Below, piece after piece: positions 1-64,000 of a DNA stretch of 64,000 nt. The notes under the pieces were generated by a model. It was not told the origin of the DNA and did no database searches. It saw only the letters and a list, made by a program, of their open reading frames with translations. A program made the position numbers and the translations under genes. The stretch covers positions 806,001-870,000 of the forward strand of contig JBCAML010000008.1 of NCBI GenBank assembly GCA_038503075.1, in the 5' to 3' direction. Positions within the stretch are counted from its first letter, which is position 1. The number at the start of each line of letters is the position of its first letter. The DNA comes from Gyromitra esculenta (lineage: Eukaryota; Ascomycota; Pezizomycetes; Pezizales; Discinaceae).

Positions 1-491
1 CGCAGCCTACTCGTTGGATTCGAAAGACGTAATAGCAAAAAAAAAACCACCTCACCGTCTTATATCTAAATTTCCAAAGCTAACAGACAAAGGCTTTCAA
101 CATCCATTACATCATTCAAGGGTATTCACTCGGTTACTATTATCCACTGGCCAAATAGCAATTATTCCCGACGGTCATAAGGATCTTTAAGGTGAAATAC
201 TTACGAGTAGATGGCTTTGGGGAGATGGCTTTCGTTCCTAAATCTGTTTGTCTAAGCCTGTATATTGGTCATCTTCTGATGTCAGCCCCCTAGCATTATT
301 CTCGATATAGGGCTAGAAACTCGTACGCATATAATGATCCCTACGTATTTAAGTAACGGTGAAATCACACCTCGGAGTACCTATCACGGTCAGTGTTATT
401 AGTAGGCTATATATGCATAGGTCGCAGCCGTTGATTGCGGTCCTAGTTGTAACTCTTTGCATATCATCCAGCATTAAAATATCATCCGACC
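1..491. other. intergenic, nothing recognised
   Basis: AT-rich sequence with no supported gene. An open frame running from about 359 to 826 has no recognisable domain and is probably chance. A hydrophobic leader-like start at 492 is discussed with the next gene. Confidence 0.5.
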
Positions 492-1088
492 ATGCTTATG
501 TTAATTACTGGGCTCCTTGCCTTCTCCGCCCTCGGATCTTCCCGGGGGCCGTCGGATACCTCTGGTACTTCGCCACAGACTCAAAAATCGATGTAGGGAC
601 CCTCCCCTGTTCATTGATTCTTAAGCCAAAAAGCCAACTGAAGGCAATCTTAAGTTACTCTTGTGGAATCAAAGATGGAAATTATTGTTACAGCGGTAAC
701 CTTCAGTCGCCATACATCATTCGTTGTGCCGGCGGCGTTGGTACGCTTGGAAACTGTAGGACAATCCTCCACCTCGTAGCCTCTCTTTCACTTAATCCTT
801 GTTTATGTTTGGCGTGTAGGCAATGATCATTTTGGCGCAAAAGGGAGTTCAAAGAACGAGAATTCTTGTAAGTCTATATCATAACCATAGTTTTGCCCTT
901 ATTAGTATTTCCATCAGGGATTTTATCTTCCTTTCGGGAGTGAGATTGCTGACTGGTGTATGGTAAATGTAGGTTACCAGCCAGATCCAACAAAACATGA
1001 TGCTGCTTGCTCTACGGAAAAGGGCGTAGTGTGGGTTTCACCCCTAATCCTGCTACTTGTGGTATCATAAGGGTTATCAACCTAATAG

Positions 1089-1897
1089 TGCGTCAAAGGT
1101 ACCCCGAGGACGGCCGCCATCCGTTCATGCGTCAAAAGCGGCCAGTACTAGACGACCCTTTCCGAGATCAATTTGGCACTCCATTCTATGGTGGTCGTAG
1201 ACCAGGCCAAGGAGGTTTCCACGGTGGTCAGGGAGGTTTCTCAGGACAAGGGCGATCACCCTTTGGGAACGGCAATAATAACGGCAATCAAAATAATAGC
1301 CAGAACAACAATCAGAACAACAATCAGAACATTAACCAGAATAGCAACATCAACCAGAACCAGAACAACAATCAGAACCAGAACGGAAATGAGAATGGGG
1401 ATAGGAATGGTGGTGGATCTTTCGGAGGTGGCCCCGGTGGCCATCCTGGCGGCAGATTTCCTAGCGGTGGTGGCGGACCTTCTGGTGACGGGCCCCCTGG
1501 CGAGAGCCAGAATGGCAATCAAAATCAGAACCAAAACAGCAATGCCAATACCAACGTCAATAATAATATCAACAACAACGTTAATAACAACCAGAACCAG
1601 AACCAGAACGCCAACAACAACGCCAACAACAACGCCAATGGGAACCAGAACAGTGGTCCCCCAGCCCAGAAGGATATAGCTCAGGAGGGTGACGGAAACG
1701 ACTACTTAGAGGTAAACGACCAAAGACTAGGATCAGACGAAGACGAGGGATATCTGATCCCAGCAGATAGTGATAGTAGTGAGGAAGTGAGGAAGAGAAG
1801 TGACGAGGAAATCGCCCAGAAGGCATCTGGTACGCAAATAGAGACCAACACATACGGTATTATAATTGCAGTTGCAATGATGATGGTGTTAGTGTAA
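1089..1897 (+). CDS. Asn/Gln- and Gly-rich secreted or GPI-anchored-like protein (3' exon)
   Basis: I do not recognise a family. The reading frame is rich in Asn/Gln runs (NQN, NNN repeats) that alternate with Gly-rich blocks (about 1195-1255 and 1410-1500). It then has an acidic Ser/Asp/Glu segment with dibasic RKR, and ends in a short hydrophobic tail (GIIIAVAMMMVLV) preceded by small polar residues, as in a GPI-attachment signal. No in-frame ATG starts it convincingly; the first is at 1127. A plausible first exon begins at ATG 492 and encodes a signal-peptide-like start (MLMLITGLLAFSALGSS). A GT at 565 and an AG at 1087-1088 would join in phase, but the intron would be about 520 bases, long for this genome, so the 5' structure is uncertain. 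Several KR/RR pairs could be Kex2-type sites. Probable location is the cell wall or surface (inference). The opposite-strand and out-of-frame ORFs here are shadows of the repeats. Confidence 0.5.
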
Positions 1898-2953
1898 TTA
1901 TTTCGAGAAGATTTTTCTAGGTATATATGTAGGATTATACGCTTGAATATGTGGATGTATTTGGATGCGGGGTTTCCCTCATTCGTGTTAATAGTATAAA
2001 TACATGTAATTACGTACGTTCACCAAACCGCTTCGTCGTGACACGTGCAGAAATTCTACTCGAGGAAGTGTTAAGGGTCTATCGTCCTAGATTAATATAA
2101 TAATACCCCTCGGAGACATAGCTTCGTGTATGGCTGCATGTACATACATGTTCACGTATTATGAAAAGGCTAGAACTATCAGAAGCTTCACTCGAAGAGC
2201 CTTAGATGTTGAAACTATTGGTATTGCGCCCTAATAGTATACGTACTCAGGGTTCCGCCTCTATAGATCTTTGATAGCCAGATGGGCTTTTGAAGACCGG
2301 GTTTTTAGAGCTTTCTATTAGTCAATCTCCTGTATATATACTGCCTGCTTTCTTTGTATCTTGTTCGGTATCCTAAGCTCAAATAATACTCGGTCGTGGT
2401 CCAAAACTCCGACATTAGATATCTGCATGTAGCGGAGTGATACGGTATGAAGGAAAATAGTTAGGGACGCTAGCTGTTTCGGCGGGTGGCTGTGTCGGAC
2501 AGCTTGAGCCACTCGCTACAAGCCTCGGTACCCAAAACGGAAAAGGTACATGTATGTAGTCTAACTAGTGACCAGGACTACAACTGTTACAATCGCCTGA
2601 GCGCATTTTTGAGAACGGCATGGACATAGTTCAGGACACTCTTGCGGATTGAGAGAATCGTTGAACTCCCCAAGAGAAAGCGCCAGTTAGACCTCCGCCG
2701 CCCATCTCGAAATTGTCGCCCGTCCCCGCCCTCCTTCTCCTCCTCGTGTCTCCGTCGTCGCCGCAGCGGCCTTTCTGTCTTTCTGCCCCCTCTCCGCCGT
2801 CGTCATTCTCCCCCGAAAAACATCCCCCCGCAGCCACTAGCACACTATCTCTTTTGCTCAGCGTGTTCTCTTCTCCTGATTTGGGCGTCTCCTCTTCCCA
2901 AACTCCCCCTTTTTAATTTCTAGTCCTGGACACAACTTGCATCTCAATTCACG
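1898..2953. other. intergenic; 5' leader of the alpha-COP gene
   Basis: No gene recognised. The last 250 bases before the alpha-COP start are strongly pyrimidine-rich (C/T tracts at 2715-2830), as is common in fungal promoters and 5' UTRs. ORFs reported on both strands here have only Arg/Ser/Pro-rich low-complexity translations. Confidence 0.5.
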
Positions 2954-5900
2954 ATGCAGTCCATGCTTACCAAGGTGAAACCCCTCCCCCCCCACTTTTA
3001 GTAACTTTTTCGGCTTTAGCAATTACTAACTATGTCAATAGTTTGAGTCCAAATCTTCACGAGCTAAGGGAATTGCTTTCCATCCTAAACGGTAGCTCCA
3101 TTTATCACCCTCTCCGACCTTCAAGCTTCCATTTTCCCCACCGCTGCAATGTATCTGCATCGGATTGCTAATTTCTTCGAATATCATCCTCCTATAGACC
3201 ATGGATACTCGTCTCCCTCCATACCTCAACTATCCAGCTTTGGGATTATCGCATGGGAACTCTGATAGATAGATTCGAGGAGCACGATGGTCCTGTTCGA
3301 GGCATTGATTTCCACCGTACCCAGCCATTATTCGTTTCCGGGGGTGATGATTATAAGATTAAGGTCTGGTCGTACCAGACCCGGCGTTGTCTCTTTACCT
3401 TGAACGGCCATCTGGATTACGTGCGAACGGTGTTCTTCCACCATGAATTACCTTGGATTCTCTCATCTTCAGACGATCAAACAATCCGCATATGGAATTG
3501 GCAGAATCGGTCGTTGAGTATGAAGTTCCACCTTCCGTTTTCCGGTGATTGGGGGATACCAAAATTCAATATTGATACGTGTTTATTCTTATAGTCTGCA
3601 CCATGACCGGGCACAACCACTACACTATGTGTGCCCAGTTCCATCCCAAAGAGGATCTGGTTGTCAGTGCCTCCCTGGATCAAAGTGTCCGTGTATGGGA
3701 TATTTCGGGATTGCGAAAAAAACACTCGGCTCCAACCTCGATGACCTTCGAAGATCAGATGGCCCGAGCAAATAATAACCAGGCAGATATGTTCGGAAAC
3801 ACGGATGCGGTAGTAAAATTCGTTTTGGAAGGTCATGATCGGGGCGTCAACTGGGTTTCATTCCATCCTACACTACCTTTGATTATTTCTGCAGGCGACG
3901 ATAGAAATGTTAAGCTTTGGAGAATGAGTGGTGAGTGATTTGGTAATTATTGATGATAATTGGGGAATTTGGAACCTAATTGGCTTCCTTTGTAGAAACC
4001 AAGGCTTGGGAAGTGGATACATGTCGAGGTCATTTTCAAAATTCCTCGGCGTGTCTTTTCCACCCACATCAGGACTTGATTCTGTCTGTGGGAGAAGACA
4101 AAACTATCCGCGTCTGGGACCTGAACAAGAGGACATCTGTTCAGTCATTCAAGAGGGAGAATGACAGGTTCTGGGTTATCGCAGCTCATCCAGAGATTAA
4201 TTTGTTCGCCGCTGGCCACGACAATGGTGTTATGGTTTTCAAACTAGAACGGGAAAGGCCGGCTTATGCAGTCTACCAAAACCAAATCTTCTTCATCAAC
4301 AAGGAGAAGCATGTGAGATCTTATGACTTTACAACGAATACCGAAAGTCCGTCGATGTTGTCATTGAAGAAATTAGGGTCCCCATGGGTGCCACCAAGGA
4401 CTTTATCTTACAATCCTGCTGAGCGAGCAATCCTAGTCACTTCACCTACGGATGGTGGAACATATGAACTTATTAACTTACCAAAGGATGCATCTGGTGC
4501 CGTAGAGCCCACCGACACTAGACGTGGAACAGGAAATTCTGCTGTATTCGTTGCTCGTAATAGGTTCGCTGTATTCAATTCATCTACACAAACGATCGAC
4601 ATCAAGGACTTGTCAAACTCTACAACAAAATCGATTAAGACACCTACTACTGTAAATGATATCTACTTTGGTGGGACTGGTTGTTTGCTTCTTTGCTCCC
4701 CGGCAGCTGTTATCCTCTACGATATTCAGCAGAAGAAAACCATTGCCGAGTTGGCGGTTGCAGGTGTGAAGTATGTTGTATGGTCGAATGATGGTCTGCA
4801 TGCGGCCTTGCTTTCGAAACATAACGTCACCATTGTAACAAAAACTTTGGAGCAAGTGTCATCGTTGCATGAAACTATTCGAATCAAGAGTGCAACTTGG
4901 GATGATGCAGGCGTGCTACTTTATTCGACATTGAATCACATCAAGTACACGCTTCTGAACGGGTTAGTTCTTCAGACTATCTCTATCAAAGGGAAATATT
5001 ATTACTAATTTCTACAGAGACAATGGAATCATTCGTACTCTAGATGAAACTGTTTACCTTACCAAGGTCAAAGGTAGGAATGTATATTGTCTTGACAGGC
5101 AGGCAAAACCGAAGGTGCTCAATATCGATCCGACGGAGTATCGGTTCAAAATGGCTTTGGTCAAACGGAATTATGACGAGATGCTTCAAATCATCAAGAA
5201 CTCGAATCTTGTTGGCCAAAGTATCATTTCGTATCTCCAGAAGAAGGGCTACCCTGAGGTAAGTTTCAAATACTTCTACTATGGCAGGCGCGTGATAAAC
5301 TGATTCTCATAGATTGCCCTACAATTCGTTCAAGATCCCCAAACCAGATTCGAGTTGGCGATTGAATGTGGAAACCTAGAGGTTGCGGTTGAAATGGCGA
5401 AAGAATTGGACCGTCCGAAACTCTGGGGAAGACTGGGAGCGGAAGCTCTTAGCCAGGGAAACCACCAAGTGGTCGAAATGACTTACCAAAAGCTTCGGAG
5501 CTTCGACAAGCTGTCATTCCTATACCTCGTAACTGGAGACAAAGATAAGTTGAACAGGATGGCCAAGATTGCACAACATCGTAGCGATTATACAGCCATG
5601 TTCCAGAACGCCATTTATCTCGGGGATGTGGAAACTAGAATCCAGATGTTCAAGGAAATCGACTTGTGTGAGTATTTTTCGGCACAATTTTATCTCACCC
5701 CATGCTAACAGTAACTGGATAGATCCTCTTGCATATGTAACTGCCAAAGCTCACGGCCTAACGGAACAGTGCGAGTCAATTCTCGAAGCGAGTGGTCTTA
5801 CAGAAGATCAGATCAAGCTCCCTGAAATTGGCGCACCTATTACTCCAGCAGGATCAATTGTCCCCACTCATGAAAAGAATTGGCCCCTTCGTGCTGCTTC

Positions 5901-7151
5901 TCAATCTTTCTATGAAAAGGCACTCTTAGGCCAAGTGGAATCAATGACGTTGGAAGATGAACCTGCAACCACCGGTGCAAATGGTTTCGGTTTTGAGGAA
6001 GAAACTGATGAGAGCAAGAAGTTTAACGGCAATTTGATGGATGTTGACACTGAGGAGGATGGTGGTGGATGGGATATGGGTGATGAAGATCTCGGTTTGG
6101 AAGAACAAGGCGATGAATTTGTCAATGTTGAGAGCGAGACGGCTGGCGTTGGAATGAGTGAGGCAGAATTATGGGCAAGGAACTCACCGATAGCAGCCGA
6201 TCACGTAGCGGCTGGATCTTTTGAAACAGCGATGCAGCTCCTTAACCGACAAGTAGGTGCCGTCCACTTTGGACCACTGAAACCGAGATTCCTGGAGATC
6301 TACCAAGCAAGCAAGACTTACCTCCCTGCGAGTGCCGGTCTCCCACCACTGGTCAATTATGTCAGGCGTACCGTGAACGAGACCGACCCCAGAAAGATCT
6401 TACCTATCATCCCGAGGGATCTTGAGAACATTCGTGCGGTTGAATTGCAGAAAGGATTCTCTGCGATGAAGGCGAACAACTTAGAGGAAGGTGTCAAGAT
6501 CTTCAGGAACGTGCTACATACTCTAATCTTAACTACGGCTCAATCAAAATCCGAGGTAGAAGATGCTAAGAAAATCATCCAAACCGCAACAGAATACATT
6601 ATTGCAATGTCGATCGAGTTGGAACGCCGAAGCCTAGCTAGCGATGAGTCCCAGGTCAAGCGCAACCTAGAATTGGCATCTTACTTCACGAAGCCTACAC
6701 TCGAATTACCGCACAGGCAGATTGCGCTCATGTCTGCGATGAAGCTAGCTTACCAGAAGAAAAATCATATCTTAGCTGCGCATTTTGCATCAAGAATATT
6801 AGCCAATAATAGCCAGGGGAAGAATGCCGATAACGTAAGTTATTTCGAACGAGTGATTTTACATGATCTGCGATTTCTTTTATTAATCGCAGTTTTACTA
6901 TATAGGCCCGCAAAATCAAGGCCGCGTCTGAGCGCAGCGGTAGCGATGCTGTCGAAATTGAATACGATCAATTCGCCGAATTCGATATTTGCGCAGCATC
7001 TTTTACACCCATATATAGCGGTCAGCCATTTGTACAGGATCCATTCACTGGTGCAAAGTACCACCCACGATTCAAAGGCGAGCTCTGCAGAGTCAGCCAA
7101 GTCACGGAGATTGGGGCACCAGCCTCAGGTTTGAGATTGATGGCACAGTAG
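2954..7151 (+). CDS. COP1: coatomer subunit alpha (alpha-COP)
   Basis: This is the largest subunit of the COPI coat, which drives retrograde Golgi-to-ER vesicle transport; its beta-propellers bind dilysine cargo tails. Nine exons can be drawn: 2954-2974, 3042-3091, 3198-3517, 3595-3930, 3996-4962, 5018-5258, 5313-5667, 5723-6834, 6906-7151. All have GT-AG borders and they sum to 3648 bases, or 1215 residues, the usual family length. The N-terminal 300 or so residues are WD40 repeats with diagnostic stretches ([65 protein letters not shown]). A coatomer WD-associated region follows, then an acidic linker at about 5940-6130 ([19 protein letters not shown]). The COPI alpha C-terminal domain ends in [17 protein letters not shown]. 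The start was chosen because [22 protein letters not shown] fits the family N-terminus across intron 1. S. cerevisiae names are RET1/COP1. The gene looks intact. Confidence 0.97.
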
Positions 7152-10100
7152 ATTTTGTTTTTCGCCTTTCGAAGACGTGTTTTGTGCGGTGTGCGGGGAG
7201 GGGGTTGTCCTTTTTTCTTTGTATTGGTCGTGTTAGAATGGTAGCGCTATGGGATGGAACAAAAAAAGATTTATTTTGTATTTCTTTCTCCTTCCCTTCC
7301 TGGTGAAGAAGTTTCATGCTGTGACGACAATGATGGCTAGGGAAAGATTTGTCATCTGAACGTTTATAGGTGGTAATAATCGAACATTTAGTGTTTTTCT
7401 CGTTTTGTTGTTTCGGCTTTTTTTTGTCGTGATGGAAAAAATTTCATGTATCTGTTTCTGATGATTTATGCTTCACCGTCATGTTTTGCCTACTTTCATC
7501 TTATTTGTTCCCTCTTTACATGACCCATCTTGATCCATGCTCATTCGGTCATGGTGTATATCGATCGAGCGAACAAAAAAGAACGTTATTTTCTCCCCTA
7601 TAGCAGGTTGCTGACGCGAAGCGCTGGGCTGGCTAGGCACGAGATCCCTATTCCTTCCGTTTATTCGTTGGCGCTGATGCACGTGTCACCGATAACTTAA
7701 ATCCCAACCCTCAAAATCAATTTCACTAGCGTGCGTCAAATATCAACTAACCTCGATTCCGTATTCCTGAATCACAGTAAGAAAATTCACTTTTTGACTG
7801 AGTTCCTATGGCCAATTGAGACCAAGAAGTGTCTATCGCTACTAGCGTAAAATGGCCTCCATAAACTATCAACCGGCTTGAAATTCCCAAATACGGCCAT
7901 GCCAGACCAATATATCAAAGATATTCGCTACGTGTAATCATCCTAAAACCTATGCAGTACTACATTCACGAAGGTTGTTGGATTAGGGGAAAAAGCCAGC
8001 TTGCAGCAACCAACAGAAAAACAGCCCGACCTCCCATCCAATAGCTGCTTTGCCCTCGAATAATCATGTCTTACTTTCCCGTCTTTGTACCAGCAGCAAA
8101 TCAGTGTACCCGAAATCACAGATCCTTCATAACAAACCCATGCCTCCTTGCATCGTTTCCAAATCTGCACTCACCCGTCGTGCATGCTCGAGTGAGCAAT
8201 TGATGCCATAGGCCTAAGAAACGGACCAGGCGAGATGCAGGAATCTTTAGCTTGTATGGCGAGCAATGTTACAACTCCTACAGGTTGCAAAAAAAAATCT
8301 GATTTGAAAAATTTGTGTGCTACAAGAGCAGCTATGAGTTTCAGAATAACGAAAGTCAAAGATTCACAAGAAATATTGGTCTAGACCATGGTTGAGATTC
8401 ATAGAGTTCAATGGTGGGGTCTAACCGCCCTTTATGCCAAAATTTGAAAAACCAAAATTGCGCATATCTGAGTCGGACCCACCAGATACTGGCCACCAGA
8501 ACCGATCCTCAGGTCCATGAAATCGATTTAGGTATTGTGGATCGTATCATGTGTCGGCGCCCTCATCCCATATTGACACGAGACGAAACCTTTAAACAAT
8601 CTTGCATAGCTTCTCGTGACATAAGGTAGATTTTTCCCAAACGGCTACGGATACCCATGTAAACGCCCCAGTCTGACGATATATAGTAGGGGAGGGGAGG
8701 AAACAAAATTGCGGGGAAGAACCACACGCCAACGCTTTTTTCGTGTTGCATCTGCTATAGCTATACTGTATATATCGCCGAGTGGGTACGCCTAGACTAG
8801 AACTCGAGATCGAGGCGCTATTGTGGGTGAATAGCAGAAGTTAAGCTATAGCCCCTTGGACCCTGAGTCCTATTATATTCTAGAGGCTTGGATGGGCAGC
8901 GGAAATCAAATGATTGATATATATATTAACGAGGCCGATCTGTTAACGCCTAGATATTTGGCAGATCATTCTCTACAGAAGTATCAGATATATGTATATA
9001 TAGAATCAGATAACCTTCTCGATTGAGCTACATTGTTTTAGCCCTAGCATAAGCGAGAAAGAAACCCAGTGGCTACATCTGAGGTAATTATTCCATACTA
9101 GCTGGTTACCAAAGCAATCCGCCTGATTCTCAAGACCTAGAGTTACATGTACCAATATACCACAAGCCCTAATATAGCATTTCAAATCTTACAGCTACGT
9201 GATGCTCTAGATCTGAATAGTAATTATGCCCAGGATCACCATGTGGAAATGTATAAAAATAAAATGGCTCATGTAGGGTTATTCGACTATAGCTACACCT
9301 TGCTATTCCGGATGCCAAGAACTTAGAGCGTATCTTACGGGACAGCCGGGATTCAGTATACTGTGGCACCGGTACGGGATGGCGAGGTGCAATTGTAATC
9401 GTCAATTTGTTTCAAGATCCACGGCATTGCATGGAATCTTAAATTCCTGTTGAGATGTAATCTTCGCACTAGGTTTAGTACTAGTTCTTGCTACCGCATA
9501 GCTAGCCTACACACAACTTAGGTCTAGGAATGGGCCTCGGACTATAGCTGACAGATTTTCCAACACCTAAACTGTATATACCACACCTCCCCGAGGACTG
9601 TATCCCCCATCCTAAATAATAAAGAGGCAGCACATGCTAATTAACTAACGGTTGAACTTATCCAGATTAAATACTCGCAAAAATACGCTCACGATGGGGT
9701 GGAGATTGCAACGATGCTCCTTCACTGTATATCACTCGCATCGGTCAGATGCGTAGGCTTGGCATCATTTGCCCCACATCATGAACACAATAAATGTGCC
9801 CAACGTAGGACCCTAGCCCACCCACCCCAGTAACAGTATTAGTAACCCAGTGACCATCCGTGTATTAGGCAGAATAGATCAAATCGTTAACCAATTGATT
9901 AATATTAACCCGAGCTTTTTTTGTAGCCGAGTGAGTCTATTACTTCCTGGTCGCCAATACGGTTACGTCGGAATAATCATCTCCATTGTTGTGGCAAGAG
10001 CTACGATTTCAAATCAAATACTTGTCCATCAAAGCTCCACTTTCCATTTCCTTGCTATTACTACATGTATTGGCAGAGTACTGAGACGACGGTCGGACCA

Positions 10101-12759
10101 CAACCTAAAAATTGATTTGACATTTTAAATCATTCAAATGGTGTGAGCTTCAATCACATGGTTTGATCCACCTAGAGTTTATTATATCTTCAAGAGCCCA
10201 AATTGAGCGGAAGGAAATTGACACATACGTTACATGTGATTTCAAGCTGCAGCATAGACGGAGATGTTAAAGTCTAGAAGTGCGAGGCGAAGATGTGCAA
10301 AGTATTTTTCAGGATATAGATGGTCATAGCCAGTCAGTATTTTATCAAACTACGAATGGGGATATCAACTCCCGCTATCGCAACCCATATGCATAAACAT
10401 ATAAATCCGACAAACAAAAAACATCGTGTCACCCAACAGCACAATTTGCGAGCAAAAAAATCACTACCAAAGTAGCATTGACTCCGAGTGATTCCATGGA
10501 TATCCACGTGCCATAGCGTGAGAAAATTCGGAGACGGATCGGATCAAGAAAATACCGAAGCAGAAACCGGTGGGGCTTTTCCGAGAGCGCGAGGCAGATT
10601 TCCGGCTGCACTAGATACAAAGCTTGGTACCTTCCATTTGGAAAGCAAGTGTTTCAGAAAATTTCCGGCGCACAAACCCACCTTCGGGCCGGATCCCAGG
10701 GAATCTGCACGAGTCATTTCGCCTGGGGCCTATAAGGGTGAAGAATGTGGGGATGTGTAGCACGGAATAGGTCTATGTGTATGGGAACTGGTGAAGGTCA
10801 TAGTGCCAAGAGAAATATATTCACTTCATTAACTTTAAATCCGATCCGGCTACGAGTAAAGGCTTACTTCCAGTTCAAGTGAAATACATATATAAAACCT
10901 CTGCTTCCTCGGTAGCTCTATTGGCACGTGATTAATCTAATTACGCTGTCAATCGATGATCCATCTGGCCGCTTCTTGACTCCACCTCTGGGTTGCTTAA
11001 CGATGGTAATGACACGGAGCGCGTGTTTTTGTAGAGAATTTAAAAATGGAGCGCAAAATTGAGCCAAAGCACAAATACTTGCGGATGAATATAAGCCCAC
11101 ATATATTCTGCTCTCGGTCCTCTTAGCTGACAAAAGATTACTCGCGGGTACGGTTCGAGATACGGTTGCTAACTAGTGTGTAGCCAAGAATGTATTTTTC
11201 AACTAACTCCAAAATCCAACTTCAACCGACAAAGCCTCTAAGCCAGCATGGGAAGGTATACAACAGATTCTGTTGGTTGGAAATGGAGTCTTAAAAGAAG
11301 GTATATGTGTGAAACAAGGTTAAAGAATACGTGGGTGGGTCGGGTGGTTTCAGGGCCAGGGCCAGGGGACCCCAGACGAGGGTTGCCATCGGAAACAACG
11401 CGTGGGAGCATGCAACCCAGTGCAGCACATAATAATAATTAAAAGGATCGACGCAGATTAAGAAATATCCCTAGGACACTCTACTCTACCCATTTTAGAC
11501 GAGGAGCCAAACTAGGATTAAATTATTTCGCTTTCAACCTACCGGTAGCGACGTCGCAGACTTATTGATCTTTGGTAAGCGCGAGGCCGTATGTATGTAT
11601 TTAGTATTTGCTTGATAACTTTATTTTCCTTTGAAACACACATGTACTGGGTGACCCTGGAGAAAATAAATGTGTTTATCCTGTAAGACTTAGGAATTTC
11701 TTTCTTTCTTTCTCTCTCTTTCTTCGCGTTAGTGCAGACGCGCCTGGTCCGTGGGAGCTCCGTTGCAAGTTCTAGAAGCAGAGCAATCAGACGGAAAGAA
11801 ATGGGTGCAGCACACACTATCACACCTCGATATCTGCTACAAGGCACAGCGCCCTTTGTCCGCCAACAACAAGAATTTTTCTACCCAGCAAAACCCGCTC
11901 CTATATTCTCTATTCCACGATACATGAGATATTTAGAAATACACTCCTTCCAAATAGAGAGATACGATATGCATGCCTTTCTGCAATTTCGAAATGCCTC
12001 ACAGCCATGTATGCACCATACTAGATAGACATGTATTCGTTCATGATCATACGTCCCTCGAGCTCCAGAACCATGCTTTAGGGCGTTTATAGATTAAAGC
12101 ACATGTATATTGTAATACCATGATCCGAGCACTCCACTTACTCTATCTTGAACCACGCCATTGGAATCCGATACGGGCAGTAAAGAACACCAGAAAGCCA
12201 GTGCACAAATAGAATGGCACATGTATCTTGGCATTCAGGTAGTGCTGCTGCTGCTATTGCTCCTGCTCTACATTCAATTCATCTCCGGTTGGGAAGAACC
12301 TTGCCCACCCCCATCTCCATGGCCATCCCCATGTAATGCAGATGTTAGTCTATCTGAGAGCCGTTCGCTGGCTGCCGCCATGGCGGACGGCTGCAACAGC
12401 CCGAGAGAGCGGGGCGGCACCGTTCCTCTTCATGTTGGACAGAAATCTTGGAGTATAAGTAACCCCCATCTTCAACTCGGTCATCCCTCTTCTCTCTCCT
12501 CCTCCCCATAGCTTCACGCTTTCTTCTCACCAGCTTTCTTTCGTTCACTTCACTACCACGCTCTTTCGTAAGGCACATCAGCTGCCTCCTATATTCCCCT
12601 GTGACTGTTGATCATTCTAATTGCTGAGCAAAACATCCTGTTTGGAGTTATCGTTATATTTATTCTATCTTCTTCCCCTCCACCATAAGTATCAACCCTA
12701 CGCACTTGTTTCGACAGTATATCCACACCAAAATCTGCAACCACTAGCAGAAACACCGC
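7152..12759. other. 5.6 kb gene-poor region
   Basis: The first 150-200 bases are probably the alpha-COP 3' UTR (T-rich). The rest is AT-rich with only short ORFs lacking recognisable domains. There is a CT-rich microsatellite-like tract at about 11698-11725 and a CTG/CTC-rich run at about 12240-12270 that encodes a poly-Leu stretch in one frame. The last 300 bases before 12760 are pyrimidine-rich and probably hold the promoter and leader of the next gene. I see no tRNA, no CRISPR-like array and no clear transposon. Confidence 0.5.
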
Positions 12760-14867
12760 ATGATGGTTGGAACATCTTCTACATCCGTGGTCACTGTTAC
12801 CACGCTCCTGCTTTCATGCTTCCTCCCAGAGGCATCGGCCTTTTGGCGTCTACCTTGCGGTAATCCGGTTGTTATCGAACGTGCAGACCCCATTGTAAAC
12901 CCCGGTGCGGTTTCTAGCCATTTGCACACCATCATGGGTGGGAACGGCTTCGATTTCACTATGGACTATAGCAAGGCCCGTGCTTCCACTTGCTCTACTT
13001 GCTCGGTCACGCAGGATCTGAGCAATTACTGGGTTCCTAGTCTCTTCTAGTAGGTTTTACCAAGACTATCTCTAAAATGGTTTTCAGCAATCTCATTCTA
13101 ACGTCTATCATAAAAGTGCTGCCAAAAATGGAACCTTTCACCCTGTCCAGCAAAACGGGGGGGCATTGATTTATTACTTGTATGTTTTCTCTAGATCCTC
13201 TTGGGAGTTATCGTCCTAACTTGTAATTCTTAAGGCAACGCCGTGCCACCGATGATGAAAAGCTATACGCCTTCCCGGAAGGCTTTCGCATGCTTGCGGG
13301 TGACCCTATGCTTCGATCATTCTCTGATACTCTAGAGCAAAAGGCCATCAATTATGCATGCGTTGACTACAGCGGAGGAGGTGGACCGGAAACTAACGGA
13401 TTTCCCACCAAGAACTGCCCTCAGTATGCCTCAACGTTCTTTTCTTAGCAGTATTTAATACTAATACATGCAACAGAGGTCTACGCCTTCAAGTCTTCTT
13501 CCCTAGCTGTTGGAATGGCAAAGATTTGGATTCTCCGGATCACAAGTCCCACATGGCTTATCCCGATGGCGTTAATAGCGGTAAATGTCCACCAACGCAC
13601 CCGAAACGCTTCATCTCAATCTTCTACGAAGTCTTATACAATGTCGACGATTTCAAGGACCAGTGGTATGATGGCAAGCAGCCATTTGTGCTTGCTAGCG
13701 GCGACCCAACTGGCTTTGGTAACCTACCCATGTGCTCAAAACCGAACGAGTTTTTTCTAACTCTATATATTAGGACTCCACGGTGATTTCGTGAACGGCT
13801 GGGATGTTAATGTTCTCCAATCAGCCGTCGATAACTGCAATGCCGACTCTGGTGTCATCGAGGAATGCCCATACTTCAAATACTTCACCAGCCAAGCCAT
13901 CAGCGATTGCTTTCTCCCTCCACGCGTCGATGAGAAAACCGATGGATGGATGGATAAGCTTCCCGGATGCAACCCAATTCAGGCGGGCCCAGGGCGTGCT
14001 GTCGCGAACTCCGGGTGCGGTGCTCCTACGACAATTGGATCACCCCAAACGTATTCCACGGATGTTTCGAGCAGAGGGTGGAGTTATCTTGGCTGTGCTA
14101 CGTATGTCTTTGTATTCCTCCTTCACTTGTTTCCTTCATCAAAAATTTTGGCTCTTAATCTCTCCCAACTTGATAGGGATGATTTAAATTCTCGTACTCT
14201 CCCTATTCGAACTGGCGCCGATGATATGACCGTCGAAAAGTGCATCGATTATTGTGTCAGCCAAGGATATTCTTACGCTGGCACTGAATACGGAAGTGAG
14301 TGTTATTGCGGAAACAACCCTCCTGCTGCAGATCGCATGATCCAAGCCAAATGTATGATGCCCTGCGCCGGTAACTCCACTGAGATCTGTGGCGACAGCC
14401 AGAGATTGTCAGTCTATAAGAAAGGAGGTGTTGCAAGCACGGTCAAATCCACCACACCAGCGACTACATCAGCTACTTCCACAAAGACGATTGCAACCAG
14501 TACCCCCACCTCTACAGCATCCGCTACTCCTGCTGGCTGGGTCTCAAAGGGCTGTTGGGTAGATCCTGTTAATCCTCGGGCCCTCACAACCGTTGGATAT
14601 TGGTTGGAAAAGATTACCACTTCCGGATGTATCCAGTACTGCGACTCCCAAGGCTTCAAATACGCCGGAACTGAATATGCTGGACAATGCTTCTGCTCAT
14701 CTACCCTTGATGGTGGAAATGCCGCGCCAGATTCTGAGTGCAACATGCCCTGCGAAGGTAATGCTAAGGAGACATGCGGTGGAAGTGCTAGATTGTCCCT
14801 TTTCGAAAAGACTGGTGCGAAGAAGCGGACTCGTCGTGCTTTCCGCCATCACCACAACAATATCTAG
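12760..14867 (+). CDS. secreted DUF1996 protein with two WSC domains
   Basis: Six exons join in frame: 12760-13049, 13117-13179, 13235-13423, 13477-13718, 13774-14101, 14177-14867, giving 600 residues. Introns are 53-75 bases and two have a clear CTAAC branch site. The N-terminus is a signal peptide (TTLLLSCFLPEASA). A DUF1996 domain follows at about residues 28-320, with family signatures ADPIVNPG, HLHTIMGGNGF, NYWVPSLFY, FPEGFRMLAGD and FPSCWNGKDLDSPDHKSHMAYP. Two WSC domains come next, at about residues 340-440 and 470-580, each with the Cys pattern seen in CIDYC...YAGTEY...CYCG...CMMPCAGN. A Ser/Thr/Ala-rich linker (about 14430-14535), probably O-glycosylated, separates them. No C-terminal membrane or GPI signal is visible; the protein ends in a basic, His-rich tail. 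WSC domains are thought to bind carbohydrate, so an extracellular or wall role is likely; the function of DUF1996 is not established. Confidence 0.92.
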
Positions 14868-17800
14868 AGGCCCTCTAGAAAGGCGCGCGTATATCTAGCT
14901 AGGCCTTCGGCTTGGATACTGAAATTTCCTTCTCTTTATGTAGATTGATTAAATTCTTTCTTCTGTTCCTGTCACTCGCTTAGGTCTAAGTTTTGTACAG
15001 TTCTTATCTTTTGGGAATATACTTTTTCAACTAGGAGATGCGAACTCTTCCTTTTTTATCTTGCAGGGGTGTTCCTGTATTACACGACTCAGTAAAACAA
15101 AATATGCAAGAGATTCAATTCAATACTAAATTTATTTTTTTCGGTTTTTCTGTGACATTTGTACCGCTACGACCACCCAAGTATTTTTGGAGACCCAAAA
15201 TGGCTATTATGATTCAGACCTACAGACAATCCAGCGAGACTTAAGCTCCCACTCCAAAAAGAAAGCCAATAACTGCAGTAAACGGCCCGTATTTATATAT
15301 GCTCCTTTGTTCTACTCTTTCATAAATTTGGGACTCCCAATCACCTTATCGTTCTCACCTTCGGGTTGCATGTACCTAATGAATAAACAACAGCAACCTT
15401 ATCGGTCTCCCTAGCCTACCATTTGCCAACACGAGTGAGTGTTCATGACGAAATACTGTCAAACAACGATACGTGTGTTTTTCAGGGATGGAAGATGCGT
15501 GGCTACGGCCACAATAGCTTTGAGAAATATCCCATCAAAGCTCTATCGCTGCAGAAAAATCTTCGGTTATCCTATTTTGAGACTTTCGAAGAGTAGAAAG
15601 GGCTGAGCTATGAACTCCGGGGCCTTAGACTATTGCCCATGCGGTTGAGATTCAGTTACCATCATCGATTTTTGGAACATACTTAAATTCATGTATAGGC
15701 ATTAGTGAGGACTTACATAGCACAGGGCAGAGACAACGCTATGCGCAATATTAAGTACGCAAGTTGCCATTAACTAATATTTATACATAGCTCATCAAGG
15801 GTAGATTAATTCCACGTGTAGCTGGAGTATTTAAAGTTATCTATGTATTCGTTTATTTGGTGTATGAATCGAGCGAAGTCTAGGATACAGATAAATTATT
15901 AATTCCGCCAGCGTTTCTAGGAATCCTGTTACAGTTCTATTCCATTCGCCATGAGCAGCGAAACCCTGACATGGCATTAATGTGCAAGTGCCACACACGG
16001 ATGCACAATATACTCGGGTGTAGGGTAAGTCTTGTGACAGGCGGCCGAGCGAGTAAGAGGTCCAAATTTATCTTCCCCCTCCACAGCTCCCTGATCATGA
16101 GAGGCCTAACACAAATTCCTAGTAGATCAAGGATGGGATGTATTATAAACAGAGTTAGTGGGCAAAAGTATGAAATTCAGACAAGCTTGAACTTGCCGAG
16201 AAAAGAACTGCGCCGCTATCTGTCACCAGTCTTACCTTACACCCTAGTAAAGTTTACGAAGCTAGTATCTTGTGATTTAGTTACCATCTTTACTCCGTAA
16301 AGACCAAAGGCCAAGGGTAAACTAGAAAAAACACCTTTTTAACACATATACAGTCTTTTAACGACTGGAAAGAAATCACACTACAATATTCAATTCTAAA
16401 ACTAGGACATTGCCTTACTTCTTCTAGTACTACTAAGCTAGTAAGTCGTACACTTATAAGGTTTAATAGCTCTAAAGAAAATCTCGGAACCATCCAAAAG
16501 GCAGACCCCGTTTACATTGCTAACGCCAAGATGGGAAGGAGCTCAAACAATTACACAAGAAATATAATGTAGTTATTGCGCAAAGACTTATTAAAAAGCA
16601 AAGATCTAGACAGTGTCCCTAGAGATGTAAACTTCCCAAAATATCTTGATGCGGCTTTCCTGTTTTATACATAGGTTTTGGATTACTCAGCGGGTATTTG
16701 GGGTATGCAGGTATTACTTTGAGCGCCGGTCGATTAAGCACACCGTGGAGCTCTCAGATCTTACTGGTTAGGTCGCTGAGTATAAAGGAGCTTTTTCTCC
16801 TGAGATTGAGAAAGTAGACGAGCTACAGAACTATATCGAGTGATAACGTGTGAGTTATAGTGGGGGGTTGAATAACCTCTTCTTCCCACCGATCAGCAGA
16901 GAATGTCTTCACATCGTAGTATTACTAAGCTATGATTAATTCCAGCTATGACGTTTAGATACTTACATAAATCAACACGATCAACGAATGGTTGAAAAAA
17001 GCAAAACCGAATGCATGCATGATAAACATCAGAAGTATGATAAAGCAGGGGCAGTTCCTCAGGCTCTGGGCCTGATGGGGTCGGCAATTTTAAGTTTTTT
17101 GGTGCGTCCGAGCTGACACGTATCCTCTCATCAGCCACCAATTGCTGTTGGGGATCTCCAAGATGAACCATCGCAGAAAAAGAAAACAACGGCCGAAAGA
17201 CAAGAGAGAGAAAAAAGCAAGAGGAGGCACGGGTTGGTGCAACCCAAATGGCGACCACGCCGCGGGTTCAAGTCTCTCGAGATCTCGACGAGTATAAGAT
17301 CCCAGATCAATGCACTTGGAAGCATTATGAATCTGCACTGCCACGTCAAACACGGGATCCGGAGGGAGAGAAAATAAAATGCTAAGGGTCAGGATCAATT
17401 GCCCTGCCGAAGTAGTAACCTACAGCCGACCACAAAGCCAAATAAAAGGGGGGTATGAATAATCCATTGGACGTGCTAGTTATTTGAGAATATCAGTTGC
17501 CTATGCATATTCGTGGAAAGTGTAGAGGAAAAGAAAAAGGCTCTCTGATGTCGCAAGCCTAGGTGGCTGATAAGCCAGTGGTGTGGGGGCGAGCTAGAGA
17601 ACCGTGCGCATGGGAGTGTGCTTGACTAACGGGGAAATTCGGCCAGAGGATGGCCCCAGCGCTCTGGGGGACAGTCTGTGGTTGGCAGTTTGGATGGTAT
17701 GGCTTAGAATCTGCACTTATTGTAGAATTAGCAGATATCTAGAGCAACTACACAAGAGATGCGGGATATCAGTCACCCGCGGATCCTTAGAGGAAGCTGG

Positions 17801-20800
17801 TACTGCGTTTCCTTTTAGGTGCATCTCAGAGGGTGAGAGTTGGGGATATTCCATGTCGAAATAGTAAGAGAAGACAGGAGTAGGCACCATGGCTGAGGTT
17901 CTGGACATCCTCTACTCTACCCTGTCCACGCCTCGCTGCAGGAAAGGTTACGGTATGGCAGTCACGTGCACTTGTGCTGCGAGTGATATTTTGTGAATCT
18001 TTCTCGGGCTTGTCCTCGCAACACTCATTTACCAAGGACAGTCCCCCCAAAATGAATCAGGGACCTATTGCTGTCTACAAACTCTCGAAGGTCGCATATC
18101 CATTCACCCGTAGCCTTGCTCCCCAAGACTAACCACCAGCACTCGCCTGGAATAACCAGTCGCCAGCTTTCTGGGCTGTCGGACTACCAACAGTGTTTCA
18201 CCGTGCGTCTTTCAACCTCCTATTTTTGGGGAAAACCCCAATCTAGAGTTGTTTTGTTTCATTTCGTGATCGCGAAAGCCAGGAAGCCAAGACGGAACCC
18301 GGAGATACTGCCGACTCGGGACTAAACACGGCAAGTTGATTAGTTAATCCCACTTTTCTCGCCCCGTGCATTTGCTGACCAAGGTCTAAGTAACCAGAAT
18401 CGTTCAGCCTGATAACTTAGACCCTCGCGGACCCAATGACCCGCGGAGAGAGCCCGAGTGTCGGGATCGTGTTGGGCCCCAAAATCCCACACGTATCTGC
18501 CGGTACCGAGGTATCTTGAAGCGAACAATGAAGTCACCTGGGCCCCAGGATCAGCTTTGCGTTGGACCTGCATTGCTTGGATGGAGAGAGGCTCGAGCTC
18601 AGGATCAGCACAGGCAGAGCGGTCCATATTCCGCTCTGGAGAAAAATATCTTGGTCCAAGGGCAGCTTTCCTGAAGTTCGGCATGCCGTCTTCGATTTGC
18701 AATTTCCTGAGGAACTTCGATTCTGCCCAGGCCGCTCACCGCCTCAGAGATAGGCGATGCGAGCTGAGAATTAGCTCGGCGACTACCAATTTAGTACCCA
18801 ACATCTACTGACGAGAAAGTAAAACCTTTTCTGTCCAGTACAAAGCAACAATTGCAGCTCTCCATCTACACAACCGAATCTTACTATCACGATAGCCATC
18901 AAGTAAGTAGGGAGTTGTGCCCCTGTAAATTAGAGGGCGTGGGCACGAAAGCTTTTTCCTGTTGCTTGTGTTGAATAAACTTTGTTTTCTTGATGTCTTA
19001 GTCAGACAGTTCTGTCAGCAAGTCGAGTCGTTTCTATCGCGCGTGTTTCAACCCTTATTATAACCACGTTATCACATGATTTGTCCGCTTCTTCCTCTAC
19101 TCTACTAATGACCTTTATTTGACGAACTCGCCTTGGTGTTTCGGCATTTCGTAAATTATCGAGGGTTTCCTGAGTCTTCATGAATCTCGAACCAAGGACT
19201 GAAATACATGAAGGTGGTTTTGAGCAAGGATGTCAGCAGCGGGAGAAATACGGGAGAAATTCTTGAAGTATACGCGTACAGGTTAAGTCGTTCCTTCCAG
19301 AATTCAAAGCCAAACTCCCATTGTCGGACTCCACGCTTAAATCGGCTATGTTTGGTTAAATAGATACTTCGAGTTTGGATGACGTGGTAGGAGAAAATAA
19401 TTGCCCTGCCACTTTGAGAATTGTTTTTCGCGGCTGTGGCTCCGAGGGTGGTTCGAGATTAATCGCTGTTCACGATACAGACGGATAAGTGTGTGCACCA
19501 GAGGTTCGGTAAATTGAAACCCGGGAGAACAATAACAATCCCAGGCAAAACCAGAAAAACTGTCTTAAAATGGATCAGGACTAGGTACCGTGCTGGAGTT
19601 GTCGCGTATGTGCATAGGATGGTTTACTGTAACTCTTGAGTTACAGCGCGTTAGGTAAAACAAGTAGAGAGTTTACAGTAGAGGGGGCTTTCCAACATGA
19701 AGAAGTGCATATATGTGCATTCTTCACACACTTAATGTAGGTACCTACAATGGAGCACATTCGGGTATTTTGTGAGACCCCGAGAAGCAGAGTTTTTTTT
19801 TATTACCTTCTTCACGCTGATTGGTAGCTTCGAGTCGATACCACGCATACGTGTCTCGACCAGTAAGTTATGCATTCTCGCGAAGACTGAACTGTAGAGA
19901 GAAAAAAACCATTCTCAATCCACCTGTCATTCGCCACCTAACGAGATACTCCATGCGTTTTGGAGTTTGGAGGTCCTCAGTATGCCAACTGTCCCTGAGC
20001 TGCATGAGTTTAACGCCTTCCCCTTCCTCCCCCTGCCCCCGCTTTGACCACTGAGCGGAGACCCCAGACCTTCGGTGCAGCTCCAAGGCTTGTAACACAG
20101 CATGTTCGCTGGCTGGGTGGGGATGCATTGCAAGTCTTCTCTGCTTGGCGCTTGCTGGCCATCCAGTTTCCACCATGAATCGTTTTCTCGTGTTCTAGGA
20201 AATCCCTTGTCCGACGACTCTTTGAGTGCAGAGAGCCAGACGGCCGATGCAAGTCATCCGCTGTCACTTTCTTCTTAAAACCATCTATTCCCACCCTCGT
20301 TACTGTATGTTATGCCCTTGCTTTCCCAGGGTAATTGGAGAGCCTACACATGCTGGAGGGGTTGTTTATTTGGTGTTTAGAGGAACAGTACTCTTGCTCC
20401 TAGCTAGCTAATAGGAGAGGTCTGCCCAGCTTCTTCTCATCCAAAAGCCCAGCGAAGGGACCTTCCGTCCCGTCGTCACATTTTCTGTCCTCGCCCTCGA
20501 GAACATCTGTTACTAGTTAGTGTACACCTCGTTTCGTGCCATTCACCGTTGTGTCGGATCACGCGTATTCTATTCGTGTAGACCTGGATCCAGTATCGTT
20601 CTCCGATCGCTCGTTTATTTTATTTTATTTTTTTCCCGCCTGGTCTGACAGCTTGCTTGATTGCTTGCTCGGGCAAAGAAAGGCTTGCTGGTACAAATAT
20701 ACATACATACATATGCGAAAGAGAGAGAGAGAACTGTACAGCCGTACGTCTATACGCCCATAAACACGGCCAACCAGCGTCCCAGCCTCCAGGGTCTTAC

Positions 20801-21316
20801 TGAAAGCCCTAACTAAACGCTGCAGGCTATTGTTGATCCGCTCTCTTTCCCTTGCTTCCTATTCTTTTTTACTTCCCACCTTCATCCCCGTTTAAACGCG
20901 GCGGTTCAACAGGCACTGCACTCAACGGCCTCATAAAGTTCATAATCGCCCCATCGTCTCCTGCATGTTGCTTGTTCTAGGACGATCCCGAACGGAGTGA
21001 CAAGGGGAGCTGTTTTTGAATTTGCCAACGTGGAAGTGGGAAGGGAAGGAAAGGTACGATACGACATCTATTGGGAGGGAAAGGCCCAGGCCAGGCCGTA
21101 TCCTTTTAGAGAGCGCTGTGGGGTTGGAAGAAAAAAAAAAAGGCAATACAATAATACGAAAGCAGCACGAGAACGATAAGGAAGGTAACCTTTATGATAT
21201 AGTCTCCTTGACGGCCTTTTTTCTTTTTATATTTTTATATTTTTTCATTTCGTCGTTGAAGCTTGTCGCCAGCTGTCGCCAGCTGTATTATTGGTGGGGT
21301 TCTGGGAAAACGAGAT
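14868..21316. other. 6.4 kb gene-poor region
   Basis: It begins with a probable 3' UTR. No supported gene follows. A faint LINE reverse-transcriptase-like phrase occurs at 16675-16704. A 20-base near-perfect palindrome lies at 19627-19646 (CTGTAACTC-TT-GAGTTACAG). Simple repeats appear near 20613-20640 (TTTTA) and 20700-20735 (ACAT then GA). From about 20400 the sequence becomes pyrimidine-rich, with long T and A tracts, which suits a long promoter and 5' leader for the gene that starts at 21317. The moderately GC-rich patch at about 18340-18800 has overlapping ORFs on both strands but no domain I recognise. Confidence 0.45.
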
Positions 21317-23504
21317 ATGGTATCAACGAGTTCAGCGGCTCCGGCAGGTCATCGCCGTATATCTTCATTCAGAACTTCGACTTTCAATTTCTTCAAAGGC
21401 AGCAGTAACAAGGGCTCGCTGCATTCTTCTGGGAGTATACGGCGAAACGAGCTGACTATTAGCAATCCGTTACCTTATACCGAGGAGAACGTTTCGCCAA
21501 CTACTCGGAGTCCCCCCAGTAGGGCTGACACTGAGCCTATACCGTCCGAGAAATCTTCTCATCGTCATAAGTTTCCAGCCGCTGGTATATTTGAGATTGC
21601 GCCCAGTCGAGGATTTGTGCAGGCGCGTAATAGGCGGGGATCATCATCCGTGGTTAACGAGGAAGAAGAACACGGGGAAGGATCAATTACAGTGGGTATG
21701 GATCTGCGAGATCTATCGCCGTCGAGGCAGACGCAGACCGATGCGGAGAGCAGCATAGACGATAGGAGAGCAGCAGCTCCATCGGCGAGGAGCAAGACGA
21801 AGGGTGCGAAGTTTAAAATGGCTGCCTTGAGCCTTTTGAGACGAAGGAGTAACAATAACCTACGACGAGCATATGTAGACCCAGCCGATGAACGATACGG
21901 AATGAATGATGATCGAGAACCCTTCATTGTAAGTGTTTACTTGTAGATATTACTTAGCGCGGTACTGATGCTAATTCCCATTACAGGAGCCGCTAATGGA
22001 CCCTGACTTTATCGATTCCGTACATGCCCCTTCTAGCAGACTATCTTCACAATCCACAGTCCGCCCTACACCTGCACAGAAATCTTCCGGTTTCAAATTC
22101 GCATTTTCTCCCCGCAGTCACAATCGACAAGTTCTTACGAAGCAACCGCCAGTGGATACACGAAGACCCCGACGCGCCACAGTGGCGAGCGTTGTTTTCG
22201 ATGCAGCTCTCGCCCGCGACCCGGAACGACCCCGAACATCAGTATGGTCTACTCTTTCACCAAGGCCTTCTAGCAGTCAATCTGTCATACCCAAGAATAT
22301 ACAGTCAGAAGAAGAAGAAGGACCTGGTGGCTTTTTGAATGGTGGGTCAAATGGTGGGGCTGGTGGTGGCCTATTTCCCAGACCCGCTAGTTTGCAGCGA
22401 CATTGGAGTGATGGGCCACGGCACACACGTGACACTAGTGTTGTATCAGACGCGAATCAATCTCAAGAAAATGCCTCTAATCGAACAAACCAAGATCCGG
22501 GTGGGGTACAGCCGTTAAGTTTTGGAGGCATGCTCAATGGCTATAGCAGTATGAAAATTACAGAAGCTGTTACTTTGGAGACCAGAGTAAGAGAATTGGA
22601 GGATCAGGTTGCAACTCTGCAAAATTTCATCGCCCAGCCAGATTTTCGACCTGGCCGGCGGAATTTCTCTACGTCCACCGCACCTGAACACCCGCTGGAC
22701 CAGAATAATCTTAGCGTTCCGAGAATTACGAAACGTACCTATTCAATATCTTCCGCTGGATCTTCAGACAAAGTTGATAGTTCTGAATTCCCTGGCACTC
22801 CTAAAAATTTAGGTCCACCTCCGCGGCCTGGAGATCAACCCCCACATGCCGCGCAAAGGCGGGAAGAGACATTGCAGGTACTTGAGGGCAACAGAATAAA
22901 TGTGGGGAGCAAGCGGGATACTTCATCTACTATCAGACCTAATAGGTCACCATCGCCGGCCCCAGGTGTCAGCCTTGCGGAATATAAAGGACTTGTGGTA
23001 CTAGTTAAACGAGAGCAACGCGCGCGGCGAAAGCTTGAAGCCCAGATTTCAAATCTCCAGGAGCAAATGGCTTTGGTTCTTCACCGCCAATTGCTGTCGA
23101 GCGGGAGCCCAACAGCTACCGATGGCTCTGCCAGCAGGCTGAGGTCAGACTTCAACAGTATTCGACGGAAAACCAGCAGCGAGGTGCCAACACCAGATAC
23201 CACTCCGCCACGAACAAGCCCTACAAACTACCATGCAATCCCAGGAAGTTTATTCACCAGCTTTGATAACGGTTTGATGATTGACGAAAGCGACTATGAA
23301 AATGATGGGGAAAGTTTATTTATCGGTGTTGACGCCGATGATAATGAAGTTTGGGAGACTCCGGCAGAAGAGAGGGAGAGTATGCTCCACGATAGCGATA
23401 GCGATAGGGTTTTTAGGGAGACGATATCTGCGTTTCCTTCTCCGCAACCAAGAACTATGAGCTTGAGCCAATTAACTCACAAGTCATCACTTGCTACGCG
23501 ATAA
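21317..23504 (+). CDS. unrecognised low-complexity coiled-coil protein
   Basis: Two exons, 21317-21928 and 21987-23504, join in phase across a 58-base GT-AG intron (GTAAGT donor, TTACAG acceptor) to give 709 residues. I do not recognise a family. The N-terminal half is rich in Ser, Arg and Pro and largely disordered. A coiled coil is likely around 22560-22640 (VTLETRVRELEDQVATLQNF) and another around 22980-23100 (KREQRARRKLEAQISNLQEQ). The C-terminal part is acidic, then Ser-rich. No signal peptide or membrane segment is seen in this frame. The ATG at 21317 was chosen as the first in-frame ATG; the frame extends 5' of it without one. The long pyrimidine-rich leader suggests a regulated or abundant transcript. 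A scaffold or cytoskeleton-linked role is only a guess from composition. Confidence 0.75.
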
Positions 23505-25410
23505 CATTGAGATAGATCCTTCCTTTCGGCACATATCACCTATACAATATATCTTATCGATCTTCTCGGGGGCTGCTCCGTCTCCTCAATACTTCACACT
23601 CCTGTATAATATTGCGATACGTTTGCTGTTTAGAATTGTTTTCGCTGCATTTCTGGGATTATTTCTGGGCGGTTTCATTTTGGTTTTAGCGTCAATTTTC
23701 TTTTCTTGGATCTCCCCCTTATTCTTTCCCTTCGCTAAATATTTTTTTTTTCCTCCTGCAATTCTTCGTATATTTTTGGTAGTCTTGCATACGATAACTT
23801 TTCGGGGATTTCCTTACATATTTTGTGCAAAGGCTCTTTTTTTCTTTCCAGATAATATTGGGTCAACCTGAATGGGTTCAGGTCGAGCATTTCTTTATTC
23901 CATTTTATTTCTTTTTACTTATTTCACTGTGCTGTGGAGAGACCCACAGGCATGACATTCTTCACATCCGGGCAGTTTTATTCGCCTTTGTGGAAAAACT
24001 ACTCGGAGTACGCATACGAGCGTACACAAAAGAATACGCCGAAAACCCACCCTCCCAAAAACTAGTCTCCTATTAGAGGCTCCTCGTTTTGTTTAGGCGG
24101 CGGCTGAAGATTGGAGAAAAACGTCGAGAATATCAGCTGCGCATGGGAATGGGTCCAGAAGGATGAGGCGCATGCATGCTATCGATCGATTGAGGAGGGG
24201 AAGGAAAGATACGGACCGACCCTAGGGATTGCTTTTTCTTGCCTGCATGTGCGCAGCGTTTTTTTACCTTGTAACTGTTTCAGCGGTTTTTCTTATTATT
24301 CCCTTGCGTTTTATATCAGGTGATACTGGCATTTTGGTGGCATTTTTCCTTTGTAACATTATGGTTGCATGTTGACGGGCGCTGGGTTGATTGAAGGGTA
24401 TGAATATTGTAATGACGGGAATGCATACTCTACTGATAAATGAACATACATGTATTTATGATATGGCAACTCACGTATCGCACGAACACTACTTTTTACA
24501 GGTGATAAAAAGTCCGTCTACCAAAGCTTTTATTTATATACAGTACTGGAGTATTACCGTATTTTAACATACATACGATGCCAGCCAGAAACCCCTCACT
24601 CAGGACTGTCCGTGTTTCTCGGTGAAGACTGATTCCGAAGCCACGGCAAGATAGGGCGAAGAAAACACCTTAGCGTCGGCTTGGGCACACGTTTATGCGG
24701 GAGTCGACTATGTGTACCTGCATAGCCGGAAGAGCGTGACGTATGTTCGAGTATCTATAAATCTTTATGTGCTGCGGCAATGAACCATTTTCAAGTACCG
24801 CAGAGTGCCAATATGCAGAGTGACAGGAGAGCAAAGTAGGGGGGTAATCAGGTACCGTTCTTAGCATACGTGTAGGTGCTTGGTCAGGGAACCGGGAACC
24901 GAGCCAAACCTGGTCTGTACTTTTTTTCCTCAACCGTCTCACAGTAGTGATTCACGTACATATGCGAAAGGCAGTTAGTGAGAGAGACTTAGCGGTCCAA
25001 AACACCTCCATCGCAGGGGAAAAATCGCCAGACCCAATAATTCCAATATAATTCCAACTGTATTTTGAGGGGTACCAGGGGTTTGGATCACGAAACTAAC
25101 TGTGGCTAAGGGGCGCCATAACTTACCTAAAGCTAGTCTTTACCTGGCTTCTTCTATTTTGCTGAATATCAATGACAGATCGGTAACCTTTGTGACACCA
25201 TCCATGGGGTATCGCCTGTTCCCTGTATACTCAGCTTAAATGTTTCGAGACCACATTTCGAGCTTCGGGTACGTGCCTAGATAACTATAATTTTGCCTGT
25301 GCGAGTAGGGAAGATGTAGTGAAAAACGAGATAAAGGAATGAACTTCTATAAGTGGATATGGTATACTACAAGCCATATTCCAGCTTCTTGCTGTAACAA
25401 TAATTAACGT
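23505..25410. other. intergenic; T-rich 3' region with a hydrophobic ORF
   Basis: The first 600 bases are T-rich, probably the 3' UTR of the gene before it. One frame (about 23491-23871) stays open and translates to a very hydrophobic 126-residue string. T-rich DNA does this by chance, so I do not call it a gene. The remainder is AT-rich with nothing recognised. Confidence 0.5.
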
Positions 25411-26246
25411 TTATAGCTTTGCCCTATCCTGGCCTAATGCCGCAATGATAGGTGGATCCCCTTCTGGCAACAACGTCTCCCCCGTCAAATCCTCAAGCTC
25501 CCTCACAGCTCTCCACGTTTCTTCTAGCCCTACTCTGATAGTCTTTAACCCCACACCCTTTGCGGCCTTCAAATTCAACCCAATATCATCTAGAAATACC
25601 ACCTCCTCTGCTTTCTCAACACCAAGTCGCTTCAGAGCAAGTTCATATATTCCTTTCTCAGGCTTCCTCATCCCACTCTCGCTCGAAGATACAAATACGT
25701 CAAACAGTGACCTCAGCCTAGAATTGTCGCTGTATGGATGATCTTTCGGGTATTGGTAGTCGTTTGTTAGAGCACCGATTCTATATTTGCCCGTTTCTCG
25801 CAGTCTGCGGATCGCCGTGATGATGTAAGGGTCGAACGTGCGCGACGTTCGCATCATTTCCCAGAACAAATACTCCCCGTCGATGTTGGGTCGTCCGTTC
25901 GGCGTGATACCCCGCTCGGCGTGGAAGGATTTCCATATCGAGGGGTTTGTGAGATCGGCGGTAAAGTGGATGAAGAAGGTTGAATCCATGGGTATTTCAC
26001 CCCGCTCAAGTTTATGCCAAGCGCCATGGGGCGAGGTGTTTACGATCGCGTAGTTTATGTAGCCAGAAGGAATCCCTTGCCTCTTCTCGTAGTCACGGAT
26101 GGCGAGCATTGGTGAAAGGACCTAAATAGACCAACAGTGAGCACTTGACGACTCAGATATAAGGGCACAGGACGGAACGGGGGAGGCCATACGCAGACAC
26201 CACCGACATCGAAAAGACAAGCCTTGATGGGGGGCCTTGGAGACAT
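25411..26246 (-). CDS. HAD-superfamily hydrolase (epoxide hydrolase N-terminal / ACAD10-like phosphatase type)
   Basis: Two exons on the minus strand, 26246-26193 and 26121-25411, join in phase 0 (GT at 26192, AG at 26123-26122) to give about 254 residues. All four HAD motifs are visible: motif I CLFDVGGVC near residue 10, motif II as ALTNDY, motif III Lys in GMRKPEKGIYELAL, and motif IV as VFLDDIGLNLKAA. The form DVGG, with Gly at the position of the second motif I Asp, is typical of the subgroup related to the phosphatase half of soluble epoxide hydrolase and to the ACAD10 N-terminal domain. That subgroup includes active lipid-phosphate phosphatases as well as members of unknown activity, so I name no substrate. 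A cap-like helical region lies between motifs I and II. No targeting signal is evident. The gene appears intact. Confidence 0.88.
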
Positions 26247-27319
26247 TGGAGTTCCAAAGACTTCTGGTGGGTGACGTCCTATGTAAGGGGAGATATCTCT
26301 TTCCGCAGTTGACGAACGCGTGCGCGTTTAAGGGGAGGACGAGCACGCGGAGGTTCGGTGACACATGCAGCACGGTAACCGAGGTAACAATCAGTGTCGT
26401 AGATAAACAACAACGAGGAATACCTTTGGGTTTCTGAGTGACAGCAAATCAGAAAGCCTACATAAATTCTATCGGATAGAGCAAGCTCTAACTCTTTATT
26501 ATAAGCTATCCTACTGTTGCGTAGCTCGACTCGGGGCGAGCAAGCAGGTCCCTGGAAACGAGTGATAATTCGTGATTCACACAGTCTGCTGGAGGGAAAG
26601 AGTGCTGGGAAACCTGCGTGTTGGTGGGGGGACTGGGGTGGATTGTTTTCTGCAGGCTTCTGAGACGAAAATCGAGAAATATAAATAGAGGTTTATATTA
26701 TAGGTATGTATTACTATAGCTGATACTTGGGTTGAGACTGAGGAATGTTAGATCTTTACCAAAATCGTAAAATATCACCGAGAAGCATACTCCCTTTTTT
26801 TTGAATATGGCCATGAGGCTGTAGATTATTCCCTTCTCTCTACTTTCGTCGTGGCAGAAGGGGATGAATTAGCTGGCCAAGTGATCAAGTACACAGACCG
26901 AACCTACATGCATGTCTCGATAAAGAGCAATGGATCCTTCGATATACCTTGGATAATCAAATTTTCTTCAGTCACGATATACGTGTAGTTCCTAATATCC
27001 CCCTCCCCTGGTCAACCCCGGATTGCTCCAGTGTTCTTCCATCTCGCAGTCATTGCTGATTAATCCATTCCCTATTATTTATAGATAAAGTTGACATGTA
27101 AACTGATCTTGAGCCTTGCTGAACCGTAAACCTAACAACAGAACCCTAATCCTCCATAATTATTTCTCGATTGAGGTGGTAGCCTTGTCGAGTACACGTG
27201 TATATGTTTCGCATTCTAAGGCCTGGCTCTGGCTACTCGTATAATACCTAGTCAGGGTCAGGAAATTCTATCGCACAGATTGTGTCTAATCAATGCCCGT
27301 GGTTTTTATTACTCTTAAT
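26247..27319. other. intergenic, nothing recognised
   Basis: About 1.1 kb with no supported gene. It would include the promoter of the minus-strand HAD gene on its left side and the 3' end of the thioredoxin-like gene on its right. Confidence 0.5.
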
Positions 27320-27967
27320 CTAGCCCCCGAAGAGTCCGGAGAACCATCCTTTTCCAGACATCTGGCTTTTCTCGCCCTCTCTTGCAACTTCATCTACCCA
27401 CTGACGTAGTCTTTCGCGATCCGTCATCAGCCGCGTGTCCGTAAGTCGTTTTTCATCGATTGTTTCGCCGCGACTGAAGAGGGCAAGTGTCGGTATTGAG
27501 CGAATCTGTATACCCACCCATTAATATATAAAAATGAGAACAGCAACTGGCATGGTGAGCGGTTTGATAATACTAGATATCTATACCCAAGCTCCCCCAT
27601 CCCCCCACCCGTTGCATCCAATTCAACCTCAACAAACCCCACGCCCCCTTCCTTCTCTCCTCTGCTCTCAACGATGTCCTTTATTATGGGCTTCACGGCA
27701 CGGCAGCTCGTACAGTAGGAAGCGGTCCACAATGTAATCAATGGGATCTCGGCTGCGGTCGAAAGCCTAAGAACGGTGTGAAAGTCGGCCTCATTGCGGA
27801 TACTGGACCAAAAATATCAACTTATTTACTGAATGAATATTGCCTGGGGGATGGTGGGCTTACGAATCGTAAATTCGGGACTTGGAGTGGTTCGCTGCGA
27901 AGGTGTGGAATCCTGAGCCTGAGGGGAGTCTGAAAGGGATACAGGTATGAATGAGCTGTTTAAGCAT
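27320..27967 (-). CDS. thioredoxin-like protein, probably mitochondrial
   Basis: Minus strand. Exon 1 is 27967-27864 and encodes a basic, Ser-rich leader suited to mitochondrial import. Exon 2 starts at 27802 after a GT-AG intron. It contains the thioredoxin active-site region as LWTASYCTSCRAVKPII, so the redox pair is CTSC, not CGPC. The last exon (to 27320) contains IRSIPTLALF with the cis-Pro loop typical of the fold, then a charged helix and a Gly-rich end. The join between the last two exons is a problem. The obvious intron (GT at about 27589, AG at 27508-27509) leaves the frame wrong by one base, so either a non-standard splice site is used or the gene is broken. Length is about 180 residues, small for the family plus a leader. 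The substrate is not known. CxxC thioredoxin-fold proteins reduce or exchange disulfides. Confidence 0.72.
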
Positions 27968-28730
27968 GTTGGAAGCCAAGTCTTCCGCGAGTTTTGGCTT
28001 CGTAACTAACTGGAGGCCGTGAACGATAGTTTTACGATAGGCATTTCGTCCTAGGACACTAGCAGTGTGAATATCTTGGCAAAATAACGACTAGCCTCAC
28101 GGAAGAAAAAATTATTCGGTTCCCAGTCTCTACGGCTAATGACCACTTTAAGAGGCGAAACCTCAGCATTTCAGCTTCATAAAATGGCATGAGATTTTTA
28201 CCTTGGGATCGATTTGTCCTCCCCCGTAATAAAGGCCACCAATCTGCGGCGCTTTGGATGGGCAGAAGAAAGAGATACATTATATATTATGAACTGATAT
28301 CAAACCAAGCAAAAATTACACTCCGACCGAACCTAATTCAACCAAAGCGTTTTCTTTCCAGTTCCCTGGTACGCTCTCCATAAATACCAAAAAAAAAAAA
28401 GGTAACAACGCCAGCCAACTAGTAGTACCCTAGCCTTATCCTCCTAATAAGCCAAAAAGTTTCAACACCGCTCTCACCGAACATTGAAAACGCCAAAGCA
28501 AAAACCGCCCACCTGCCTTGCCCCTTCCTAAAATAACATAACCGCAGCACCGATAAAGGGAACAAACTAAAATAATATCCAAGGTGAAAATAATATAAAA
28601 TGAAATGAGAAATATGAGAAGATGTAGCAGGAATTAGTCCTCCTTTAGTTGTTTTCCTGTTTTCGTTTTCGTTGTTTGCCTCAAAATGCGGTGGGTCGGG
28701 GCCCAGATCCTCGGCTGGGTCGCTGCCCTC
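27968..28730. other. intergenic, nothing recognised
   Basis: No gene supported. It probably contains the promoter of the thioredoxin-like gene (left side) and the 3' UTR of Maf1 (right side). An A tract lies at about 28389-28400. Confidence 0.5.
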
Positions 28731-29773
28731 CTAAACCTCCATTCCTTCTAAAAAGCCATTGTCGTCATAGCTGTCGTCTCCCCAAATGCTTTTACTCTCA
28801 ACGAAATCATCGTCGAAATCATCATCGCTGTCGTCCCATCCATCGTGCCCAGAGCCCATACCGCCGGTCTCAGCTCTCCACCCGCCCACCATGTTGGTTT
28901 CTAGCGGTGAGTGGCTCAAGGTACTCAGTCCTCTTAGATAGAGATAACAAACCCTTTTTTTATGTTTATTGAAAAAGAAGAGGTTTGTCGACCAAATAAG
29001 GCCTTCTTCTCCATACGGGTCGTCCGAGACGTCGTCGGGTGAGTAGGCATAAATATTGCAATTCAGAAGATCCATCTCTTTGTCAATCGTGTCCCACATT
29101 CTCGGTAGGGATTTTGATAAGTTGACGCCCAAGTTGAAGAGAGTTGTGTTGAAATTATTCATGACGGTCCGAAGATGTCTCTCTCGGCGGAAATCTGAGG
29201 GTTTAAGTACGGTTGAGAAATCGTAGTCTGAATGTGAAGCGTTGAGGGTCGCGATCAAGTAAGCAAATGTGCGTCTTGCAGAGATTTGGTTGAGAGGCCC
29301 GAAGGGAGAATGGAGTGTCTGATAGACAGCCTTGGATTGATTGCTACTACTCAGAGAGGGGCCACCAGTGGCTTTAGGAGGCGAGAGCGACTCGGATAGA
29401 CGCAAATCTGCTTCATAGCGATTTGTGATTGTATTTGAAATGTTTTTGTACAGTTTCTTATCGGCGCCGGCAGCCTGATTTTGCGCAGGGGGAGGGCAAT
29501 GTTAGCTTGAGCAGGGCGAAGACAAGCCTCAAGAGCTGGAAATATGGACCTTGGTGGTGTAAATGTCACAGCCGCCAACGACACGACAGTCAGGTGTATC
29601 GAAGACAAGCGCGCGGTTAATAGTGTCGAGGTCGCGAAGCGGAAGGAACTGTGTTTAGAGCACACCAAGTTAACTTTCAGATAGAAGATATAGTGGATGC
29701 CGCAGCGATGCAGTGATCGCTAGGGATGTGCAGTTAAGATGCATGATCATCGGTGTTGGAAGCTCACCTTCAT
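28731..29773 (-). CDS. MAF1: Maf1, repressor of RNA polymerase III
   Basis: Maf1 binds RNA polymerase III and shuts down tRNA and 5S synthesis under stress; its activity is controlled by TORC1/PKA phosphorylation and nuclear entry. Three minus-strand exons, 29773-29768 (ATGAAG only), 29648-29550 and 29474-28731, with GT-AG introns, join to 282 residues. Family blocks are clear: FLPLRDLDTINRALVFDTPDCRV, VVGGCDIYTTK, AAGADKKLYKNI near the N-terminus, then KPSDFRRE, WDTIDKEMDLLNCNIYAYSPD, DPYGEEGLIWS and LFFFNKHKKRVCYLYLRG. The tail is acidic (DDSDDDFDDDF), as in fungal orthologues. The 6-base first exon is unusual, but a tiny first coding exon is the only reading that gives the MKFLPLRDLD start. 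A G-rich tract lies about 190 bases upstream. The gene looks intact. Confidence 0.95.
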
Positions 29774-30989
29774 GATTTTGGTTCGTAGTGTTTTAGTTAA
29801 GGGATGTAGAGAATATGATATTATTGGGCGATGGGAGGCAGAGGGGGGAGGGGTGCAGATGTAAATGTAGATATTGCAGATGTAATTGTAATTGTAGTTG
29901 GAGTTGTGATTGTGGTGGTTGTGGCTGTGGATTTGAGGGAGGAAGCTCAGTTCTTATTGTTTCAGGGAGGGAGGGGAGGGAGGGGAGGGTGGAACGAGCT
30001 GAGCGATGAAAGATAAGAGACCCAGTAGGTATGTAAGTACCTAGTGCACACGTGTGTAATCCTGTGGATTCCTTTGGATCTGGTTTTATTTATATTCTTT
30101 GTACAGCAGCGAGAAGATAGTATATGCCGAAGGATGGATGTATTCACTGATCTATAAGACTAGATGCTTCAGCAAGTAAGCGTGCTAGAGATAGGCGACA
30201 TGATTTGGGGAAAGTATTTGATGGAACTTTGAAAAGAAGAAAGAAAAGGGAGCGAGAGAAAGGAGGGAGATGGTGATGATGACCAGGAGCTTTAGGGTGA
30301 GCAGCATCCGAGGCAGACTGAATTGCGGGTAGCTTAGAGAACGAGAGGCGTTGTTTTCAGACCAGGCGGGCTGATGCTATTCTTGGACCCAGAGCACTTC
30401 AGGATAGTAGTGGCAGCGGGTGACATCATTGCAGCGGATTGGATTATGCTGAAACAAACATGTCCCCACATAGGACAGTACATCTTCTCTACATAATATG
30501 TACTCTGCATATACTCTATTCAACCTTCCCTTTATAAATTGTACATGTACGTACCTATATCATCCTATCGCTACAAAAGGCGCAATCGCAATCGCGATTG
30601 GCGCTGGGGCTCGGTAGCCGAGGCTCAGACCCGAAGTCGCATGTACTCAACTTCGGCTCTTTTTCTGCTTTGCTAACATGTATTTTAACGTATGTCCATG
30701 ATTTAATCACTTTGCTCAGACTATTGTCACTGCAAAGTGAACTATAGCTATAAACGTACAACAAGTAGTTGTACACCGAAACCCCCAGATCCAAAGCCTT
30801 GCCCGGAGCAGACCACATGTCAACGTGCTCAAGCACACTGAGGACGTGACATGACTACTGCGATAACCTCTGTCCTAGAACGCTTTCGGGTAGACATATT
30901 CTCTACTCAATTCTTGTCGCCTTTAATTATAATTATATTGATAGTTTCTGGCCCCGTTACAAAGCCCATAATCAGCGACCATTCAGCCT
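29774..30989. other. intergenic; Maf1 promoter side and simple repeats
   Basis: Just upstream of Maf1 is a TTGTAATTG/TTGTGGCTGTGG-like degenerate repeat (about 29870-29935), then a G-rich tract. From about 30000 to 30989 nothing is recognised. Confidence 0.5.
29965..29989 (+). promoter_or_regulatory. G-rich tract able to form a G-quadruplex
   Basis: Six runs of three or four G are separated by single A residues (GGGAGGGAGGGGAGGG and so on). Single-base loops are the most stable quadruplex form. It sits on the strand opposite the Maf1 coding strand, about 190 bases upstream of its ATG. A regulatory role is inference. Confidence 0.5.
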
Positions 30990-31508
30990 TCAAAAATGAT
31001 TTTGGGAAACTCTGTGACTTTGCTTGTCTTCGAGATACTCTATGGTCATCAACCGAGCTCCATCGTCTAGTTCACTGAGAGCGTTCTTACACCACCAACT
31101 TTCCTTCCCGTTCATTAATACATCTTTTTCTTTATTTTGTAGAATTTCTTCGTCGATCGAGGCTTCGACGAATAGAACTTTGTTTTCATTAGTTACATTT
31201 CTCCAGCGAATTCCGCCTCCGCAATTCCCACAAAACCCTCTGCATCCGTTCTTGGACGAATCATACTCTTTATATGTCGATTTGGAGATATAAGTGACTT
31301 GAGGGTGGGCGTCGTGATGAAAGTAGCCATGAATGCACCTCACGACTTCCTGCACTTTGTGGACACAGCCACACGTTCTAGTGATACCTCAAATCTTTAT
31401 GCGAACGGGGCTAAGAAGGCTTACTGTTGTGCAATGGTAGTGATTTATTACGAGCAGATACTCGGCACCTCCTAAGAACGATAGTCGCCATCGGATGGAA
31501 TGGCACTG
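30990..31508 (-). pseudogene. GFA / CENP-V domain protein, decayed
   Basis: Members of this fold bind zinc and include glutathione-dependent formaldehyde-activating-like enzymes. On the minus strand, 31508-31425 encodes CHSIRWRL...GGAEYLLVINHYHCTT, which resembles the first zinc-binding block and the NHCHCTTCRK block of the family. A GT-AG intron (31424-31355) joins it to TGC AGG AAG (CRK). The frame then meets TGA after one more residue. Downstream the family-like sequence (GAFMATF) is still in that frame before it passes, by a one-base shift, into the frame of YISKSTYKEYDSSKNGCRGFCGNCGGGIRWR. The GFCGNCG motif is the second zinc site. Two zinc-ligand Cys positions are replaced (CHS for CHC, HYHC for HCHC). 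Stop, frameshift and ligand loss together suggest a dead gene. A mis-assigned intron is the alternative. Confidence 0.6.
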
Positions 31509-31906
31509 CATCCGCCTAGTACAGTGAATTCTGTAAATCGTGGAACACCATCAAAATATACATCTGCTACGCCCCGAGAAGAAATATTTTGCTATCTCTT
31601 ACCTGGCCTCTGCAATTTCTCTGATATGTTTTGAAAATATCGTCTTGGCTCTCGGGGTTAATTTTTCGTCTCCGAGCGAAAGAGACGCGGCAATATATAA
31701 TGCTTACCTTGGGATTGGGACTTCGTGTTTATATATCCCTTAACTACCAACGTAAAATCTTATGCCACCTGATATTAAGTCACGTTTCTTATTGATGTGA
31801 ATTGATAAGTAAACCTTTCTACAAGGTAGATGTTATTGAGCAAAAACATACAGAATATATGCAGCTCATAGGAGAACTTTAACCCTTGAAACTGTATGCT
31901 CTACAG
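31509..31906. other. intergenic, nothing recognised
   Basis: About 400 bases of AT-rich sequence. No supported gene or repeat. It marks the border between host genes and the transposon nest. Confidence 0.5.
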
Positions 31907-32643
31907 CGATGGGAAATGTATCGGGAAATGCATCAATTCCCCTGCAAGATATTTGTGTGGGAAAAGCATCAGTAAATGTATCAGTAAATGCATCATTTTG
32001 TCAGCAATATATTTGTATGGGAAATGCATCAGTAAATGCATCAAATTGCCTGCCATATATTAGTAGGGAAAAGGCACAAGTAAATGCATCAATTGCCCCA
32101 CCAAATATTTATATGGGAAAGGCATCAGTAAATGCATCAGGAAATGGATCAGGAAAAGTGTAGTTAGGGAAAAAGTATACTTTTCCATCACTTTTCCATC
32201 CCTTTTGTGTGCCATTTCCCGTGCCTTTTCTTGTGCCTTTTCCCACACTAAAATTTGGAAAAAAAGCGCATTAAAAATTAGACTGACCAGAGAGTTGAAC
32301 TCTTAGCCTCCTATACTAAGTAGACTATATATATCCTACTACCAAAACAGCTTTTATCACATGAGTTACTTACTTAGATATATTTATTCCAATAGACACC
32401 ATGTTTAACCTAGCTTTTTGGGAAATTTTTACACTTTTAATGCATTTACTGATGCATTTACTGATGCCTTTCCCCCGACGACTTTCCATACACATTTGCT
32501 GATGCATTTGCTGATGCATTTACCTTGGTACCAGAGGAAAAGCATCAGTAAAAGCATCAGTAAATGAATCAGATGATGCATTTACAACAAACATCCCTAG
32601 GAAATGAATCATTTTGTGCCTTTTACCATTTCATTTGTATGGG
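31907..32643. repeat. fold-back repeat of AAATGCATCAGT units
   Basis: The left arm (31907-32160) carries many direct copies of a 12-base unit like AAATGCATCAGT, grouped into about four larger blocks of roughly 50-60 bases that also share ATATTTGTATGGG. The right part (about 32435-32525) carries the same unit in inverted form (ACTGATGCATTT), followed by direct copies again (32530-32575). Around 32190-32250 there is a CCTTTTC/GTGCC repeat. One frame of the left arm stays open for 84 codons (GNASVNAS-like repeats), which I take as a by-product of repeat periods divisible by three. The repeat was interrupted by element B: ATGGG at 32639-32643 recurs at 41316-41320, where GATGCATTTCC continues. 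Its class is unknown; a non-autonomous fold-back DNA element is one option. Confidence 0.8.
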
Positions 32644-33054
32644 TCTCAAAGAGCGAGTGAGAGCTGTTTCCTCGCTCTCTGTGATCCGAGACAAAGAAAT
32701 GCTACTTTTAAGTCGATAAGAAACAGAATGGTGTATACGGAGTTTCTACAAGTTTCACGAATGGTTCAAGTTATGATGATATGAAGGCGACGACAGTGAT
32801 TAAAGCATGTAACCAAGGTTTGTATGGTAAAATACCGAAGTGTACAATAGAAGATGTTGCTTAAGGAAAGAAGAAGAAAAAGTACAACAAGAGGAAAAAA
32901 ACCTTTCGTTTATATACCCATAATCCAATCCTTCGATGACAAACATATGACTCATTGTAAGTGGAAACCAAAGGAAACGTAAAGAATAACTATAGCACCT
33001 AACAACCATATACCCATGTACTTATCCAACCAACGAAACAACCATCCATGAAAG
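32644..33054 (-). repeat. 3' LTR of element B
   Basis: 411 bases, matching 40906-41315 over most of its length. The U5-side end (32644-32740) is diverged from the partner LTR. The self-primer segment here reads AAGCAACAT, one change from the intact AAGCAACGT in the 5' LTR. It is preceded (minus sense) by a purine-rich tract ending GAGGGAGGGCTAC. Confidence 0.92.
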
Positions 33055-33057
33055 TAG

Positions 33058-35340
33058 CCCTCCCTCATAGCCGTGAGCTCCTGCGAACACTAACTACCCC
33101 CCCCTTTGGCTTGTCCAGATATTGCCGGTGGAAAGAATCCACTGCTTCTGTCTCTTCATGGTACTCCGCGGGTTCTCAAGTAGGTAGCGCATAACCAGTC
33201 CACTCGACCAAGTATTGAAGTTTTCCGCGATGTAAACGGGAATCTAGAATACTTTCGACAAGGTATTTTTCGTGATCGTTAACTCGAACTGGGGGTGGTG
33301 GCGTGATGACTTGGCCTGGGAGAGGGTCGGTGGGGGCGGCTTTGATCAATGAGACATGAAATACAGGGTGATACTTCATCGACATTGGGAGATCAATCTC
33401 ATACGTGTGGGCAGAAATAACATGCTTTATTCCGAACGGGCCACTCCATTTCCAGTCCAATTTTTTTGAGTTTCGCGTTGTCCTCATGTTCTTCATTGAC
33501 ACGAACACTTCATCCTTTTCCTTAAACAATGGAGCGGGGGTATTGTGTCAATTAGTACTTGACTCGAAGATATCCTGAGCTGTTTTCATTTGTACCCGGA
33601 GGAAGTCTCTAAGTTCTTCCATCTTAGAGGCAAAGTCATTAGCGTCAAGGGTTTGGGGAGAGCGGTCATTGGAGATAACGGAGGTGTCGAAACGGGGATG
33701 ATAGCCGTAGTTAGCAAAAAAGGGTGTAGCTTTAGTACTGGCTGACTCTTGATTGTTAGCGGCGAACTCAGCAATTGGCAACCATTTTGTCCAATCGTCT
33801 TGTTGGTACAAAACATAGCAACGAAGATACTGTTCCATAATGGCATTAAGACGTTCGGTTTGACCGTTAGTTTTTGGGTGGAAGGATGTTGACATGCGGG
33901 CAGCAATATTCAGACGTTGGCAGAGGTACTTCCAGAACTTGGCGGTGAATTGTGTCCCTCTATCAGATGTGATGTGGGAAGGCAATCCATGAAGTTTCCA
34001 AACGTTTTGGAGGTAGAGTTCTGCTGTTTGTTCAGCATTAACGGTGGTGTTACAGGGTATTAGTGCTGCATCTTTGATAGTCTGTCTACTACGACCATTA
34101 TAGCATCAAAACCGTTGGATTCTGGGAGGCCAGTGACAAAGTCCATCGATAGTTCTTCCCAGGGGCGATTAGGGATTGGTAGGGGTTTGAGGACGCTGTG
34201 AGTGCCAAGGGTGTTAGGTTTTGCTCGTCGGCAGGTATGGCAGTTCCGAGTATATCGTCCAATATACTCTCTCATTTTTGGCCAATAAAAATGCCTAGAG
34301 ATAAGTTCGAAGGACTTTTCACGTCCTGGGTGACCGGTAGAGGGGGCATCGTGGTGTCGTTTAAGGATGAGGAGGCGGAGGGGATCATAGCCGGGTACAT
34401 AAAACTTTTGTCGGTACAGAAGACGGCCATTAATTTCTGCACAATCACAGAGGGAGATTTCCTTGGATTGTTGTTCGCCATTCCTGAGCACTAGGAGGAT
34501 TTTTTTTGGAATGGGTCAGCATTATATCCATCATTCATCAAAGCTTCAAGGGGAGCGTCCAATTCAGCAGGTTCGTTTGACAAAGAACCTGAAAACAAAC
34601 TCAGCTTAGGATCAATATTCTTCTTTTTCAGGACTACTTGATGTTAGTGTCGTAGTCTTTCATCCTCTTCTTCAGGGAGATCTGCTGATCTCCTTGTCAA
34701 TGCATCCGGTTTTCCTCCTTGTACTCCTGGTCTGTACGTGATGACAAAGTTGAAACGTGAAAGATATTCTGCCCATCTGACTTGTCTTCGGTTCAATTGC
34801 TTGGTGGTCATAAAATATTCCAAGTTTTTGTGGTCCGTAATGACAGAGATAGGGAGTTCAGATCCTTCGAGCTCGGGGCGCCATTCTTCAAAGCAATGGA
34901 TAATCGCTAGAAGTTCTTTGTCGTAGATCTTGTAGTTGCACTCAGCAGGTGAGTGTTTCTTAGAGAAGAATGCCACGGGGTGAAGTACACCATTATCATC
35001 GAGTTGGGAGAGACCTCCTCCCAAGACAAAGTCAGATGCGTCAGATTCCACAAAGATCTTCTTTTGAGGGTTGAAGTGGATGAGTACAGGGGCCTTGGTA
35101 AAAGCGTCCTTAAGGGCTTCGAATGCGAGTTCAGCTTCGACGGTCCATTCAAAGGTGATACCTTTTTTTGTGAAGGCGGTAAGGGGAGCAGCAAGTCGAG
35201 AGAATCCTAGGATGAATCGGCGATAGAAGTTTGTGAAGCTGAGGAAGGCTTGGACATCTTTAATGCACTTAGGTTGGTTCCAATCATGTACGGCTTTGAG
35301 TTTATCTTCGTCCATTTTAATACCTTCGGGAGTGAGAATT
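33058..35340 (-). pseudogene. element B pol, 3' part: end of RT, RNase H, integrase, chromodomain
   Basis: From 35340 leftwards: the end of RT ([29 protein letters not shown]), RNase H ([12 protein letters not shown]), and integrase with the HHCC zinc finger (RHHDAPSTGH...NCHTCRRAK). The DDE core follows ([41 protein letters not shown]), then a chromodomain ([29 protein letters not shown]). Breaks are visible: a stop near 34641, frameshifts near 34500 and 34060-33985, one near 33540, and a TGA at 33176-33178 where the family has Trp. That last change is a G-to-A, consistent with deamination on the other strand. Chromodomains direct such integrases to marked chromatin. Confidence 0.88.
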
Positions 35341-35760
35341 TCTCACGGTTCGATCTCAGTCTAAGCCCTTCCGTATCCCAGAAGGTGAGCAGAGCTACTT
35401 AAATGAGAATCGTTGCGATAAGAGTAGCGAAGTTTTCTACAGGTCCTACGTGGGTCTAACTCGAGGCGAGTTAAGTGTGAGGATGTTTACAGCGACAGCG
35501 ACCGCGAGGATTCTGAAGTAGAATCGAGATAGTATTAAAACAATACAGTAGAAGTAAAGTAAGAACGTTGCTTAGGAAAAGAGAAGAAGAGAACTACAAG
35601 ACAACGAAACCATCCTCCTTATATACCCCGCTTTTCCTATCCAAAGCTCGTAACCGAACATAACCGAAGAACAAAGACATTATTATCAAAAGAGAACCCA
35701 TAACCCACAAACATTACTTCTAACCGAAACCTAACCCATTATCCTTCTTCATCCGTGAAA
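35341..35760 (-). repeat. solo LTR in element B, TSD GAATT
   Basis: 420 bases running TCTCACGG...CCGTGAAA on the plus strand, so in minus orientation. It is flanked by GAATT at 35336-35340 and 35761-35765. It belongs to the TTTCACGG-type LTR family of elements C to F and has replaced nothing; it splits the B reverse transcriptase. Confidence 0.92.
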
Positions 35761-35765
35761 GAATT

Positions 35766-36362
35766 AGACCGAGGTATTTGATCGATTGCACGTGAAATTC
35801 ACATTTCTCAAGTTTGAGAAGGATGTTATTGGCTTTCAGTGTGTTGAGGACTTGTCGGACATGTATCTTATGTTTGGCGAGAGTATCGCTATAGATGAGA
35901 ATATCATCGAGGTAGGCAGTGCAGAAAAGATCTAGATATTCTCGAAGTGAGTCATTTACAAACCTTTGAAAGGTACCGGGGGCGTTGGTAAGGCCGAATG
36001 GCATAACCATGTACTCGTATAAGCCATATCGTGTTCGAAATGCTGTCTTCCATTCTTCTCCCTCAGTAATGCGGATTTGATGAAAGCTGTCGCGGAGGTC
36101 GAGTTTTGAATACCACTGGGCTTTTGTGAGTCGGTTCAGTGTTTCCTTAATCAGAGGGGAGGTGTAGCGGTCTTTGACGGTAAGGGCATTAAGGCCGCGG
36201 TAGTCTACACAAAGACGTAGAGATCCGTCAGGTTTGGCAGCGAAGAGGACAGGGGAACCGGCGGAGGATGAACTAGCGTGGATAAAACCTTTCTCTAAAT
36301 TGTCTTCGATGTACTTCTTTAGGACCAGAAGTTCATCTCGTGACATACCATAGAGTGGGCCG
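35766..36362 (-). pseudogene. element B pol, middle part: reverse transcriptase
   Basis: The frame runs from [20 protein letters not shown] through the RT blocks [25 protein letters not shown] (catalytic Asp), [17 protein letters not shown] and the active site [10 protein letters not shown]. No internal stop occurs in this piece. It was separated from the protease by the LINE insertion and from RNase H by the solo LTR. Confidence 0.9.
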
Positions 36363-38358
36363 CATCCTCCGTCCCCACTACAACCTCTCCGATTGAAAGT
36401 TCACCACCACCTTTTACGTTGCAACGGCGTTACACACAGCCAAAAGTCTTTAGCACTTCGGCTTCATTCCATTACCCCGCTCACAAAAACAAGTTGGATC
36501 CTTGTTTTAACACTACCACTCCGATCGCATGTCTTCAGAAGACACAGCAAGAATCTTCACACCTCTCTTCCCCTCTCTCCAAAGAGGCGAAGCCTCTACC
36601 ACTCCTGCTTCCTCCGCAACTGCCATGGCGGAACCAAGAACCCCCTCACCAGCGAAACGGCAGAGAGCTGACACCTCTCCTCCATCACCACCTGTCTTCT
36701 CCCACCGCACTAATTGGATTTCTATAGTCCAAAATAAGGACAACGGGATTACAGGAGCCCCCATGACCCTCAAGACAGTTAGTCAGTTCCTCACAAGGGC
36801 TGACGAACTGAATCTCGTCCACTTCACCTCCCTCCTTAACATGATTCAGCATCTACAAAGCGAGGTCACCCTACTGAAAGAGGCTGCTAAGAGTCCAGCA
36901 CCTCTCCCGGACATGTTTCCAGAGTCCCCAACTCTAAGCAAACAAGAGCGCATGCACCTCCTCACAGTAGGGAAAGCAGCGCCCTCAGCACCACCTGCAC
37001 CACCAAGTGCTCCTCCTGCTCCTGCTCCTGCTGCTGCAATTCCTGCTCCTCCTGCCCCAAAGCCTTTGCAATGGGCCCAGGTGGCTGCCAGCAAACCCAA
37101 GAGAAAACCCCAACCAGCAAAGGCCAAACAGGCTGCTAACGCTCCTGCTCCTAAGACTTCATCTTCCTCTCCCTCAACATCTCCCACCATGCGCGCTCGC
37201 CGTTTGATTGTCAAATGCGACGGCACTCCCCTTTCTCAGGAATCACCCACGGAACTCAGAGATAAACTCAACTCTGCCATTGGTTCCATCACCATCCAGT
37301 CTGTGGCAATAGACACACATTCCCAGAATGTGTCGTTAATGGTCATGAACAACATGTTTGCCAACACCCATTACAGGAAAGTTGGCCAATTTCTTCACCT
37401 AATCCCAGGAGCTCGCTCCCTACACCTTGACGAACCATTACACCAACTTGTTGTACATGGTATTCTCACCTCTATGGAGCCCGCAGCTATTCAGCAAGAG
37501 CTATGCAACTTCAACCCTGGCCTTATCATGGACATCCCCCCCAGATGGCTCACCCTACCTGAAAAACAAAGAGGGAAAACAGTTTCCTCAATTGTCGTCA
37601 CACTCTCTGGCCCCAAAGCTAATGAGATCGCCAATCGCACTCGATTATCTGCCTTTTTCACCACTGTTAGATCCGAACACAAACTCCGCTTCAGACCCTC
37701 CACCCAGTGCTCCCAATGCCACAAATTTGGACACCACACTAACAAATGACCCAACCAACCATGCTGTTGCTGGTGCGTTGGACTTCATCCTACTGCTGCT
37801 CATAGCTGCCCTACACTCTCTTGCTCAACTAAAGGCCGCCCCTGCTCTCACACTCTTGTCAAGTGTGTTAACTGTGACGGACCCCATGAGTCACACCTGA
37901 ACAGCTGCCCATAATGCCCTTCTAAGGCCTTACAGCCCCCTCCAGCAGATGATCAGATGGACCTCTAGGTCATTTTACTTATACTCGCTCAACCCCAACT
38001 AACTTTGATTGGAATTTTTCCTGGCTGCTTTTTACTTCCACTGCGGCTTTATTGTGGACTTACTTCTACTGTTTCTCATTGTTTTTTTAGCTGTTGTTCA
38101 CAAGTCTCTTTACTTTCACAGGCATTTGTTGTCAATTTTTCCCTGCACTGTTAAGTCGTTTATCTCAGGAACACTGTCTTGTTCTGTTGGAAGTACTTGG
38201 TTCGCTTCTCTTTTGTGTTCTTTTATGTTACCCAGGTGGATAAGGGTGTTTATTTGGTGGGGATAGGTTTTTTGACTTCATAACCTTCGTGTTGCATAAG
38301 CGGTTTTGTACCTAGAAACAATAATCAAATGATTTAAACAAAAAAAAAAAAAAAAAAA
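36363..38358 (+). mobile_element. ORF1-only LINE derivative with poly(A) tail and 15-bp TSD
   Basis: A 2.0-kb plus-strand insertion in B pol. It is flanked by CCATAGAGTGGGCCG at 36348-36362 and 38359-38373 (one more A on the left may belong) and ends in 19 A (38340-38358). Long target duplication plus poly(A) is the mark of target-primed reverse transcription. It contains a gag-like ORF1 and about 390 bases of 3' sequence, but no endonuclease or reverse transcriptase, so it must have been mobilised in trans or is an internally deleted Tad1-like element. Confidence 0.88.
36529..37965 (+). pseudogene. LINE ORF1 (gag-like, CCHC zinc knuckles)
   Basis: Starts MSSEDTARIFTPLF. The first third is Ser/Pro-rich, then comes an Ala/Pro linker (36985-37060) and a conserved C-terminal region. 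The first zinc knuckle is CSQCHKFGHHTNK. A TGA at 37747-37749 falls where a knuckle Cys is expected. Beyond it the same frame continues with CCCWC, HPTAAHSCP and CVNCDGPHESHLNSCP, a further set of knuckles, until TAA near 37912. The ORF1 product of fungal Tad1-like LINEs is an RNA-binding protein with this layout. The stop makes the copy defective. Confidence 0.8.
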
Positions 38359-38373
38359 CCATAGAGTGGGCCG

Positions 38374-39177
38374 AATGGTGGTTCTTTGTCTTTTTGGAGT
38401 GTGATCTTATGGTCGTAAGGGCGGTGGGGGGGAGTCCTTGGGCTTTAGCCTTGCCGAACATGTCTAGGTATTCGTGGTATTCGGCAGGTATTCGTTGCCT
38501 CCACTCTTCCTTAGTAGTCTTGCTATCAAGGACTCTATTGATTTTGTAGAGAGACATAGAATAAACCTGGATACCCTTTTTCCTAGCAAGCATGCGAAAG
38601 CTGGCGGCGCCGATGAAGGTGGCATTGAGTTTTGCTGGAGGGGGGATGGCGGCGGCGGAAAAGATCGGTTGCTTTGGGGCACAGTGGGTGGTACAGAATT
38701 TAGAATTAAATTCAATGTTTTTGTTGGCAAATTGTCGGTGAACGTCATGGAGGTTCATCCAAGGGATGCCAAGTACTAGGGGGTAATGTCCTAGCTTGGT
38801 TACGAAGAAGGGAGCTTTCTCGATGTGTTGTTGAATGGAAAGCTCCAAGTGGCACAGGTTGGTGATATCTCCTGAGGCAATTGTTCGGCCATCAATGACT
38901 TCTAATTGTCGGGGAGATTTGAGGGGAGATAGAGGTAAGGAATGGTGACACACGAAATCTTCATCAATGAAAGTGAACCCTGAGGCTCCAGTGTCTAGAA
39001 GTGCTTGTGTTTTTATAATTTTATTTTTGTGGGAAAGGCTACATGATACTACAAAATGTTCCCCATCCAAATTATCCTCCACACACACATCCGACACTGA
39101 GAACCCAGAAATAGAGAACGCTGATAAAGGAAAAAGATGAACCAGAGCAGGGTCACGAGGCGACTCTGGTTGAATTA
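38374..39177 (-). pseudogene. element B pol, 5' part: aspartic protease
   Basis: It lies in the -1 frame relative to gag and starts at the frameshift site. SVSDVCVEDNLDGEHFVVSC is followed by the protease motif LLDTGASGFTFIDEDF (DTG active site), then GHYPLVLGIPWM and the linker to RT ([18 protein letters not shown]). The piece is open through the protease and then breaks near the LINE junction. Confidence 0.88.
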
Positions 39178-39184
39178 GTTTAAA
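39140..39184 (-). promoter_or_regulatory. -1 frameshift signal of element B
   Basis: On the minus strand, TTTAAAC (39184-39178) is in the gag phase T TTA AAC and is followed at once by the gag stop TAA (39177-39175). After a 6-nt spacer comes a hairpin: arm AACCAGAGT (39171-39163), 14-nt loop, arm GCTCTGGTT (39148-39140). Eight Watson-Crick pairs form plus one wobble. Pol continues in the -1 frame. Confidence 0.85.
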
Positions 39185-40848
39185 GACTCGACTGAGTCTG
39201 CTGCATCAAAGGTAGGAAAACGAGGTGGCAAAGGTGGGGGGAACACAGAAGGAGCGGGAGGGATAGCGATGGCACTAGTGACGGCTCCTCTCATGGCGGG
39301 GCGTTTTGAGGCGGATGGGCAGTTGGAAAAAATATGCCTTTCTCCGGCACAAAACAAGCAGCAGTTATTTGTTTGTCTCCACGTTTTTTCTTCGGGGGAC
39401 AGTTTTCTTCTTCTGTTGACCTGAACATAGCACTGTTCAGGAGCGGGGCGGGAGGTGGAGGTGCGTCCGAAGGAGAGATCCATAGGGGCGAGCCCTCCAG
39501 GGGCGAAGGACGAGGAAGGCGGGAGGGCGGCAGGAGTTGTGACAGGGGTGGTAAATTGTCCCATGGTGTTGCAGACAGCGTTTTTCTTTTCTTCCCTTCT
39601 TACTCGGATGCGATTGTCCAGGCGAAGGAGGAAAGACCAGAGGGAAGTGAAGGTAGTGGGAAAATCGGCAACGGTTACGACTGCTTCCTTCAGCTCATCC
39701 AATATACCATATTCCAAGGCGTCTTTTTTTGCGGACTCGCCACAATTCAGACGTCCCATGATGCGCTGGAAATCGGCAAGGTAGGCGGAAAAATCCCGCT
39801 TCCCTTGTCGGAGTTGGTGTAGTTCACGGCGGGCAGTACCGAGAGGGTTGGGGTCGCCAAAATCTCACGGTTGAGTTCCTCATTAAGCCCTTCAGTATCC
39901 CTGAAGGTGAGCAGTGCTACTTAAGCGAGGTAAACAACACATTTTGAATTGCGCAACGTTCTACAAGTTCTACAGGAGGTCTATCTCAAGGCGAGATAAG
40001 TGCAGCGAAGTAAACAGCGACAGCGAGAGTTCTGAGGTAGAACTGAGATAGTATTCCAGCGATTACAGTAGAAGGTAAACGAGAATGTTGCTTAAGAAAA
40101 GAAAGAGAAAGAGAACAAGAACGACTGAAATCCTTCGCTTAAATACCCCGCTTTCCAGTAACACAATCAACCACCCAACAATAAGCGAGACGTAACTGAA
40201 CAATAAAGCCATTATGTCCAAAGAAATCCTTCACGACTATCAACCACTTCATCTTAACCCATTACCCAGTTCCATCCATGAAACAAAGGCTGTTTCCAGG
40301 GCGGTGATTAGATCGGTAGCGGAGTTCCAGGTGGTGGTTCCGTCAGGAAGGTCGGAGTGACCGATCTGTTCGAGGGTGGCTCCCTCGAGATGGCTGATAG
40401 CATACAATATCATATTGTTGCTACTGGAAAAGCAGTTGGCGTTAACCGAGAGTTTAGATCGGAGCTGTAGGACGAAGCCGGGGAGTTTATCGCGAGACCC
40501 GTTGAACTTATCTGGGTCAGGCATCTTATCTGAACGGCCTCCTTGAGTATGGGCAGGCGGTGGTGGTGGCGGTGGTGTGGGTGGCGGAGGAGGAGCGATG
40601 TTGCGGAGGCGAGAGACTTCTGCTTCTGCTGCCTGTAACTGAGATTGGCAAGTGTTAAACCTCGCCGTCATGTTGTTCCTCTCTTGGGTGACCTCTTCGA
40701 GTTGTAGGTCAGCATAGGTGAGGTTTTCGATCCTCTGTTGGTAGTGGGAGTGAACTTCTTCGTAGGCGGAAGCGAGGTCGGCGTTAGCGGCGGCTTGGAA
40801 GTTCTCAAAGGTAGGAAAGGTCCAAGGGGCGGGGGCGGGGTTGCTCAT
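39175..40848 (-). pseudogene. element B gag, split by a solo LTR
   Basis: ATG at 40848 gives MSNPAPAPWTF. There is a coiled-coil-like N-terminal region, a Pro run, then the capsid-like block MPDPDKFNGSRDKLPGFVLQLRSKL. After the solo LTR (39863-40283) it continues LHQLRQGKRDFSAYLADFQRIMGRLN and reaches a zinc knuckle CLFCAGERHIFSNC (CX2CX4HX4C). It ends SVESLN before TAA. Apart from the insertion, gag is open. The leader before it is only 57 bases and lacks the small ORF seen in other copies. Confidence 0.88.
39863..40283 (-). repeat. solo LTR in element B gag, TSD CAAA(A/G)
   Basis: 421 bases, TCTCACGG...CCATGAAA on the plus strand. Flanks are CAAAA (39858-39862) and CAAAG (40284-40288). Comparison with other gag copies (CCAAAGGC) shows CAAAG was original, so one repeat has mutated. 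Confidence 0.88.
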
Positions 40849-40905
40849 GATGGTGTCGGTAAGGGAAAGAGCAAGGTAGAGGGTGTAGATAGGGAAGCAA
40901 CGTAA

Positions 40906-41315
40906 TCTCAAGGAGTGAGATTCTCGTCAAGCTCTCGGGTATCCCCTGAGATGAGCAGTGCTACTTGAACGGGAAGCTGACAGCAAGAGTGTATGCGGAG
41001 TTTCTACAAGCTCTACGAATGGTTCAAGTTATGATGACTTGAAGGCGGTGACAGTGGAGGGTTACGAGGTGTAACCGAGGTTTGTATGGTAAAATACCGA
41101 AGTGTACAATAGAAGACGTTGCTTAAGGAAAGAAGAAGAAAAAGTACAACAAGAGGAAAAAAACCTTTCGTTTATATACCCATAATCCAATCCTTTGATG
41201 ACAAACATATGACTCATTGTAAGTGGAAACCAAAGGAAACATAAAGAATAACTATAGCACCTAACAACCATATACCCATGTACTTATCTAACCAACGTAA
41301 CAACCATCCATGAAA
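40906..41315 (-). repeat. 5' LTR of element B
   Basis: 410 bases. It contains the intact self-primer AAGCAACGT (minus sense, near 41121-41129) and conserved R-U5 hairpins. Immediately inside it (minus sense) is TT then the primer-binding site ACGTTGCTT (40903-40895). Outside is the duplication ATGGG. Confidence 0.92.
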
Positions 41316-42212
41316 ATGGGTAATGTGTAGATTGATGCATTTCCTCCTGTAGTAGAGATGTAGTAATCTGGATAATTTGTTAAATCAGGTACCTCCAGGT
41401 AGGGGCAGCAACTTTCATAGATACTTGATATATCTAGCTTAAATTCAAACTATTCCACCTGCAATCAACTGCTTTTACGTCTTATAGTATACATTTGCTA
41501 CTTCATATATATACGCATGTAGTATATACGTATACACATATTCTCTATCACACCATAACTTCGGTTGCATGTGATATTCTTGTACCTTTATAAAACGGTG
41601 AAGCTATGATTTAACAAAAAAATAAATAAATACACATATTCTCTAGTTTCTAGAGGAATATAAACTAGTACTAAATGGGGTGATAAATATGAGCAAAGAG
41701 CTTGTATGTACTGACTAGCTAGCTAGCTGGGATTGAAAACATCGGATAATTATCAGGTTGGAACATTGTCAATTTGAGTGCTTGAATTCATGTCCCTAAC
41801 GGAATAGCGGAGACGGACCCTAGCATTTCGTTGCCGAAATGATGCTGATCATTGAAAGTATCATTTGGTGTCTGACTCCGTGTCACATCTGTAGCCAAAC
41901 GACAGATTTGATAGATTATCTGTATTAGCAAGACTAAGTTTTAGTAAAACATGTAGAGAGTTTGTATTTGTTTGGTGAAACAATAACTTATGGCTAGACC
42001 TATGGGCGCAGTGATTATATACATGTACATAAGTATAATGATATATATAAGTTAGGAAAATCAGCTTTGCAAGGTCCAGTTGATTTAGGTACCCTAGGCG
42101 AAAATCTATGTCTATAAAGGATACGGTTGTCACTACTATTTAACGAATAACTTTCTGGAGAGCTATTTACCTGAGCTTTAGACCCTGTGCTATAGCACTA
42201 TTTGTGGGCTCA
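41316..42212. other. continuation of the fold-back repeat, then unassigned AT-rich DNA
   Basis: The first 35 bases (ATGGGTAATG...GATGCATTTCC) continue the repeat interrupted by element B. The rest is AT-rich with TA-rich stretches near 41500-41530 and 42025-42050. No gene is supported. Confidence 0.55.
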
Positions 42213-43058
42213 TTTCACGGATGAAGTCAGGTAATGGGTTAGGGTTTGGTTATGAAAGGTTGCAACAGATTATGGGGTTTTCTAATATAATGTTTTTGTT
42301 GTTCGGTTATGTTCGGTTATATAGCTAATGGATTGAAAGCAGGGTATATAAGGGATGGATCTCAGTCGTTGTTGTTGTTTTCTCTTTCTTTTCTTAAGCA
42401 ACATTCTCATTTCACTTCTACTGTATTGTTTTGATACTACCTCGATTCTGCCTCAGAATCGACACTGTCGCTGTCCCTATCTCACGGTTGTGTCCCTCGT
42501 TAAGCCCTTCAGTATCCCTGAAGGTGAGCAGTGCTACTTAGGTGAGGTAAACAACACGTTTGAAGTGCGCGACGTTTCTACAAGTTCTACGAGGGGTTGT
42601 TTATCTCAAGGCGAGATAAGTGCAGCGAAGTAGACAGCGACAGCGAGGGTTCTGAGGTAGAACCGAGATAGTATTCTGACGATTTTACAGCAGAAGGTAA
42701 CGAGAACGTTGCTTAAGAAAAGAAGAAGAAAGGGTACAAAAACAACTAAAATCCTTCACTTAAATACCCCGCTTTCTCGTAACACAGACCAACAGTCCAA
42801 CAACAACCGAAACGTAACCGAACAACAAAGCCATTATACCCAAAGAAAACTCCTTTGTAATACCAACAACTTCATCCTAACCCATTATCTGGTTCCATCC
42901 GTGAAACCCTATTACACTGCACTTAACTCGCCTTGAGTTAGACCCCTCGTAGAACTTGTAGAAACATAGTGCCCTTCGAACGTGTTAGAACTTCGCTCAA
43001 GTAGCACTGCTCACCTTCCGGGATACTGAAGGGCTTAACGAAGGACTGAACCATGAGA
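42213..43058 (+). repeat. 5' LTR of truncated element F, interrupted by a solo LTR
   Basis: LTR segments 42213-42479 and 42912-43058 flank an inverted solo LTR. It starts TTTCACGGATGAAG and ends CCATGAGA, directly followed by TT and the primer-binding site ACGTTGCTT. The internal primer segment reads AAGCAACAT. The element beyond it is cut short at 43285. Confidence 0.88.
42480..42906 (-). repeat. solo LTR inside the LTR of F, TSD CCCTA
   Basis: 427 bases, TCTCACGG...CCGTGAAA on the plus strand, flanked by CCCTA at 42475-42479 and 42907-42911. An LTR inserted into an LTR of its own family in opposite orientation. Confidence 0.92.
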
Positions 43059-43099
43059 TTACGTTGCTTCCTCTACACCTTCTACCTCAACGCCCCTTT

Positions 43100-43255
43100 A
43101 TGGAAATCCTTGGTTGGATTTGCCAATCCATCCTGCAAGTTTTTTCCTGCTTGACACCGCAAAGACCCCAAACCATTACCGAAGTCACCCCTGAGTGGCT
43201 CGATCAACATTACCTACACACCAACTCCCTTCTGAGCGATAAAACAAGATCATGA
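43100..43255 (+). CDS. conserved small ORF upstream of gag (element F copy)
   Basis: 51 codons from ATG 43100, beginning MEILGW and containing IL..F.CLT and PEWLDQHYL. Its TGA (43253-43255) overlaps the gag ATG (43252-43254) as ATGA. The same small protein is encoded at the same place in elements C and E with mostly synonymous differences. Function unknown. Gag itself is cut off after about 11 codons (MSSSASAPAGP) at 43285. Confidence 0.6.
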   Translation: MEILGWICQSILQVFSCLTPQRPQTITEVTPEWLDQHYLHTNSLLSDKTRS

Positions 43256-43285
43256 GCTCTTCCGCCTCCGCTCCTGCTGGCCCTT

Positions 43286-44235
43286 CCTGTAAGACCAGTA
43301 CTTCATACCGCACAGGAAATCTCCAAGAAGCTTTAGATAACAATCTAGATGCTATAACCTGCCTGGTTGCTATCTGCAACACAATACACAGGCGCAAGTC
43401 CTAACTGCTTCTTATGAACCGCTAAAAGATAACCGTAGGGTTCAAAGTAGGGATTGAGCAAGGTTCCATGAAGAACTTCCAATAGTAAGGTTTTAATAGC
43501 AAGCACTGAAGGGCCAAGGCCTTGCTAAGCGAGATTAAGGTAATTCACAAGTAATAGAGTAAATTGCACGGACGTAATTTTGCTAGAAACAATATATTAT
43601 TGATAAGGCTCATTCTTCTTTGCTGATGATCCGACTCAGAGTTTACATCCACTGCGAGAGTATTTATAATGCCTCCTCTCTACTATGTTTGGGTATAGTG
43701 TGGTGTAGAGGCGCTAACTACTATGACAACATGAAACCACTTTGCCTTATCTCCATACCTGATACCCCATTGAGTTCCCTGGCCCCAATCCGCGATTCTC
43801 CGAGCAATATGCATGTCGGTAACACGGGAGTTACGTATTCATCTTCATTGTGTTCGTCTCTTCGAGACGATCATTTCGCCTATCCGCATCGTCGCATAGC
43901 GTTGCGTTCCCTTATCTTTGTCAGTCTGTAACTCCGCCAGTTTTGGTCCGATTCGCAATCCATTTGAACCACAGAGAAGCCAGACACTTCCCCTACATAC
44001 CCTCCGGGTCCCATTCCGCCGGATGGTTTTGCTTGACGGCCAAGGGGTTACTTTTGCCCTCCGGGACAGGTCTTTTCTGGTGCTGTCCCTCCTTCTCCAA
44101 ATACTATACCTATTGGAAGGATTGGAGGCAGGGTAACAGGCTCCAGTCCCGATCCGGAAGGTGCTAAAGTAGGGTAAATCCAAAGATAGGGTAACTCCAG
44201 GGCCAGGAACTCCTTCAAAAGGTACAGGTATAACA
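43286..44235. other. unassigned insert between two opposed gag fragments
   Basis: The plus-strand gag of F stops matching at 43285 and a minus-strand gag begins at 44235, so this 950-base piece sits between inverted element fragments. It contains a faint RT-like FFADD phrase near 43617-43631 on the plus strand with many stops after it, and on the minus strand short frames such as LLLEVLHGTLLNPYFEPYG. I read it as decayed retroelement sequence of another kind, without firm assignment. Confidence 0.4.
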
Positions 44236-44986
44236 GCGCCATTGTTTTTCTTCCTCTGGAAGCTTCCTTCTTCCATTAACCATTGTGTACCATTGATCCT
44301 GGGGGGGGCGAGAAATATTGCTGGTGCGGCCAAAGGAAAGGTCCATAGGTGCTAGTCCTCCAGGGGTGAAAGAAGAGGCGGGAGTAAAAGCGGCGGGGGC
44401 ACTGAATTGTCCCGTACTATCACGGGCATTCTCCCGTTTTTCTGCCTTGTGGGCTCAGATACGGTTGTCCAGTCCAGTGAGGGTTGTGATCATTTCATTG
44501 AGGGTGAAAGGGACGGCCGTGGCGAATACCATAGCTTCCTTAAGTTCTTCCAACATGCCGTGTTCCAGAGGGTCCATTTTTGAGTTTTCTTCAAAGTTGA
44601 GTTGCCCCATGATCCTTTGAAAATCGGCCAGGTAAGCGGAGAAATCTCGCTTTCCTTGGCAGAGTTGGTGCAATTCTCGTCGGGCTGTGCCGGTAGGGTC
44701 CGGGTCTCCAAAAGCTGCTTCCAGGGTGGCGATAAGTTGCTCTGTACTGGTACAGGTTGTGAGACTGGATGGGAGGACGGTGTGGTGAACTTGCTTGAGG
44801 GCTGCTCCTTCTAGACGGTTGATCGTGTACAGGATCATGGTAGTCTTGTCAGCAAATCGATCACGGTTGACGGTGAGTTTGGAGCGCAGTTGGAGTACAA
44901 AGCCCAGGAGTTTGGCCCTAGATCCATCGAACTTCTCAGGATCTGGCATTCGTTCTGAACGATGAGTTGCTGAGGATGAGGCAGGA
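44236..44986 (-). pseudogene. gag fragment, minus strand
   Basis: Minus-strand gag from about PASSSATHRSERMPDPEKFDGSR through ELHQLCQGKRDFSAYLADFQ and GGLAPMDLSFGRTS to EEEKQWRC, where it breaks off at the edge of the unassigned insert. Both ends are cut: the 5' side by an LTR at 44987, the 3' side at 44235. It is closer to the gag of C to E than to that of B. Confidence 0.85.
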
Positions 44987-45266
44987 TCTCATGGATCCCT
45001 TCTCGCTAAGCCCTTCAGTATCCCTGAAGGTGAGCAGTGCTATTTAGACGAGATAGGAGACGGTAGACAGTACAGAGTTTCTATAGGTTCTAAATGTGGT
45101 TTATCTCAAGGCGAGATAAGTGCAGCGAGGTAAACAGCGACAGCGAGGATTCTGAGGTAGAATCGAAGTAGTATCAAAGTAATACAGGTAGAAGTACAAC
45201 AAGAACTTTGCTTGAGGAAAGAAGAAAGAGAAAACAACAAACAACCAAAATCCATCGCTTAAATAC
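44987..45266 (-). repeat. truncated LTR, minus orientation
   Basis: 280 bases from TCTCATGGATCCC to CTTAAATAC, the U5-R part of a TTTCACGG-type LTR in minus orientation. The left 5 bases are CAGGA. The rest of the LTR is absent because element C begins at 45267. The missing part is not found on the far side of C. Confidence 0.82.
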
Positions 45267-45675
45267 TTTCACGGATTAAGGATAGGAAATAGGGTTAGGT
45301 CTCGGTTCGATGGTTGTTAGGGGATTTGAGTTGTCATCAATGTTATTGTATTTCGGTTGTGATTGGTTACTGGGTTTATCGGGAAAAGCGGGGTATTTAA
45401 ACGATGGATCTCGTTCGTTCTTTGTCTTCTTCTTCTTTCTTTAAGCAACGTTCTTGTTTATCTTCTCCTGTAAATTGTCGGAATACTACCTCGGTTCTAC
45501 CTCAGAACCCTCACTGTCGCTTTTTACTTCGCTGCACTTATCTCGCCTTGAGATAGACCCCTTGTAGAACTTGTAGAAAAATGCCGCACTCTTTGAACGT
45601 GTTGTTATCTCGTTTAAGTAGCACTGCTCACCTTCAGGGATACTGAAGGGTTTAACGAGAAACACAACCGTGAGA
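45267..45675 (+). repeat. 5' LTR of element C
   Basis: TTTCACGGATT...ACCGTGAGA. A TATTTAA box lies near 45398-45404, the self-primer AAGCAACGT at 45443-45451, and R-U5 hairpins with loops ACCTC, GCCTT and GGATA follow. Directly after it are TT and ACGTTGCTT (45678-45686). Confidence 0.92.
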
Positions 45676-45677
45676 TT

Positions 45678-45686
45678 ACGTTGCTT
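45678..45686 (+). promoter_or_regulatory. self-complementary primer-binding site
   Basis: ACGTTGCTT two bases after the LTR is the exact complement of AAGCAACGT inside the LTR. It does not begin with TGG, as a tRNA-primed site would. Confidence 0.75.
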
Positions 45687-45726
45687 CCATCATCTACACC
45701 TTCTACCGCAGAAAACAACCTCTTGC

Positions 45727-45879
45727 ATGGAAATCATCACTCGGATTCGCCAATCCATTCTAAGCATCTTTCCTTGCTTAACGCTGCGAAAACCACAACC
45801 TTTGGTTGAAGTCATTCCCGAGTGGCTGGATCAAGAGTACTTACGCAAGAACTCTTTCCCTCGGCCAACAACAACATGA
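45727..45879 (+). CDS. conserved small ORF upstream of gag (element C copy)
   Basis: 50 codons from ATG 45727, with IRQSILSIFPCLTLRKPQ and PEWLDQEYL. Its TGA (45877-45879) overlaps the gag ATG (45876-45878) as ATGA. The frame is also open back into the LTR end. Compared with the E copy, many changes are at third codon positions (Pro CCC/CCT, Leu CTG/CTT, Asp GAT/GAC), which speaks for selection on the protein. Function unknown; it could be a translational control ORF. Confidence 0.62.
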   Translation: MEIITRIRQSILSIFPCLTLRKPQPLVEVIPEWLDQEYLRKNSFPRPTTT

Positions 45880-47198
45880 GCTCACCCGCTCCCGCTGGCC
45901 CTTCCACTGAAGGAGCTGCTGTCGCCACCCAACGCTTCCCCACTAGAGAAGCCTTTGCCCAAGCCTTGAGAGAGGATGCTGCTGAGCTGTATAATCACCT
46001 CAGAGACCTCTACCAAGCCTTGGAGGACCAAATTGACGTCCTTCAAGAAAATGAAAGGGAAGCTGAGGTAAAAGTTGGCACAGCAAAAATTCAGACCGAC
46101 AACACCCTCCGTCATGCTACCGAACAAGATCAACGGGTTACTGAAGCCGCCAGCCTAATCGCCCGGTTACGACAAGAGCGAAATGAAGCTCGATCCATCA
46201 ACCAAGCACCCCCCACTCCACCCAACCTCACTGCCACCCCACCTCCACCAACAAACTCCCATCGCTCGGAACGGATGCCTGACCCGGAGAAATTCGATGG
46301 GTCCCGAACCAAACTCCCCAGCTTCATCCTCCAGCTACGCTCTAAGCTAACCGTCAACCGGGACCGCTTTGCAAATGAGACCACCATGATCCTTTATACC
46401 ATCAATCGACTAGAAGGAGCAGCTCTGGAGCAAGTTCGCCACACTGTTCTCCCCTCGGGCCTTACCACCTGGACCAGCGCGGAACAACTTATCACCGCCC
46501 TGGAAACCGCCTTTGGAGACCCAGACCCAACCGGCACCGTTCGACGAGAACTCCACCAACTCCGCCAAGGGAAACACGATTTTTCGGCGTATCTAGCCGA
46601 TTTTCAAAGAATCATGGGACAACTGAATTTCGATGAGAATTCAAAAATGGATGCATTGGAACACGGTATGTCGGAAGAACTGAAAGAGGCTATGGTGTTC
46701 GCACCCATCGCCCCTGCCACCCTCCAAGAGATGATTCTCACCTTTACCCAGCTGGATAATCGTATCCAAGCCCGAAAGGCAGAGAAGCAAGGAAACACCC
46801 GCGAAGGTATGGGCCAGTTCAGTGCTCCTGCCACCTTCACCCCGACCTCCTCCTTTACTTCAGGAGGACTAGCCCCCATGGACCTATCTTTTGGTCGCAC
46901 TAGCAATACCTCTCGCCCCCCTCAGGATCAACGATATACGATGGTTAATGGAAGAAGGAAGCTCTCGGAGGAAGAAAAGCAGTGGCGCAGCTCCACCAGA
47001 AAATGCATGTTTTGTGCTGCTCCGGATCACTCATACGCCAACTGTCCCTCCGCTCCAAAAAAGCCAACTATGAGAGGAGCCCTTACCGCACCCCCCGCCC
47101 CCCGTACACCCGCTGCCTCCTCTCTACCGCCACCACCTCTCCCCCCTCAGTTTTTTGCGCTAGAATCTGCAAGCGCCTCAAATGAGGCTTTAAACTAG
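45876..47198 (+). CDS. element C Gag
   Basis: Structural protein that packages the element RNA into virus-like particles. 440 residues from MSSPAPAGPSTEGAAV. A coiled-coil region (about residues 40-110) is followed by a Pro-rich linker. The capsid-like block runs from MPDPEKFDGSRTKLPSFIL through LHQLRQGKHDFSAYLADFQ. The zinc knuckle CMFCAAPDHSYANC (CX2CX4HX4C) is followed by a Pro-rich end. The frame is fully open. The ATG was chosen because it overlaps the small ORF stop. The last codons are GAG GCT TTA AAC before TAG, which forms the frameshift heptamer. Confidence 0.92.
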   Translation: MSSPAPAGPSTEGAAVATQRFPTREAFAQALREDAAELYNHLRDLYQALEDQIDVLQENEREAEVKVGTAKIQTDNTLRHATEQDQRVTEAASLIARLRQERNEARSINQAPPTPPNLTATPPPPTNSHRSERMPDPEKFDGSRTKLPSFILQLRSKLTVNRDRFANETTMILYTINRLEGAALEQVRHTVLPSGLTTWTSAEQLITALETAFGDPDPTGTVRRELHQLRQGKHDFSAYLADFQRIMGQLNFDENSKMDALEHGMSEELKEAMVFAPIAPATLQEMILTFTQLDNRIQARKAEKQGNTREGMGQFSAPATFTPTSSFTSGGLAPMDLSFGRTSNTSRPPQDQRYTMVNGRRKLSEEEKQWRSSTRKCMFCAAPDHSYANCPSAPKKPTMRGALTAPPAPRTPAASSLPPPPLPPQFFALESASASNEALN

Positions 47199-47233
47199 TT
47201 CAACCAAGGCTGACCAGTGACCCTGCCTTGGTT
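47189..47233 (+). promoter_or_regulatory. -1 frameshift signal of element C
   Basis: TTTAAAC (47189-47195) in gag phase T TTA AAC, then stop TAG, a 6-nt spacer including the stop, stem AACCAAGGC (47202-47210), a 14-nt loop, and GCCTTGGTT (47225-47233), nine perfect pairs. Pol is open in the -1 frame from 47186 across the gag stop. Confidence 0.88.
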
Positions 47234-50200
47234 CCAAATTCTTTTCCTTTGTCTGCATTTTCAATTTCTGGGTTTTCAGTTTCCGGTATCAGCGTGGAGG
47301 ATCAATTGGATGGGGAACATTTTGTAATTTCTTGCAACATTTCCCATAGCAATAAAATCATTAAAACACACGCTTTATTGGACACTGGAGCCTCTGGATT
47401 TGCATTCATTGACAAGAATTTTGCAAGTCACCATTCATTCCCCCTCTCTCCTCTGAAAACGCCCAGACAACTAAAAGTTATCAATGGTCGCCCTGTTGCC
47501 TCAGGGGACATCACCCACATCGCCAACCTCAATCTGTCTATACAAAACCAACGTGAACAAGCTCCCTGCTTTGTGACCCAACTCGGCCACTACCCTTTAG
47601 TTTTAGGAATACCATGGATGAATCATCACGATGTCCAGCTTCATTTCGCCGACAAACGCATTGAGTTTAATTCTAAACTCTGCACCACCCACTGTGCCCC
47701 TCATTCCCATGTTGTATCCACCCCATCGATCCCCGCTCCTCCAAGGTTGAATATGTCTTTCATCAATGCTGCCAGCTTCAGGACCCTTACTCGAAAACGG
47801 TCCCTGCAAGCTTACGCAATGTCCCTCTATGAAATTAATAAAATTCTAGAGGAGAAGACTACGAAAGAAGAATGGAGAGCAAGGATCCCCACCGAATACC
47901 ATGACTTCTTGGACATGTTTGACAAAAAGAAAGCCCAAGGTCTATCACCACGTCGACCCTATGACCATAAGATACAACTTCAAGACAGAAAAGAAGCACC
48001 ATTTGGTCCTCTGTACGGAATGTCTCGGGAAGAACTAATAGTCCTGAAAAAATACATTGAAGACAACCTTGAAAAGGGTTTTATCCGAGCCAGCTCTTCG
48101 CCTGCCGGATCCCCTGTCCTCTTTGTCAAAAAGGCTGACGGCTCCCTCTGCTTATGTGTAGACTATCGTGGCCTTAATGCAATTACAGTGAAGGACCGTT
48201 ATACCTCTCCCCTTATCCGTGAAACACTTGATCGACTAGCGAAAGCACAATGGTACACCAAACTTGACCTCCGCGACGGCTACCACCAAATCCGTATTGC
48301 TGAAGGGGATGAATGGAAAACTGCCTTCCGCACCCAATATGGCCTCTACGAATATCAAGTTATGCCATTCGGCCTAACTAATGCACCTGGCACTTTTCAA
48401 CGCTTTGTCAACGACTGTCTGTTTCATGGATGGTTGCTTTTATTGATCAGTTAGGTACGGGGTTGCAAGGTTATCATGTTGTGTTGTTCTTTCCTATGTT
48501 TCTTTGGGTTCCTGTTACAATGAGTCACGTCTTTGTCATCGAACGAGTTGGAATGAGGTATATAAGCTAAGGGATTCCCCCTCTTGTTGTACTTTTCCTT
48601 CTTCTTTCCCTAAGCAACGTCTTCTATTGTACACTCACTGTATCTTACAAATACAACCTCAGATTACACCTCGTAATCTTTCGCTGTCGCCGTCTTCAAG
48701 TCATCATAACTTGAACCATTGGTAGAGCCTGTAGAACCTTCGTGCATCCTCTCGTCGTTAGTTTCTTGTCCAAGTAGCACTGCTTATCTCGGGGGATACC
48801 TGAGAGCTTGGCGAGAATCTCGCTCCCTGAGAGTCTGAGAGAATACCTAGATATTTTCTGCACTGCCTATCTTGATGATATCCTTATCTATAGCGATACC
48901 TTTGCAGAGCATCAAGTCCACGTCAGAAAGGTGCTGCAAACTCTCAAAGAAAATGATATCCTACTGAAGCCGGAGAAATGCGAGTTCCAAGTACAAACTA
49001 CCAAGTACCTAGGACTCATCCTCACCCCCGATGGTATCAAAATGGACGAGGAAAAGCTCAAAGCTGTACGAGAATGGGGCACTCCAAAGAGTGTTAAGGA
49101 TGTACAAGCCTTTTTAGGGTTCGCCAATTTCTATCGACGATTTATCCTAGGGTTCTCAAAACTTGCCTCTCCACTTACAGCATTGACAAAGAAAGGGATT
49201 AGCTTCGAATGGACCGTCGAAGCAGACATTGCCTTCGAGAATTTAAAGCACCCCTTTACCACAGCACCAATTCTAATCCACTTCGACCCTGATAAAAAGA
49301 TTATAGTCGAAACCGATGCTTCTGATTTTGTGTCTGGAGGAGTGCTATCCTAATATGACAATGCCGGCGTTTTACACCCTGTAGCCTTCTTCTCCAAGAA
49401 GCATTCACCTGCTGAATGCAACTATGAGATTTACGATAAGGAGCTACTGGCTATCATCAGGGTATTCGAAGAATGGTGCCCAGAACTCGAAGGATCAAAA
49501 CATCCTATCGACGTTATCAGTAATCACAAGAACCTCGAGTATTTCATGAGTACCAAGCAACTTAACCATCGTCAAGCCAGATGGGCTGAGTACTTATCTC
49601 GCTTTGATTTTGTGATTACATACCGACCAGGCAAAGAAGGAGGGAAACCGGATGCATTGACTCGGAGATCAGGAGATCTCCCCAAGGAAGGGGATGAAAG
49701 ATTAGCACACCAGAGTCAAGTGGTGCTAAAGAAGGAGAACATTGACCCTAAGATAAGTTTGTTGTCGGCTTCTTTATCAAATGAAGCCGGTGTATTGGAC
49801 GCCCCCCTAGAAAAGCTTTTTCTAGAAGGCTATATGGCTGACAAGTTTCCGGAAAAGATACTCGTAGCGCTAGGGAATAAAGACCAACAGTCGAAGGAAA
49901 TCACTCTAAGTGAATGTACCAACGAGAATAACCGATTGTGCTACTGAGGAAACCTCTATGTACCCAACTTCGATCCTCTTCGCCTGGAACTTATTAAAAG
50001 ACATCATGACGCCCCTGCTGCAGGACACCCTGGACGAGATAAAACCTTCGAACTAATCAGTAGAACCTTTTACTGGCCAAAGATGAGGGAATCAATCGAC
50101 CGTTATGTACGCAACTGCCATATTTGTCAAAAGGCAAAACCTGTCAGCCAACGTACCTCAGGAGTCCTCTGTCCCCTACCCATACCAAATCGCCCCTGGC

Positions 50201-51315
50201 AAGAAGTCTCGATGGACTTTGTGACAGGCCTTCCAGAGTCAAACGGGCATGATGCCATGATGGTAGTAGTCGATCGGCTATCCAAAATGCGACACCTAAT
50301 TCCTTGTAATACTACTGTCAACTCCAGAGATGTAGCCGACTTGTATTTACAACACATTTGGAAACTACACGGACTCCCTATGCATGTCACCTCCGATCGA
50401 GGCACTCAGTTCACTGCCCACTTCTGGAAAGAAGTATGTCAACGCTTAGGCATACAGGCCCGGATGTCTACCGCCTTTCACCCAGAAACAGATGGACAGA
50501 CAGAAAGGTTAAATGCAGTAATGGAACAATATCTACGCTCCTACGTATCGTACCAACAAGAAGATTGGAGTAAGTGGCTACCGATGGCAGAATTCTCTGC
50601 TAATAACCAGGAATCAGCAAGCACGAAGGTATCCCCCTTCTTTGCCAACTACGGCTATCACCCCTGATTTGATACCTCTCTGGTTCCGACGATCAATACC
50701 CCTCAAAGTCAAGATGCTACTACGTTCACTAGTCGAATGCAAGAGCTACATGACCATCTAAGGACACAAATTAGGGTCGCACAGGACGTTCAGGAAACCG
50801 CTACTAATAAGCACAGAACCCCAGCACCAGCATATCGAGTTAACGACCCTGTCTTCGTATCAATGAAGAATGTGAGAACTACACGAAATGCCCGAAAACT
50901 GGACTGCAAATGGATGGGACCTTATTCTGTTAAACAAGTGATCTCCCCTTTCGCCAACGAAATCGAGCTACCAACTTCAGTCAAGTATCACCCGGTTTTT
51001 CATGTTTCTTTATTGAAACCTGCCCCCAACGACGCTCTCCCTGGCCAAATAATACCTCCTCCAATGCCTGTTATTGTTAATGACCAGGAGGAGTATTATA
51101 TCGAGAAAATCTTAGATCATCGCATCCATCGAGGAAAATCGCAATATCTGGTGGAATGGACGGGCTATGCTCACCCTACCTGGGAACCTGCCGAAGACCT
51201 TAAAGATGCTGTCGCCCTTGATACCTTTCTCGCCCAACAGACCGATCCAACTTCTGGTGCTCACAGGAGCTCACGCTTGAAGAGGGAAGCTACTTTCACG
51301 GATGGAACCCGGTAA
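47196..51315 (+). pseudogene. element C pol, interrupted
   Basis: Order: protease (LLDTGASGFAFIDKNF), RT ([41 protein letters not shown]), solo LTR at 48422-48832, RT active site [10 protein letters not shown], and RNase H ([12 protein letters not shown]). Integrase follows ([12 protein letters not shown]...[48 protein letters not shown]), then the chromodomain (YYIEKILDHRIHRGKSQYL). After removal of the LTR and one 5-base repeat the frame is continuous. In-frame stops stand at 49351 (TAA for CAA), 49945 (TGA for CGA) and 50665 (TGA for CGA), all single C-to-T changes. The stop codon (51313-51315) lies inside the 3' LTR. Confidence 0.9.
48422..48832 (+). repeat. solo LTR of the B family in element C, TSD GTCTG
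   Basis: 411 bases, TTTCATGGATGG...CGCTCCCTGAGA, flanked by GTCTG at 48417-48421 and 48833-48837. It shows that B-family elements were active after C inserted. Confidence 0.92.
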
Positions 51316-51716
51316 TAGGTTAGGATGAAGTTGTTGGTATTTACGGAGGATTTCCTTGGATATAATGGCTTTGTTGTTCAGTTACGTTTCGGTTGTCGTT
51401 GACTTGTTGGTTTGTGTTACGTGAAAGCGGGGTATTTAAGTGAAGGATTTCAGTCGTTTTTGTACTCTTCTTCTTCTTTCCTTAAGCAACGTTCTCATTT
51501 ATCTTCTCCTGTAAATTGTCGGAATACTACCTCGGTTCTACCTCAGAACCCTCGCTGTCGCTGTTTACTTCGCTGCACTTATCTCACCTTGAGATAGACC
51601 CCTTGTAGAACTTGTAGAAAAATGCCGCACTCTTTGAACGTGTTGTTATCTCGTTTAAGTAGCACTGCTCACCTTCAGGGATACTGAAGGGCTTAACGAG
51701 AAACACAACCGTGAGA
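51294..51716 (+). repeat. 3' LTR of element C
   Basis: 423 bases starting TTTCACGGATGGAACC, preceded by the purine tract AGAGGGAAGCTAC. From the middle on it is nearly identical to the 5' LTR; the first part differs more. Confidence 0.9.
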
Positions 51717-51910
51717 AAATACTATCATGGTTCTACCTCAGAACCCTCGCTGTCACTGTTTACTTCACTACACTTATCTCGCCTGGAGATAGACCCCTCT
51801 TAGAACTTGTAGAAACGCCGCGCACTTTGAAGGTGTTGTTTACCTCGCTTAAGTAGCACTGTTCACCTTCAGGGATACTGAAGGGCTTAACGAGGGACTC
51901 GACCGTGAGA
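51717..51910 (+). repeat. 3' part of the LTR of element D
   Basis: 194 bases from AAATACTATCATGGTTC to GACCGTGAGA, the R-U5 part of a plus-strand LTR whose first half is missing at the junction with C. It is followed by TT and the primer-binding site, so it is the 5' LTR of element D. Confidence 0.85.
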
Positions 51911-51984
51911 TTACGTTGCTTCCAAAATCTACACCTTCTACCACTTGATCTATACAGAGCATACCTACCCCCACCAACTTTGCC

Positions 51985-53283
51985 ATGGAAGGGGCCGCCG
52001 TCGCCGCAAAATGCTTCCCCACCAGGGAAGCTTTCGCCCAAGCCTATAGAGAAGATCCCGCAGAGCTCTACAATGAACTCAGGGACCTCAACCAAGCCCT
52101 GGAAGACCAAATCGATGTCCTCCAGGAAAGCGAGCGAGAAAATGAGGTCAAACTCAACACCGCTCACATTCAGACTGACAACGCCCTCTGTCAGGCTGCG
52201 GAACATGACCAACGGGTCACAGAGACTGCTAACCTGATCGCCCGGTTACGGCAAGAGCGAAACGAGGCTCGAGCCACCATTCAAGCACCCTCCGCTCCAC
52301 CCAACCTTAGCGCCACCCCACCTCTAACAAACTCCCACCGCTCAGAACGGATGCCAGATCCCGAGAGGTTCGATGGGTCCCGAGCTAAGCTCCCAGGCTT
52401 TATACTCCAACTGCGCTCTAAGCTTACCGTTAATCGGGACCGCTTTGCAAACGAAACCACGATGATCCTATACACCATTAATCGGCTAGAAGGAGCAGAG
52501 CTAGATCAGGTCCACCACACCGTTCTCCCCTCCGGCCTAACCACATGGACTAGTGCAGAACAACTCATCGCCGCTCTAGAAACTGCTTTCGGAGACCCAG
52601 ACCCAACCGGCACAGCCCGACAAGAACTCCACCAGCTTCGTCAAGGGAAACATGACTTTTCAGCCTATCTAGCCGACTTCCAAAGAATCATGGGACAGCT
52701 TAATTTTGATGAGAATTGGAAAATGGACGCCCTAGAACATGGCATGTCGGAAGAGCTGAAAGAAGCTATGGTGTTCGCACCCATTGCCCCTGCCACTCTC
52801 CAAGAGATGATCCTCACCCTCACCCGGCTGGACAATCGTATCCGAGCCCGTAGAGCAGAGAAAAGAGGAAATACTCACGAGAATATGGGCCAATTCAGTG
52901 CCCCCGCCGCCTTCACCACTGCCTCCTCCTTCACCCCAGGAGGACTAGCCCCTATGGACCTGTCTTTCGGCCGCACTAGCAATATCTCTCGCCCTCCTCA
53001 AGACCAAAGATATACTATGGTCAATGGGCGAAGAAAACTCTTTGAGGAAGAAAAACAGTGGCGCCGATCCACTGGAAAATGTATGTTCTGCGCCGCCCCC
53101 GACCACTCTTACGCCAACTGCCCCTCTGCACCAAAGAAACCAACAATGAGAGGAGCTCTCACCACGATCACCAATACAGCTACTCCTCCCGCTTCCTCCG
53201 TTCGCCAACTTCCCCTGCCTCCACTACCCCCACAGTTCTTTGCGATTGACGCCCCTGACGCCTCCGAGGAGTCTTTAAACTAG
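51985..53283 (+). CDS. element D Gag, 5'-shortened
   Basis: 432 residues from MEGAAVAAKCFPTREAFAQ. The usual first ten or so residues (MSSPAPA...) are missing, so the true start is lost with the leader deletion. The frame is open through MPDPERFDGSRAKLPGFIL, LHQLRQGKHDFSAYLADFQ and the zinc knuckle CMFCAAPDHSYANC. It ends GAG TCT TTA AAC before TAG. Confidence 0.85.
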   Translation: MEGAAVAAKCFPTREAFAQAYREDPAELYNELRDLNQALEDQIDVLQESERENEVKLNTAHIQTDNALCQAAEHDQRVTETANLIARLRQERNEARATIQAPSAPPNLSATPPLTNSHRSERMPDPERFDGSRAKLPGFILQLRSKLTVNRDRFANETTMILYTINRLEGAELDQVHHTVLPSGLTTWTSAEQLIAALETAFGDPDPTGTARQELHQLRQGKHDFSAYLADFQRIMGQLNFDENWKMDALEHGMSEELKEAMVFAPIAPATLQEMILTLTRLDNRIRARRAEKRGNTHENMGQFSAPAAFTTASSFTPGGLAPMDLSFGRTSNISRPPQDQRYTMVNGRRKLFEEEKQWRRSTGKCMFCAAPDHSYANCPSAPKKPTMRGALTTITNTATPPASSVRQLPLPPLPPQFFAIDAPDASEESLN

Positions 53284-53318
53284 TTCAACTGAAGTCACCC
53301 AGTGACCCTGCTCCGGTT
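53274..53318 (+). promoter_or_regulatory. -1 frameshift signal of element D
   Basis: TTTAAAC (53274-53280), TAG, 6-nt spacer, arm AACTGAAGT (53287-53295), 14-nt loop, arm GCTCCGGTT (53310-53318). One A-C mismatch and two wobbles weaken the stem, as expected for a decaying copy. Confidence 0.78.
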
Positions 53319-56300
53319 CCTTTTTCTTTACCTTTGTCTGCGTTTTCGATTTCAGGCTTCTCAGTGTTGGATATGTGCGTGGAGGATCAATTGGATGGGG
53401 AACATTTTGTTATTTCTTGTAGCATTTTCTCACGGTTGAGTCCCTTGCTAAGCCCTTCAGTATCCCTGAAGGTGAGCAGTGCTACTCAGATGGGGGAACA
53501 ACACGTTTGAAGAGTGCAATGTTTTCTACAGGTCCTACGGAGGGTTTGGTATCTCAAGGCGAGATAGAAGTAGCAAAGTGAACAGCAACAGCGAGAATTC
53601 TGAGGTAGAACCGCGATAGTAATTAAATAATACACAAGAAGGTAACGAGAACGTTGCTTAAGGAGAAAAGAGAAAGAAAGACAAAAACGACTAAAATCCT
53701 TCACTTAAATACCCCGTTCTTTCTGTAACACCAACAACAACCAGAACAGCAACCGAAACACAAAGACATTGTTCCCAGTAACTGAAATCCATCCCGACCA
53801 ATCACATAATCCTTAACAGACCTCTTCACTTCGATCCGTGAAACATTTCCTATAGTAATAAAATTATCAAAACCCACGCACTATTGGACACTGGAGCCTC
53901 TGGATTCGCTTTCATTGATAAAGAATTCGCGAGTCACCATTTCCTACCTCTTTCCCCTCTCAAAACACCTAGACAGCTTGAAGTTATCAATGGCCGCCCT
54001 GTCCCCTCAGGAGCCATCACCCATATCGTCAACCTTAACCTATCCATCCAACAGCACCAAGAACAAGCCCCCTGCTTTGTCACTCAGCTTGGTCATTATC
54101 CCCTGGTCCTAGGAATTCCATGGATGAACTATCATGACGTTCATCTCCACTTCGCTGATAAACGCATTGAGTTTAATTCTAAGCTCTGCACCACCCACTG
54201 TTCCTCCGATACGGCCATTGTATCTGCCCCCTCAATTTCTGTTCCAGCCAAACTAAACGTTTCATTTATCAATGCCGCTAGCTTCAGGACCCTCACTCGA
54301 AAACGATCCTTACAAGCATATGCTATGTCCCTCTACAAAATTAATAGAATTCTAGAGGAAAAAACTACTAAGGAAGAATGGAGAGCAAGAATTCCTGCAG
54401 AATACCATGACTTTTTAGACATGTTCGACAAGAAGAAAGCTCAAGGTCTATCACCACGTCAACCATATGACCATAAAATACAACTCCAAGACGGAAAAGA
54501 AGCCCCTTTCGGCCCCCTGTATAGAATGTCCCGGGAGGAGCTTATCGTCCTAAAGAAGTATATTGAAGATAACCTTGAAAAAGTTTTCATCCGAGCCAGC
54601 TCTCCGCCTGCTGGATCACCTGTCCTCTTTGTAAAAAAGGCCGATGGCTCTCTTCGCCTATGCGTGGACTATCGAGGCCTTAATGCTATACGGTTAAGGA
54701 CCGTTATACATCTCCCCTTATCCGAGAGACTCTTGATCAACTAGCAAAGACACAATGGTATACCAAGTTGGATCTTCGCGATGGATATCATCAAATTCGA
54801 ATCGCTGAAGGGGATGAATGGAAAACTGCCTTCAGCACCCGTTACGGTCTTTATGAGTATCAAGTCATGCCTTTTGGTCTAATCAACGCCCCCGGAACGT
54901 TCCAATGCTTTGTGAACGACTGCCTCACGGAATATCTCAACATCTTCTGTACCACCTACCTAGATGACATTCTCATCTACAGTGACACCTTCGCTGAACA
55001 CCAAATCCATGTTCGAAAGGTCCTACAAGCGCTCAAAGACAATGACATCCTGTTGAAACCGGAAAAATGTGAATTCGAGGTACAAACAACAAAATACCTT
55101 GGCCTCATCCTCACCCCCGATGGCATTAGAATGGACGAGGAAAAACTGAAGGCCGTCCGGGAATGGGGCACACCGAAAAGTGTTAAGGATGTTCAAGCTT
55201 TCCTAGGGTTTACCAATTTCTACCGCCGGTTTATCCTAGGATTCTCTAAACTTGCTTCGCCCCTGACAGCTCTTACAAAGAAGGGGATTATCTTCGAATG
55301 GATGGTAGAAGCGGATATTGCCTTCGAAAACCTTAAGCATGCTTTTACCACTGCCCTGATCCTCATCCACTTCGACCCGGATAAAAAAATCATTGTCGAA
55401 AGCGATGCCTCAGACTTTGTATCCGGAGGTATCCTGTCACAATACGATGATGCCGGAGTACTACATCCTGTAGCATTCTTCTCTAAGAAGCACTCGCCCG
55501 CTGAATGCAACTATGAGATTTATGACAAAGAACTACTAGCCATCATCCGTGTGTTCGAGGAATGGCGCCCAGAGCTTGAAGGCTCTAAGCATCCTATTGA
55601 CGTCATTAGTGACCATAAAAATCTTGAGTACTTTATGAGTACTAAACAACTCAATCGTCGACAGGCCAGATGGGCTGAGTACCTATCCCGCTTCGATTTT
55701 GTGATCACCTACCAACCAGGCAGCCAAGGAGGAAAACCGGACGCATTGACTAGGAGATCGGGAGATCTCCCCAAAGAAGGGGATGAAAGATTGGTACACC
55801 AGAGTCAGGTGGTGTTAAAGAAAGAAAACATTGACCCTAAGATAAGTTTGTTGTCGGCTTCTTTGTCAAATGAAGTTGCTGAATTGGACGCCCCTCTGAA
55901 AAAACTCTTCCATGAAGGATTCATCGCTGACAAGTTCCCCGAAGAAATACTTGAAGCACTAAGGAATAAGGATCAACAATCAAAAAAGATCACCTTAAGC
56001 GAGTGCACTGAGGAAAACGGAAGACTATGTTATCGAGGATGTATCTACGTCCCTAACCTAGATGCCCTCCGCTTGGAATTAATTCAAAGACACCATGATA
56101 ACCCTGCAGCAGGCCATTCAGGATGAGATAAGACGTTTGAACTCCTTACTAGAAGTTTCTACTGGCCCAAGATGTGAGAATCAATTAAACGATATGTGCG
56201 TAATTGCCACATCTGCCAGAAAGCGAAGTCAGTTACCCAGCAAACTCATGGAGTTCTCTGCCCTCTACCTATTCCAAACCGTCCTTGGCAAGAAATTTCG

Positions 56301-56642
56301 ATGGACTTTGTGACAGGCCTCCAGGAGTCGAACGGCTATGATGCTATTATGGTAATAGTAGATCGCCTATCGAAAATGCGACATCTTATTCCGTGCAATA
56401 CTACTGTTAATTCACGAGATGTCACAGATCTCTACCTTCAGTATGTGTGGAAACTTCATGGCTTACCAACACACGTCACCTCCGATCGGAGAACGTAGTT
56501 CACCGCCCATTTCTGGAAGGAGCTCTGCCAGCGCCTAGGAATTCAAGCTAGGATGTCAACAGCCTTCCACCCAGAAACTGACGGACAAATGGAACGATTA
56601 AACGCGGTTATGGAACAATACCTGTGCTCCTATGTGTCTTAT
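53281..56642 (+). pseudogene. element D pol, first part (protease, RT, RNase H, start of integrase)
   Basis: Protease LLDTGASGFAFIDKEF after the solo LTR, then RT to [13 protein letters not shown] one-base loss near 54690 shifts the frame; RT resumes at [12 protein letters not shown] and reaches [10 protein letters not shown]. RNase H ([12 protein letters not shown]) and integrase follow (HHDNPAAGH, NCHICQKAK, MDFVTGLQESNG). Stops at 56124 (TGA), 56175 (TGA) and 56496 (TAG) each fit one C-to-T change of CGA or CAG. The piece ends at the CTTAT duplication of element E. Confidence 0.88.
53428..53843 (-). repeat. solo LTR in element D, TSD CATTT
   Basis: 416 bases, TCTCACGG...CCGTGAAA on the plus strand, flanked by CATTT at 53423-53427 and 53844-53848. 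Comparison with E shows the uninterrupted target (AGCATTTCC). Confidence 0.92.
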
Positions 56643-57507
56643 TTTCACGGATGAAGCGAAGTGATGGGTTAGGGTTTGGGTAGTAATGGATGCAGCGGAA
56701 GATAGGTTTTTATAATGTCTTTGTTGTTCGGTTACGTTTCGGTTATGAGTCACGAGAGGGATTGCGGGGTATATAAGGACTGTCTCACGGTTGAGTCCCT
56801 CGTTAAGCCCTTCAGTATCCCTGAAGGTGAGCAGTGCTACTTAAATGAGGTATCAACGCGTTCAAAGAGTGCAGCGTTTCTACAGGTTCTACGATGGGTC
56901 TATCTCAAGGCGAGATAAGTGCAGCGAAGTAACAGCGACAGCGAGGATTCTGAGGTAGAATCAAGATAGTATTCCGACAAGTACAGAAGAAGGTAAACGA
57001 GAACGTTGCTTAAGGAGAGAAGAGAAAGAGAAACAGGAATGACCGAAATCCTTCACTTAAATACCCCGCTTTTCCTGTAGCACCAACAACAACCCGACAA
57101 CAACCGAAGCACAAAGACATTATCCCAATAACCAAAATATAACCGAACAACAAAGAGATTATACAACCATCCAAACAACGATATAACTAGCAACCAGACC
57201 ACGATTCCTTCCCTAAATCAATCCATGAAAGACTGGTTCTTAGACAGTTGTTGTGGTTTTCTTCTTCTTTCTTTAAGCAACGTTCTTACTGCACTTCTAC
57301 TGTATTGCTTTAATACTACCTCGATTCTACCTCAGAATCCTTGCGGTCGCTGTCGCTGAGAAAACCTTGACACTTAACTCGCCTTGAGTTAGACCCACGT
57401 AGGACCTGTAGAAACATCGTGACTCTGATCGCTTGATCTCTCGCTTAAGTAGCACTGCTCACCTTCAGGGATACTGAAGGGCTTAACGAGGAATCAAGAC
57501 CGTGAGA
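56643..57507 (+). repeat. 5' LTR of element E, interrupted by a solo LTR
   Basis: Parts 56643-56782 and 57236-57507. TATATAA at 56770-56776; self-primer AAGCAACGT at 57275-57283, about 45 nt after TATA once the insert is removed. Hairpins: GATTCT-ACCTC-AGAATC (57323-57339), TAACTC-GCCTT-GAGTTA (57375-57391), CCTTCAG-GGATA-CTGAAGG (57462-57480) with an outer stem CTTAAG/CTTAA and CTCG/CGAG (57440-57490). Confidence 0.92.
56783..57230 (-). repeat. solo LTR inside the 5' LTR of E, TSD GACTG
   Basis: 448 bases, TCTCACGG...CCATGAAA on the plus strand, flanked by GACTG at 56778-56782 and 57231-57235. It lies just after the TATA box of the host LTR and so separates the promoter from the start of the RNA. 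Confidence 0.92.
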
Positions 57508-57509
57508 TT

Positions 57510-57518
57510 ACGTTGCTT
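57510..57518 (+). promoter_or_regulatory. self-complementary primer-binding site of E
   Basis: ACGTTGCTT, exact complement of AAGCAACGT at 57275-57283, two bases after the LTR end. Confidence 0.78.
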
Positions 57519-57550
57519 CCTCATCTACACCTCCTACTCAACACCCCTAC

Positions 57551-57706
57551 CTGGAGATTCTAGGTTGGATTCGCCAATCCATCCTACAAATCTTTCCTTG
57601 TTTAACGCCGCGAAAACCCCAAACTCTCGCCGAAACCACTCCTGAGTGGCTTGACCAACATTACCTACGCACCAACTCCCTTCCGTGTGATCAACCAAGA
57701 TCATGA
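57551..57706 (+). CDS. conserved small ORF upstream of gag (element E copy)
   Basis: 51 codons, with LEILGWIRQSILQIFPCLT and PEWLDQHYL. The ATG of the other copies is CTG here, and the frame is open further 5' to the primer-binding site. The TGA (57704-57706) overlaps the gag ATG (57703-57705) as ATGA. Start loss or use of CTG would affect how gag is reached by ribosomes. Confidence 0.58.
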   Translation: MEILGWIRQSILQIFPCLTPRKPQTLAETTPEWLDQHYLRTNSLPCDQPRS

Positions 57707-59043
57707 GCTCCCCCGCACCCGCTGCCTCCTCCTCTGAAGGAGCTGCTGTCATCACGCCACGTTTCCCTACAAAAGAAGCGTTTGCTCAAGCCTATAGAGA
57801 TAACCCCGTCGAGTTGTATAACCAACTCCGGGAACTCAACCAGGCTCTCGAAGACCAAATCGACGCTCTGCAAGAAGGAACACAGGAACTAGAGATAAAA
57901 CTCAACACCGCTCAGATCCAAGCGAACAATGCTAACCACCACGCCCAACAACAAGACCAACGAGTCAACCACACCTCAACCCTCATTGAACGATTACGCC
58001 GTGAACGGAATGAAGCTCGGGAGGCCACTCAAGCACCCCCAGCCCCACCAAATCTCACCGGCACACCTCCCCCCGCCCCAGCTGTTGTGACTCATCGATC
58101 AGAACGTATGCCAGACCCAGAGAAGTTTGACGGGTCACGAAGCAAACTCCCCGGTTTTGTGCTCCAACTACGCTCAAAGCTCACAGTAAACAGAGACAGA
58201 TTCGCGGATGAAAACACGATGATTCTCTACACCATCAACCGACTAGAGGGAGCCACTCTAGAACAAGTCCGTCACACTGTCCTTCCATCGGGCCTCACTA
58301 CCTGGACCAATGCCGCCGCCCTCATCTCTGCATTAGAAACTGCCTTTGGCGATCCAGACCCCACCGGTACAGCTCGCCGAGAACTACATCAGCTCCGACA
58401 AGGCAAACGAGACTTTTCCGCTTACCTAGCTGATTTTCAACGCATCATGGGACAACTCAACTTTGATGAGAATTCGAAGATGGATGCCCTGGAACATGGT
58501 ATGTCGGAAGAATTAAAGGAAGCTATGGTCTTTGCCTCCGCTGTACCTGCTACCCTCAACGACATGATCCTAGTTCTCACCCGAATGGACAACCGCATCC
58601 GAGCCCGTAAGGCAGAGAAACGAGGCAACGCCCGTGAGAGCTTGGGACAGTTCAGTGCCCCAACCAATGCAATGACTCCCTTTGTCCCCGCCTCATCGTT
58701 TATACCAGGAGGCCTTGCTCCCATGGATCTCTCCTTCGGACGTACTAGCAACCTCTCTTGACCCCCTCAGGACCAAAGATACACTATGGTCAATGGCAGA
58801 AGGAAGCTATCAGAAGAAGAGAAACAATGGCGCCGTGCCACTGGTAAATGTATGTTTTGTGCCGCCCCCGATCACTCTTACGCCAACTGTCCCTCCGCCC
58901 CAAAAAAACCCACAATGAGAGGAGCACTCACCGCCCCTCCTGCCAATCGTACACCTCCCGCCTCTTCTCTACCACCACCACCTCTTCCTCCTCAATTTTT
59001 TGCTCTCGAATCGTCCAGCGCCTCCGAGGAGGCTTTAAACTAA
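57703..59043 (+). pseudogene. element E gag with one nonsense codon
   Basis: MSSPAPAASSSEGAAV, a coiled-coil region, capsid-like MPDPEKFDGSRSKLPGFVL to FSAYLADFQRIMGQLN, zinc knuckle CMFCAAPDHSYANC, and GAG GCT TTA AAC TAA at the end. A single TGA at 58759-58761 stands where C and D have CGC Arg in SRPPQD. Otherwise the frame is intact, 446 codons in all. Confidence 0.9.
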
Positions 59044-59078
59044 TTTCACCGAAGTCGATCAGTGACCCTGCTTCGGTT
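59034..59078 (+). promoter_or_regulatory. -1 frameshift signal of element E
   Basis: TTTAAAC (59034-59040), stop TAA, 6-nt spacer, arm CACCGAAGT (59047-59055), 14-nt loop, arm GCTTCGGTT (59070-59078). Seven Watson-Crick pairs plus a wobble. Pol reads on in the -1 frame through the gag stop. Confidence 0.88.
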
Positions 59079-62000
59079 CCTTTTTCTTTACCTTTGTCTG
59101 CGTTTTCCATTTCGGGGTTTTCAGTGTCGGATATGTGCGTGGAGGATGGATTGGATGGGGAACATTTTGTTATTTCTTGTAGCATTTCCCATAACAATAA
59201 AATTATCAAAACCCACGCACTATTGGACACTGGCGCCTCAGGATTCGCTTTCATTGACAAAGAATTTGCGAGTCACCATTCTTTACCTCTTTCACCCCTA
59301 AAAACATCGAGACAACTTGAGGTTATTGACGGCCGTCCCGTAGCCTCTGGGGATATCACCCATATTGCTAATCTCAACCTATCTATTCAACAACACCAAG
59401 AACGCCTTCCATGCTTTGTTACTCAACTAGGACACTACCCCCTCGTTCTCGGAATCCCATGGATGAATCATCACGATGTACAACTCCATTTCGCCGATAA
59501 ACGCATTGAGTTTAACTCTAAACTCTGCACCACCCACTGCGCCCCCCACTCTCCTGTTGTGTCCACACCTTCAATCCCTGCTCCCCCTAGGCTAAACATG
59601 TCATTTATTGGTGCCGCTAGTTTTAGAACTCTCACCAGAAAACGAACCTCCCAAGCGTATGCCATGTCGCTCTACGAGATTAATAAAATCTTAGACAACC
59701 AGACCACCAAGGAAGAATGGAAATCACGTATACCTATCGAATACCACGATTTTCTTGACATGTTTGACAAAAGTAAAGCCCAAGGCCTACCCCCTCGCCG
59801 ATCTTACGACCATCGAATTCAACTCCAGGAAGGAAAAGACGCCCCATTTGGACCGCTGTACGGAATGTCCCGTGAAGAGCTTATTTTCATGGATTGACTT
59901 AGGGAAGGAATTGTGGTCTGGTTGCTGGTTTTGTCGTTGTTTGGATGGTTGTATAATTTCTTTGTTGTCCGGGTATATTTTGGTTATTGGAATAATGTCT
60001 TTGTGTTTCGGTTGTTGTCGGGTTGTTGTTGGTGTTACAGGAAAAGCGGGGTATTTAAGCGAAGGATTTCGGTCATTCATGTTTCTCTTTCTCTTCTTTC
60101 CTTAAGCAACGTTCTCGTTCACTTCTACTTGTATTATCTTAATACTATCTCGGTTCTATCTCAGAACCTTCGCTGTCGCTGTGAAACATCGCCAATACTT
60201 CGCCTTGAAGTATACCCCCCGTAGAACTTGTAGAAATACCGCACTCTTGGAATGAGTTAGTATCTCGCTTAAGTAGCACTGCTCACCTTCAGGGATACTG
60301 AAGGGCTTAACGAGAGACTGAACCGTGAGACTTATTGTCTTAAAAAAATACATCAAAGACAATTTAGAGAAAGGATTTATCCGTGCCAGCTCTTCTCCTG
60401 CAGGGTCCCCCGTCCTCTTTGTTAAAAAGGCCGACGGCTCTTTACGACTATGTGTTCACTACCGAGGCCTAAACGCCATTACAGTCAAAGACCGTTATAC
60501 CTCTCCTCTCATTCGAGAAACGCTCGATCGGTTAGCAAAAGCGCAATGGTATACGAAGCTAGACCTCCGCGACGGTTACCACCAAGTACGCATTGCCGAG
60601 GGAGATGAATGGAAGACAGCCTTCCGCACCCGATACGGTTTATACGAGTATCAGGTCATGCCGTTCGGCCTGACCAATGCCCCCGGAACGTTCCAACGCT
60701 TTGTGAACAACTGCCTCACCGAATATTTGGACATCTTCTGTACTGCATACCTGGATGATATCCTTATTTACAGCGATACCTTTGCCGAACATCAGGACCA
60801 CGTCCGAAAGGTTCTCCAAACACTCAAGGACAATGACATCCTGTTGAAACCGGAAAAATGCGAATTCGAGGTACAAACTACGAAGTATTTGGGTCTCATC
60901 CTCACCCCCGATGGCATCAAGATGGACGAGGAAAAACTCAAAGCCGTCCGAGAATGGGGAACACCAAAAAGCATTAAAGACGTCCAAGCCTTCCTAGGTT
61001 TCGCCAACTTTTACCGTCGGTTCATCCTAGGATTCTCCAAGCTCGCCTCACCCCTCACAGCACTCACAAAAAAGGGGATTATCTTCGAATGGACTGTCGA
61101 GGCAGATATTGCTTTTGAAAATCTCAAGCATGCCTTTACCACTGCCCCTATCCTCATTCATTTTGACCCCGATAAAAAGATCATCGTAGAAACAGATGCC
61201 TCCGATTTTGTATCCGGAGGCGTCCTATCTCAATACGATAATGACGGTGTCTTGCATCCAGTAGCATTCTTCTCAAAGAAACACTCCCCCGCTGAATGCA
61301 ATTACGAAATTTACGACAAGGAACTGCTGGCAATTATTCGAGTTTTCGAAGAATGGCGCCCCGAACTAGAAGGATCAAAACACCCCATCGATGTGATCAG
61401 CGATCATAAAAACCTTGAGTATTTTATGAGCACTAAACAGCTAAACCGCCGCCAAGCACGATGGGCGGAATACCTCTCTCGTTTTGACTTCGTAATTACA
61501 TACCGACCAGGCACTCAAGGAGGAAAACCCGATGCATTAACCAGGAGATCAGGAGATCTCCCCAAGGAAGGGGATGAAAGATTGGCGCATCAAAGCCAAG
61601 TGGTATTAAAAAAGGAGAATATCGACCCTAAGATAAGTTTGTTGTCGGCTTCTTTGTCAAATGAAGCCACTGAATTGGACGCCCCCCTTTTTAAACTCTT
61701 TCAAGAAGGGTATATCACTGACAAATTCCCGGAAAAGATACTCAAGGCGTTGAAGAATAAAGAGCAGCAATCTAAGGAAATTACCCTAAGCAAATGCAGT
61801 AATGATAATAACCTACTACGCTACCGCGATTGCCTCTATGTCCCCAATCTTGATTCTCTCCGGCTTGAACTTATCCAAAGACACCACGATACTCCAGCGG
61901 CAGGACACCCTGGACGCGACAAAACCTTCGAACTTTTAGCCCGAAGTTTTTATTGGCCAAAGATGCGAGAATCGGTCAGTCGGTATGTACGAAACTGCCA

Positions 62001-63195
62001 TACCTGCCAAAAAGCTAAACCAAATACCCAACGAACCCAAGGCATCCTTCGCCCCCTACCAATTCCTAATCGTCCCTGGCAAGAGATATCAATGGACTTT
62101 GTCACAGGCCTCCCAGAATCCAATGGTTATGATGCTATTATGGTTGTTGTCGACCGATTATCAAAAATGCGACATCTAATCCCATGCAATACTACGGTTA
62201 ATTCCCGAGATGTAGCTGACCTCTATCTACAACATATCTGGAAGCTACACGGACTACCCACACATGTCACCTCCGATCGAGGCACCCAGTTCACCGCTCA
62301 TTTCTGGAAGGACCTTTGTAAAAGACTTGGAATTCAAGCTCGAATGTCTACAGCCTTCCATCCGGAAACTGATGGACAAACGGAACGACTAAACGCGGTC
62401 ATGGAGCAATACTTGCGCTCCTATGTATCCTATCAACAGGATGATTGGAGTAAATGGTTGCCGATGGCCGAGTTCTCCGCGAATAACCAGGAATCGGCCA
62501 GTACTAAAGTCTCTCCCTTCTTCGCTAACTATGGTTATCATCCCCGTTTTGATACTACCTTTCTCCCTATTCGGAATACATCTCAAAGCTTAGATGCTGC
62601 TTCGTTCAGCCAGAACATGCAAGAGTTATACGATTATCTACGGACGCAGATAAAAACAGCCCAAGACATCCAGGAGACCGCAACAAATAAGCACCGAACC
62701 CCAGCCCCAGCCTATCAAATCGGCGACCAAGTCTTCGTTTCAATGAAGAATGTTAGGACCGTGCGTAACGCCAGAAAATTGGACTGGAAATGGATGGGAC
62801 CTTATTCGGTCAAGAAAGTCGTATCCCCCTTTGCCTATGAGATCGATCTCCCTGTGTCAGTCAAGTATCACCCTGTTTTTCATGTTTCTTTGTTGAAACC
62901 CGCAGCCCACGATTCCCTACCTGGACAAGTTATACCTCCGCCTGCCCCCGTGATAGTTAATGAACAAGAAGAGTACTTTATCGAAAAAATCCTCGAACAA
63001 AGAAGCTATCGCGGACGATTACAATACCTTGTCGAGTGGACCGGATACGCTCATCCCACCTGGGAACCCGCGGAAGATCTTCAAGAAACCTCCGCTCTCG
63101 AGATGTTCTTAAACCAGACGACTGCCACTGCTCCTAGTATTCGCAGGAGCTCATGCCTAAGAAGGGGAGCTACTTTCACGGATGAAGCGAAGTGA
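59041..63195 (+). pseudogene. element E pol, open except for a nested solo LTR
   Basis: After removal of the solo LTR and one CTTAT repeat, the two parts (to 59884 and from 60336) are in one frame of about 1235 codons. Domains: protease [57 protein letters not shown]; RNase [13 protein letters not shown]. Integrase has the zinc finger [12 protein letters not shown]...NCHTCQKAK and DDE segments [39 protein letters not shown]. The chromodomain is [32 protein letters not shown] in two overlapping blocks. RT motif CVDYRGLN reads CVHYRGLN (codon 60457-60459). The final codons and the stop lie within the 3' LTR. Confidence 0.92.
59885..60330 (+). repeat. solo LTR in element E pol, TSD CTTAT
   Basis: 446 bases, TTTCATGGATTGAC...AACCGTGAGA, flanked by CTTAT at 59880-59884 and 60331-60335. 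Its first bases resemble the B family and its end the C-to-F family, so it may be a mixed or separate subfamily. Confidence 0.92.
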
Positions 63196-63586
63196 TGGGT
63201 TAGGGTTTGGGTAGTAATGGATGCAGCAGAAGATAGGTTTTTATAATGTCTTTGTTGTTCGGTTACGTTTCAGTTATGAGTCACGAGAGGGATTGCGGGG
63301 TATATAAGGACTGGTTCTTAGACGGTTGTTGTGGTTTTCTTCTTCTTTCTTTAAGCAACGTTCTTACTACACTTCTACTGTATTGCTTTAATACTACCTC
63401 GATTCTGCCCCAGAATCCTTGCGGTCGCTGTCGCTGAGAAAACCCTTACACTTAACTCGCCTTGAGTTAGACCCACGTAGGACCTGTAGAAAACATCGTG
63501 ACTCTGATCGCTTGATCTCTCGCTTAAGTAGCACTGCTCACCTTCAGGGATACTGAAGGGCTTAACGAGGAATCAAGACCGTGAGA
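63174..63586 (+). repeat. 3' LTR of element E
   Basis: 413 bases, preceded by the purine tract AGAAGGGGAGCTAC. TATATAA at 63301-63307 and AAGCAACGT starting at 63353. The loop of the first hairpin is altered (GCCCC for ACCTC). Confidence 0.93.
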
Positions 63587-63591
63587 CTTAT

Positions 63592-64000
63592 CAACAAGGA
63601 GACTGGAGTAAATGGCTACCAATGGCGGAATTCTCCGCTAATAACCAGGAATCAGCTAGTACCAAGGTTTCACCCTTCTTTGCGAACTACGGCTACCATC
63701 CCCGCTTTGATACCTCCATTATTTCTTCAACGACCACTGCCCAAAGTCTGGATTCCTTGACCTTTGCAACTAAGATGCAAGACTTGTATGATCACCTCCG
63801 AACACAAATTTGAACAGCTCAGGACATCCAGGAAACCTCCATTAATAAACACCGAACTCCTGCCCCGGCCTATCAAGTGAATGACCAGGTGTTTGTATCA
63901 ATGAAAAACATCCGGACTGTTTGTAATGCCCGGAAACTCGACTGGAAGTGGATGGGGCCCTACCCTGTAAAGAAGATAGTATCACCCTTTGTGTATGAGA
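63592..64000 (+). pseudogene. element D pol, last part (integrase C-terminus), cut by the window end
   Basis: It resumes the integrase after element E ([21 protein letters not shown]) and runs towards the chromodomain. A TGA at 63811-63813 interrupts it. The frame continues after the stop (AQDIQET) to the window edge, before the chromodomain. Confidence 0.85.

Follow-up and report, generated by a model that had tools for sequence, protein, structure and literature searches.

Tf1/sushi chromoviruses outside fission yeast predominantly produce Gag-Pol by -1 frameshifting, as stated in the part of PMC10085805 that cites Gao et al. 2003. Grasshopper is named there as one such element, and the accompanying tree includes MAGGY, Tcn1, skippy, sushi-ichi and others. 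According to the same part of that source, the fission yeast elements differ in having either a single frame (Tf1 and Tf2, which belong to the Tf1/sushi group) or an in-frame stop (the Tj1 type), together with a Gag that lacks CCHC, and the plant cluster of chromoviruses usually carries a single frame. Fungal elements use both +1 and -1 frameshifting, and on mammalian ribosomes U UUA AAC ranks with the most slippery heptamers (excerpts of PMC5009743). The IBV signal, which carries UUUAAAC, gives 10-15% frameshifting in yeast, and a cellular gene in a filamentous ascomycete uses -1 frameshifting (excerpts of PMC3777964). Stimulatory structures are placed 6-9 nt from the slippery site in the relevant section of PMC3835772 and 5-9 nt in that of PMC3777964.

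Here we describe the gag-pol junction of Ty3/gypsy elements that occupy the right half of the window, by which we mean the whole 64-kb stretch of DNA analysed, taken from a genome of 47.1 Mb in 23 contigs. When six frames were scanned, the frames of three elements, called C, D and E, gave partial matches to Gag, protease, reverse transcriptase (RT) and RNase H models, and element E additionally matched integrase, SH3_Tf2-1 and chromodomain models. The chromodomain (PF00385) was found in E, where it lies at the integrase C-terminus (residues 886-929 of a 956-aa frame). A CCHC knuckle (C-x2-C-x4-H-x4-C) lies near the end of gag in all four window copies, the fourth being element B. By chromodomain and CCHC Gag, the elements appear to fit the Tf1/sushi chromoviruses. 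They resemble the members with -1 frameshifting, as described in part of PMC10085805, in their chromodomain, CCHC Gag, -1 pol frame and possible self-priming match. With fission yeast Tf1, Tf2 and the Tj1 type they have the chromodomain in common, and a Tf2-like SH3 domain model matches here. Among the 120 listed of 7976 pol relatives, most of those named by organism are from Morchella sextelata. Judged by these relatives and by its genes, the host is probably a filamentous ascomycete. In viral contigs, 28 stretches matched a pattern derived from aligned pol sequences and none of them encoded a relative.

Element C, as judged from its LTR pair, extends from about 45351 to 51716 on the plus strand, with a left LTR (45351-45675) that is 90.7% identical to the right LTR (51387-51716). 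Its open gag frame (45822-47198) matches the Retrotrans_gag and DUF4939 models, and the start of pol, which includes protease and RT, occupies the -1 frame at 47195-48454 (the listed ORF begins at 47228). Element E is also on the plus strand and extends from about 57228 to 63586, with LTRs at 57228-57507 and 63306-63586 that are 97.2% identical. The gag part of E (57703-58761) is in a frame that ends at 59043, and its pol consists of a first part in the -1 frame (59040-59897) and a remainder beyond an insertion (60325-63195) that carries RT, RNase H, integrase, SH3_Tf2-1 and the chromodomain. The sequence at 59885-60330 interrupts this pol, and within it 59885-60122 repeats 56993-57230 in inverted orientation (94%). 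Element B is on the minus strand, where the end of gag is open to its stop (39175-39759) and the start of pol is a listed ORF in the -1 frame (38312-39097) whose frame is open back to the heptamer.

Element D is a decayed copy adjoining C. Its gag lies directly 3' of the right LTR of C, and no separate LTR pair for D was found among the pairs listed at 88% identity or more. The LTR at 51387-51716 may be common to C and D as a recombined tandem. Relative to C, element D carries about 420 extra bases (53430-53840) 3' of its junction, ahead of the protease stretch. Immediately downstream of the 5' LTR, C and E carry the same 9-mer (within 45676-45690 and 57508-57522, respectively), whose exact reverse complement is inside the LTR. 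This arrangement is possibly the one expected for Tf1-type self-priming; element B gave only an 8-nt match elsewhere in the same comparison, where LTR edges are approximate. No Rfam family matched in the window at the gathering score.

At the junction, the gag frame of B, C, D and E ends at T TTA AAC followed at once by a stop codon, and all four keep the -1 frame open through the site. The heptamer fits the X XXY YYZ form in the 0 (gag) frame. TTTAAAC and the stop begin at 47189 (TAG) in C, 53274 (TAG) in D, 59034 (TAA) in E and 39184 on the minus strand (TAA) in B. Beyond the site, the -1 frame continues into protease in C, E and B, and in D it stops inside the insertion 3' of the junction. 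The preliminary description had placed the heptamer directly before the gag stop in these copies, with pol in the -1 frame and no stop across the site, and the sequence agrees on both points at all four positions. The Rous sarcoma virus gag-pol site presumably resembles this arrangement in having a stop codon directly 3' of the heptamer, and presumably differs in its heptamer and in a larger stimulator.

A hairpin follows the heptamer. In element C, the heptamer (47189-47195) is followed by the TAG stop (47196-47198), which is the first half of a 6-nt spacer, and then by the 5' arm of the stem (47202-47210), a 14-nt loop with a nearly invariant GTGACC (47211-47224) and the 3' arm (47225-47233). 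The corresponding junctions, with heptamer, stop and hairpin, are at 53274-53318 in D, 59034-59078 in E and 39140-39184 (minus strand) in B. The claim of a 9-position stem in each copy stands as to layout, because every window copy has the 6-nt spacer, 9-nt arms and a 14-nt loop containing GTGACCCT. It does not hold as to pairing throughout. Good stems are present in B (nine pairs) and C. Element E has eight pairs and lacks the outermost one (C opposite T), and the hairpin of D is decayed, with 8 of 9 positions pairable, one A-C mismatch and two G-U pairs. When 52-nt segments are folded, the minimum-energy structure includes the stem in C (-13.5 kcal/mol), E (-9.7) and B (-11.7) but not in D. 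These folds are only modestly better than those of shuffled sequences (z of -2.1 for C, -2.0 for E and -3.1 for B, with +0.7 for D), and over 112 nt this advantage is gone in C and E (z of -0.2 and +0.8).

As regards structure and spacing only, the 6-nt distance falls inside the 5-9 nt range of known stimulators. In the UUUAAAC rows shown in an excerpt of PMC3835772, nidovirus signals use the same heptamer with spacers of 3-7 nt, and they have detected pseudoknots whose first stems are mostly of 11-14 bp, with two rows at 5 bp. In contrast, the fungal elements here have a stem of 8-9 bp and no established pseudoknot partner. PaYIP3 of the Pezizomycotina, as described in sections of PMC3777964, resembles the present signal as a case of -1 frameshifting in filamentous ascomycetes with a structure that carries compensatory changes, but it differs in being a cellular gene with a non-canonical U UUU UCC, a pseudoknot and a 2-nt spacer.

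Copies of the junction are abundant in the genome. A pattern consisting of the heptamer, TA and GTGACC, with at most two mismatches, gave 614 matches. The reversed pattern gave 111, so that about 500 matches are in excess of this control. Copies L001-L030 cluster along one contig (C1), including its first 23 kb. We also assembled a sample chosen independently of the signal, using protease-region stretches of B, E and D as queries and reading the upstream DNA at 80 of the 120 listed places. The junction was visible at once in 73 of these 80. At two more places (L062 and L138) it was found upstream with longer stretches (L141 and L147), and at L087 the heptamer and stop are kept and the hairpin is rearranged. 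The junction was not found at the other four (L089, L096, L116 and L120), where the sequence matches other parts of the element. TTTAAAC is thus present in 76 of 76 junctions that could be located, from 80 places in a sample that covers the relatives of B, C, D and E only. After the junctions of L141 and L147, other sequence begins.

For comparative analysis, 60 loci found by pattern or query were combined with the 73 sampled copies and the 4 window copies, giving 137 copies of which 126 are distinct; the three junctions recovered later were left out. TTTAAAC is present in 126 of 126, a count that leans towards the heptamer because the heptamer pattern was used to choose 30 of the loci and a junction-containing query the other 30. 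Its seven positions show zero inferred changes among these copies, and many flanking positions change repeatedly. The next codon is TAG in 116 copies, TAA in 8, TCG in 1 and TTG in 1, so that a stop abuts the heptamer in 124 of 126. The 6-nt spacer is in register in every copy.

Strong evidence for covariation supports the stem. A first tree was built with FastTree from short flanks of the 126 copies, with the hairpin excluded, and changes were placed by parsimony; the null was random placement of changes according to branch length in 2000 simulations. Both columns of a pair change on the same branch 14 times, compared with a mean of 2.4 expected and a maximum of 8 in any simulation, and 11 of these 14 events end in a standard pair whereas 3 do not. 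By pair from 1 to 9, the joint changes number 0, 0, 0, 3, 5, 1, 2, 1 and 2. Tests of single pairs are clear for pairs 4, 5 and 7 (P of 0.001, below 0.0005 and 0.0055, respectively) and only marginal for pairs 6, 8 and 9 (0.051-0.055). Pairs 1 to 3 show no joint change in this tree, and pairs 2 and 3 are nearly constant. Standard pairing is possible for pair 1 in only 85 of the 126 copies and for pairs 2 to 9 in 119 to 126. The supported stem is positions 2 to 9.

Several controls bear on these counts. With the true arms 94.8% of cells are paired, versus 20-49% when the arms are slid against each other, and on the first tree between 1 and 5 joint changes remain after such sliding. When columns of the two arms were matched at random, a count of 14 was reached in 0.018% of 100000 trials. 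A second tree, based on 1950 flank columns from 61 distinct loci, yields 12 joint changes, all in pairs 5 to 9 and all leading to standard pairs, where 2.2 are expected and 7 is the maximum in 2000 simulations. Pair 4 has no joint change on this tree of 61 loci, and its slid-arm controls reach up to 7. Joint change thus arises in part from recombination or errors in the tree, since even slid arms show it. The covarying stem first proposed from the window copies is nevertheless upheld by the copies across the genome on both trees.

The loop is conserved more strictly than its coding role calls for. The sequence GTGACCC (47217-47223 in element C) occurs unaltered in 123 of the 126 copies, and this extends to positions that are synonymous in pol. 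Third positions of pol codons within the loop (23, 29 and 32) changed 1, 0 and 0 times, compared with 2 to 24 times for most third positions downstream (positions 50 and 59 are also low, at 2 and 0), and 11 changes fell at loop position 26 and 10 at loop position 35. The Asp codon of the loop is GAC in 60 of 60 cases, whereas three other Asp columns favour GAT (25 of 28, 55 of 57 and 56 of 59). Where the Ser before this Asp is replaced by Cys (four copies) or Arg (one copy), GT is kept. Because synonymous positions are near-invariant, the Asp codon is fixed and GT persists across the Ser replacements, the loop looks constrained as RNA.

A partner for the loop was sought in 64 stretches, comprising 60 loci of 3.0-3.6 kb (some from the same place) and 4 window stretches, and the best common position for a pseudoknot of at least 6 pairs occurred in only 15 of 64. 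Between +46 and +110, at least 5 pairs can form at one position in 80 of the 126 copies; for 40 shuffled versions of the loop the mean is 63 and the highest value 109. No partner stood out against this control, and a pseudoknot is not supported within the stretches searched. Covariation cannot decide on loop pairing because the loop hardly varies. Inner loop pairs 20-32, 22-30 and 23-29 are possible in 123 to 126 of 126 copies; we did not adopt this helix, since 21-31 is possible in only 81 of 126 and the helix competes with the main stem. A closing pair between G23 and C34 is possible, as G-C or G-U, in 125 of 126 copies, and it does not covary. A tentative suggestion is that GTGACC(C) makes a functional contact, such as with a pseudoknot or long-range kissing partner, with the ribosome or as a Gag-binding site. 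In this case, frameshifting might be tuned by a tertiary or trans interaction and not by a plain stem.

Heptamer, stop, spacing and frame relation are all conserved, and the arms change in a compensatory manner. With high confidence, we regard the signal as one for programmed -1 ribosomal frameshifting at the gag-pol boundary in a large family of Tf1/sushi-like chromoviruses, and programmed -1 frameshifting in these elements is very likely. We infer slippage itself, its stimulation by the stem and Gag-Pol as a minor product. Most ribosomes would read T TTA AAC and terminate at the next codon to yield Gag. A minority, stalled by the stem about 6 nt ahead, would undergo slippage of both tRNAs back by one base onto TTT AAA and resume reading as CTA, and the product would be Gag-Pol with a pol part that begins with protease. 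The earlier reading of programmed frameshifting, judged on sequence, thereby gains strong support from the genome-wide copies.

The frames themselves bear on other routes to pol. Long flanks were available for 61 copies. In 53 of them the -1 frame runs for 100 codons or more beyond the site before any stop, compared with medians of 4 codons (maximum 94) in the 0 frame after the stop and 7 in the +1 frame. Readthrough of the stop would therefore not reach the pol frame, because the 0 frame closes after a median of 4 codons. The best 38 pol matches among 1550 candidates were scored; their pol frames span 1218-1389 codons, and 29 have no internal stop. Because this frame never exceeds 1389 codons in these matches, which is too short for both, gag is not fused to pol. 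Expression of pol from its own start, by internal initiation, by reinitiation following the abutting stop or from a transcript of its own, with the hairpin serving this start, would be consistent with a gag stop just upstream of pol. Of the same 61 copies, 3 have no protease motif, 2 have a stop before it and 56 are open to it; a Met precedes the motif in 15 of these 56 but is absent in 41, counting AUG starts. Moreover, initiation needs no slippery heptamer, yet the heptamer is kept without inferred change, and we consider a separate start highly improbable. An intron that takes out the gag stop and shifts the frame is slightly less probable again. For Tcn1, gene prediction introduced an intron at a junction of this kind, but a passage of PMC10085805 that reports it calls this intron wrongly annotated.

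The hairpin also invites other explanations. Pairing of the arms could be an accident of protein coding or shared descent, given that the copies are related and the slid-arm controls are not zero. However, the branch-based counts and the random matching of arms contradict this, and the residues that pol encodes in the arms vary between copies (R/K/E; L/S/Q) while pairing stays. Because these residues differ, pairing is not a by-product of protein conservation, and we give an accidental origin almost no credence. Another proposal is that the stem-loop is an RNA packaging, dimerisation or protein-binding element that lies beside the frameshift site, where the heptamer would shift without it. GTGACC is near-invariant beyond coding need, which a plain stem stimulator would not require. 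On the other hand, the spacer, in register in all copies, is within the stimulator ranges quoted in the excerpts of PMC3835772 (6-9 nt) and PMC3777964 (5-9 nt), which makes a separate element unlikely, though less so than the alternatives above.

The preliminary description had called frameshifting a notable departure, on the ground that many chromodomain elements have a single fused frame. This does not hold, because -1 frameshifting is the predominant mode in Tf1/sushi chromoviruses from outside fission yeast, according to the part of PMC10085805 cited above; the single fused frame is right for Tf1 and Tf2 and usually for the plant cluster, of which the contrast is true. No paper on this signal was among the open-licence papers listed, which says little. 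The mechanism is already known in this element group, and the present family is a very clean further example. What makes it worth keeping is the depth of its natural covariation record, plus the unexplained loop. Annotation that assumes one gag-pol frame would probably mis-model these elements, and Tcn1 is such a case in the text of PMC10085805. The genome probably holds several hundred natural variants of one frameshift signal, which show clearly how a stem and a conserved loop have been maintained beside a slippery site during evolution. These variants could be used to measure the contribution of a short stem, and of the loop it carries, to fungal frameshifting.
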